Shown piece by piece: positions 1 through 64,000 of a stretch of DNA of 64,000 nt; the stretch's first letter is position 1, and every line of letters starts with the position of its first letter. The notes beneath the pieces were generated by a model. The model was not told the DNA's origin, made no database searches, and saw only the letters and a list, made by a program, of their open reading frames with translations. Source of the DNA: Desulfuromonadaceae bacterium (GTDB taxonomy: Bacteria; Desulfobacterota; Desulfuromonadia; Geobacterales; Pseudopelobacteraceae). The position numbers and the translations under genes were made by a program. The stretch covers positions 1 to 64,000 of the forward strand of contig JAQTZV010000026.1 in assembly GCA_028687585.1 (NCBI GenBank). The letters are read 5' to 3'.

Positions 1-2
1 GG

Positions 3-368
3 CTGATCTTCAGGCGTCAGCGGGAGCCGGGTTCCAATCTCCTCTACACCGAGATATCCGATGCAATCAGCCAGGAGATCAACGGCCACTATGCCCGCCT
101 GTTCAATTTTTTCCAGCAGCGCCCGCAGCTGTGCGATCAGCCGCAGTTCCGCGAGGCGATCCTCAACCATCTGCCGCGTCTGGTGCGGGAAGATCCGCAG
201 TACCGTGGGCGTGTCAAGGACCTGCCGGCAAAATACCGGTACGCGATCCTTGCTGCGGAAATTGCTTCGTCTCTCGTCTACTGCGGCGACCGCGAAGCGG
301 ATTTCGAGGAGATGCTCAAGGGGCATTTGACCAGGAACTTTTCCTCTCCGCCTCCGGTCGGGCAGTAA
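3..368 (+). CDS. C-terminal fragment of a large protein, possibly NAD-specific glutamate/amino-acid dehydrogenase (5' end outside window)
   Basis: Open frame 3 from the window edge: ...LIFRRQREPGSNLLYTEISDAISQEINGHYARLFNFFQQRP...YRYAILAAEIASSLVY..., ending TAA 366-368. Family guess from memory of the C-terminal pattern only. Confidence 0.4.
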   Translation: MIFRRQREPGSNLLYTEISDAISQEINGHYARLFNFFQQRPQLCDQPQFREAILNHLPRLVREDPQYRGRVKDLPAKYRYAILAAEIASSLVYCGDREADFEEMLKGHLTRNFSSPPPVGQ

Positions 369-761
369 CCGGCACGCCGCTGTCGCACCGACGCCCATAA
401 AACCGTCATCCGCTCACCCTGACAACAGGAAAAGTGTGTCAACAAAGAAAACCCGTCAGAAAACGCAGAAAATAAATTCAAACTTACTAAAGGATGTCTG
501 TTTCATATCTTTGAAAAGCATACTTTTCTGTGGTGGGATTTCGCCACTACCCAACGCGGGCACAAAGGTGGATTCAGAACGCGCCTCTGGTCTTGACGCA
601 GATTTTTTTGTTCGCCCAGTCCGGCGACTCCCTGCTCCATCGGCATGAAACCTGCACAATCAACATGGAAATTGCTTAAGAAGAACCAACGCCGCGGACG
701 AACGCGTCCATACGTTGGGGGCTCTATCCGACAACGCTCGGATTTCTATTAAAAAGGAGAC

Positions 762-2012
762 ATGCACATGCGACACGTCATCATCGGAAACGGCGGGGCC
801 TCCTTGAGTGCCATTCGCAGCATCCGAGCAAAGGACCGAGACGGCTCGATTACCGTCGTATCCAACGAGGTGCAGGACGCCTACTCTCCTGTACTCACAA
901 CATACTACATCGCAGGCCGGATTCCACGTTCCGGGCTGTTCGTCGCCGATCGCCAATTCTACGAGGAGCACAGAGTACAGACAATTCTGGGTAGTCCTGC
1001 AGTAGCAATCGACACGGCTAAACAGCGAGTAACCCTCGATAATAACCAGAGCGTCTCGTACGACACCCTGCTCATCGCTACGGGCGGCACGCCGGACTCC
1101 ATCGATCACATCGACGAAGACGTACGCCCATTTGTCGCAACCCTCCGCACTATCTCGGACGCCGAGAAGATAATTGCCCTGTCACGCGACGCTCGGCATA
1201 TCGTCGTCGTGGGGGCTGGTCTGGTCAGCCTGCAGGCGCTCAACGCGGTCTACCAACCGGGAGTAGAAATCACCGTTCTTGTGGGAAGTCGTCAACTCCT
1301 GTCGCAGAATGTCGACCCCGACTGTGCTGAGATCGTTCTCAAAAAGATCGCAGCACAGCCTGGAATACGGATCAGTTTCGGGGCCTCAGTGAACCACATC
1401 GAGCGGAAGGGTAACAGGGCTGTTGTAACCATGATGTCTGGAGAACAATTGGCGGCCGACCTAGTGATCGTTGGGAAGGGGATAACTGCTAACACACAAC
1501 TCGCTGACGGGAGCAACATCCATGTAGATAAGGCCATTCTGGTGGACGACTTCCTGATGACCAACATTCCTAACATCTTCGCCGCTGGCGATGTGTGCGA
1601 GGGTAAGAATCGACTGACGGGTATTGTCGGCCCCGTGCCCAACTGGATCAACGCACGGGAGCAGGGAAGAGCGGCAGGATTCAACATGTGTGGGTGTAAG
1701 TTTGAATTCCCCGGATCGGTCCAGGAGAACGTCACCAAGTTGTTCGGCACAGTAATCGCTTCCATCGGCAAGGTCAACAATCTACCCGAAGACACTACGG
1801 TCCTGTCCTACCACGACACGCGACGCGACATCTACCGAAAATGCATGATCGCTCCCAACGATAGGATGATAGGGGCCCTCATCGTCAACGCAGCGACCAA
1901 GGATATCGGCGTCCTTCGTGACATGATTGTTCGCTGCGCCGATATAAAGGGCCTTGAGGGAGCGCTGGCAAAGGGGTCGGTCAATGCAGCCCGGTCTTGC
2001 ATCTCCGCATGA
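762..2012 (+). CDS. FAD/NAD(P)-dependent pyridine nucleotide-disulfide oxidoreductase (AOR-accessory type)
   Basis: N-terminal HVIIGNGGASLSAIRSIR dinucleotide fold, second fold HIVVVGAGLVSLQAL, IFAAGDVCE motif; RBS aaaggag upstream. Confidence 0.85.
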   Translation: MHMRHVIIGNGGASLSAIRSIRAKDRDGSITVVSNEVQDAYSPVLTTYYIAGRIPRSGLFVADRQFYEEHRVQTILGSPAVAIDTAKQRVTLDNNQSVSYDTLLIATGGTPDSIDHIDEDVRPFVATLRTISDAEKIIALSRDARHIVVVGAGLVSLQALNAVYQPGVEITVLVGSRQLLSQNVDPDCAEIVLKKIAAQPGIRISFGASVNHIERKGNRAVVTMMSGEQLAADLVIVGKGITANTQLADGSNIHVDKAILVDDFLMTNIPNIFAAGDVCEGKNRLTGIVGPVPNWINAREQGRAAGFNMCGCKFEFPGSVQENVTKLFGTVIASIGKVNNLPEDTTVLSYHDTRRDIYRKCMIAPNDRMIGALIVNAATKDIGVLRDMIVRCADIKGLEGALAKGSVNAARSCISA

Positions 2013-2120
2013 GCATGGAGGGGCGAGTGTCGACCGACTGCTATCTCGCCCTCCACTGAGAATCGAGTTCACCATTTATCCACAGCGCATCGCGCCGCCA
2101 CTGCGCGAAAGGATATCATC

Positions 2121-2366
2121 ATGACGATAAGCATAAGACTCTTCGCCCTGCTACGGAAGTACTTGCCACGCAACGCAACCGGCAACGAATGCACCGTCGA
2201 AATAGAACCTGGTGATACAGTGTTGGACGTCATCCACTCACTTAACATCCCGGTCAATATTCCGAAAATTATACTGGTAAACGGCCAACATGTCTCCCTC
2301 GACAGCAAAGAGCCGCTAGCCGACGGAGAAATAGTGTCGATCTTCCCACTCATGGCCGGAGGCTGA
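2121..2366 (+). CDS. MoaD/ThiS family sulfur-carrier protein
   Basis: 81 aa beta-grasp-like protein ending in FPLMAGG (C-terminal GG of MoaD/ThiS). Confidence 0.8.
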   Translation: MTISIRLFALLRKYLPRNATGNECTVEIEPGDTVLDVIHSLNIPVNIPKIILVNGQHVSLDSKEPLADGEIVSIFPLMAGG

Positions 2367-2589
2367 CCCAAGGGGAACCGAAGAAGCTTCATGCCGTAGA
2401 AATCAGGTTGAATTTTTTGGGCCGTTCCCCCAACAAACACGGGCAAAGAGACAAAGACCCCTAACTTTTGGAAGTTTGAAAACAGGCAGATTGCCCTGGA
2501 AGGAGACCAGAAGGCTGAAAGCAATGCGCGGAGGCTTCAGAGGTCGTCGGCTTTGGAATTAATAGCCTAGAATAGGCTTACAAAATTCC

Positions 2590-3115
2590 TCAGTCATTGT
2601 ATGCAGATGTAGATGAAATATCGCCCTTTGCGCTAACGCCTGGGACAATCAGATGACCACTGTCTGTCCACTGCTGGTATTGCGCAATTTGTTCATAGGT
2701 ACTGATAATACCACTGAACACCGCTTCGTCTTCCATTTCACCACAAACAAGCAGCATACACTCTTTGATTTTCAGAGATTTCTTCCCAATGATAAAGGAA
2801 TAGAGCTTGTCAATTGCCGCCTTGATCTGTGTAGGGAATGTGAACCAAATAGATTGGCGTGGCAAATACGATTGTATCCGCCTTTGCCAAAAAAAATCTG
2901 TGAGGCTGTAAAATCATCGTCAAAGGAGCAAGCTGTTACTTTGCTGAAGCAAGTGTCGCAGGAATTGCACCCCTTCTGATATTTTTTCTGTCGGCTTCGT
3001 ATTTGACAACTTCATGCCCAGGCGCCTTTGTACCCTTGACAAAGGCGTCTGCCATCAAATCGCTGTTTCCCCCCACGCGGGGACTACCGGTTATAACGAG
3101 AATGTTCTTTTTCAT
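2590..3115 (-). pseudogene. Flavodoxin/NADPH-dependent FMN reductase family, frameshifted
   Basis: Minus strand starts MKKNILVITGSPRVGGNSDLMADAFVKG..., then the frame breaks; CNSCDTCFSK and IWFTFPTQIKAAIDKLYSF lie in other frames of the same strand. Confidence 0.7.
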
Positions 3116-3216
3116 TTCTCATATTTCCTTTCCCGCATATTGAACAATTTGTGCAATTTGTTGCCGAGTTGAGACAACGCTTGGGCTTTTGATCTGTTGC
3201 AGGCTCAATTTCCTGC

Positions 3217-3540
3217 TTATTTTGAGAAAACACTAAGAACAAGCACGCCAGTAACAATGAGTAAAATGCCGAATATATCGAGCAGGCCCAGCTTCTGCCC
3301 CATAAAAATCCAAGCCACCAAGACAATCAAGGCTGTTCCGACCCCTGACCAAATGGCGTAGGCTACGCCAACGGGGATCGTTTTAAGGGTAAGCGACAAA
3401 AAGTAAAAAGCAGAAGCATACCCGAGAACCACTATAATGGAAGGCCAGAGCCTCGTAAAACCGTCTGATGATCTTAGCGCAGAAGTTCCCGAAACCTCAC
3501 TGATGATTGCAGCTCCAAGAAATAACCATTTTTGCATCAA
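3217..3540 (-). CDS. SMR family multidrug efflux transporter (EmrE/QacE-like)
   Basis: 107 aa, four TM segments, WLFLGAAIISEVSGTSALRSSDGFTRLWPS...VAYAIWSGVGTALI. Confidence 0.9.
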   Translation of the reverse strand: MMQKWLFLGAAIISEVSGTSALRSSDGFTRLWPSIIVVLGYASAFYFLSLTLKTIPVGVAYAIWSGVGTALIVLVAWIFMGQKLGLLDIFGILLIVTGVLVLSVFSK

Positions 3541-3593
3541 CTTGATCCTTCGTCATGTATCACTGAAGGTCGCCAAGCGCAAGGTGACCTGTA

Positions 3594-4583
3594 TTAGTTA
3601 CTTGCGTTAACCGGTCCTTTTTCGGAAAAAACAACCGGTACACCTTTCGAACTGAGCACGACGGCAGTCAGAGCCGCGTGGTCCGGTCGAGATGAAAGGC
3701 TGAAAGTGCTGCAATCGTCTGCACTCTGAAGCGAAACCCCGTCCAGCCCCACTGCGAGCAGTCGACCATCGGTCGTCTCCGTAATTCCGGTAATGGAACT
3801 TTTTGTGCCGGAGTTCAACTGTGTCCAATGTTCTCCACCATCCTCGCTACGTAAAATCCTCCCTCTCAGCCCTGCCACGACCAGGGCGCCGCTATTTAGT
3901 GCGACTCCGGTCCACAGGGTCCCGGGACTCCCGGTCGCGATCTCTTTCCAGGTCTGCCCGTCGTCTTTTGACTTGAGCACGGTACCCCGCTCGGCCGCTA
4001 TGAAAAGGTCTCCGTTTTTGTTAGAGAACAAGGCAAACAGGTTCTTGTCGGCTTTCTTTCTGTCCGGTGGAATCGGCAGCTTCACTTCCTCCCAGGAGTT
4101 GCCACCGTTGGTGGTTTTGAGCAGCAGCCCCCACAGACCCCCGGTGAAACCGAGTTTGCTGTCTTTGAACCAGACCGTGAACAACGGCCGATCTGAATCC
4201 AGATCGTCCCGCTGCATGGTCCAAATCTCCCCGCCGTCCACAGTATGGAGTACTACACCCAAGTGGCCGACCGCCCACCCCTCCTTATCGCCAACAAAGC
4301 ATACCGAGTTCAGAGTGGCACGGGTCGGCACCGCTTTGGCTTGCCGGAACGATTTCCCTTGGTCGTCGGAAAGCAGGACAACGCCATGCTTCCCGACTGC
4401 AACGATACGTTGCCCTGCTTGCGTGGCACCCAGCATTGTAGCCTTGAGAGCGCCTGGAAACACCAATGCCTGCCGTTGTTTGAAACCGGATGAGTCCACA
4501 GGCTGCTGTGCGTAGACCGACAAGGGCAAGAGAAGCGACAACAACACAATGCACACAAATGAATTAGCATTTCTATTCATCAT
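3594..4583 (-). CDS. YCF48-like beta-propeller protein, secreted
   Basis: Signal peptide MNRNANSFVCIVLLSLLLPLSVYAQQ; repeated GWAVGHLGVVLHTVDGGEIW / LLKTTNGGNSWEEV / ILRSEDGGEHWTQL blades. Start placed at 4583 rather than the longer ORF. Confidence 0.85.
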   Translation of the reverse strand: MMNRNANSFVCIVLLSLLLPLSVYAQQPVDSSGFKQRQALVFPGALKATMLGATQAGQRIVAVGKHGVVLLSDDQGKSFRQAKAVPTRATLNSVCFVGDKEGWAVGHLGVVLHTVDGGEIWTMQRDDLDSDRPLFTVWFKDSKLGFTGGLWGLLLKTTNGGNSWEEVKLPIPPDRKKADKNLFALFSNKNGDLFIAAERGTVLKSKDDGQTWKEIATGSPGTLWTGVALNSGALVVAGLRGRILRSEDGGEHWTQLNSGTKSSITGITETTDGRLLAVGLDGVSLQSADDCSTFSLSSRPDHAALTAVVLSSKGVPVVFSEKGPVNASN

Positions 4584-4987
4584 TTCACCACCATTACAGG
4601 GCATTCGGCATCGTGGAGAATAACATTGCTTACTGATCCAAACACCAGGCGCTTCGCAATGCCATGCCCACGACATCCGGTAATGATCAAGTCAGCATGC
4701 TCCTTTAGGGCTTTCTGCAAAATTTGAAGTTTAGGATCACCAACCAGAATCTCAGTCCGGACGGAGAATCCCGATGACTCAACAACCTTACGGACACGCG
4801 TCAAAGTCACTTCCGCTTGTTGCACATCCTCCGGATCCGCTTCCACTGGTTCGCCTTCGGCGTCCAGCGCTGTTCCGTTCAGTACCATGACGATCACCAC
4901 CTCTGGCTGAGCAGCGGATAACCAACCAAGTGTGTGCAACGCACGTTGGGAAGGCCCCGAATCATCGTAAGCTAAAATAATTTTCAT
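4580..4987 (-). CDS. Universal stress protein (UspA family)
   Basis: MKIILAYDDSGPSQRAL...LIITGCRGHGIAKRLVFGSVSNVILHDAECPVMVVK; ATGA overlap with the downstream gene. Confidence 0.93.
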   Translation of the reverse strand: MKIILAYDDSGPSQRALHTLGWLSAAQPEVVIVMVLNGTALDAEGEPVEADPEDVQQAEVTLTRVRKVVESSGFSVRTEILVGDPKLQILQKALKEHADLIITGCRGHGIAKRLVFGSVSNVILHDAECPVMVVK

Positions 4988-5022
4988 ATAATCAATACCT
5001 CATTCATTCAGTTTTCATAAAA

Positions 5023-7389
5023 TCAATGTTTCAGGATGGAGGGTGAATATGCCGGTCCTTTGCGCTTGAATACACGTTCCAGCACCACTGCAAGGGCAGG
5101 CAGCGCCGTAAACGCCATGACCAGGTTTACGATAAACATGAAGGCGAGCAGCTTACCCATATCAGCCTGGAATTTCAGCACAGAGAACGACCACGTAGCG
5201 ACTCCTATGGATAGCGTGATGGCAGTAAAAATTGTCGCCATACCTTCGAATTCCAAGGCATATCCCATCGAGGTGACGATCGGATCACCATCAGCAAGGT
5301 GCATCTGTAATCGGTTATAGATATAGAGGGCATAATCGACCCCGATGCCGACCGCTAGAACCATCACCGGCAGTGTCGCCACGGTGAGGCCAATCTCGAA
5401 CTCTTTCATGAACCAGTAGCCGATGAACGTGCCGACTGTGAGCGGCAGGCAGCACGCGATGGCAGCCCTGAAGTCACGATAAACCAGCAGCACCATGAGC
5501 ACGATTGCTGCGTATACATAGAGAAGCATCGGAGTCTCGCATATCTCCAACTCGTCGTTGATCGCTGCCAGCACTCCGGCATTACCCGATGCCAGCCGTA
5601 TGGTGATGTCCTGACGTGCCTCGCGCTTACGAAAATCCTTTATCGCCGAAACCAGTCGGTTTATGGTGACCGCCTTGTGGTCTGCCAAGAAGAAGTGGAC
5701 TGCGGTCATACTACAATCCGGGTTCACATAACCGCGGTTGCGGGCAATCTCAGTGGCAAGTCCAGCGAAATTGCCCGGATCGTTCGGAATGACAGCCATT
5801 TTTGGATGGCCTTCGTTATACCCCTGGTTGTATGTACTAAGCTGACCTGCAAAAGACTTGACAGTGTTCACACCCTCCACATGTTGCATCTCCCAGATAA
5901 AATCGTCTTGATATTTACCGATGGCGGTGTTCTCAGCTGAATTCGGTGCTGCTTCAAACACAACTGTCAGCCAGTCCAGACCCAGATCATAATTTTTAGT
6001 TATAGCCACGGCATCCCGGTTGTAGCGTGATTCTGGCCGTAACTCAGGGGCACCGGGCTGTAGTGTGCCGACGATCCTGCCTTGACTCTGCCAGACGGAT
6101 ACCCCCAGCAACACCATGGTTAAACAAGTTACGATAACCGCATTTCGGGGTTTGGCCACCGCGGCAATCATCTTGATAATCCGGGCGCGCGACTCGCGCC
6201 GCAGCAATGCCTTATGGGCATATTCCGGCGTGAAATTGCAGTATGAAACAGCCACAGGCAGCATCACTAGATTCGTCAGAATCTTGAACCCAACCCCGAG
6301 GGAGGCCGTGACTGCGAGCTCCTTGATCATGGGAATCGGAATCAGCAACAACGTCATGAAGGTGATAAACGCCGTAACAAGGGCCAACACACCGGGAACC
6401 AACAGTCCGGTAAAACTCTCACGGGCAGAGACCATGGTCGTTTTGCCTTTGGCTAGACAACGCACAATAAAGTTAATCTGTTGTACGCCATGGGAAACGC
6501 CTATGGAGAACACCAGGAAAGGCACCAATACGCCAAGCGGGTCCAAACCATAACCAAGAAGCTTCAGGGAGCCAAACTGCCAGATCAGAGAGGTGAGCGA
6601 ACAGGCAATAGGCAACATAGTCATGCGTACCGATCGACAGTACCAATAAACTGCAAGTGCTGTAAGCAGTAGTGCGAAAGCGCAAAAGACCCCCACAGAG
6701 GATGCTCCCTCGGCAATATCACCAATCTGCTTCGCAAAACCGATGATTTGGATCTCAAAGTTTTTGTCTTCGTATTTTTTCCGAAGCGCATTGAGGTTCG
6801 TGTTATAGGAAATGTAATCCAGCTTCGTGCCCTGTGCATCTACTTCGGCAAGATCAGCCGTAATCATGGCACTTGTCTGGTCCCGGGAAACAAGACTGCC
6901 GACGTAGCCCCCTTGACTGGTGGCGCGCTCAATGTTTCCGATTACCTCGGGTGTCAGTGCATCGACAGTCACCGTTCCGGAAATGATCGGCGATGAGCGG
7001 AAGCCCTCTTCGGTAATTTCGTTGACAAAACTGTTTGGCGTCCATAGCGACTGCACGCCCATCCGGTCGACGTTCGGCATTAAAGTGACTGCCTGCGTCA
7101 CCTCATAAAGCCGAGTAAGCGCATCCTTATCCCATATGGTACCTTTGCGGGCTTTGACGACTATTGTCAAGCGGTTGGCACCGAATAATTGCTCTCGATA
7201 TTTTTGGAAGGTCTGGACATATTCATGTCCAATTGGCATCTGCTTCTCGAAGCCGGCTTCCATCCGTAGCTGAACAGCGAAATAGCCCATAACTACAGTA
7301 ATGGCGAGCAGTATACCAAGAACTCCAAATCGATGCCCGAAGACAAACGTTTCCAGTTTTTGAACAAATTTCTTCACACAACCCCCCAA
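5023..7389 (-). CDS. RND superfamily (MMPL/HAE3-type) transporter
   Basis: 788 aa with two duplicated TM blocks (VLVPFLVFSIGVSHGVQQINF; VMVLAVGIGVDYALYIYNRL). Confidence 0.9.
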   Translation of the reverse strand: MGGCVKKFVQKLETFVFGHRFGVLGILLAITVVMGYFAVQLRMEAGFEKQMPIGHEYVQTFQKYREQLFGANRLTIVVKARKGTIWDKDALTRLYEVTQAVTLMPNVDRMGVQSLWTPNSFVNEITEEGFRSSPIISGTVTVDALTPEVIGNIERATSQGGYVGSLVSRDQTSAMITADLAEVDAQGTKLDYISYNTNLNALRKKYEDKNFEIQIIGFAKQIGDIAEGASSVGVFCAFALLLTALAVYWYCRSVRMTMLPIACSLTSLIWQFGSLKLLGYGLDPLGVLVPFLVFSIGVSHGVQQINFIVRCLAKGKTTMVSARESFTGLLVPGVLALVTAFITFMTLLLIPIPMIKELAVTASLGVGFKILTNLVMLPVAVSYCNFTPEYAHKALLRRESRARIIKMIAAVAKPRNAVIVTCLTMVLLGVSVWQSQGRIVGTLQPGAPELRPESRYNRDAVAITKNYDLGLDWLTVVFEAAPNSAENTAIGKYQDDFIWEMQHVEGVNTVKSFAGQLSTYNQGYNEGHPKMAVIPNDPGNFAGLATEIARNRGYVNPDCSMTAVHFFLADHKAVTINRLVSAIKDFRKREARQDITIRLASGNAGVLAAINDELEICETPMLLYVYAAIVLMVLLVYRDFRAAIACCLPLTVGTFIGYWFMKEFEIGLTVATLPVMVLAVGIGVDYALYIYNRLQMHLADGDPIVTSMGYALEFEGMATIFTAITLSIGVATWSFSVLKFQADMGKLLAFMFIVNLVMAFTALPALAVVLERVFKRKGPAYSPSILKH

Positions 7390-7393
7390 TCGG

Positions 7394-9172
7394 TCAGAAA
7401 CTGTAACTCACGAATCCACCAACTAAATTTCTGTCCTTGAGGTACTGCCGTTCTACCACGGTGTTTTTCTGCCATGGATCCGAATACCACACGGTGTAGT
7501 TGATACCGGCTTGCCACTTGGCAGGGTTCTGGTTGAATAGAACGTAAATGTTGGTCGACATATTTCCTTCCAGGAACTGAGCCGTGTAATTGGGCGTGTC
7601 CCCCAGCACCGAATGAGACAAGGTGACACCAGGAGTGACCTGCCATCCGGGAATGATCTTGCCGTCATAGGTCACGTTGAAATCCACCGTGTAACCCCAC
7701 GAAGTGTCCGTCCCGAGAGCTGCGGTGATGGGGGCAGCAGGATTTGATTTATCAAGTGGCACAAAGTACCCAGCCGCCGCCACTTGGTGCACAGGCACAC
7801 CTTCAATGGAACGTGTAACACCTTTGCTCACTCCAGGATAGTGGGTAACCGCTGTCTCGGCAGTAAGGAAGCCAGTATCCGCACGCAACAGGTCCAGGAA
7901 CCAGCCGTGGTCTCCAGGCGACAGTTGCAGCATCCCGGTAACGCTCCATTGATGTTTCTGGAAATCCTTGTACAAGGGCAAATTGGCAATCCCCACCACG
8001 CCGTTGGTGTTTACGTCAAGCGGTCCGCCGGGATTAAAGCCTCCCGAGAGTGCAACTGCATCATGGGGCCGATACGAATATTCCGTTCCCACCGCCCAGT
8101 TACCGACGGGGAAATTGGCGGTCAAGCCGTACATCTGACGGTTTTGCAAAAATTCCCACTGGTACGCACCACCGTTAACGAGGTTTAGTACCGGAAACTG
8201 ATCATGATAATTTGTGATATATGCGCCAAAATTAACCTTGCTATCCGGCGGGGTCCAGTGCGCCGACAAGCCAACCTGTTTAAGGTCCCACTCTTTGGGC
8301 TTTTTGTCACCAAGAATTGGAGCACCGAAATCGCCATTGGCAGTGATCGCATCAAGTGCCTCGGTATCCGTTAAATTTCGACGATCGGTGAGTGAGTACT
8401 GATCCTGACCGAACATATTAAAATTCGTGCCGTTGAACGACACCGGAACTCGGCCCTTGTCGTAGATATCTGAAGCACTAAAGTAGGAACCGACGGGCGC
8501 AACCCGGGTGCGGCGCCAATTGGCCTGCACAAAGGCCTCTGCAGTCAGGCCTGCCGGCAGAGACGTGGAAACGCTGATGGCGGGCACTGGCAGAAATGCC
8601 TCTTTCATTTGAGTGCCCGGCACGAGCAGTTTCTGGAAATCAAGGACGTTATTACTTACACCTCCAATATAGAAAAGCGGCTCTCCCCAACTGATCACCT
8701 GGTTTCCTACTTTGATGCGACCGTTTTCTCCGCCGAGTGAAAAGTTCTTGCTCACCCATAAATCGAGCAATTCGGCATTGAGAACAATCTGGTCTTCAGC
8801 GGCACTGGAGAGGTCTGTTCTCCGCGTGTCCTCGGCCTTGAAATCGTACTTCCATATGCCTCGCACAAAGCCTTTCCAACCGTCCGGCGCCTTCAGCAGC
8901 AACTCATGATTTCCCTTTATGTAGGCGGAGTAAAAGTCCCCCTTCTTGTAATTGAGATTGCCATCGTCCCCGCCCGACCATTGTCCCGGGTTTCCTACAC
9001 CGGTAATGTCGCTACTCGGGTTCCGCAGCCGGTTACCGAAACCCATCCCTAAGGTTGAGTTAAGGGACCCTTCGACTGATCCCGCCTGAAACTCATAGGC
9101 AAACGCCGATGTCGACAGGACCAACCCACAGATGGCTGTTCCCATCACTGCTCCGCTGATTATTTTTTTCAC
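7394..9172 (-). CDS. DUF1302 family outer-membrane protein
   Basis: Signal peptide then FQAGSVEGSLNSTLGMGFGNRLRNPSSDITG; C-terminal aromatic VGGFVSYSF typical of outer-membrane beta-barrels. Confidence 0.88.
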   Translation of the reverse strand: MKKIISGAVMGTAICGLVLSTSAFAYEFQAGSVEGSLNSTLGMGFGNRLRNPSSDITGVGNPGQWSGGDDGNLNYKKGDFYSAYIKGNHELLLKAPDGWKGFVRGIWKYDFKAEDTRRTDLSSAAEDQIVLNAELLDLWVSKNFSLGGENGRIKVGNQVISWGEPLFYIGGVSNNVLDFQKLLVPGTQMKEAFLPVPAISVSTSLPAGLTAEAFVQANWRRTRVAPVGSYFSASDIYDKGRVPVSFNGTNFNMFGQDQYSLTDRRNLTDTEALDAITANGDFGAPILGDKKPKEWDLKQVGLSAHWTPPDSKVNFGAYITNYHDQFPVLNLVNGGAYQWEFLQNRQMYGLTANFPVGNWAVGTEYSYRPHDAVALSGGFNPGGPLDVNTNGVVGIANLPLYKDFQKHQWSVTGMLQLSPGDHGWFLDLLRADTGFLTAETAVTHYPGVSKGVTRSIEGVPVHQVAAAGYFVPLDKSNPAAPITAALGTDTSWGYTVDFNVTYDGKIIPGWQVTPGVTLSHSVLGDTPNYTAQFLEGNMSTNIYVLFNQNPAKWQAGINYTVWYSDPWQKNTVVERQYLKDRNLVGGFVSYSF

Positions 9173-9229
9173 ATAAACCTCCTATCGCTTTTAGATAAAA
9201 TGAATGCAACGTTTGTGAGCATTGGCAAT

Positions 9230-10687
9230 TCAGCGTTCGCTGTTCATGCGCAGTGTTTCGGCGGTAAAAAAATCTGGGTTCAAGCGTTTATCGCCACTTA
9301 CATCCTTGAAGTACTTGAAATCTTTACCGGTTCCAAATTGCACGAGGTCGGCTACGTATCTGCCACTAATCAGGTCATAGAAGTTTTGCTGTGACATATT
9401 TAAACAAGCTCCTCCAAGCTCCCAGACAGGATATGTCGGGCTTTCTTTCACCTTCCAGATCTTACCAGTAGCGTCATAATCGTCACCGACCGCAGCTATC
9501 CAGGTATCTTCGTCGAGATACAGCGTTTTTTTCGGCGCTAGGTGACGGACGCCCTTCTTGACAGTACCGACCACCTCAAGCACACGGTGCAGTTCATAAC
9601 GGCGCACATCTGGGCTCACAAACGTCGGCAGCAACGCCTTGTCAATAGGAAAGTTAAAGTCCGTCATTTTCAAGTTGTTGTAGGGGATATAGAGTTCCTT
9701 GTAGCCGACAATTTTCCAGTCAAAACGATCAGGGTTCCCGTAATACAACTGTTGTATATCTGTTGGATACTGGTTCTCGAATCCGATCATCGGTGCATCA
9801 TAGGCAAAATTTGGCAGACGGCGCACTCGCCGTTGACCCGGGAAATAGTAGAAAGACTCCGTATCTTCATTAAAAGCATATTTTTGTACGATGGCCTGCC
9901 CGGCAAGGGCTGCCGGATTTTCGTAAGCGTAATACATAAATGCCACGGCACTGCCCTTGTCTTTCGGTCCATGAGTGCCTTTTACCCCCCAAGGATAATG
10001 TAAAACCTGTTCCCACTTTACAGTAATACTTTTGTTACTTCCAGGTGCTGCGGAGACCCTAGTAACCCCATGCTGATCTATCCCCGCTCCTAAATACCGC
10101 AAGAGGTGGTTCCAGACTGCTTCTACACCACTCTTTGGATTTGGAAACGGGACTCCGGGAAGTGCCGCAGACTCAACGGACCAGCCATTGGGACCGACCT
10201 TCGACTTGCCGGCTGCATTTTGCTTGGTGTTCTCTACAACGGAGTCCGGATACGCGCATTCCCGGTGTGTGGGATACACGGGCATGGTGTATCCCTTCTT
10301 TGTTTTCAGCATCTCAATCTGCCCCGGCGTCAGATTTTTTGCATGTTTGTCAACGTTTGAGGCATCTATGACGAACAGTGGATTCTCGTCTTTGTACTTC
10401 CAGTAGTTAAACCGATCTTTGCCCGGGGACCAGCCGGATGCAGGGCGGCTATCTCCTGTCCAGACAGAAATAGTGCCAGCCTTGTTACCACCCTTCTCCG
10501 CACCGATCGGAGTCTTTTCGACGGCGTATGCCGCAGATGCTGTGACTGCAAGCGCAATCAAGCCCACCAGAATTGGCCCATTTGCTTTTCTGATCACTTT
10601 CATGACAGTCTGTTCAACGCCATTCTCATGCACATGCACATGCATACGCACCACCTGTTCATTGTCCTCTGAAACAAAATTCTTCAT
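9230..10687 (-). CDS. DUF1329 family protein (start may be internal, MKVIRKANGP...)
   Basis: YFPGQRRVRRLPNFAYDAPM and NNLKMTDFNFPIDK motifs; adjacent to DUF1302/RND as in known clusters. Confidence 0.88.
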   Translation of the reverse strand: MKNFVSEDNEQVVRMHVHVHENGVEQTVMKVIRKANGPILVGLIALAVTASAAYAVEKTPIGAEKGGNKAGTISVWTGDSRPASGWSPGKDRFNYWKYKDENPLFVIDASNVDKHAKNLTPGQIEMLKTKKGYTMPVYPTHRECAYPDSVVENTKQNAAGKSKVGPNGWSVESAALPGVPFPNPKSGVEAVWNHLLRYLGAGIDQHGVTRVSAAPGSNKSITVKWEQVLHYPWGVKGTHGPKDKGSAVAFMYYAYENPAALAGQAIVQKYAFNEDTESFYYFPGQRRVRRLPNFAYDAPMIGFENQYPTDIQQLYYGNPDRFDWKIVGYKELYIPYNNLKMTDFNFPIDKALLPTFVSPDVRRYELHRVLEVVGTVKKGVRHLAPKKTLYLDEDTWIAAVGDDYDATGKIWKVKESPTYPVWELGGACLNMSQQNFYDLISGRYVADLVQFGTGKDFKYFKDVSGDKRLNPDFFTAETLRMNSER

Positions 10688-10937
10688 ACGTTCCTCCTCC
10701 TCATATTTGTGATGATCTTGGTATAACCTTCCTCAACCCCATACTTCATTCCATCGTTCTAGATTAACGGTAAGTGGATCACGACCCAGCTTTGGTGGCG
10801 TTTTAAAGCTGGGTCGCCTCGGTACAGTCCCGCAGCTCTCATGGATGATTCTGTCCGGTAAACTCTCCATTCCGACACTGATGACGAGATTGCCGACACG
10901 TATTTTTTCTAACCATGTTTCTATTGATCTCATCTGC

Positions 10938-10954
10938 TTCACTTTTCATGCCAA
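10938..10954 (-). promoter_or_regulatory. Putative sigma54-like promoter core, copy 1 (TTGGCATGAAAAGTGAA)
   Basis: 17-bp sequence identical to 16124-16140; GG-N10-GA resembles GG-N10-GC. Confidence 0.4.
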
Positions 10955-11047
10955 TACGTAGTCCATAAGACTCAGAGGCTTATTCTCTACATTCAAACCA
11001 TATTTTATTTGGTTCCATAATAGAAATCGATGCTATGCTTAAGCGAT

Positions 11048-11068
11048 ATTTCACTACTATCGTGAAAT
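11048..11068. promoter_or_regulatory. Inverted repeat ATTTCAC-N7-GTGAAAT, putative activator site, copy 1
   Basis: Perfect 7-bp arms; imperfect copy at 16234-16254 at the same 94-nt distance from the 17-bp core. Confidence 0.5.
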
Positions 11069-11330
11069 GTCACGAAGGCACGGTGATTAACTCCCCCGGA
11101 AACGTTACATCTCCTTGTGGGCTGAGCCAGTGCACGGGTGACACGCACCTGCTGTCCGGTGTACACTTCGCGCTCTGCCGCTCGACTATATCTTCCCTTT
11201 CCAATCAATCGTTGAACTAACCCGCTTCGCGGGAACTTAAAGTCAAAACCTAATAAAAACAGAACTATAAAGGCTGCATCTTCTGGTGCGACCTTTATTT
11301 TGTCCCGGTGTTGAAGAGCGGTTCTTCGAT

Positions 11331-11365
11331 CCACGGAGCTTACGGCCTGAGGGCCGACTAAACCA
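11331..11365. repeat. 35-bp direct repeat copy 1 (CCACGGagctTACGGCCTGAGGGCCGActAAACCA)
   Basis: Near-identical to 11505-11539. Confidence 0.85.
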
Positions 11366-11443
11366 AGATCAACAGAAAAAATCATGATCGCGGCGATACG
11401 AAGAACGTGATTGCCCGATCCAACCTCAATAGAATCAAAAGAC

Positions 11444-11473
11444 AAAAAGGCGGCGCTTCGGTTCCGCCTTTTT
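11444..11473. terminator. Intrinsic-terminator-like hairpin
   Basis: AAAAAGGCGG-cgcttcggtt-CCGCCTTTTT. Confidence 0.7.
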
Positions 11474-11504
11474 GTTTGCTAGACAGTGACGCCATCTCCT
11501 CGTA

Positions 11505-11539
11505 CCACGGTAATTACGGCCTGAGGGCCGAAAAAACCA
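11505..11539. repeat. 35-bp direct repeat copy 2 (CCACGGtaatTACGGCCTGAGGGCCGAaaAAACCA)
   Basis: Near-identical to 11331-11365; lies 18 nt before the integrase ATG. Confidence 0.85.
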
Positions 11540-11557
11540 GGAAGAGGGGAAACAGTC

Positions 11558-12403
11558 ATGACAGATTTAAGACGCAGAATGTTGGAAGATTTACAGCTTG
11601 CCGGGTATTCGCCCAAAACCATCAAAAGCTACATCTACACCGTACGGGATCTGGCGAAACATTATCACCGTTCCCCGGACCTGCTTACCGACGAGGAAGT
11701 ACGGCAGTTCTTCCTGCATCTGATCAACGAGCGCAAACTCTCCAAAAGTTCCATTACCATCTATCTCTGCGGCATCAAGTACTTTTTTGAAACCACCCTG
11801 AAAAAGAAGCTGCATATTCTCGACATCGTCAGGCCCAGACCCTCAAAGCGACTTCCGGTGGTGATGTCACAGGATGAAGTCAGAACCGTTTTGAAGCTGG
11901 TTAAACGTCCGCACTACCGGATGGCGCTCACCATCATCTATGCCTGCGGATTGCACATTTCCGAAGGGGTGCGGCTTACAACCAGCGACATTGACGGCAA
12001 GAGGAATCTCCTCAGAGTACGCGACGGCAAAGGCGGCAAAGATCGCTATGTGCCGCTGCACAAGTCTGCTCAGGAGCTTCTGCGGGCACACTACCGTGAA
12101 TTTGGCGAGGGTTCGGAGTTTCTCTATCCCCACAAAGAGAGCCACATAAGCATCGACAACCTGCAAATCGCTTTCAGAAAGGCTCTGCGAGCAAGCGGCG
12201 TCAACAAACCTGCCACCGTGCATACCTTGCGCCACTCATACGCCACTTATCTGCTGGAAAACGGCGAGAATCTCAGCACTATCAAAGATATTCTCGGCCA
12301 TAGCAGCATTGTTACCACCGACATCTATACCCATGTGACCGAGAAGACTACCACACGCCTCCGAATCAGCCTCGACGGGATGCTGACCGGCTTTCAACCA
12401 TGA
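11558..12403 (+). CDS. Tyrosine recombinase/integrase associated with IS91 transposase
   Basis: HTLRHSYATYLLENG...LGHSSIVTTDIYTHV boxes; SAM-like N-terminal domain. Confidence 0.92.
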   Translation: MTDLRRRMLEDLQLAGYSPKTIKSYIYTVRDLAKHYHRSPDLLTDEEVRQFFLHLINERKLSKSSITIYLCGIKYFFETTLKKKLHILDIVRPRPSKRLPVVMSQDEVRTVLKLVKRPHYRMALTIIYACGLHISEGVRLTTSDIDGKRNLLRVRDGKGGKDRYVPLHKSAQELLRAHYREFGEGSEFLYPHKESHISIDNLQIAFRKALRASGVNKPATVHTLRHSYATYLLENGENLSTIKDILGHSSIVTTDIYTHVTEKTTTRLRISLDGMLTGFQP

Positions 12404-13500
12404 GCGGCCTTGCCGGGATCGTAGCCAAGCACGGCAAGGAATATCTGGACAAGTTCGGTGACCGGATGCTGCCGAGTCACAAACGGGCGCTTGGCGACAT
12501 ACTCGCGTGCCGCACCGAAGCCATGGGAGGAAATCTGTGTGAATGCGATGAGTGCGGGCATCAGCATTACGCCTATCACTCCTGCAAGAACCGCAGTTGT
12601 CCTACCTGCCATAGCAGCGACACAAAGAAGTGGCTGGCAAAGAGAGAGGCTGAGCTATTGCCGATCCGCTACTTCCATATGGTTTTCACCATCCCGTCGG
12701 AACTGCGGGACATTGTGCGCGGCAATCAGAAGCTGCTCTACTCCGTCCTTACTCGGGCCGCCGTCGATACCCTGCAAAAGATCGGCCTCGATCCCAAATT
12801 CGTCGGTGGCCAGTTGAGCATGATGACCGTGCTTCATACCTGGACTCGCGCCTTGGAGTTCCACCCCCATGTACATATGCTCGTATCTGGCGGCGGACTG
12901 GACAAGGATGGTGTCTGGCGCTGTGCCAGAAAAAAGTTCCTGGTGCCGGTACAAGCTCTGTCTGCAATGTTCCGCGCCAGGTTCATGAAGCTGGCCAGAA
13001 AAGCGCTGCCAGGAGAAACCTTCTCCAAGGAGGTCTGGAACAAGGAATGGGTGGTGTTCTGTAAACCGACCTTTAACCGGGCCAGGAAGGTGCTGCGCTA
13101 TCTGGGGCGTTACGTCCACCGCATCGCCATCACCAATGATCGTATCCTGGCTACAAAAGACGGCACTGTCACGTTCCGTTATCAGGAGTCCAAAAGCGGC
13201 ACATGGAAGACCATGCCTCTGAAGGGTGAGGAATTTCTACGCCGCTATCTGCAACGTGTACTTCCCCAAGGGTTTCATAAGGTGCGTTACTACGGGCTGC
13301 TCAGCCCGGCCAACCGGGTGGTTCTGAAGAGAGTGCAACTGCTACTGGCAGAGTGGCAAAAGAACAAGGAAGTGGAGAAGCAGGAAGCGCCGGAAACCAC
13401 CTCCAGGAATATCTGCCCCTGCTGCAAAGGAGGGATGATGCTGGCAATATCGCGGCTGCCGAGAAAGCCGCGTAGCCCGCCGGATGGGATCATGGCGTAA
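12400..13500 (+). CDS. IS91 family transposase
   Basis: N-terminal zinc-binding CDECGHQHYAYHSCKNRSCPTCHS; HUH motif FHPHVHMLVSGGG; YLGRYVHRIAITNDRI. Confidence 0.95.
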   Translation: MSGLAGIVAKHGKEYLDKFGDRMLPSHKRALGDILACRTEAMGGNLCECDECGHQHYAYHSCKNRSCPTCHSSDTKKWLAKREAELLPIRYFHMVFTIPSELRDIVRGNQKLLYSVLTRAAVDTLQKIGLDPKFVGGQLSMMTVLHTWTRALEFHPHVHMLVSGGGLDKDGVWRCARKKFLVPVQALSAMFRARFMKLARKALPGETFSKEVWNKEWVVFCKPTFNRARKVLRYLGRYVHRIAITNDRILATKDGTVTFRYQESKSGTWKTMPLKGEEFLRRYLQRVLPQGFHKVRYYGLLSPANRVVLKRVQLLLAEWQKNKEVEKQEAPETTSRNICPCCKGGMMLAISRLPRKPRSPPDGIMA

Positions 13501-14027
13501 CTCAAAAAACGCAGTAAAACTGGTGTTCACCACGAGCATTGCACTATAGCTGCGCCCACAGTATGCAAATGTGGTGGTTGCAGCAGGAAAGCCGGTGATC
13601 ATTCCGGTTGATACCAGGAATATCGGTCTGAGAAAAGAGCAACTACGAAACATTTCTTATTGAAACCACCTCATAAAGGACGTATTGTCCACGCACTCAA
13701 AGTCAAATTCAGAGATAAATATCCATATAGCTGGCGGGGCCGAAACGGTTTAGTTCAACACAAGTTTATACGGCGGCTCCGCTTCGCTACGCTACCGCAT
13801 AAACTCTTAATCTTTAGGCAAACAAGCATCGGACAAATCGTACTCAAGAACATCATTCATCAAAAATAGAAAACCCCGCCTAAAAAGACAGGGTTTGTCA
13901 ATGATCTGACGCCGCATAGCGCCGCTAGTTCCCGTTCAAGAGAAGAAGGAAAATCAAATTTAGCATATCAACTACGATATTCCGCCAGTTGGTCTCCGCC
14001 AATCATTTCGAGTCGGCGACTAACGTC

Positions 14028-15278
14028 TTAAGCTTCCAATTTTGCCATATGTTTTGCTTTGTGCCTGAGGGACGTCAAGGGGACCGATATGAGGATCAGG
14101 GTCATTACAACAATTCCCACATTTATCCAACTGCTCAACGCATATCCTCCATGAACAATCAGGTAACCGGATACGGCCGGACCAGCCGCGACACCCGCAG
14201 TCAGGAACCCACCGGAAGCAGCAACTACACGCCCTTCGGTATCGAGTTCGGCAGCGAGAGCCGTCAGGTATGAAAGAGCATAAAAATAGGTTACAGAAAT
14301 AAACAAAACCCCTATCGTGTAGGGAATCATGGCGTTAGAGGATTGAAGAATTGTGAACGTTACAATCCCGGTTAGCACAATGCCAAGAATGACCGGCTTC
14401 CGAAGGCCATAGCGAGAGCCAGTAACAGACGCAATCAATGGGCCGACAATTCCGATAACTGCCTGAATCGAAAACAGGTTTCCCAAAGTCTCTGGAGCAT
14501 ATCCAGCCACCAGGCCAATGCGCTCCGAGTAGGCCCACATCATGGTGTCTCGTAATGCAAATGCAAACATTGCTATCAGCATGAATATTGCTGATTTGGA
14601 AAAGAGGCCTTGGTGTGCATGCGGATGGTCAGGCGAAGCAAGCGGGACGATAATAGCTTTTTGTGGCAGCTTGACAAGAAATACTGAGACAACGAGCATG
14701 CAAATAGCCAATGCGCCGTAGACACCGGCGTATCCCCACTTCTCACTAACATGAGCGAACGAAACCATCGCAACGACCATTAGGACAACGAATATTACTG
14801 ACATTTGCCCAGCAAGCTTTTCAGGGTTTTTTGCATTAGCGACGGTAGCGTTTCCTGCGGCGAGTGCAAGACCGCAGCCAATTCCCACGATCGGCCTCAG
14901 AAGTATCAGAACATCGTAGGACGTTTGAAACATAGCAAGGACGTTACCTCCAATTGCGAGGACTGCACCGGTAATAGCGAGCGTTCGCCTTGGAATCTTT
15001 CCCATAAAGGGGGCTACTACCAAGGAAGCAACGGTGACCGCCACAAACTCCACTGTTCCGAGAAGGCCTGCCTTCGCCTCGTCTAGGTGCAAGCCATTCA
15101 TGGTCGACGAGATCATAAAAGGAAGTACCAGCATCGCTAGCAACCCGATACCGTAGGCAGATGAGAATGCAGCCATCAGCAACCCCCAGTTGTCCGGCTT
15201 AGCATCGTAAAAATATTGTGCGACAGCGCTTCGTGAAGGTGATTCAACATCAGGTAGAGCTATGGTCTCATTATTCAT
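14028..15278 (-). CDS. MFS transporter
   Basis: 416 aa, about 12 TM segments; AAFSSAYGIGLLAMLVLPFMISSTMNGLHLDEAKAGLLGTVEF. Confidence 0.85.
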   Translation of the reverse strand: MNNETIALPDVESPSRSAVAQYFYDAKPDNWGLLMAAFSSAYGIGLLAMLVLPFMISSTMNGLHLDEAKAGLLGTVEFVAVTVASLVVAPFMGKIPRRTLAITGAVLAIGGNVLAMFQTSYDVLILLRPIVGIGCGLALAAGNATVANAKNPEKLAGQMSVIFVVLMVVAMVSFAHVSEKWGYAGVYGALAICMLVVSVFLVKLPQKAIIVPLASPDHPHAHQGLFSKSAIFMLIAMFAFALRDTMMWAYSERIGLVAGYAPETLGNLFSIQAVIGIVGPLIASVTGSRYGLRKPVILGIVLTGIVTFTILQSSNAMIPYTIGVLFISVTYFYALSYLTALAAELDTEGRVVAASGGFLTAGVAAGPAVSGYLIVHGGYALSSWINVGIVVMTLILISVPLTSLRHKAKHMAKLEA

Positions 15279-15396
15279 CGTTCAAGCCTCCATTTATTTG
15301 CCTAGTAAGGGTGTACAACGGACAATTGCCTCCTCAGCTAGATTTGTGTTGGTCTGGACTTGGTTTATGTAGCAGTGGAAACCGGAGGAGTATGGT

Positions 15397-15888
15397 CTAT
15401 TTTACAAAATCGATCTCACCCTTGGCGTTAGAATAGCCTTTGAGTTTTAGGTCTGATTCGAGGGTGAAGTGCTCCTTTGAGATGATGTTTCCTTTGGTGG
15501 ACGACCATTTTCCAGTTCCACCATCAATCTTAAGCGTGAATCCATCAAAGGCAGTTTCCATTCCAGCCAGGATCTTGTCGCCGTCCTTATCTTTTAGCTC
15601 GCAGCGACCGCTTCCCTTCGTAATTGTCTCACCCTCTTTCAACTTCGTTGCCGCTTCCATACCTACACAAGACACCAAAAAATACTTGTCCCCTTTACTC
15701 TGGGTGGCAAGCTTGTAACTTCCATCTAATTGAAAAACCGTGGTACTACGCGTAGAGGTTTCCATCATCGCTGCCGAAAAATCCGCAACCCACCCCCCCG
15801 TAAGCACAACTGGCTCCGCAAGTACCGATGTGGAAACCCCAACCAAAAGAACTGTTACCAATAGTATTGCCTGATTCATGAGTTTCAT
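15397..15888 (-). CDS. Secreted hypothetical protein
   Basis: Signal peptide MKLMNQAILLVTVLLVGVSTSVLAEP; upstream region shares the regulatory module with the DUF1329 operon. Confidence 0.75.
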   Translation of the reverse strand: MKLMNQAILLVTVLLVGVSTSVLAEPVVLTGGWVADFSAAMMETSTRSTTVFQLDGSYKLATQSKGDKYFLVSCVGMEAATKLKEGETITKGSGRCELKDKDGDKILAGMETAFDGFTLKIDGGTGKWSSTKGNIISKEHFTLESDLKLKGYSNAKGEIDFVK

Positions 15889-16123
15889 AGTAATTTCCTT
15901 TAGTTTAAATTTAACAATCGACTTCTTAAGTCTTATTCAACTTACGGCCCGATTAGTTATCAAGTATCACATTTCCTTGCCCATTGCCTGTCTTTCTTTT
16001 TGGCATACGGTTGTACAGCCAGATGTGCGAACTTGAGGCACACTTGGCGAAAGCAGGCGACCTTATCACCACCCGATACCCATGTCCTACCCTAACTACG
16101 TTCTATATGCACACATAACCTAG

Positions 16124-16140
16124 TTCACTTTTCATGCCAA
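16124..16140 (-). promoter_or_regulatory. Putative sigma54-like promoter core, copy 2 (TTGGCATGAAAAGTGAA)
   Basis: Identical 17-mer to 10938-10954. Confidence 0.4.
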
Positions 16141-16233
16141 GGCATGTACCCACCGATTCAAAAGCCAACCATCTACTATAAAACCACTTTTACCTGATCC
16201 CTTGGCAACAAATCGATGCCAGAGTTAAGCGAT

Positions 16234-16254
16234 ATTTCACCACTGTCACGAAAT
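16234..16254. promoter_or_regulatory. Imperfect inverted repeat, putative activator site, copy 2
   Basis: atttcac-cactgtc-acgaaat inside a longer match (aaatcgatgc..a...ttaagcgatatttcac) to 11024-11054. Confidence 0.45.
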
Positions 16255-16312
16255 GTCGCGGGAACAGGGAATGCAATGCGGACGGAGCCGTATAAACCTA
16301 GAAAAAGCAGCT

Positions 16313-16441
16313 ATCCACAAAAATCACTAAAAACACGAACGAAATAAGAATGTTATACAACTTCACGGCGTAACCTTTTTGGTGAAATACGGTTTTACTG
16401 TAATGGTTTAATTTTTCGTGTCTTTTCGTGTCTTTCGTGGA
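16313..16441. repeat. Intergenic MITE-like element with CACGAA-type terminal repeats
   Basis: ccacaaaaatcactaaaaacacgaacgaa ... ttcgtgtcttttcgtgtctttcgtgga form an imperfect inverted repeat. Confidence 0.5.
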
Positions 16442-17064
16442 CCCAAAAACCGTTTTTAGGATAAACCACTGAAGTACAGCCCGCAATAAATAAGTTCCTG
16501 GGACTGTAGAGAATTGAGGCCTGTATGGATCAGGATAGCGCTGGAGAAGTATCCATCGCCGAGGTACAGAAAAGTAATTAACAGCTTTTTGAGGTTGTAG
16601 CCTCGGGGTAGACATAAAAAGCCCCTCAAGTCCCCTTGGGCGTCCCCGGTCATGGAGACTTTTTTTGCCCAAACCCAAAAAGTACAGAAGGGAGAAATTT
16701 TCATTGCCTGGTGTCATCCACGTCGTAGTAGGTGCTTTGCTCATTAAGCTCAAGGCACTGTCGGCACTGGACACAGTCTTGGCAGCATCAACCAAGGTCG
16801 TAATTGCCTGATCACAGCAATGAGCATGCTCATTTTCTGAAAGACAGCATAGACAAATAAGGGTTTTCTAAAAGCTGAGTCTGCTTCCGCAGGTCATCAT
16901 TCTGTTTTTTAGTTGGTATTCCGGCGAAGCCGACTGATGGAGGAGATGCCGCCCTCCCCGGTGGAAAATTGATATGTAATGTGAATGATTCTGCCCCGTA
17001 AAACGGCTGGAGTGAGCCTCATTGTTGGTGAGCTTTCCAGGTTGCCCTGCTGGGTGGGACTGGG

Positions 17065-17134
17065 GTCAACAGGGGGTGCTATCCCACCGCTTGGACTGTT
17101 GACTTGAGGGGCAATGCCGGGATGGCGGCATTGC
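17065..17134 (+). ncRNA. Two-hairpin motif with complementary loops, copy A
   Basis: GTCAACAG..CTGTTGAC, then GCAATGCCG-GGATGG-CGGCATTGC; loop CTATCC can pair with GGATGG. Confidence 0.5.
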
Positions 17135-17758
17135 TCTTTGAATCGTGGGGACGAAGAATTGATGGTGGTGAACCGTCCGCGTGCATGTACAGGCGACTTG
17201 ACCGTACCACCGGAATCAGTCTTGGCCCAAGTGAACGCTGGGGGCGGTGCTGCGTGGCTGATTGGTATGCGTTCTTTCCAAAGGCAACTTCGTTCCCACG
17301 ATTGAGAGAGTAATAAGAATCATCCCATATGCTCCGGGGAACGCGGTTGGGTTTATCCCATTACTGATCCCGATTTTGAAGGCTGCTGGGTGAGCCGTGC
17401 AGGGTGTTCTAACTGTGATCCCCTCCATGCGCGATTGGAGCGCGGCGGATCGGGAGAATTGCACCCCTGCGCGGCACAAAAAAGATGAAGGCTATTTCGA
17501 CGATGTGTCTGAGTTCAGAATTCTGTTCCGGGACCCAGGATGCCTCTTGCCTCCAGAACCCCGCTCCCACTATTGGACGCCTACGTGTAGGCCAGCAGTG
17601 CGTAGCCACGAAAGAGTCGCTAACCTCTCCGTGTGCATCTGGGGAGTGTCATCAGGAAGCCCGCATGCGAGGGCATGGTGTTCGGCGGCTCCGATGCGGC
17701 GGAGTCCAGAGCCGTCACCGTAGTACAATAACACCATACGCATCCTGATGGCATGTTG

Positions 17759-17872
17759 GGAGAAGTAACTGAGAACTGGAAAGTCGCCATGGCCGGTTGG
17801 ACAGTAGGCGCGTAAGCGTTGAGTGCCCTATGTGGGGAAGATGGCGTCCCACCAGTTGCTTCTCCTTTTTTT
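17759..17872 (+). terminator. Long nested hairpin followed by T7 tract
   Basis: GGAGAAG...CTTCTCC-TTTTTTT with two further nested perfect stems. Confidence 0.5.
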
Positions 17873-18001
17873 CTTGAGGATTGGAATTTGAAAAGGCAGG
17901 CATGGATTGAGAAACCGGAGCGCTTACAGGAGTTATATCCGGCGGATCGCAACGCGTATCGCCTGTACGATGCTCACGTTGACATTACCATGTTTGCCCT
18001 A

Positions 18002-18105
18002 TACCGGTTGTGGTCGAGATTCATCGTGCATGCCAGTGCGATACGGTGATGAAGTATCTTTATGAGGCTGGCACTTCATTTAAAGATGGGACGCCACAAC
18101 CGGTA
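18002..18105 (+). ncRNA. Candidate structured RNA closed by a 12-bp perfect stem, copy A
   Basis: TACCGGTTGTGG / CCACAACCGGTA with inner TGCCAG/CTGGCA. Confidence 0.4.
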
Positions 18106-18237
18106 CTTTCAGGATTAATGGGATGATGCAGGAGAATCGCTATGGCCAGTCAATGTGTGACGACGTTCCTGCAGCCCTTCAGATTTTGTGGCTATGTTGT
18201 TGGTAGTCAGAATCAAGAATGTTTATCGGAGTTCAGC

Positions 18238-18966
18238 ATGAAAACAGACCGCTCTTATCTATCCAAGCCATTTAGAATACTGCTCCTGCTGGTTTGTTTC
18301 TCAGCATTGCCGTTACAAGCATTTGCCGCCCAGGTAGAAAAGTGCAACTACGTCGAGTTTCAACGCCTGCCGCTATTCGAGCACATGCATGGCATCAATG
18401 GCTCTCTCATTATCAAGCGAGATCGGCGCTTTATGTATGAATATTCTGCCGGGCTGGATACACCGGAGACAACATGCAATGCCCGTCTCTACCTCATGGA
18501 CAAAAACAACAAGATAGTCTTTTCGAAAAAGCTTGAAAAACCAATCGCCTCGCTGGAAACAGTTGAACTGCTTGAGCGGCAACCTAAAAGTTTTGCTCTG
18601 GAGGAGGACTATAGCATTGGCTGGGGATCGTACGCCGGACCGATTACCAGCTTCTTTGATGTTGTTAATGGCAAAGTAAAATGGCTTCAAACCCGGCAGA
18701 ATAATGCGAAGAAAATCAAGAAACTTTACGTGTCGTCCAGCCTCAAAACAGGCTGGCAAATTGTGAAAGCGGGAAACAATTTCGATATTCTGGAGGCCGC
18801 ATGCCGTCCTGAATTCAGCATAAGATTAGATGAAGCAGCATTCTCCATCACCTACAGACGCTACCACTACAACGGCACTGAGTGGATCGAGTACAGCCGG
18901 AAGGATAGTGGGTATTGGGATTTTGAAGAATATCCGGACATTGCTCTTTACCCAAAAGCGCAATGA
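18238..18966 (+). CDS. Secreted hypothetical protein
   Basis: Signal peptide MKTDRSYLSKPFRILLLLVCFSALPLQAFAA; start moved from the longer ORF. Confidence 0.7.
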   Translation: MKTDRSYLSKPFRILLLLVCFSALPLQAFAAQVEKCNYVEFQRLPLFEHMHGINGSLIIKRDRRFMYEYSAGLDTPETTCNARLYLMDKNNKIVFSKKLEKPIASLETVELLERQPKSFALEEDYSIGWGSYAGPITSFFDVVNGKVKWLQTRQNNAKKIKKLYVSSSLKTGWQIVKAGNNFDILEAACRPEFSIRLDEAAFSITYRRYHYNGTEWIEYSRKDSGYWDFEEYPDIALYPKAQ

Positions 18967-28430: not shown

Positions 28431-31400
28431 TCAAATACCTAAGCGAGCAGTAACTTCTTCCAGTTTTTGACTTAATTCGGGTGTAAGTCCTTCTTTAATT
28501 TTGCTGACAAGTTCTTTCAATCCATACCACATATAGCTGTGTGAACCAGATTCCCCCAAATAAATAATCAGCTGTGCAACTTCATTGGGATAGCGTTGAG
28601 GTAATTCGTTCTTATCAAGATCACGAAGAAACGATGAATTTCGAATTGTGCCATGTGGCATTTTAGTAGCTAAGGCTACTGCCTCAGGGAATATTGCAGT
28701 CAATCTGACAGTCCAGCCGAGCATTGGTTCGAACTCTGCGGCGCTTATTGGGGCTGGCACACCTTGTAGTCTATTTTCCCAGTATTTTTTTATCCAGCGA
28801 CGCCATAAATCGATCTGGAACTTTTCTTCTGTTCTGTTGAGATATGTTTTAATATTTGAAGCTAGCATAACTCTGGATTCTTCACCTGTTTGTCTGAAAA
28901 ACTCTGGAATCCAGGTGGTCAGTGGAGAGTTCACATAATAAACTAGATATGCCGCTATGAATTCGATAAATCTGTTTCGCCGTTGTTCTTTAAAAACTTG
29001 AAACTTAGTCAGGCTTGCAAAGAAAGTCGGTTCTAATAGCTCGGCAACTTCAGGGTTGAGATGTCCCCAACACATGAAACCATCCCATACTGCCTGGTAA
29101 TCCTGTGACTCTGTATTTTCACTGAACAGAGGAAGTAAGTATTTGACAGTCCATTCGTTATCAGCAGCTAGTAAAAATGGGAACTGACTGGCAATTATGG
29201 ATAGCCCTAAAATACCTGGTAACGACTTATCTTCAACAATATCAGTCAAAGCATTTTGGTATAGTTCATTAAATGAAGACGGTAGAAGTTCCTGTCCTTT
29301 TCGCCATAGCGATAAACCTCCCAAAAAGAACTGAGTTAGAACCCCTGCTGGACGATTTAAAGCTGAAGATAACCAATCACTGCTACTGTCCCTTGTTTCA
29401 GTTCGATCAAGTTTTTGCCAAACTTCGGATGCTATAGCATTTGCGTGCGGCAACAAATCAAGCGCATATGGCCTGCCGCCATTTTCGACCAATGAATTGA
29501 GCGTTTGAGCAATGTCGAGAGCATGATCATGGTACAACTCTCTTCGACTAAGCCATGACAGGATTTTCTCAAGCTGGGTTTTATCTAGCTCTGATGCCTG
29601 CCAAACACGAAAAAGTGGAGCCCATAAATCACTCCCCCAGAGGCCATTAGCTGCCAATGCCTTTGCCAACTCGATTCCCCAGCCAAATTCTTCTTTTGAA
29701 GCATCAGAAATAGCATTAATCAGGCCATATCGATTAGGGCCTGAGAATCGATCTTCTTGAAATCCTATAAGTTCTGGCAACCACTCACCAGCAGGCCTGG
29801 ATAACAACTCCTCTGATGTCCAGGGGCTTCGCGATTCGTAGCTTCCAGTTCTCATCCAACGAGTCATATCGGAATGTTCACGTGATCTGAATTCGGGATG
29901 CTGTGTTTGAATGTCGTCAAAAGCAGATTGAGCCTGCTTGCAGTTTGGATCAGACTCTTTGAGCCATGAAAGCCAATTTAACTTTTTATCGATGGTGAGT
30001 TGATCATGTTCTGGATCTTCATGGTCAGGCCAAGCATAGCTTTTGATTGACTCAATTACAGCATCACGAAGGCCTGCACTTGCTTCTGGATACGTTTTCC
30101 TTACATATATATAATGTTCGTGATGAGACGAGGATTCGTGTAGGTCGGTATGCTTCAGCAGCCAGCCTAGTTTGTCATCGGCTGTAATGTCAGTTCGCAA
30201 CGCTGATGTATGAATAGACAGTCGTCGTAATAATGGTGTTTGAGAAGTAATCAGGCGTTCACACCAGTTGGTAGCTAGCTGAGACCGGTTATTGGTTAGC
30301 CATTCCAGAGAATCACGAGCGGCATCAATGAGAACATCTATTGGCCCCTGATTTCTGTCCTGCTCGTGAGGTTCTATTGCCGATCTATGCCAGTTGTCAG
30401 CATCCCAAAAGTTTTCAGCTGTTTGCCAGGCACGTAAGGTTAAATGTCTATCCTCAAGATGCCGTGTGGCTTTTGATAGTAATTGCTCGGCTATTTCAGC
30501 AAGATTAGGCCTAAGTCCTCTCTCCCAGAGCTCGTTGATGGCGTAATGCTCACTACTTGGCTGTAATTCAACCTTAATGCGAGCTTCATTTCCTTTTCCA
30601 TCGTTATCCCACATGTAATCATGTTTAAGAGAAAGGGTACTTCCTGCCATAGCATCGAAAACTCGCAACAACGGTTGGAGTGAGCCGAGTTTAATGCACC
30701 GTTCACCAAGCCACAGGAGAACATGGTCATCCAGTTTTGACGGTGCAGTTGCTAATAGCATTGAGACCCATTTGCTGAGTATTGTTTCATCAAGTGGGTA
30801 TTCTTCGCCCAACCCAACTTCTCGTCCCAGAAACTCCCAAAAGTCTGCATTCAGCCTCATCCCATGCCCTGCAATGAGCAAGAACATTTTGTTCACACAA
30901 CTAACAGCATAATGTTTTGCCAACCACCATGCTATTTCCCGATCACGATCTGTGAGAGTTGCACTTTCAAAAAGAGGGTCCAGTAAACGTCTTTTATCCA
31001 GCCACAAAAGCCAAGCTGGTGAACGAGCGTGCTCAGTAAAAAAACGCGTTTTAGCAACGTCTTCCAGTGCCAGTAAGATGCTTGTTTCTTCTTCATCGCT
31101 ATATGCCGGCGGCTGGATCGCTATTTCAGCTAATTCTCGTCGCCAGTCCAATAGATTGCGGGACATGAATTCTGTTAGGCGCTGAATTCCTTGATAAAGC
31201 TGGCTGAAATCATTTTTATCGGCTTTCTGATATGTTAAGGGCTTGATACCCAACACATCCCAGCGTTGCAGATCATCGCCTTCATGAGTCAAGGCATACC
31301 GCTTACCGACTTCTGCGACAGGAAGTGCTCGACCAAGGTAATGCATGACAACATCATCATGACTGTAGCCAACAAAGAGAACTGTAAAGTTCCGGAACAC

Positions 31401-31943
31401 ATCAAGGAGGAAACGCCTTGCCCAACCTTCGGTTAGATAGGCTTTACCAAAGTCTTCATCAGTTAGAACCATCTCCTGTGCTCGGTTGACAGCTCCGTGT
31501 AGATGAACGATACCGTAAAAATTGCGGCCCAGCGGAAGTGCCGGCGCACGGAAAACATCAGTTGAATGCCTATTGATGGATTCTGCTGCTTTTTCGAATA
31601 GTAAGTCGAAGTTGGTGGTAACCAAGCGCAGCTTCTCTGGGGTAGGAAAGAGTTTTAGGAGATCACGGTGAAGTTCGGTCGGTTCTAAGCCGACCCTGTT
31701 AAGCCTTGCTGCAGCTCGAGAATGTACATCAACACCGCTATGATGAAGCTTGCCAAGAAAGCGGTCAAATGGCTCATCCGGAGTTTTACCAGTCCCATCT
31801 GCTATGTACGATGCAAGTTCCCAGAAGTCTGGAAGATTTGCTGGTTCGCCCATAGACACACCAGCCCCGGCAAATACTACCAATTTACCTTTTTTCAAGG
31901 CATCAAGCAGGTGCTGTGGAATGTCTATAGAACCGAATCTCAC
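28431..31943 (-). CDS. SIR2-family protein with long C-terminal region (DUF4020-like)
   Basis: VVFAGAGVSMG, RLVTTNFDLLFE, VHLHGAV SIR2 motifs; 1170 aa. Confidence 0.85.
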   Translation of the reverse strand: MRFGSIDIPQHLLDALKKGKLVVFAGAGVSMGEPANLPDFWELASYIADGTGKTPDEPFDRFLGKLHHSGVDVHSRAAARLNRVGLEPTELHRDLLKLFPTPEKLRLVTTNFDLLFEKAAESINRHSTDVFRAPALPLGRNFYGIVHLHGAVNRAQEMVLTDEDFGKAYLTEGWARRFLLDVFRNFTVLFVGYSHDDVVMHYLGRALPVAEVGKRYALTHEGDDLQRWDVLGIKPLTYQKADKNDFSQLYQGIQRLTEFMSRNLLDWRRELAEIAIQPPAYSDEEETSILLALEDVAKTRFFTEHARSPAWLLWLDKRRLLDPLFESATLTDRDREIAWWLAKHYAVSCVNKMFLLIAGHGMRLNADFWEFLGREVGLGEEYPLDETILSKWVSMLLATAPSKLDDHVLLWLGERCIKLGSLQPLLRVFDAMAGSTLSLKHDYMWDNDGKGNEARIKVELQPSSEHYAINELWERGLRPNLAEIAEQLLSKATRHLEDRHLTLRAWQTAENFWDADNWHRSAIEPHEQDRNQGPIDVLIDAARDSLEWLTNNRSQLATNWCERLITSQTPLLRRLSIHTSALRTDITADDKLGWLLKHTDLHESSSHHEHYIYVRKTYPEASAGLRDAVIESIKSYAWPDHEDPEHDQLTIDKKLNWLSWLKESDPNCKQAQSAFDDIQTQHPEFRSREHSDMTRWMRTGSYESRSPWTSEELLSRPAGEWLPELIGFQEDRFSGPNRYGLINAISDASKEEFGWGIELAKALAANGLWGSDLWAPLFRVWQASELDKTQLEKILSWLSRRELYHDHALDIAQTLNSLVENGGRPYALDLLPHANAIASEVWQKLDRTETRDSSSDWLSSALNRPAGVLTQFFLGGLSLWRKGQELLPSSFNELYQNALTDIVEDKSLPGILGLSIIASQFPFLLAADNEWTVKYLLPLFSENTESQDYQAVWDGFMCWGHLNPEVAELLEPTFFASLTKFQVFKEQRRNRFIEFIAAYLVYYVNSPLTTWIPEFFRQTGEESRVMLASNIKTYLNRTEEKFQIDLWRRWIKKYWENRLQGVPAPISAAEFEPMLGWTVRLTAIFPEAVALATKMPHGTIRNSSFLRDLDKNELPQRYPNEVAQLIIYLGESGSHSYMWYGLKELVSKIKEGLTPELSQKLEEVTARLGI

Positions 31944-33016
31944 AGCCTACTCGCTTGATACCAGTACCAGAATGCCTCTTGGTTTATGCTCTTCAGTCGA
32001 TTCAGGCGTTCCCATTCTCCAGTGATCATCAGTTTCCCAAGCTCTTCAATCTTCGGGACTAGTCTGAACGCTTCCATGGATGGTCCTGACTCTCCGTTTG
32101 CAATTAATCGAGCCATCAGCGCAGCTTTTGCGCCTGCAAGTTTTGCCATGTCCAGGGTGAAGTTGTGATCGACTAGATGCGATGTTAACTTTCGCACACC
32201 ATCAACTAATGTTAGTGCTTCCGGCGACTCTTTTACTCCCTTGAGTAGATGCATGTTCAGGCTGAGTGACGCCTGAAGTGTATCTTCCAAGGCATCTGTT
32301 GGTATAAATTTGCCCTCCCTGTATCCGTTTTCCTGCGTGAAAATATTTTTATATACCCGCCGTACTGCTGTCAGATCCTCTGCTAGATTAAATAGCTCTC
32401 CAATATCAAATAATTGTTTGACTATCTGCATAGTATCCGCAGGTTTGCCATTTTTTGGAGCATAAAGTACACCCGTCGTTCTTGGCGCAAAGGCTGTTAG
32501 CTTATCAGCCAACAGGCTATCAACCGTTGGAATATCGACAAATATTTCGCGCCTTATTTCTAAAATACTCGGTGTAATTGGTTTTCTAATCACATCATGT
32601 GGAATATGCTGTTCTTCCACTACATCCAGAAAAACGTATGGATATGGATTGCCGGTAATTAGGGGAGTATAGAAAAACTTGAAATGTCGTCTATTTGGTA
32701 AACCTCGATAGCCTCGTATTTGTTCTTTATAGCCAACGAACGGTGGCACCGTTGCTATTACATCAAGAATACTCTCGAGTTCTTTAGCAGATGCAGAGCT
32801 GAGAATGTCAATATCTATCGATAGCCGACGGACAACCGGTACATGAAGCAGGAGACTTGTGCCACCCTTGAAGACGAACTTTAGATCGCTCTCTGCCAGA
32901 TGTCCTAAGAGAGCGAAGGCATGGAGTGCCCTTTCCAGCAATCCAGGATCAACGCCCTTAATCTCTTTCTTTTTTATTTCCAACCAGTCAGCTGTGAAAC
33001 AAATAGGTGAGATCAT
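31940..33016 (-). CDS. AbiEii/AbiGii-type nucleotidyltransferase toxin family
   Basis: FVFKGGTSLLLHVPVVRRLSIDIDIL motif; VDSLLADKLTAFAPRTTG. Confidence 0.85.
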   Translation of the reverse strand: MISPICFTADWLEIKKKEIKGVDPGLLERALHAFALLGHLAESDLKFVFKGGTSLLLHVPVVRRLSIDIDILSSASAKELESILDVIATVPPFVGYKEQIRGYRGLPNRRHFKFFYTPLITGNPYPYVFLDVVEEQHIPHDVIRKPITPSILEIRREIFVDIPTVDSLLADKLTAFAPRTTGVLYAPKNGKPADTMQIVKQLFDIGELFNLAEDLTAVRRVYKNIFTQENGYREGKFIPTDALEDTLQASLSLNMHLLKGVKESPEALTLVDGVRKLTSHLVDHNFTLDMAKLAGAKAALMARLIANGESGPSMEAFRLVPKIEELGKLMITGEWERLNRLKSINQEAFWYWYQASRL

Positions 33017-33057
33017 ATTTTAACCCATTATCTCCTCAAAAGTTAAAAAGCGGGGAA

Positions 33058-36000
33058 TTAGTGGGACAATTCCGTGCTTTCTATTTTCTCTCTTTTCACC
33101 TCTGAATATCCAAGCAAAGCAGTCAGTTGCAGAAGGCCGGAGCTGAGTACGGTATCTATAATTCTTTGGACTTCAGCAGAGTCCATCAGCTGGAGCCTTG
33201 ATGCTTCGATCTTGAGGTCGACGAGTGCCTTTTCAATTGGTGCAACCTGGTCCTTGCTTTCCGGTTGCTTTTGTATGGAAGGACGCAAGATTACCGTCCT
33301 GTCGCCCGGCCTGATGTAGCGTTCAACTTCGTTCTTGCCAGGGTCAGCCCATGCGTCCCAACCATTCTCTTTCAGTTTTTCGGCTACCGTATTCAGAGTA
33401 TCGCTTTCGGCATAAAGGAAGATCGTTGGTTGGGCAATGAGGTGTTGGGCAAAAGGGTTGAACTGAATAGTGGACCAGCAGCAGAAATCGAGTAGTGGGA
33501 ATTCCTTCTTTACCACCCGGATTATTTTAGCAATCGGCTTGGGATCTAAGCTGACTGGCTTTTCGTGTCGGCTGTACCAGCCTCTTCCGGCATCTGAGAT
33601 GATACCGGATGCCATGGCTTCGCTCATGTATTCCCGAAGAGTGTCGTCGGAAACTTCTATTTCAACATTTGCCAATGCTCGCTTAACAGCTTTAAGGTGG
33701 AAATAGGCACTTAGCTCTTTAATCGCTGGGAGTATTCGAGTGATCAATGATGACTTATTGTCGAGACCTCCTGGCGCTTCTTGAAAGGTGACACGTTGTT
33801 CAATAAGAGAGAGATCTTCTGGGTTAAGGTCGAAAAGCTTATAAACGATTGTATTAATCGTATGTTCAATTTTTGCAAGTTCAGACCCTGCAGCTTTGGC
33901 AGCACTTAAAGCAAGCTCAGATAATTCCGCTTCTACAGAATTATTAATCGCAGGGATAGGAATTGATTCTTGGTTTTGAATTAAAGCTTGAATATATCCA
34001 TTTTGAAGGTCTGTGCAAGTTTGTAGCAAATACCACCATGTAACGTTAGAGTTCAGTATTGCTGCTAAAGATGGCCTTGCATCACCTATGATATAGAGTG
34101 CGTCATTATGATAATGACCTTGTATATCATAACAATATTCGGCTTTGTTCATGAACCGCCCAAGTATAATTTTTGAAGTTTCAAACTGCTCCCAATAGTC
34201 AATTGAATCTTGAAGCTCATACCATTTATATGTGCCAGCTTTACGCCCAAGCCAAGGATGTCCTGATGGCCAGTTTTTCGGTTTTGGTTCAAGATTTTCC
34301 TTGAACTGCAATAAATGACGCTTGATTGCCGGAAAATCGTCGATAACAATTCCCCGCCTCGAAAAAATCAGCCAAAGGTCTTGAGGGTAAGGTCGCCAGC
34401 GTTTGACATCTTTGCCGCGTAGATATGGCTTTAATATTTCCCCAGAACGGGAATCTTCAGCAATCAATTTATCTCGTGTAGAACGATCCACCACAAATGC
34501 TTTATTGTATCCTGTTTTGATCCCATAGAAAAAATGTCCTTTCATGAATTCGCCGAGTGGAGTCCCTTTTGACCGTAGTTTTTCTAAAAGGTTGTGGACG
34601 GTCTCTAGCTCTAATTGCCAGCCATTAGGCGTTAATTCATTTTGGGCTAAACTGAAAGCAGACGAAGTAAATACATCGGTTACTTTGTTTATGACGTCAT
34701 GCAGTTGCCAATTATAAGCTTTAAGATGGTGAACAGTGGTGCATTCTCCTTTGATCCCGATTAAGATAGAAGCATACGCGATTGCCTCAAAAACTGGAGC
34801 ATCTCCGAAATCCAACATTTGTTGGATTACAAGTTGGCTTGAAATAAACTCACGTAACTTTACTCCATATGCTGAACGGAAGTATTTATTGGAGCTTATG
34901 AATGTCAACACCCCTCTATCATTCAGTAAACGGATTGCTTTCTCATAAAAATAGACGAACAAATCTGCTGTACCGGTAAAGCATTCATAGTGTGGTTCTA
35001 GCAGTGGTTTGTAATGTTTGATAACTTCATGTCTGACATAAGGCGGGTTAGCAATGACAATGTCAAACCCGCCCTGCTCAAATACATCTTGGAAAAAGAG
35101 ATGCCATAGAAAATAGGGGCGTTCCGGTTTTTCTTCTAACTCTTGCAATTTCGCCTTTTTCAGCGCGATAGATTTCAACTCCTCCTCAAGGGATACAATT
35201 CTCAGCGCATCTTTTTTAGGCGGTTTCCACCCCTTTACTAGCCCTGCTTTACGTTTGATCTCAGCTTTGCGCAACTGGAGCTCGTCACAGATCTTCTCTT
35301 CCTGAATTTGCAGGTTATAGTCGATGTGATCCAGCACAAACCGGTCAATCTTTCTGTGCAATTCCTGTTTTTCAGATGGATTGGTCTCACCGAAATATCG
35401 GTTAATAAGAGTTTTAATTTCTTTGGCTTTTGCAACGCCTTCATGTGACTGTGAGAATTCAAGCAACTCGCCAGGAAACATCTGCCCTTGGCCTTGCTTT
35501 GAGAACACTTCAACTTTGTAACCTTTTGCTTGATGCAGCTTGTCGAGCGGAATCCCTTCAAACGACTCCAGAAGTGAATCCCCCTGCATAATCTTGTAAT
35601 CCAGGTTCGGGAGCGGGTGGGGTTCTTCTTCATCCACAATTAGTGACAACCAGAAACGGAGCCGGGCAATCTCCACTGCACCTGCATCGATATCAACGCC
35701 ATATATTGAATTCTGAATGATTTTTAGCTTCGTTTCAGCAGGGTCCAGCGTCCAATCGAGAGTCAGTTTGATCCAATATATTTCTTGGAGCAGGCCGATG
35801 GGAAAGGCTCCAGAACCAATGGCGGGATCACATATTTTCAGACGATCGAGCAGTTCTTCGATACGCTTTGCATTCTGGCGTACCCAATTATTCTTGTCTA
35901 TAGCAGAGCCGGCATCCTTGAAGCGGACCAGACTTACGATCTCTTCCCGCTCATCCAAATGCAACTGTAGGTAATGAATCAGACTCTGTTGACACATGTG

Positions 36001-37188
36001 ATGAACGATGGGTTTTGGGGTATAGTAAACGCCTTTGTCCTTGTTATCCTCCAACAGGTTCTCGAAGATGTGCCCCAGCATTTCCGGGTCAATGCCCACT
36101 TCGTGATCGTCCGGGTCGTTCTCGTCGATAGTGAAGTTGTACTGGCCAAAGAATTCCAGCACCTGTTCAAAAAGCGTTGCAGGGAAATCAAGTTTTTCCA
36201 CTGGCAGTGGTTTGTGATCGTTAGGCAACTTCTCATGCTCAAACAGGCCACCGTTTAGGTACGGCACTCGTGTGCCCGTGGCAGGAAACAGGGCGTTGGG
36301 TCGGTTGGGCCGGTTGAGAGCCTCGAAGAAAAGCGGCGCCAGGCGAGTTGAGTAGAACTTTCCTTTGTCAGGACAGGTCAGAAAGAGATTTCGGACAAAG
36401 CTCCGGTCGCCTTCTGTCCAATCGGTGCGGTCGGCGGGGCAACCGAGCCATCCTTTCTTCTGGATAAAGTACAAAAACACCAGCCGTCCCAGTAGCCGTT
36501 TGGCAAAGTCACGTACTGGTTTGTTGGCTTTATCCTGGTCCATTTCATCCACCAGGCGGGGAATAGCAAAGACCTTTTGCGGGGCATCGCCAGACAGTAG
36601 GTGATTGACAAAGGTGGTGTAATGCTCCTTATAGAGAGTGAAAAACTCTTTGTTGAGCTTTTCGACCGAAAATGCTTCGACAACATCGGCAAGAGTTGCA
36701 TTGTCAAGTTTCCCAGCAAGCTGGCTAAGTCGCCGGGCTGCTGTGGTACAGGTCTCATGGGGACCTAACAGGTACGTAAAGCGCTTGGTGGCTGTCTGTC
36801 GTTCGACGAATTCTCCGTCGTCGTTGAACTCAGATTCTTTGGCAGTAAATGTGAAGCGGTAGTCTTCATTTTGGCCGGTGAATATGACAAGTACACCGTG
36901 GTTGGTCTCTTGATCGATGTACTTGGCAACCAGGTTGCGCAGCTCAACCCGGTTGCGCTGAATTTTCTTCTTTGGGGTCAATACGATTTCAAATATCGCC
37001 AGCTTCTTGTCATCGTGTAACCGGACGCTCCCGAGTTCTAGGAAGGATGACACATCCTGATTCTCACAAAGGACGGTATGTGGCTGGGTAAATATGGACA
37101 CATTGGGAAATGTTTCCCGCAGTACCGTTTGCCAGGCTGTACGATCGTATGGTTGCTGCAGCTCATGCTTCAGCTCAATAAGGTTCAT
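33058..37188 (-). CDS. Eco57I-type N6-adenine DNA methyltransferase/restriction-modification protein
   Basis: 1376 aa; motif I DPAIGSGAFPIGLL; motif IV VIANPPYVRHEV; YYTPKPIVHHM. Confidence 0.9.
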   Translation of the reverse strand: MNLIELKHELQQPYDRTAWQTVLRETFPNVSIFTQPHTVLCENQDVSSFLELGSVRLHDDKKLAIFEIVLTPKKKIQRNRVELRNLVAKYIDQETNHGVLVIFTGQNEDYRFTFTAKESEFNDDGEFVERQTATKRFTYLLGPHETCTTAARRLSQLAGKLDNATLADVVEAFSVEKLNKEFFTLYKEHYTTFVNHLLSGDAPQKVFAIPRLVDEMDQDKANKPVRDFAKRLLGRLVFLYFIQKKGWLGCPADRTDWTEGDRSFVRNLFLTCPDKGKFYSTRLAPLFFEALNRPNRPNALFPATGTRVPYLNGGLFEHEKLPNDHKPLPVEKLDFPATLFEQVLEFFGQYNFTIDENDPDDHEVGIDPEMLGHIFENLLEDNKDKGVYYTPKPIVHHMCQQSLIHYLQLHLDEREEIVSLVRFKDAGSAIDKNNWVRQNAKRIEELLDRLKICDPAIGSGAFPIGLLQEIYWIKLTLDWTLDPAETKLKIIQNSIYGVDIDAGAVEIARLRFWLSLIVDEEEPHPLPNLDYKIMQGDSLLESFEGIPLDKLHQAKGYKVEVFSKQGQGQMFPGELLEFSQSHEGVAKAKEIKTLINRYFGETNPSEKQELHRKIDRFVLDHIDYNLQIQEEKICDELQLRKAEIKRKAGLVKGWKPPKKDALRIVSLEEELKSIALKKAKLQELEEKPERPYFLWHLFFQDVFEQGGFDIVIANPPYVRHEVIKHYKPLLEPHYECFTGTADLFVYFYEKAIRLLNDRGVLTFISSNKYFRSAYGVKLREFISSQLVIQQMLDFGDAPVFEAIAYASILIGIKGECTTVHHLKAYNWQLHDVINKVTDVFTSSAFSLAQNELTPNGWQLELETVHNLLEKLRSKGTPLGEFMKGHFFYGIKTGYNKAFVVDRSTRDKLIAEDSRSGEILKPYLRGKDVKRWRPYPQDLWLIFSRRGIVIDDFPAIKRHLLQFKENLEPKPKNWPSGHPWLGRKAGTYKWYELQDSIDYWEQFETSKIILGRFMNKAEYCYDIQGHYHNDALYIIGDARPSLAAILNSNVTWWYLLQTCTDLQNGYIQALIQNQESIPIPAINNSVEAELSELALSAAKAAGSELAKIEHTINTIVYKLFDLNPEDLSLIEQRVTFQEAPGGLDNKSSLITRILPAIKELSAYFHLKAVKRALANVEIEVSDDTLREYMSEAMASGIISDAGRGWYSRHEKPVSLDPKPIAKIIRVVKKEFPLLDFCCWSTIQFNPFAQHLIAQPTIFLYAESDTLNTVAEKLKENGWDAWADPGKNEVERYIRPGDRTVILRPSIQKQPESKDQVAPIEKALVDLKIEASRLQLMDSAEVQRIIDTVLSSGLLQLTALLGYSEVKREKIESTELSH

Positions 37189-40100
37189 GAAGAGAATGAC
37201 TCCGATATAATTATTTCAGGTTTGAGCTCTCCGGTGGCTTGGATATCGAACAGCGGCAGAGCGGTATTTTCGAACTCGTTATCAAGTGGATAGCGGTCGA
37301 GGATCTCCATCAGCTTGTCGAGCAGTGTCACAGGAGTCAGCTTCGTCTTGCTTTGACTTTTGAAAAGGTCGTTTACTCCACGCTGCAGTTTAGCGAATTT
37401 AGCCAGTTTAACGGCATGCTTGGCAGCATGTATCCGCTTTTTCTCGGTATCGCTTATGAATGGTAATTTGAGAAATGCGTCGAGGTACGCCAGTGCCTTG
37501 CGTTCGTTTGGTCCTTGTGTCGTGTCGACCACTTTGAGCTGCACAGCTTCTGCCTGCAGTTTGTTGGCGAAATCCAGCATGGCCAGGTTTACATGGTCAT
37601 GGTGACGCTCGTGAAGCGGTTGCAACGGTTCATCAGCGGTTGCACGATAAATTCTCGCCGTCTCCAGGAAACTCAACTCTTCAATCTCATCAATAGGGCC
37701 GATAGAGTAAAAAGCATCGCGCTTCTTATTGCGAATGAAGGTGACGGTTGTGCTGTCCAGATCAGCCTGTATCCTGCCTGTTCTGGCCCGTAGAGGAAGG
37801 TTGCGTATGCGGCGGAACTTTTCCGGATTCTCTCTTTTGAATCTTCTCAGCTCCATCAGGAGGGTGAGCCGCTCATCTTTGTCTTCCTGAATGTCCTTGT
37901 CGAATAGACCGAATGTTTCAAACTCTTCGTCCTCAGAATATATCTGACTGTCTTCACCGAGAGCTGAGTGAAAGGCCTGAAGCTTCATGATCGCCTTTTT
38001 CTGCAATTCGAGATCATTGTCGACTTTAGCCGTGGGATAAAAGTTGTAAATATGAATTTTCGGGGCGGTCGTTCCGATACGGTTCACCCGGCCAATTCTC
38101 TGCATGAGGCGAGTTGAGTTCCAGGGAGTGTCGTAATTAACGATCACATTGGCCTGGTGGAGGTTGACACCCTCTGCCAGAACTTCGGTGGAGAGAAGAA
38201 TATTGAATTCATTTACTTGCTGATCAAGGGGAAGATTGGCGTCAAAGTTTGCCCGGACCGATGGCATGCGCTCTTTACGGTTATGGGAATCCACGCAGAG
38301 AACTTTGTCAAAACCTTGCTTTGCCAGCTCTTTCTTCAGATAGTCTGTAGTATCTTTCGCCTCGGAAAATACTACAAGTTTTCCTCTTTGATTGAAGCGT
38401 TTCTCGAACAGTTCTCCCCGGAGATAGACAAGAAATTCATCCAATTTTGGATCATTCTGCACCCTGAGCCATTGTTTGTTAAGGGCGTCAAGTATCTCAA
38501 GATCTTTCTGAAGACTCGGTAGAAAGTCATCACGAAAATCATCGGGAGTGCATATTTCGATGGTGGGATCGGTGTCACGCTTCTCGACTATTTTTGCGAC
38601 AAGTTCATCTTCGCGGCCTTCGAGGATATAGGTCGAAACATCAAGATTGGGGGCAATGTAAATGGTCCCATTTTCGAACATGCTAACCATCGCCCATGTT
38701 GCTTCCTTGAAACGGCGAAGTGACTCCCTGAAGGCATGGAAGCTGCTGTCTAGCCTCTTGATAAGCATGGTTTTCATAATATTCGCCAACTGTGCAGATA
38801 TCCTGTCAGCGTTCTGATATTTCAGCTTTTTTTCGGGTTTCAGAAATCCGATGGCACGGTAACGGTTATAGGCGAGATCAGTAACCAGTATTTTCGATGT
38901 CTGGTCGTAGAGCAGTTCCAAGTCAGGTTCCAACTTGTAGAGAATTTTGTGGGGCTTCTCCACTTTCGGAAAAATGATTCCTTGTTCGTCGAGGTCTTTC
39001 TTGTACTCTTCGGCGTCGACAAGATCAGTCCTGGTTCGGCGGACCGTAAGGTGGGTCACAACCTTTTCCCGGATCAGATCATAAATGCGCTTGACTTCGT
39101 GACGGGCATCCTTGGTTTCAAGATTTCGAAGGGCGTTGTCATACTCTTTAATCCTTTGGTTAAAAAAGCGTTGCAGATTGCCAATCTCAAGTGAGGAATC
39201 TTTCCCATCCTGAAAAAGAAGAATTAGGTTGCGGATATCCGCAGGACGATTATTGAGAGGTGTTGCTGAAACGAGGATTACCTTCTTCTTTGCCAGAGTA
39301 TCATCCTTCAGGCGGTGCTTTGTCGGTGTTTTGCATATCCGTTGAAGCAGGTCATAGGCATCGGCGGTGTCATTACGGAATTTATGTGCCTCATCGATGA
39401 TAACCAAATCATATTTTTCTGGATGGGTAAGTTTATGGAGACTGCCATTGGAGATCAGCTTGTAGTTGTCCAGACGAAACTTCTCAAGGGTTTTCTCCCA
39501 CGAATCCTTCAGTGTTGGAGGAACGATGATCAGAGTGTGAGAGCGGTGTTCAGGAAAGCCGTTGTGGAAATAGAACTTTCTCGCTATCAGGGCGGCAATA
39601 ACGGTCTTGCCAAGACCAACAACATCAGCAAGGAAAAAACCGTTGTGTTTCTGCAGTAGATCAAATCCCTGCTTTACGGCATCTCCCTGGTAGGAAAGAC
39701 GCATGAAGCCTTCCGGCATATCTTCAAGGGCGTTGGGGTCAAATTCGATGGCCGACCCGAAATATTCTGTCAGAAATTTGATGTAAAGCTCGAAAGGCGT
39801 CAGGTCGGATCGGAGATAGGACTCTTCCTTCACCTTTGAAACGTCCTTCGGAAGTATTAAAACCCCTTCCTGCCAGAGTGTTTCAAACTCTTGAGTGGCA
39901 AATTGTACATCTTCAAAAGAATTTAGTAGTACATTGAATTCATAGTTCCTCGACGTTTCTTTCGTACCGAGGCCGGCATCGGTAAGATTTGATGACCCAG
40001 TTATGACAGCTCCAGCTTTATGCTCATTGTAGCCAGTGGGTCTAAATATATAAATTTTGGCATGCAAACGCTTTGAAGGGTGGGCACGGATCTCCAGTTT

Positions 40101-40460
40101 TTTGGAAACCACATCATCCACAAATTGCACAATTCCTTCTTCAACTTCGCTTGAGTAATGAGCCTCCTGAATGTCGCTCCTTAATGTCTTGCGAAACTCA
40201 TCAACGGCCCGGTCTGAATCTGGATGAAATAACAACCCCTGTTTGCTGTAGTCTGAAATGATAGTATCAACGTTGATCCCGACCAGAATGCGGATGTTCG
40301 GAACATCCTGAAGATATGGGCGAATCGAGAAGTAGCCGGAAGCTCGCAGGAACCCGACCAGGGCATCAAAACATTCGATATCCCTGTTATTTCCAAAAAT
40401 TCCCTTAAATTTATTGAGTAGGGTATTGTCACCAGAATTTGTGAAAAAACGAGTGGACAT
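37185..40460 (-). CDS. PLD-SNF2 helicase fusion
   Basis: N-terminal RLHAKIYIFRPTGYNEHKAGAVITGSSNLTDAG PLD; DVVGLGKTVIAALIARK, VIIDEAHKF, LMQRIGRVNRIG helicase motifs. ORF track starts at 40478; MSTRFF start preferred. Confidence 0.9.
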   Translation of the reverse strand: MSTRFFTNSGDNTLLNKFKGIFGNNRDIECFDALVGFLRASGYFSIRPYLQDVPNIRILVGINVDTIISDYSKQGLLFHPDSDRAVDEFRKTLRSDIQEAHYSSEVEEGIVQFVDDVVSKKLEIRAHPSKRLHAKIYIFRPTGYNEHKAGAVITGSSNLTDAGLGTKETSRNYEFNVLLNSFEDVQFATQEFETLWQEGVLILPKDVSKVKEESYLRSDLTPFELYIKFLTEYFGSAIEFDPNALEDMPEGFMRLSYQGDAVKQGFDLLQKHNGFFLADVVGLGKTVIAALIARKFYFHNGFPEHRSHTLIIVPPTLKDSWEKTLEKFRLDNYKLISNGSLHKLTHPEKYDLVIIDEAHKFRNDTADAYDLLQRICKTPTKHRLKDDTLAKKKVILVSATPLNNRPADIRNLILLFQDGKDSSLEIGNLQRFFNQRIKEYDNALRNLETKDARHEVKRIYDLIREKVVTHLTVRRTRTDLVDAEEYKKDLDEQGIIFPKVEKPHKILYKLEPDLELLYDQTSKILVTDLAYNRYRAIGFLKPEKKLKYQNADRISAQLANIMKTMLIKRLDSSFHAFRESLRRFKEATWAMVSMFENGTIYIAPNLDVSTYILEGREDELVAKIVEKRDTDPTIEICTPDDFRDDFLPSLQKDLEILDALNKQWLRVQNDPKLDEFLVYLRGELFEKRFNQRGKLVVFSEAKDTTDYLKKELAKQGFDKVLCVDSHNRKERMPSVRANFDANLPLDQQVNEFNILLSTEVLAEGVNLHQANVIVNYDTPWNSTRLMQRIGRVNRIGTTAPKIHIYNFYPTAKVDNDLELQKKAIMKLQAFHSALGEDSQIYSEDEEFETFGLFDKDIQEDKDERLTLLMELRRFKRENPEKFRRIRNLPLRARTGRIQADLDSTTVTFIRNKKRDAFYSIGPIDEIEELSFLETARIYRATADEPLQPLHERHHDHVNLAMLDFANKLQAEAVQLKVVDTTQGPNERKALAYLDAFLKLPFISDTEKKRIHAAKHAVKLAKFAKLQRGVNDLFKSQSKTKLTPVTLLDKLMEILDRYPLDNEFENTALPLFDIQATGELKPEIIISESFSS

Positions 40461-40565
40461 CAAAAATCTCCATAACATTCATAAAACATGGCCTCTCAGC
40501 TAGAAACAGAGAGGCCATCAGTATTACCAGATAAGCTGGTTAGAATCTATGAATATAAATCGTGG

Positions 40566-41591
40566 CTACTCAGCCAGTAGAACAGCTGCCTTGGCGACAT
40601 TCCCTTCGCCGAGTTTTTCGAGCATGTAGACGGCGTTTGCAACTGACGCAGAAGCACTGTACAAAACGTTCACAAAATAGACCTTATCGTTGATAGTCAC
40701 TTGAGTACAATTCCCTGTTGAGCTGATAGTGTCAACCAGCTTTGTATTGCGGCCTGCTTTGTCCAAAATCGGCAATGGATCAAGTAATTCCGGTTTTTTA
40801 GTCAGACAATATGTGCATATTTCAGTCAGAACTTTGGACCATCCGCCTACAGCAACTTCACTGTTATCGGGCAATCGAAGCCTTTTAGGCCGTCTGCCTT
40901 TTGGATCCCAGCGACCATCTCCCAAGACAAGCCAAGGTTCCTGTCCAACTCTTACAACAGTGGGCGACACTCTCCCTTCTGATATGCAACTTACTGTCCC
41001 CTCAACCTCAACAATCATTTTTTCCAACTCATCGATTCTGCTTCGTAGCTCGTCCTCAACAGTCTCATCTGCCTTGACTGGCTTAATAAATAGTGCTGCG
41101 TCAAGGTTTGCGATTAAATACGCTCCTGCTTTTATCGGTAAGTCTTCGTCAGCAATCTCTATTAAATTTATTGGGTCATGACCCGGCAAAAAATTAATGT
41201 GGCCGGCTATATAATTATTTTCAGAATTTTGATTTATGTAATGACGCCATTCAATACCATTTGTGAGGAATACGTTCTTTATCCTTGCACGTTGAGCATA
41301 AAGAAAAATTTGATCAAATCCGTTATCTAAAGCAGCTCCCATTTTTTTTGCTTCAACAATTATTCGACTATTTCCATTTAAAATATAATCGATAAAATCA
41401 GACTTTTGGGCAGAATTATAATGTTTTTCTAACTCTACTTCATGTGGATCAGATAAATTCCATCCGAGCGCTTCGAGTATTGGGTTGATCAATGCCGTTC
41501 TGGTTTGGGCTTCATTGCTCGGTGCATAAACCTGAGCCCTCCTCTTTACTTCAACCAGTACTTCGCACAAGCCTGCCAATGGGCTTTGCAT
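40566..41591 (-). CDS. HsdR N-terminal-like endonuclease domain protein
   Basis: AQTRTALINPILEALGWNLSDPHEVELEKHY...DFIDYILNGNSRIIVEAKKMG; no helicase domain. Start uncertain (41591 or 41663). Confidence 0.75.
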   Translation of the reverse strand: MQSPLAGLCEVLVEVKRRAQVYAPSNEAQTRTALINPILEALGWNLSDPHEVELEKHYNSAQKSDFIDYILNGNSRIIVEAKKMGAALDNGFDQIFLYAQRARIKNVFLTNGIEWRHYINQNSENNYIAGHINFLPGHDPINLIEIADEDLPIKAGAYLIANLDAALFIKPVKADETVEDELRSRIDELEKMIVEVEGTVSCISEGRVSPTVVRVGQEPWLVLGDGRWDPKGRRPKRLRLPDNSEVAVGGWSKVLTEICTYCLTKKPELLDPLPILDKAGRNTKLVDTISSTGNCTQVTINDKVYFVNVLYSASASVANAVYMLEKLGEGNVAKAAVLLAE

Positions 41592-41749
41592 AAACTCTCC
41601 CCCAATTATACTTTCATCTTTTATATCTGAGAGACTGATAGCACAGACTAACACTGCTAACAACTCATAATATGTTTAAATTATATATTTCTAGTATGTA
41701 GTTTATGGCTGACGCCTCGGGGTATTCTCCACCCAAAACGGGGCTATTT

Positions 41750-42088
41750 ATGGCAAGTATTCTAACCAGTAAGGAAATCGGTTTCAGGCTAAAGCAACTG
41801 AGGCAGAGGGCAGGAGTCAGTCAAGAGAAATTGGCGGAACTTGTTGGAGTATCGACTTTTCAGTTACAAAAATACGAATCTGGCCAAAACATGTTGAATA
41901 CGAAAAAGCTACAACTACTGGCGGGAGCACTCTCTGTATCTGTACAGGAGCTGTTTACTACCGGAGACGATACATTGCCGCTGGCTGTTTCGGAACGATT
42001 GTTAATCGATGCCTACCGAGGAATTCCAGACCGCGAAATTCAAAACAGCATCCTCAAGATTGCCAATATAGCTACAAGGAAAGTCTGA
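41750..42088 (+). CDS. XRE-family transcriptional regulator, divergent from defence operon
   Basis: IGFRLKQLRQRAGVSQEKLAELVGVSTFQLQKYESGQNMLNTKKLQLLAGAL. Confidence 0.88.
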   Translation: MASILTSKEIGFRLKQLRQRAGVSQEKLAELVGVSTFQLQKYESGQNMLNTKKLQLLAGALSVSVQELFTTGDDTLPLAVSERLLIDAYRGIPDREIQNSILKIANIATRKV

Positions 42089-42214
42089 TGAAACGCGCCT
42101 CACTTGGATAATTTCCGAGCGGGGCGTATTGATAATAAAATCACATGGGGTTCACCGGTGCTAATAGCCGTGGTAGCGGTGTCCTTTAGTAATAACACAG
42201 AATAGAAAAATCTC

Positions 42215-42487
42215 TTAAAACGCCAACATTTCGTTCATGTACTCTTTCATCAACCGCATCATTCCTGCTCGCTGCTGCTTTTCTTCCTTCGACCAGTATC
42301 CATGCTTGTAATTCCAATGGTCCTTACCAGAAGGTGAGCAGCCACCATGCATTCGGCAACGTTTTTTTCCAGTGACTGGATTGTTCCTGCAAGCAGTATC
42401 AGCACGGGTTTTAGCGCCACAAACCTTCCGTGTATTTTCCGAACCAATTTCTGCATGCATAGGGTAGTGCCCTGCTTTAGACATCAC
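42215..42487 (-). CDS. HGGXSTG domain protein
   Basis: CGAKTRADTACRNNPVTGKKRCRMHGGCSPSG. Confidence 0.8.
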   Translation of the reverse strand: MMSKAGHYPMHAEIGSENTRKVCGAKTRADTACRNNPVTGKKRCRMHGGCSPSGKDHWNYKHGYWSKEEKQQRAGMMRLMKEYMNEMLAF

Positions 42488-43112
42488 CCCTCCTTATACT
42501 CCTCCCCCCGGTGGAATTAGCAATTACTGCCTGGCCACCATCGGTGACATTGACCTGCTGATATTTGACTACGACCGTCTGTCGGTTGCCACGTTTTGCC
42601 CTGTGTATCGCGTCAAATCCTTTCTGGTAAATGTCCATAAACCGAGTTGCGGTATATAGCATTTTGAGAGATATATTTTCATCGCGGGTCTTTCCGGCCT
42701 TGACGACAAGATTCATTCCCTGGGCGTGACAGAGCGCCATCTGATGAGCCAGCATCTTTTCCAATGAATTTTCAGCAGCGATCGTATCTGCCGCATCGAT
42801 GCACATCTCTTGATAACCTGTCGCTTCGGCAAGGATCAACCGGTCAAGGCTCGCTGTCAAGTGGATACTATTTGGATGGGTCAATGTGATGGTAGGCGAC
42901 CACACGTCCATTTCTGCTCCCTCAGATAAGTCGGGAAGACATTCCCCAGCGACAATTTTATGCGGGAGAGGTTCCAGTTCCTTTTCCGCTTTTTTAGAGT
43001 AAACCTTGATATGGGCATGAGCGACGGGATCGTCAGGGTTCTCTTCTTGTTTCCGCAACTCCGAGTGGACAACCTTTTGGTATGTTAGTGCATTATTGCT
43101 CCGTTGACGCAT
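42477..43112 (-). CDS. Hypothetical protein of integrative element
   Basis: 211 aa, overlaps the HGGXSTG gene. Confidence 0.65.
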   Translation of the reverse strand: MRQRSNNALTYQKVVHSELRKQEENPDDPVAHAHIKVYSKKAEKELEPLPHKIVAGECLPDLSEGAEMDVWSPTITLTHPNSIHLTASLDRLILAEATGYQEMCIDAADTIAAENSLEKMLAHQMALCHAQGMNLVVKAGKTRDENISLKMLYTATRFMDIYQKGFDAIHRAKRGNRQTVVVKYQQVNVTDGGQAVIANSTGGRSIRRGDV

Positions 43113-43280
43113 GGCTCACCTCAATTTTTCTCTGGTTCAATTTTGACGACTACAATTATCGCTACTGGTTCAAAAGCGGGACTCGGCAATTGTGCCACAG
43201 TATCTATAATTGCACCTGTAGCGGCAAACCGCCTGGAATCACTGTACCGATTTTGGACTGAACATATACAAGCCATATAC

Positions 43281-43706
43281 TCACGATGATTTACCGCAAT
43301 CTTTCAGAATCTTTAACTCTTTTAATGTCTGCAACCCAGCAAATGTCCGCCATTTCTCTACAATCCGGTAAACGCTGGAGGTCCTTCCCTGGCTGCGAAG
43401 GCCACCCTTTACAACTATCTCGATGAAGCCACGACTGGCCAAATCCTGCACAGCTCGCATCGTTGTGCCGCGAGACAAACCCAGTGTTTCAGCCTCGGTG
43501 AAGGTCATGTTGAACTCGCCTCCATAAGAGTCGCCTTCCTTCCAAGCGAGGACCTTGTCGATTCGGTGCAAGTGTAGTAGCAGAATTGCCGCCGATGGCT
43601 GCAGGCCGCGAAAAGCGTTTGAGAGGATCAGGTCGTCCTCTATTGGTACCCAACTGCCTTTCACGTATGGTCTAAGAAATCCTCGTTTTTTGTCTCTTCG
43701 TGCCAT
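43281..43706 (-). CDS. Winged-helix DNA-binding hypothetical protein
   Basis: FNMTFTEAETLGLSRGTTMRAVQDLASRGFIEIVVKGG. Confidence 0.65.
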   Translation of the reverse strand: MARRDKKRGFLRPYVKGSWVPIEDDLILSNAFRGLQPSAAILLLHLHRIDKVLAWKEGDSYGGEFNMTFTEAETLGLSRGTTMRAVQDLASRGFIEIVVKGGLRSQGRTSSVYRIVEKWRTFAGLQTLKELKILKDCGKSS

Positions 43707-43908
43707 GTTGTTCTCCTGTCCGTCGGGTTTCTTTATCCCCGAAGTAGATTATTTTGGCAGTAACATGGACATATTAACTATAAAGTCAATGAGTTAAGAC
43801 ATAATATCTCCGCCTACCAGAAGATTGATGAGAGCTAGGTGGTTACGGGTGGTTGAATGCGTCTTCATATCCATAACAAAGCACAGGTCTTATTAATTCC
43901 GGTCACTG

Positions 43909-44226
43909 CTACTCCTCCAATGCAGCTTTGATTTCCAAGATGGTGTCATAAAACCCCGCCACAACAGCTCCCGCCAATTCTCGTGGCAGGTTATCGATGT
44001 TAATATATTTTGCGTCAGTTGGTTCGTCACTTTCATGCGCCCAGTTATCAGCGGAATCTGACAGCCTGCATAAAAAAGCGTAGCTCAGGTCTTGCTCTAA
44101 AAGCTCTTTCGCTTGGATCATTCCGTTTGCGTAGGCCTCTGAGATGCAATCAGTTTTGCTTTGCTTGAGTGCATCAATCATTTCGGGCTGCAGTAGCAGA
44201 TTAATGGCTGTCATGTCGTTGTGCAT
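43909..44226 (-). CDS. Hypothetical protein
   Basis: 105 aa ORF in co-directional array. Confidence 0.55.
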   Translation of the reverse strand: MHNDMTAINLLLQPEMIDALKQSKTDCISEAYANGMIQAKELLEQDLSYAFLCRLSDSADNWAHESDEPTDAKYINIDNLPRELAGAVVAGFYDTILEIKAALEE

Positions 44227-44445
44227 TTTTTTGACTCCTTTATTCCGGCTTTATCGATTGACAGTGTTTTAATGAATTTGTCTCAAATTCGCCTTGCATG
44301 GCATTACCTTCTGTTGTCCCTGTCCGGTGGTATGCTTCCGGCAGCGGCGTTGCATTTAGCGCGTACACCTTTGAGCAGGAGAGCCAACCAATCTATCCTG
44401 TTCAATTGGCTTTTGGGATAATCTGCCAGGCTATTGACGGAATGG

Positions 44446-45597
44446 TCATGGCAGTTCACATACTAATTTCTTGGCCTCTTCGATGATTACGGATCTTTCA
44501 CCATCATCTGCGACAATGATCCGTTCCAGGATGTTACGAAGGCGCGGCCCCTCAACTTGCCAGTTGATTGTTGGCAGAAGTGATTTTATAGGCTTCTTGG
44601 CTGATTGTTTCTTGATCTGCGAAAGGGTGGTCTTTCCAGTGCGGAGGTCTTCTACGAGTTCAGGAGAATCTGAAACTATTTTTTTCGCATGCTGCAGCAT
44701 CTGCACACTAATGCCAGCTGCCTTGGCAGCGGATTCAACAGCAGTGAGGTTCCGTTTCGGCTTTTCGACTGAGGGAGTATTCATAATCGGTTCTACGTTG
44801 GAGCTTACGGTGTAATCATCCGTAAGCTCCAATTTTGTTATACCGGTGTGCTGGTTTCCTTTATGTGATGCCCCGGCGTTTCTATTCCGTATCCCTGCAG
44901 CAGCTTCCAGAATCGGCAGCATACCAAGTGCAACAAGTGTCAGCTGATCTTTAGTTAGATGTCTGCGCGTGGCATTTAATCCAACTATGAACGCAGCCAG
45001 TGTACGACCTTCCCCACTCCATTCACGGGTAGTGCATTTGATGCCAAGGTGGTTACAGGCTTTTTGCCGATGCCTGCCGTCAATCAATTTTCCTTCGAAT
45101 GTCCAACACGGTTCAAGCTGCCCGTATTGCCTTATTGATTTCAGTAAGTCGTGATACTGTTGTTCACTCATTTCCGGAATTATCTCTGCGAGCGGGTGCG
45201 CTTCCAAATTATTCACTGGAGTTGAAGCTTCTGGTGGAATGGATTCATCACGACCGTAAACAAGTCGCCGGAAGGAACGTACCTTGTAACATTTCGCTTC
45301 AGAAATTCTCCTTTCTTCGTTGCTACGACCCATCTCTTTTTCCCGCGATCTATGCTTATTCCGTTCCTCCATCTGTTCTTTGGTCATGATATCGATACAA
45401 GGTACCTCAACGGTTGGCGGCCTAAATACTTTACCCTGGCGGACGGGCTGGATTATCCATCCGGTTTTTGTCTGCGTCACCAAATGACCCTTCTTTACGC
45501 GAAGTTCATTTCCGTCCTGATCCCGGCAGAGATAACGCAACTCTTGCCCTGCTTTCAATTCCGGAGCGGCGAATATTTTTGGTAGTTGAGTGTTCAT
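44446..45597 (-). CDS. ParB/Srx-like N-terminal domain protein
   Basis: HPLAEIIPEMSEQQYHDLLKSIRQYGQLEPCWTFEGKLIDGRHRQKACNHLGI. Confidence 0.8.
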   Translation of the reverse strand: MNTQLPKIFAAPELKAGQELRYLCRDQDGNELRVKKGHLVTQTKTGWIIQPVRQGKVFRPPTVEVPCIDIMTKEQMEERNKHRSREKEMGRSNEERRISEAKCYKVRSFRRLVYGRDESIPPEASTPVNNLEAHPLAEIIPEMSEQQYHDLLKSIRQYGQLEPCWTFEGKLIDGRHRQKACNHLGIKCTTREWSGEGRTLAAFIVGLNATRRHLTKDQLTLVALGMLPILEAAAGIRNRNAGASHKGNQHTGITKLELTDDYTVSSNVEPIMNTPSVEKPKRNLTAVESAAKAAGISVQMLQHAKKIVSDSPELVEDLRTGKTTLSQIKKQSAKKPIKSLLPTINWQVEGPRLRNILERIIVADDGERSVIIEEAKKLVCELP

Positions 45598-45607
45598 TTA
45601 CTTACTC

Positions 45608-48064
45608 CTATTTGTACAATTGTGGATTATGTTCATTTGGGTCAAAATCGGAAATGGAACAGTGCGGAACAGTTGGAGCGTTTTCCAGTAACTTCCCAAA
45701 ATATATTTCTTTAGGGACTTTATGAAAACAGGTGGCAACTGTTCCACCGTTCCATTTTTCGGGTGAAGTATTACTGTTGCTTCCAAGAGCTAATCCCGCC
45801 CACTTAATGCCATTTGAGCGGTTTTTGGTAAAACCATGGTCGGACAACATCTTTCCGAATCTCGTTTCAGTAATACTCTTCAACCCAGAATAATCTCGAT
45901 AAGATGCGATCAATTCAGATGCTGGTGTGCGCTCGTATTCATTTAAGATGCATTTGTCATTGAGCCAACTTTGGAAGGTGTCTTCGTTTTGACGATATTC
46001 CTTTACAGCCTCCATTACCACTTTGGGAGGCATAAGCCCAATACGCTGCCATTCAAGGCAACCTTGTACAGCCCACGCCAGTATTCCTGGCAGTTCAGAA
46101 CGCAGCTTTTCAGGTAGGCGTGGGTCTTTCTGGTCTTCTGAAATTACTGCTCTGAATGGAATTAAGTGGATACGCCGCCATATTCCGTGGTCAGTGCCCC
46201 GTACATTTGGTTTGTAATTTCCGAATCCAACGAGTTTGGACTGCGGTGTATAGGTAAAGAAGTTTTGATACAAGAGGCGGCATGATATGCTATCACCCCC
46301 GGTGTACGACTTGATGGCGGCTTCATCCAACTTTTCACCATCATTGATTTCAGACAGTGTAACAAATCTTGAACCACGCAAACCCGCCAGCATTGATAGC
46401 CTATTGCCATCATTGCCATTGCTGCGTTGCATAATAAGCCCGGTGTCCGCTGTCGCTGCATAGTCGCACAACAACCACTGCAAAACGTTCATCAAAGTAG
46501 TTTTCCCGTTGCTGCCCGTTCCGTACCAGAAATTGAAAATCTGCTCCGAGGTCTTACCAGTAAGACAGTACCCAATGAACCTTTGCATGTATGACACCAG
46601 CTCCATATCACCTTGCATTGCCCAAAAAATGAACCGTAAAAAGGTAGGACACGTAGCGGATGGACTGAATTGAATATTGATTACTCTGGTTATCAGGTCA
46701 TCAGGGTTATGCAGCTTCAATGTTCCGGTTGAGAGGTCTATGGTTCCGTTCTGGCAATTCAGAAACATAGGGTCGCGGTCAAGTTGGTTGGCAGTAACAA
46801 TCAAGGCAGGCACACATTGACATGCCTGTATCAACGTTAGTTGCCGGTTATGCGACTCCATACCTATCAATGCTTTTCTGCGGTCTATTCTGGCTTTTTC
46901 GTCAGTTATCTTCGCAGACTCTTCCATCAGGTGCTGCTGCATTTTATCAATAAGTGGGTGAAGACCTCCCGGCATATCTGTACACCAACGTTTGCCATCA
47001 AATCGATGCCAACCTATGCCGGGGACGAATTTTGCTAAGTGTCCAAAACTCTTGGCAAAATAATTTTTTAGGCGCTGGTCTGTGAGAAGGTTGGGTGCTT
47101 CAACAGCAATGGCGGTTGTAATATCGTCGGGCGCTTCCACCTCACACTGAAATGGTCCACCATACCCCTGACTTGCCAAATCCCGTGCTGCTGCAGAATA
47201 ATCGCCGCTATGATGTATCAAAGCATACGCGCTAAACAGACTGTAGATATTGTCACATTTGAACGGGGTAGCTTCCGGTGCGCTGGTGTGACAATAGAAA
47301 CCAGCGTCTAGAATACTACCGGAAATGCCGCGTTGCTTGCCAGGCCGCGTATAATGGTTTCTAAAAAAACGTGACCAGCCCAATGGTTCCAACAGATCCG
47401 GCCATGACGCACGGCTGTTATAATCGTCTCCCGGTTTTGTACCAGTGGCTCGCTCTGGTTTGGCCTGTGTCGGTGGTGCTGGGAAGTCTGCCGGGTCAAG
47501 AGCAGTTCCCGAGAGGTGTCTGGACTGGAAAAACTCTTCCCCGTCAGGCGGACATGCAGGAGTATAGAATAGCTGTCCTGGCTTCCTGCAGACAGGGTCA
47601 ATGTTGCCTATCCGATCATCAAAAAAATCAATGATCCGTCCAAGGTCTCGCTTGATTTCGCCTGTAATAGGTCGCTGTAGTAAAATGTATGCCCGGAATT
47701 TTGGATGATTTAAAGAATGACTGTACGAGGTAAAAACAACCGCTTCAAACCCTTGCAGGCGTTTGCAAAGCTGGTCAAAAGTTAAATTACTTTCGTCAAT
47801 ATCAAGTGTAATAAGTGATAGTTCGACAAGGTCCGTCTGTAGTCTAGTTTCCGGCTTGGAATAAGTACCGGCAATGATTGCAGAACCATCCTTCTGCTTA
47901 TCTTTTATTCCCTTCTCCGCGTTCAAATATTCAGAGTGCGATAGTTTACCCCTGATAACAGGTGTCAGAATAGATTCTACAAACTCCGGCCATGAAGTCT
48001 TTACCTTCAACGGTTTATTGTCGCTGGAGGATGATATTTTGCTGATCGTGAAATCGGAACTCAT
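45608..48064 (-). CDS. P4-type phage/plasmid primase-helicase
   Basis: FNFWYGTGSNGKTTLMNVLQWLL Walker A; FLNCQNGTIDLSTGTLKLHNPDDLITRV. Confidence 0.9.
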   Translation of the reverse strand: MSSDFTISKISSSSDNKPLKVKTSWPEFVESILTPVIRGKLSHSEYLNAEKGIKDKQKDGSAIIAGTYSKPETRLQTDLVELSLITLDIDESNLTFDQLCKRLQGFEAVVFTSYSHSLNHPKFRAYILLQRPITGEIKRDLGRIIDFFDDRIGNIDPVCRKPGQLFYTPACPPDGEEFFQSRHLSGTALDPADFPAPPTQAKPERATGTKPGDDYNSRASWPDLLEPLGWSRFFRNHYTRPGKQRGISGSILDAGFYCHTSAPEATPFKCDNIYSLFSAYALIHHSGDYSAAARDLASQGYGGPFQCEVEAPDDITTAIAVEAPNLLTDQRLKNYFAKSFGHLAKFVPGIGWHRFDGKRWCTDMPGGLHPLIDKMQQHLMEESAKITDEKARIDRRKALIGMESHNRQLTLIQACQCVPALIVTANQLDRDPMFLNCQNGTIDLSTGTLKLHNPDDLITRVINIQFSPSATCPTFLRFIFWAMQGDMELVSYMQRFIGYCLTGKTSEQIFNFWYGTGSNGKTTLMNVLQWLLCDYAATADTGLIMQRSNGNDGNRLSMLAGLRGSRFVTLSEINDGEKLDEAAIKSYTGGDSISCRLLYQNFFTYTPQSKLVGFGNYKPNVRGTDHGIWRRIHLIPFRAVISEDQKDPRLPEKLRSELPGILAWAVQGCLEWQRIGLMPPKVVMEAVKEYRQNEDTFQSWLNDKCILNEYERTPASELIASYRDYSGLKSITETRFGKMLSDHGFTKNRSNGIKWAGLALGSNSNTSPEKWNGGTVATCFHKVPKEIYFGKLLENAPTVPHCSISDFDPNEHNPQLYK

Positions 48065-48315
48065 AACCCGCGCCCAGTCTTCGCCTGCCGGAACAACCGG
48101 AATATTGTCCGCTTGGCAGACAGGTAGTGCTGCAAGTAAGCATCTGACATGAACTTGCGAGCAGCTTTTTGCGCATCTGGATCTGAGAACAGGAAATTTA
48201 CTGTGTTGCGGTAAACTTCGGTTTCTGGCAGTTCGCCGGTTTCGTTGTAGATACCAGTGGCATGGTCTATGTTGTCAGTGCGGAATGTGATAGTTTTGTG
48301 CAGTTCAATGCTCAT
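48061..48315 (-). CDS. Hypothetical protein
   Basis: 84 aa; overlap with primase gene start. Confidence 0.6.
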   Translation of the reverse strand: MSIELHKTITFRTDNIDHATGIYNETGELPETEVYRNTVNFLFSDPDAQKAARKFMSDAYLQHYLSAKRTIFRLFRQAKTGRGL

Positions 48316-48342
48316 GGTCTGAATCCTCGTGCTGTTTTGTGG

Positions 48343-48639
48343 TTATGCTGCTGCCTTCACATCGCCCAACCGATAGCGCACGGCAGCGCCAATTTTCCTG
48401 AAAGGTAGCGATCCACCATAAATGCGGCGATTACGTGCCCATTGCACTGACCGCCCGAGGTAGGCGCATAATTCGTATTCGTCCAGCATGGCGTCATCAC
48501 CAAAATTTTGATATTTTGCGGCGAGGCTTGCCATTGCAGAAGAGCGTTTTGTAGTGTGTACTTCATTACGCTTGACGCGGTCCGCCTGCTTTTCCGCATC
48601 TGTCATTTTCCTCTGTTTTTTTGTTTGTAACGTCGTCAT
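48343..48639 (-). CDS. AlpA/excisionase-like HTH protein
   Basis: YELCAYLGRSVQWARNRRIYGGSLPFRKIGAAVRYRLGDVKAA. Confidence 0.75.
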   Translation of the reverse strand: MTTLQTKKQRKMTDAEKQADRVKRNEVHTTKRSSAMASLAAKYQNFGDDAMLDEYELCAYLGRSVQWARNRRIYGGSLPFRKIGAAVRYRLGDVKAAA

Positions 48640-48667
48640 GCCATCTCCCTATTCACAAAAAAAATCC

Positions 48668-48703
48668 CGCATACCTTTTCTATAAGGTAGACGGGATTCT
48701 AGT
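48668..48703 (-). terminator. Intrinsic terminator (minus strand)
   Basis: AATCCCGcatACCTTttctatAAGGTagaCGGGATT with T-run on the minus strand. Confidence 0.65.
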
Positions 48704-48780
48704 AGATGTCAATTTGTTAACTGTTGTAACTATCTGTTTCTATTGACTTTATTTTTTATCACTAGTGGCGTTTTTTTCTG

Positions 48781-49602
48781 TCAATCATCAGTTTTGCATC
48801 CGGCTCTTATATGTTTTTCTGCTTTTATATGGTTCATGCCTTGAGCGTCTTTTCCCCAGTGCCACGGATAAACTGTCGCCATAAGTTTGGCAGTCAAGCT
48901 GATATGGCTTTCATATTTAAGCTCTGGATTGATTGTCTGTGCGTCATGGATAATGGATGCAATCGGCTTGTAGATGGTTTTCCATATTGGATGATGTTTT
49001 GTTGTATATGCCCCTTTTTCTTTTGCTATCTCATCATCAAGCAAGTCCCGGTATGCTGTTGCAATGGCCAATGATTCTTGGAGAGAATTTACAGAATCTT
49101 TAAACGGTTCAGTAACTATTGATGGGTATGATGGGCAACTCCATATAGAAAAATAATGGTTTTCTAATACTTTTTTATGTTTGTTCATTGCCTGAATTGT
49201 TTTATTCAAAAAAGTTCTTTTATTTTTTGCAATTCCTATTTTTTTACGTAGCCCAATAGACTGTTTATTCCATAGTCTCTCTAAATCAATTGCAAATAAA
49301 ATTTTAATAATTTGTAAAATAGCTGTGTCTGGAAAATCTTTTAACAAAGAACATATTGCATTCTTATTCGGTAGTAATCTGCCGTCTATATTTAATGCAA
49401 GAGCTAATTCCAAGTGTGTTTTATCTGTATATTTTTGAGCGATTCCAGGTATTATGTCTCCTTCTATCAATTTGCGGAGTGCTGTCTTGAGTGATTCATG
49501 AATGCTGGCCCAATCTTTTTTAACCAATTTATTAAATTCTGCTTCTTGATCTATCGTTATTTTGTTTATTCCTGATAATTCCCCCAAGGTGGTTGTGGTC
49601 AT
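48781..49602 (-). CDS. Hypothetical protein
   Basis: 273 aa; overlaps the integrase stop. Confidence 0.65.
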   Translation of the reverse strand: MTTTTLGELSGINKITIDQEAEFNKLVKKDWASIHESLKTALRKLIEGDIIPGIAQKYTDKTHLELALALNIDGRLLPNKNAICSLLKDFPDTAILQIIKILFAIDLERLWNKQSIGLRKKIGIAKNKRTFLNKTIQAMNKHKKVLENHYFSIWSCPSYPSIVTEPFKDSVNSLQESLAIATAYRDLLDDEIAKEKGAYTTKHHPIWKTIYKPIASIIHDAQTINPELKYESHISLTAKLMATVYPWHWGKDAQGMNHIKAEKHIRAGCKTDD

Positions 49603-50897
49603 GCTGTTACCGCCTTTCTCCGGTCTTTCATATCAATAACCTTTGCCGGTTCTTTTGACGTCTGCTTCGCTGCATTCTCAATCACCATCTTCACCGCCAG
49701 CACAACTGACGAGGGGCGGATAATACAATCAATTATCAAGTCCGTAATCTCCTGCATCTTCTTGTGTGGAACGCTCTGCTCGAAGTCAAATATATATCCG
49801 CCGGTTACATCCTGGATTGAATGATTCACAAGACGCTTGATAAGGGTTTCAGATATGCCAAGACTCGCTGCTGCACTCATAAATGTACGACGGAGGTCAT
49901 GGGCATTTACCTTGAAACCGGCCTTTGCTGATATGCTGGCTATTGCTTTCTTCGGTTCTACAAGATGCCCTGTGTCACTGGTCAGGGAGGGGAAAACAAA
50001 ATTATTCACTTTATCCAGTTTGCGCCGTTCCAAGATTTCACAGATGTAGTCAGACAAGGGCAGAGTGTGATCCTTACCGTTTTTGGTGTCTCTGGCGATC
50101 AGCGTCTTGCCCTTCAAGTCGATATCCTGCCACAAGAGCGAAAAACCCTCACTGCGTCGTAATCCAGTCAGCAACAAAAGCATGAGATAATCAGACAAAT
50201 CGTGATTGCGGTATTCTGAAAGCGCCATAAACCAATCCGGCAGTTGGTGTGCTCTTACCAGTGTTTCCCGGCGTTCTGATGGGTTCCATTTCTTGCTGGG
50301 TATCTTGGCCGGATTCTCAGGTAATAGTTGCGCATTCTGATAAAACACAGCACGGACGGTGCGGACAAACTTGTTGGCAGATTCCTTGAAACCTTTTCGG
50401 GTGATCTCGGTATGCTTCTTGACTACCATTTCATTGGTGATGCTCTTAATCGGTTTACTCAACCAGTCAGCAGCATGATTATGGATTAATCCCCGGTAAA
50501 TTTTGACGGTGTTCGGCTTCAGAGTCGGATTATCCAGAAAGTAGTTTTCCAAGGCATCTGATACGGTCAAGCCCTGTTCCCGCCGCGCCTTCTTTTCTTC
50601 ATTCGGATTAACACCGGATTCCATTTCAGCGACGATGCTCGCAGCCCGTTTACGAGCATTCAGCTTCGGGTCATCATGATCCGGTATGAACACACCATGG
50701 CTACCAATGACCACGCGAGTCATTTTGCCGTTGACGCGCTTCGCAACACAGTAAGTCGCTTTTGTCGCAGACAGACGCACCAGAAATCCCTTTATCTCCG
50801 TATCATAGACGTCCTTACGCTCTGTCGATCCTGATGCCTTGTACTCGACCAGCATTTTGTTGACTCGATCTTTGGTCAGTTTAACGCGGATGGCCAT
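49599..50897 (-). CDS. P4-like tyrosine integrase
   Basis: LTGLRRSEGFSLLWQDID, VNAHDLRRTFMSAAASLGISETLIKRLVNHSIQDVTGGYI; start at MAIRVKLTK preferred. Confidence 0.92.
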   Translation of the reverse strand: MAIRVKLTKDRVNKMLVEYKASGSTERKDVYDTEIKGFLVRLSATKATYCVAKRVNGKMTRVVIGSHGVFIPDHDDPKLNARKRAASIVAEMESGVNPNEEKKARREQGLTVSDALENYFLDNPTLKPNTVKIYRGLIHNHAADWLSKPIKSITNEMVVKKHTEITRKGFKESANKFVRTVRAVFYQNAQLLPENPAKIPSKKWNPSERRETLVRAHQLPDWFMALSEYRNHDLSDYLMLLLLTGLRRSEGFSLLWQDIDLKGKTLIARDTKNGKDHTLPLSDYICEILERRKLDKVNNFVFPSLTSDTGHLVEPKKAIASISAKAGFKVNAHDLRRTFMSAAASLGISETLIKRLVNHSIQDVTGGYIFDFEQSVPHKKMQEITDLIIDCIIRPSSVVLAVKMVIENAAKQTSKEPAKVIDMKDRRKAVTA

Positions 50898-51093
50898 TTT
50901 TACCCCCTTAAAGGTATCTTTTCTGGGTTGCGTATGGGTTGCAAAAAGGCACTGGGCTGCACATGGGTTGCAGTAAAATTGAAATATATCTGGGTTACAA
51001 CTAGAAACCAATATACAACTATCTATTTAAAATACAAGGATTTTAGCAACGAATAGGGGAAGGATAGAAACGCATAATATATAGAGAAAAGAA

Positions 51094-51138
51094 CTCCTAA
51101 GGAAGGGGCCGGTCGTTCGAATCGACTCGGGGACGCCA
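51094..51138 (+). other. 3' fragment of tRNA-Arg(CCU): island attachment site
   Basis: CTCCTAAGGaaggggccGGTCGttcgaatCGACTCGGGGACGCCA: anticodon loop with CCT, T-arm, acceptor 3' strand and CCA, but no 5' half. Confidence 0.75.
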
Positions 51139-51143
51139 ATAAA

Positions 51144-51180
51144 AACAGGCACTTGCAATGATATTTTGCAGGTGCCTGTT
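51144..51180 (+). terminator. Strong hairpin downstream of tRNA fragment
   Basis: AACAGGCACtTGCAA..TTGCAgGTGCCTGTT then ctgtttt. Confidence 0.75.
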
Positions 51181-51436
51181 CTGTTTTGTGACATAAGTTG
51201 TACTTTAGTTGTACTTTTGCAGCTTGCTACCGCCTTAAATATCCTTCTGACATTTATTTACATTTATTTAACCGGGATGAAAACATCCAGGTTATGCGCG
51301 TGACCTTCACTCCATATACCCGCCGCTATACAGACACATCCTCCTGGATGGTTATGGAGCTTTGAAGAACTTCGCCTTCTCGCCCGGATATGCCTGCCTC
51401 GTATGCTATTTCTGTTCGTCAGGCCGGGGGTTCCGG

Positions 51437-51454
51437 AGTGATTAAATAATCACT
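51437..51454. promoter_or_regulatory. Palindrome AGTGATTA-AA-TAATCACT
   Basis: Perfect 8-bp arms. Confidence 0.4.
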
Positions 51455-51610
51455 TTGCATTCTGCTTCAATAAAATACGGTTATTAACCAATCTAATAAT
51501 ATTAAATTTAAATAGAATATTCGTTAAATATAATCACAACTCACTGTTATTAAAACAAATACTAGAATGATTAAATTTAGAATCTTTTTTTAGATCTTAT
51601 TATTTTATTG

Positions 51611-51639
51611 TTGACATGTCATTTTAAGAAGAATATAAA
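51611..51639 (+). promoter_or_regulatory. Sigma70 promoter TTGACA-N17-TATAAA
   Basis: Near-consensus boxes with 17-bp spacer. Confidence 0.75.
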
Positions 51640-51642
51640 AAG

Positions 51643-51660
51643 CTAGAACGATCGTTCTAG
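51643..51660. promoter_or_regulatory. Putative TetR operator CTAGAACGATCGTTCTAG
   Basis: Perfect 18-bp palindrome just after the -10 box, upstream of the TetR gene. Confidence 0.7.
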
Positions 51661-51811
51661 CAATTCAATCAATAAGGCTGATGTTTACTAATTACTTGTA
51701 TATCACTATGGCATAGGTCCTCTATTATAGGGCCTTTAAGTTACTATTTTGCTAGTCGCTTAAATAGAACAAGTGATCGATCTAAAAACATCGGTATAAG
51801 GGGTAGTCAAA

Positions 51812-52495
51812 ATGTCGGGAGTAAAAAATAAAAGTGTGAATTCAACTTTGAACTCTGCCGCCAAAACAAAAAAAATAAAAATTGGTCGCCGCGAAGAACT
51901 GATTCAGACCGCGGTGGATTTTTTTTCAGAAAACGGTTTTCAGGGAACTTCAGTCCGCGACATAGCAAATAAACTCGGTGTTAGCATCTCTGTCATTTAC
52001 CACTACTTCAATAATAAAGAGGAGCTTTGGTCTGCGATTATTGAATATTCGGTTAAGCATCTGCCGGAAAAACTGGAGTTGGCGGTTATGGGGGGAGGCC
52101 ATGCACTGGAACGATTGAGGCGTCTACTGCGCGCTCATCTGACCGCTTCGTCGAACTACTCAAAGGAAACAATAATTTTCCTCAGTAAACAGGATCGAAT
52201 TTCGGAAACTGGCGAACTTGCCAGCAAGGAAATTGAAATCAAGGTGCTTTACATCTACGTACAAATCCTTGAAGAACTGCAGCGTGAAGGTTTGGTGAAA
52301 GCCCACAACACCAAAATTCTGGCGTTCAACATCCTCGGCGTTATCAATTGGTATTTGCGTTGGTATCGCTCGGATGGTCCCTTGACGGCCGACGCGCTTT
52401 ATGAAGAAATCATTACGTTCATTCTGTATGGGTCGGTGGGGGTTCCTCCGGGGAGCGAACAAATCTCCCGTCTATCGAACCAACAGAATACATAA
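51812..52495 (+). CDS. TetR/AcrR family regulator
   Basis: GRREELIQTAVDFFSENGFQGTSVRDIANKLGVSISVIYHYFNNKEELWSAI. Confidence 0.93.
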   Translation: MSGVKNKSVNSTLNSAAKTKKIKIGRREELIQTAVDFFSENGFQGTSVRDIANKLGVSISVIYHYFNNKEELWSAIIEYSVKHLPEKLELAVMGGGHALERLRRLLRAHLTASSNYSKETIIFLSKQDRISETGELASKEIEIKVLYIYVQILEELQREGLVKAHNTKILAFNILGVINWYLRWYRSDGPLTADALYEEIITFILYGSVGVPPGSEQISRLSNQQNT

Positions 52496-52515
52496 AAATA
52501 TACGGGGGGGGGAAC

Positions 52516-54543
52516 ATGGGTTTTACTGTCGATATAGATACCGGCGGCACTTTCACAGATGGCTTCATAACCTGCGGCGACGATTTACGGACGGTTAAAA
52601 CACCGACGACGCCACATGATCTGACGGTTTGTTTCATGGAGTGTATCAAAGAAGCCGCAAAAGCATTCGGGCTGCCCCTGGCAGATTTCCTGTATGACAC
52701 TCAGATCATACGCTTTTCAAACACGATCGGAACCAATTCGATAATCCAGCGCGACGGGCCAAAAATTGGTTTACTCGTAAGCGCCGGGCACGAAGAACTG
52801 GCACCGACACAGGATCCGGACGGCAAGAAACCGCTGATCCCGCCGGACATGTTGGCAAGCATCCATGAAGAAACTTTCGAGAGCGGCCGCGTACACAAGA
52901 CGCCGGATGCTGCATCGGTTCTGGAAGCGGCACAGGGCTTGATCGACCGCGGTGCTCGTTGCCTGGTAGTGGCGCTCAATCACGCTGATGTCAATCCGAC
53001 CAACGAGCGTATGGTCCGCGAGACAATTAAGCGAGAGTATCCACGATACTATTTAGGCTCAGTGCCGGTATTTCTCAGCAGCGATATCATTCAGCGATCC
53101 GGTTATCGTGAGCGATTGAATACAGCCGTTCTGAACGCCTACATCCACGGCAAGTTAACTCGTTTGCTTTACAAGGCAGAAGAGGACCTCAGAAGACATC
53201 ATTACCGGGGCCAGCTTTTTATCGGACACAATAACGGCGCCGTGGCACGCGTAGCCAAAACTCGTGCTATCAATACTTATAACTCTGGTCCAGCGGCGGG
53301 TCTGTTGGGTGCTGGGGAGATCGGAGCACTTTATGGCGCACGTTGCGTTTTGTCGGGCGATATGGGCGGTACGTCATTCGACATAGGCCATGTAATAGAG
53401 CAAGAGCCGAGCTACGCACTTCGACCGGACGTAGAGGGATTTCAGTGCAATCTGCCGATGTTGGCTATTCGTGCGCTTGGCGCAGGTGGTGGTTCCATTG
53501 CCGAGGTGAAGGATGGCGTTCTCCATGTCGGACCGCAATCAGCCGGAGCACTGCCCGGTCCGGCCTGTTTCAGTCTGGGTGGCAAGCGCGCAACTGTTAC
53601 CGACGCTAATCTCGTACTCGGTTGGTTGGATCCGGACTACTTTCTGGGCGGAGCAAAAAAGCTCAATCTTGAGAAGGCGCGGGAGGCGATCGAGAGCGAC
53701 GTGTCCAAACCATTGGGAATTTCAGTGGAAGAGGCTGCCTGGCTGGTGAAGGAGAAAGTAGAGGAGAATGTTGGTGTGGAATTGAAAAAAATGCGTGCTG
53801 CCATGGGTCCTCATCCTGATCCAATGCTGGTGGTCTATGGCGGTGCCGGTCCTCTGCACAGTTGCGAGATCGCACGGCACGCGGACGTTTCTACACTGGT
53901 AGTGACCCCGTTCTCTGCGGTCTTTTCGGCGTACTCATCGTCCTTGATGGATGTTGGCCATCTGTACTATCGACGGCTTGACATGGAACTTCATGCAGAT
54001 GCTGATATGGGAATATTGCACAAGGTCATAGATGAACTGCGTAGTCGAGCATTGCAGGACATGCGCGGTGAAGGGTTTGAAGCGGACTCAATAGTATGGA
54101 TGTTTGAGTTGATCGTCTGCACAGCGGAGGGCGCGGAAATAAAACTCGGAGCGCCGTGCGATTTTCACAAAAGCCCGGAAGCAATCAGCTTGGTGCTGCA
54201 ACGAGCCGCGACCATGTTGTCTGTATCACCAGACACCCCCATAGTTCTTTCTACTCTCGGTGTATTTGGAAAAGCGTCGGTCCCGCATTACAGGCCGCAA
54301 GAAATCGCTCTCGCGAAATCGCATGTCGATGCAGCGCGGTCTGGGTCTCGTGCGGTGTACCAGGGGAGAGAGCACGGTGTGACCGATATCCCTGTTTACA
54401 ACCGTGAACGTATGGGCAACGGGCACAAGGTCATCGGTCCAGTCATCGTCGAATCGCGACAGACGACCATGGTGATCCCGGCAGGATGGCACGTGCGTGT
54501 CGATGGATTTAATAACGCACTGATAGAGAGGAGCGCCCAATGA
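52516..54543 (+). CDS. Hydantoinase A/oxoprolinase family, acetophenone carboxylase Apc1-like subunit
   Basis: VDIDTGGTFTDGFITCGD...LSGDMGGTSFDIGHV; gene order matches apc. Confidence 0.85.
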   Translation: MGFTVDIDTGGTFTDGFITCGDDLRTVKTPTTPHDLTVCFMECIKEAAKAFGLPLADFLYDTQIIRFSNTIGTNSIIQRDGPKIGLLVSAGHEELAPTQDPDGKKPLIPPDMLASIHEETFESGRVHKTPDAASVLEAAQGLIDRGARCLVVALNHADVNPTNERMVRETIKREYPRYYLGSVPVFLSSDIIQRSGYRERLNTAVLNAYIHGKLTRLLYKAEEDLRRHHYRGQLFIGHNNGAVARVAKTRAINTYNSGPAAGLLGAGEIGALYGARCVLSGDMGGTSFDIGHVIEQEPSYALRPDVEGFQCNLPMLAIRALGAGGGSIAEVKDGVLHVGPQSAGALPGPACFSLGGKRATVTDANLVLGWLDPDYFLGGAKKLNLEKAREAIESDVSKPLGISVEEAAWLVKEKVEENVGVELKKMRAAMGPHPDPMLVVYGGAGPLHSCEIARHADVSTLVVTPFSAVFSAYSSSLMDVGHLYYRRLDMELHADADMGILHKVIDELRSRALQDMRGEGFEADSIVWMFELIVCTAEGAEIKLGAPCDFHKSPEAISLVLQRAATMLSVSPDTPIVLSTLGVFGKASVPHYRPQEIALAKSHVDAARSGSRAVYQGREHGVTDIPVYNRERMGNGHKVIGPVIVESRQTTMVIPAGWHVRVDGFNNALIERSAQ

Positions 54544-54884
54544 AAATTCGCATCACTGAATACCTAAATGTTGACCTCGCTTCCGAGCAGTGGGAATGCC
54601 ACGCTTGCGGCCATGAGCTGGCCGATGCACGCACTAACTATAAACATGGTTGCCTGGTGGCGGAGGTGCCGATTGAAGAGGCCCATCCCGGGATGACCGG
54701 AGCCGAATTCTCATTTTCGCCCGATCCTGATTACTGCCGTCTGATCGAGTTTTATTGCCCTGGCTGCGGCACAACTATCGAAAATGAGTATCTGCCCCCT
54801 GGACATCCAATTACGAATGATATCGAACTCGATATTACGGCGTTGAAAGCGCGTCATGTGGTTGTAGAAGGTGCCGCGCAATGA
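54540..54884 (+). CDS. Acetone/acetophenone carboxylase small (gamma/Apc2-like) subunit
   Basis: WECHACGHEL...FYCPGCGTTIENEY zinc-binding CxxC pairs; overlaps both neighbours. Confidence 0.75.
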   Translation: MKIRITEYLNVDLASEQWECHACGHELADARTNYKHGCLVAEVPIEEAHPGMTGAEFSFSPDPDYCRLIEFYCPGCGTTIENEYLPPGHPITNDIELDITALKARHVVVEGAAQ

Positions 54885-55741
54885 GATTCTTCGAAAACAT
54901 TTCAAAGGGTGTCGATCCGCAGCGTCCGGCCTGGATTCCGTTTCTGGATTCACTCGCTGCCGGGATGGAAGGATGCTCGCTGGAAGAAATGCTCCATGAC
55001 CCTACACTTTGGGCAAACGCAGTGCCGAGGGCCGCGCGCCTCGTGAGCGCGGACGCAGTGGCCATCGGCTTTATGCCTGGCCTTTGCGCGGCAGCCTTCG
55101 ACACCGACAGGCTGGAACCTTGGAACGATACATTGTTGGAGTCGCTGCTAGAAACCGCTCATCGCCTTGTTGAGATAGAACATCCGGTCAGGGACGTGAT
55201 CGTAGCTATTAGTGGTCCAGCGACACTGGCTCTCCGCGTGCTCAATTCGGCACCGGACCGCAGTGCACTGGATGAGCTGAAGCCGGGCCTGGTGAAGACG
55301 TTGGAAAAACTCTGCGCATGCCGACCCGACATGGTGGTCCTGGATGAATATTTGGAGCAGGAAATGATTGTTGCGACCCCGGACTTCAGGCGATTCTGCA
55401 ACACATTAAAGAATGTCACCGGATACTTCAACGTCGCTCTGGGGCTGAGGGTGAGTGGGTACGAACGAGCAGAAGACGCTGTGAGAGATCTCGGCATCCT
55501 GAAGATCGATCATCTGTTGCTCGGCGCATCCGCCGATGGCAACACGCCTAGCCTGACGCCAGAATTTCTGGGAATGACGCGGGATTCTGGCTGGAAGAGT
55601 TTGGGATTGCCGGTTGTTGCGGGACTCCAGCCAGAGGGACTTGAATCACCTGGGTTGCACTGTTACTACACTTCAGCGGGACAGGATACCTATGCCGAGC
55701 GACTGCGCTTGATCGGTGCGGCGCTGACGAGTCGGATGTAA
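54881..55741 (+). CDS. Apc5-like / uroporphyrinogen-decarboxylase-like protein
   Basis: 286 aa; position and size; YYTSAGQDTYAERLRLIGAAL. Confidence 0.5.
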   Translation: MRFFENISKGVDPQRPAWIPFLDSLAAGMEGCSLEEMLHDPTLWANAVPRAARLVSADAVAIGFMPGLCAAAFDTDRLEPWNDTLLESLLETAHRLVEIEHPVRDVIVAISGPATLALRVLNSAPDRSALDELKPGLVKTLEKLCACRPDMVVLDEYLEQEMIVATPDFRRFCNTLKNVTGYFNVALGLRVSGYERAEDAVRDLGILKIDHLLLGASADGNTPSLTPEFLGMTRDSGWKSLGLPVVAGLQPEGLESPGLHCYYTSAGQDTYAERLRLIGAALTSRM

Positions 55742-55791
55742 AGAACCAACCCGCAACCAGAAGGGCGGGGATGAAACGGAGGAGAACGATT

Positions 55792-57930
55792 ATGGGTTTC
55801 AATGTAGGGGTTGATATAGGTGGAACGTTTACCGATTTTTGTTCCGTAGGAGATGATGGACGGAGCACCGTCTACAAAACGCCGACCACTCATTACGACC
55901 TTTCGGTCGGTTTCATGCGTGGAATGCACGAACTGGGGAAACGATCCGGTCTTGCTGCACGGGAATATCTTGCCCAGGTTCATGCCCTGCGCTATTCGAC
56001 AACAGTGGGCACTAACGCTCTCATCGAACACAGCGGCCCCAAGCTTGGCTTAATAACCACCGCAGGTTTTGAAGACACCATTTTTATCGGCCGCTCGCGT
56101 AGTTGGGCTGACGGTCTCCCGGTCCATGAGGCACGCGACATGTCCCGTATTGTCAAGCCGCTGCCACTCGTCAATCCGGATATGGTTGTCGGGATTCACG
56201 AGCGTATCGACTGCAAAGGTAATGTGATCGCACCGTTATCACGACAAAATGTACTCGACAAACTCCAACAGCTTGTTGACAAGGGAGCAATGGGCTTTGT
56301 GGTGAGCCTGATGTGGTCGTTCCTCAATCCCGAGCACGAGCGCATGATCAAGCAGATTATCGAAGAGGAATATCCCGAGGATTATCTGGGCGCGATGCCT
56401 GTGACGCTGTCGAGCGAGATTTCACCGAAGGCCGGTGAATACACACGAACAATGACCACTGTAGTGAATGCTTACATCCACAGCATAATGGCCGAAAACC
56501 TCAATCGGCTCGGCAATGAACTGCGTGATGGCGGCTACACACGACCGCTGATTCTTGTGCACAACACCGGCGGCACGAAGAAAGTGTCGAGAACCAAGGC
56601 AGTACTGACTCATAATGCAGGTCCAGTTGCCGGTATGTACGGTTCTACGACCGTAGGACGACTTTGCGGTTACGATAATATTGTATTCACCGACATGGGC
56701 GGTACGTCTTTCGACATCGGCGTAATCGTTTCTGGCGAACTGCGCGCCCACGACTTCATTCCGGTCATAGACCGCTGGCGCACGAACATCCCTGCCATAG
56801 AAGTCAAATCGATCGGCGCGGGAGGAGGCTCAATAGCATGGATCAACGAACTGATGGGCAATGCCCTCGAAGTTGGTCCGCAATCTGCCGGATCCATGCC
56901 CGGTCCGGCCTGCTACGACAAAGGCGGCAACGAGGCAACGGTAACCGACGCCGACCTGGTGTTGGGCTACCTCAATCCAGACAACTATCTGGCTGGTGAA
57001 ATGCTGCTTGATGTGGAGCTGTCGCGCCAAGCCATCGAAACGCATATTGCCGGTCCGCTTGGTATCAGCGTACTAGAGGCGGCACACCGTATCCGGCGTC
57101 TGGTTGACGCTCGCATGGGCCAGGAGGTCTTCAACGAGGTTGCCCTCAAGGGACACGATCCGCGTAAATTTGTGGTATTCGCCTGTGGCGGTGCCGGCGC
57201 CGCGCATGCCTGTGGGTATGCGCCGTATGTCGGTGCCCGGACCGTAGTGGTTCCCGCGGTGGCCTCCGTCTTCGGAGCTTTCGGTGCATCAACAATGCAG
57301 ATTCGGCAGGTTTGGGACGTATCCCGCACAATGAAGTTGTTTCGCTGGGATAAACAGGCCTACCTCGACGATCTCGACGGCTTTAACAAGGTGGTCCACG
57401 ATCTTAAAGATCTGGCGGTGCGCGATCTCCGTCTGGAAGGTTTCCGCGAGGAACAGATTGAATTCTGTCTGCAGTTGGATATGCGCTACGGCAGTCAATA
57501 CAACATGACGAAAATCGAGACACCGCGTCTGGTGCTGCAGGGAGTAGAGGACGTGCACGAATTGTGCGAACTGTTCACCCGTTGCTATTCCGAGATTTAC
57601 TCCCCCGAGGCCGCCTTTCCAGTTGGCGGGATCAACGTCGAGTGCTTCTATCTCGCGGCGTCTGTGCGCCAGGAGCGGGCGGAGTTTCACAAAGATTCTT
57701 TGTCCGGCGCAGATGCACTGAAAGCGCTAAGCGGCTCCCGTCCTGCCTGTTTTGACCCGGCTGCCGGTTTGATGGATACGCCGGTGTACAACTGGTCGGC
57801 GCTAATGCCAGGGAATGTTATTCATGGCCCCGTGCTGATCGAGGCACCGGAAACTACCTATGTGATCGAACGCGGATGGACTTACACCATGGACCCATGG
57901 CGCAACGGCATTCTCAAACAAAATGCATGA
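55792..57930 (+). CDS. Hydantoinase A/oxoprolinase family, Apc3-like subunit
   Basis: MGFNVGVDIGGTFTDFCSVG...FTDMGGTSFDIGVI; start at MGFNVG preferred to 55771. Confidence 0.85.
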   Translation: MGFNVGVDIGGTFTDFCSVGDDGRSTVYKTPTTHYDLSVGFMRGMHELGKRSGLAAREYLAQVHALRYSTTVGTNALIEHSGPKLGLITTAGFEDTIFIGRSRSWADGLPVHEARDMSRIVKPLPLVNPDMVVGIHERIDCKGNVIAPLSRQNVLDKLQQLVDKGAMGFVVSLMWSFLNPEHERMIKQIIEEEYPEDYLGAMPVTLSSEISPKAGEYTRTMTTVVNAYIHSIMAENLNRLGNELRDGGYTRPLILVHNTGGTKKVSRTKAVLTHNAGPVAGMYGSTTVGRLCGYDNIVFTDMGGTSFDIGVIVSGELRAHDFIPVIDRWRTNIPAIEVKSIGAGGGSIAWINELMGNALEVGPQSAGSMPGPACYDKGGNEATVTDADLVLGYLNPDNYLAGEMLLDVELSRQAIETHIAGPLGISVLEAAHRIRRLVDARMGQEVFNEVALKGHDPRKFVVFACGGAGAAHACGYAPYVGARTVVVPAVASVFGAFGASTMQIRQVWDVSRTMKLFRWDKQAYLDDLDGFNKVVHDLKDLAVRDLRLEGFREEQIEFCLQLDMRYGSQYNMTKIETPRLVLQGVEDVHELCELFTRCYSEIYSPEAAFPVGGINVECFYLAASVRQERAEFHKDSLSGADALKALSGSRPACFDPAAGLMDTPVYNWSALMPGNVIHGPVLIEAPETTYVIERGWTYTMDPWRNGILKQNA

Positions 57931-58038
57931 CCCCTACCCCTGATAAGCAGGAGAGTGCGTTAGCCAAATTATTTTCTGAAATATATGTGGAATATAATTT
58001 GTAATTTACTAACGAGAGAACGACAAGGAGACTTGAGC

Positions 58039-64000: not shown

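Follow-up and report, generated by a model that had tools for sequence, protein, structure and literature searches.

Conserved RNA modules form a reshuffled mosaic beside RNA-repair genes in Geobacterales

In Salmonella, a single operon encodes the Ro60 orthologue (rsr) and Y RNAs along with rtcBA (PMC7790460), and ROT/TROVE proteins have been portrayed as RNP platforms that serve RNA repair and have a tRNA-like partner (PMC7824862). The substrates of bacterial RtcB-type repair systems, and the role of the adjoining non-coding RNAs, are a standing question. Our analysis concerned a window, that is, the whole stretch of 64,000 nucleotides (contig JAQTZV010000026.1) from a Desulfuromonadaceae bacterium, together with related loci from other genomes. 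Like rsr-yrlBA-rtcBA, this type of locus encodes RtcB, a non-coding RNA and a TROVE/Ro60-type protein together on one strand (locus L024, and locus L023 with only an rtcB fragment). It differs in that the RNA is a mosaic of >1 kb instead of Y RNAs of about 100 nt, that no RtcA or RtcR was seen while Thg1, PNK, RlaP and a CCA enzyme are added, and that most carriers, the window's genome among them, have no TROVE protein, which is very divergent where it occurs. Operons that embed a non-coding RNA among RNA-repair genes are already a known type; for the RNA itself no Rfam family matches, and no description of it was found in the open papers searched, which cover only part of the field.

The locus also shares its enzyme set and the logic of its gene order with the RlaP/RtcB/Thg1/PNK/CCA clusters of bacteria and jumbo phages (PMC7824862). 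The array is extra here; most Geobacteraceae copies of such clusters are without it. We know of no non-coding array described with these clusters. Among ornate large RNAs, GOLLD, ROOL and OLE have been described, GOLLD and ROOL near tRNA islands (PMC12286853). The array resembles them in being long, highly structured, without assigned function and on mobile elements, and in loop-loop contacts that are only suggested here, but no sequence or structure match was found, and the present modules are reshuffled and tied to RNA-repair enzymes. The likeness to GOLLD, ROOL and HEARO drawn in the original prediction is thus a loose analogy, as their covariance models were unmatched. In type III toxin-antitoxin RNA arrays of the ToxIN type, structured RNA units lie 5' of an RNase gene. 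Structured RNA units likewise stand before the gene of an RNA enzyme here, but they are mutually unlike, measure 45-190 nt, and precede a ligase, not an RNase.

The original prediction, made from the sequence of the window, had placed a non-coding, densely structured region at 16917-17872 and read it as a single large, ornate RNA or several ncRNAs in a row. The only ORFs there are indeed short and overlapping, and eight of them had no Pfam match above the cut-off, so a protein-coding origin was rejected. The + strand folds at -388.7 kcal/mol compared with -359.6 +/- 7.4 for 20 dinucleotide shuffles (z -3.94), a stronger signal than that of the - strand (z -2.56). The predicted stems were found where they had been placed, except that the one at 17394-17406/17462-17475, called perfect, contains one G-U pair and a bulge. 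No Rfam family reached its gathering score in 16917-17872, and a DNA search of related genomes recovered its fragments, reordered, in other genomes of the genus and family. The limits had been drawn too narrowly: related modules continue as far as the rtcB start codon, at 17892-18001, 20049-20154 and 20315-20663. The reading as RNA was supported, by conserved, covarying modules with neither an Rfam match nor a protein; the RNA-repair context, the reshuffling and the extension past 17872 were absent from the earlier interpretation.

RNA modules, about a dozen in number and each 45-190 nt long, make up the region and its related pieces; those of the window are all on the + strand. Module A (16928..16969) is a short GGAGG..CCTCC hairpin, 95% identical to L024 9698-9739 and also present in L025, L027 and L053. 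It is followed by module B (16994..17055), a hairpin with conserved internal loops for which nine copies were aligned (alignment A3), and by a first copy of module C (17056..17142; 93.5 bits with covariance model R1), made of two hairpins with complementary 6-nt loops, CUAUCC and GGAUGG. Module D (17130..17314, about 185 nt) is closed by a 27-nt helix (17130-17156/17288-17314). Module E (17317..17460), a linker plus hairpins, has partial matches in L025 and L053, its stretch 17422-17450 being common to another genus (L053 9545-9600). Module F (17461..17650; seven copies, alignment A4) has, at about 17561-17643 in its 3' half, a three-way junction that is conserved; its folding energy alone is no better than that of shuffles. 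In the hairpin of module G (17647..17753; z -2.57; partial relative at L025 1466-1492), CATCAGGA at 17650-17657 pairs with TCCTGATG at 17743-17750. Module H (17755..17872; z -2.9) pairs GGAGAAG (17759-17765) with CTTCTCC (17859-17865) and ends in a run of seven T residues (17866-17872). This T-run is not kept in the two related copies (L025 1564-1687 and one in L029); in the window copy, module H with the T-run is a probable terminator.

Beyond it lie module I (17892..18001; 75% match to L025 1910-2018) and two + strand ORFs without assigned family at 18142..18966 and 18963..19961, with no Pfam or NCBIfam match and with 46% and 44% identical proteins, respectively, in the same order in L023. 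Judged from its L023 homologue, the first ORF likely starts at 18238. Module J (20049..20154), a hairpin, matches L023 9498-9601 at 89% and a copy in L059 at 85%. Hairpins of this type recur 3' of repair genes (window 20049-20154 and 21921-21966; L059 196-289; L023 9498-9601), and module J is perhaps a terminator common to repair loci. Next come y1 (20318..20388; z -3.2), a hairpin closed by GCCCGA/TCGGGC with copies in L022 and L024; y2 (20386..20535), with 84-87% matches in L024 and L022; and a second copy of module C (20577..20663; 93.1 bits with R1) directly 5' of rtcB. The rtcB gene (20683..21864, + strand) encodes a 393-aa RNA ligase (PF01139, E 9.4e-58) that is 95% identical in L024, and its start is the ATG at 20683, preceded by TTGGAGG, not the TTG at 20620.

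Covariation supports a conserved RNA structure. The covariance model of module C was built from 10 copies. In an alignment of 16 matches, two of them probably chance, that was fitted to this model and so favours covariation, 94% of cells were paired compared with 76% in shuffles, none of 500 shuffles reached as high a value, and 22 of the 28 pairs showed double changes. Sliding the partners destroyed the signal, and RNAalifold, run on the first, unfitted alignment, returned the same two hairpins with nine pairs changed on both sides. Double changes were seen in 12 pairs of module D, whose covariation score was reached by 0/500 shuffles, and RNAalifold found covarying helices in modules B (the top helix) and F. 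Module v, found in related arrays, spans 140 nt and shows 92% conservation among three genomes from two genera, its gaps being only scattered. Module C also had the lowest z of the folded modules (-5.2), but modules B and F3 were indistinguishable from shuffles in fold energy, so folding energy alone would not settle the case and covariation does; z-scores in small sliding windows were uninformative because such windows cut across modules. Complementarity of the two hairpin loops of module C (CCAUCC/GGAUGG) extends to 11 of 14 copies, among which is a 7-nt version (CCUAUCU/GGAUAGG), and was favoured over exchanged partners (166/5000). The aligned loop columns hold no double changes, and a loop-loop contact within the module is only suggested by the sequences.

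When the pieces from related genomes were compared all against all, the same modules appeared in different orders, those of degenerate pieces being approximate. The window reads A B C D E F G H, then I, two ORFs, J, y1 y2 C and rtcB. Genome G008 (L024) has C, a zinc-ribbon ORF (znr), D B F z v x A w y1 y2 C and rtcB; G021 (L025) has z v x A D E F G H D I t E F and rtcB; and G001 (L028) has t x u D B F u u and rtcB. Two arrays end at rlaP, with the orders B x A B C D C (G018, L027) and B x y2 C D y1 C (G035, L022), while G132 (L053), from another genus, shows C D z v x A E. The order z-v-x-A is kept in three genomes. Many modules (C, D, G, H, y1 and v) are closed by their own helix, which fits independently folding, exchangeable units, and every array at repair genes reads in the direction of the genes. 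Conserved RNA modules that fold independently thus make up the region as a mosaic. On the same strand, small proteins of the CTKCS, MIIGKYF and IEIGAEGG types, which had no Pfam match, recur just 5' of or between modules (L024 6897-8249; L023 3571-5101; L026 8494-9866; L027 6045-7461).

No array in the window or in 10 related loci matched an Rfam family at the gathering score, and in a further scan up to E 5 covering the arrays of the window, L025 and L024 no Y RNA or YrlA match appeared, so this identity was rejected. Skipping-rope RNA (RF02924) was the only low-threshold match in the window array, at 20.6 bits against a gathering score of 36.7 (E 0.12), and was also rejected; the homologous module H of L025 gave no match. 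The motif GGNCCGA is the Ro-binding stem motif of Y RNAs. It had 0 matches in L024, a TROVE-bearing locus and the sole locus scanned.

The carriers found are a few sediment bacteria that all belong to the window's own bacterial family, the named ones being Geobacteraceae or Deltaproteobacteria MAGs. As most carriers are MAGs, assembly errors are possible at single loci, but a general artefact is unlikely since independent assemblies agree. In a wider sample of the phylum, model R1 found only the window's own genome. No plasmid or phage copies of the region were recovered by blastn, and virus contigs held neither a module B pattern match nor a close relative of rtcB or of the TROVE-like protein.

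The genomic link of this RNA to repair genes is well supported. Counting the weak module C matches of G021 and G001, nine Geobacterales genomes carry module C, and in seven of them repair genes lie at the array locus on the same strand. These are rtcB in the window's genome (G000), G008, G001 and G021, and as a fragment only in G023, and rlaP directly 3' of the array in G018 and G035; in G048 and G132 the array has no close repair gene. Among 76 Geobacteraceae genomes, this rtcB subfamily or rlaP was present in 7/9 array genomes compared with 14/67 others (Fisher p 0.0013, a guide only because the genomes are related). The window keeps rtcB alone, and in G008 and G021 RtcB comes with further RNA-end-mending enzymes. 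In G008, rtcB is followed 3' by a gene without assigned family, a PNK-like ATPase, Thg1, RlaP (split over two frames) and a polyA/CCA polymerase, and in G021 by a gene without assigned family, HD-cpYpsA, PNK, Thg1 and the start of rlaP. The rlaP gene appears broken in two carriers, G008 (the two frames, L024 13748-14519) and G035 (an internal TGA, L058). Ten other rtcB or rlaP loci had intergenic gaps of about 150-500 nt and no module. As most rtcB and rlaP loci of the family are without the array, the enzymes do not need it, and the array is an addition and not a constant part. No good sigma-54 promoter site was found 5' of the arrays, and a sigma-70-type scan gave fewer sites than in shuffles.

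In G008 (L024) and G023 (L023), a 516-aa protein heads the cluster upstream of the array. It had no match to the Pfam TROVE model PF05731; its best PDB matches were TROVE chains (E 0.0045), its annotated plasmid matches were TROVE proteins only, and its profile aligned in the N-terminal half with four plasmid TROVE proteins (hhalign E 1.7e-6). The protein contains DLSGSM, comparable to the DxSGSM metal site of the C-terminal vWA domain, and vWA_Ro60 (PF25045) appeared in the L024 copy only, with an E of 0.028 that is below the cut-off. From these similarities we call it a divergent Ro60/TROVE protein. Its AlphaFold model was set aside (pLDDT 34). TROVE is absent from seven of the nine array genomes, the window's included, and thus TROVE binding cannot be general. 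The nearest TROVE relatives are on haloarchaeal plasmids, where 5 to 14 same-strand tRNA genes surround the TROVE/Ro60 gene (loci L112-L115: NZ_CP095398, NZ_CP098520, NZ_CP082287 and NZ_CP096662, about 80-4630). Such a TROVE gene with a tRNA array on a large plasmid may be a natural parallel to the Geobacteraceae locus.

We are largely confident that these arrays are a conserved structured RNA linked to RNA repair. For its function we infer from established knowledge of Ro60-Y RNA and RtcB a role in scaffolding or presentation. Transcription of the modules within the repair operon would yield a single long non-coding RNA or several, and the folded RNA would act as Y RNAs are thought to act with Rsr, bound by the TROVE protein where present and otherwise directly by the repair enzymes. 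It would serve as a scaffold or adaptor that gathers RtcB and the end-mending enzymes or presents damaged RNA to them, and the C copy adjoining the start codon may in addition adjust how the repair gene is translated. Taken whole, a repair-operon ncRNA acting as scaffold or adaptor is the best explanation we can offer, and we hold it with about even confidence; that scaffolding or adapting would be the main job of the RNA is a tentative proposal, somewhat short of an even chance. Should the enzymes be bound by it, the RNA would represent a scaffold of a new kind. Beyond this, the arrays might represent a new large mosaic RNA class whose interchangeable domains assemble with the divergent Ro60/TROVE protein and the repair enzymes into a mobile RNP, domain exchange tuning which damaged RNAs are handled, an idea that we consider rather doubtful. 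In this compact and mobile set, a much larger RNA partner is joined by a divergent Ro60 and the complete suite of end-mending enzymes, and natural reshuffling provides many ready-made variants to compare.

Alternatively, the modules, above all C, could be 5'-UTR elements that regulate rtcB or rlaP upon RNA damage by attenuation or translation control, with no function in trans. Module C ends 19-75 nt before the start codon in five copies, at rtcB (window and L024), znr (L024) and rlaP (L022 and L027), its two hairpins bear the complementary 6-nt loops, and CATTGC is common to its last helix and the first strand of module D where the two abut, so that the two could compete. This reading is unlikely to account for the arrays, as most C copies are followed by module D and not by a gene, two ORFs and a probable terminator separate the window array from rtcB, 2.8 kb further on, and >1 kb of distinct modules far exceeds what a leader needs. 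A second possibility is that the hairpins mimic the targets of ribonuclease toxins and are cut in place of tRNA or rRNA, to be religated by RtcB and its partners. Repair genes do occur in conflict settings (PMC7824862), the window locus lies within a defence-gene region, the modules are diverse and shuffled, and YrlA has been considered a possible competitive inhibitor of a nuclease (PMC7790460). Nevertheless, no tRNA-like domain was found in the arrays (ARAGORN, Rfam tRNA) and no rRNA-like match at any module, and we regard such sacrificial substrates as quite improbable. Either a leader or a decoy would still reveal the signal or damage that these systems answer.

Mobile or recombinational DNA elements, such as folded attC-like sites or MITEs whose hairpins act as single-stranded DNA, are less likely than a leader or a decoy, and we give them little credence. 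The shuffled order, the small ORFs between modules (znr, MIIGKYF and IEIGAEGG families) and the closely similar tyrosine integrases near the window and G035 loci would be expected of them, but about a dozen unlike modules are not one repeated site, their orientation relative to genes is single, they have conserved internal loops and long conserved unpaired stretches, and z-v-x-A is conserved over a long sequence in three genomes. A degraded protein gene or chance structure, suggested by short ORFs on both strands, can practically be dismissed, as there is no Pfam match, gaps in alignments A2-A4 are not multiples of three, and covariation in C and D already contradicts it.

The similarity of the two tyrosine integrases, window 49599-51011 and L022 12435-13772 near the G035 array, was judged by eye from their translations, and suggests that the arrays may travel on related integrative islands. 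A tyrosine recombinase gene followed by a transposase gene, the latter presumably IS91-like, forms an insertion-element pair near the locus (window 11558-13500). On the other side, the defence-gene region spans window 23630-41663 and includes a phospholipase-D-like protein (25228-27666), a Dsr1-like SIR2 protein (28431-31943) and a type IIG/DISARM-like methyltransferase with an AbiEi-like end (33058-37188). The only Rfam match of the window is a group II intron fragment (RF02001, 63.4 bits) at 51305-51432 on the - strand.
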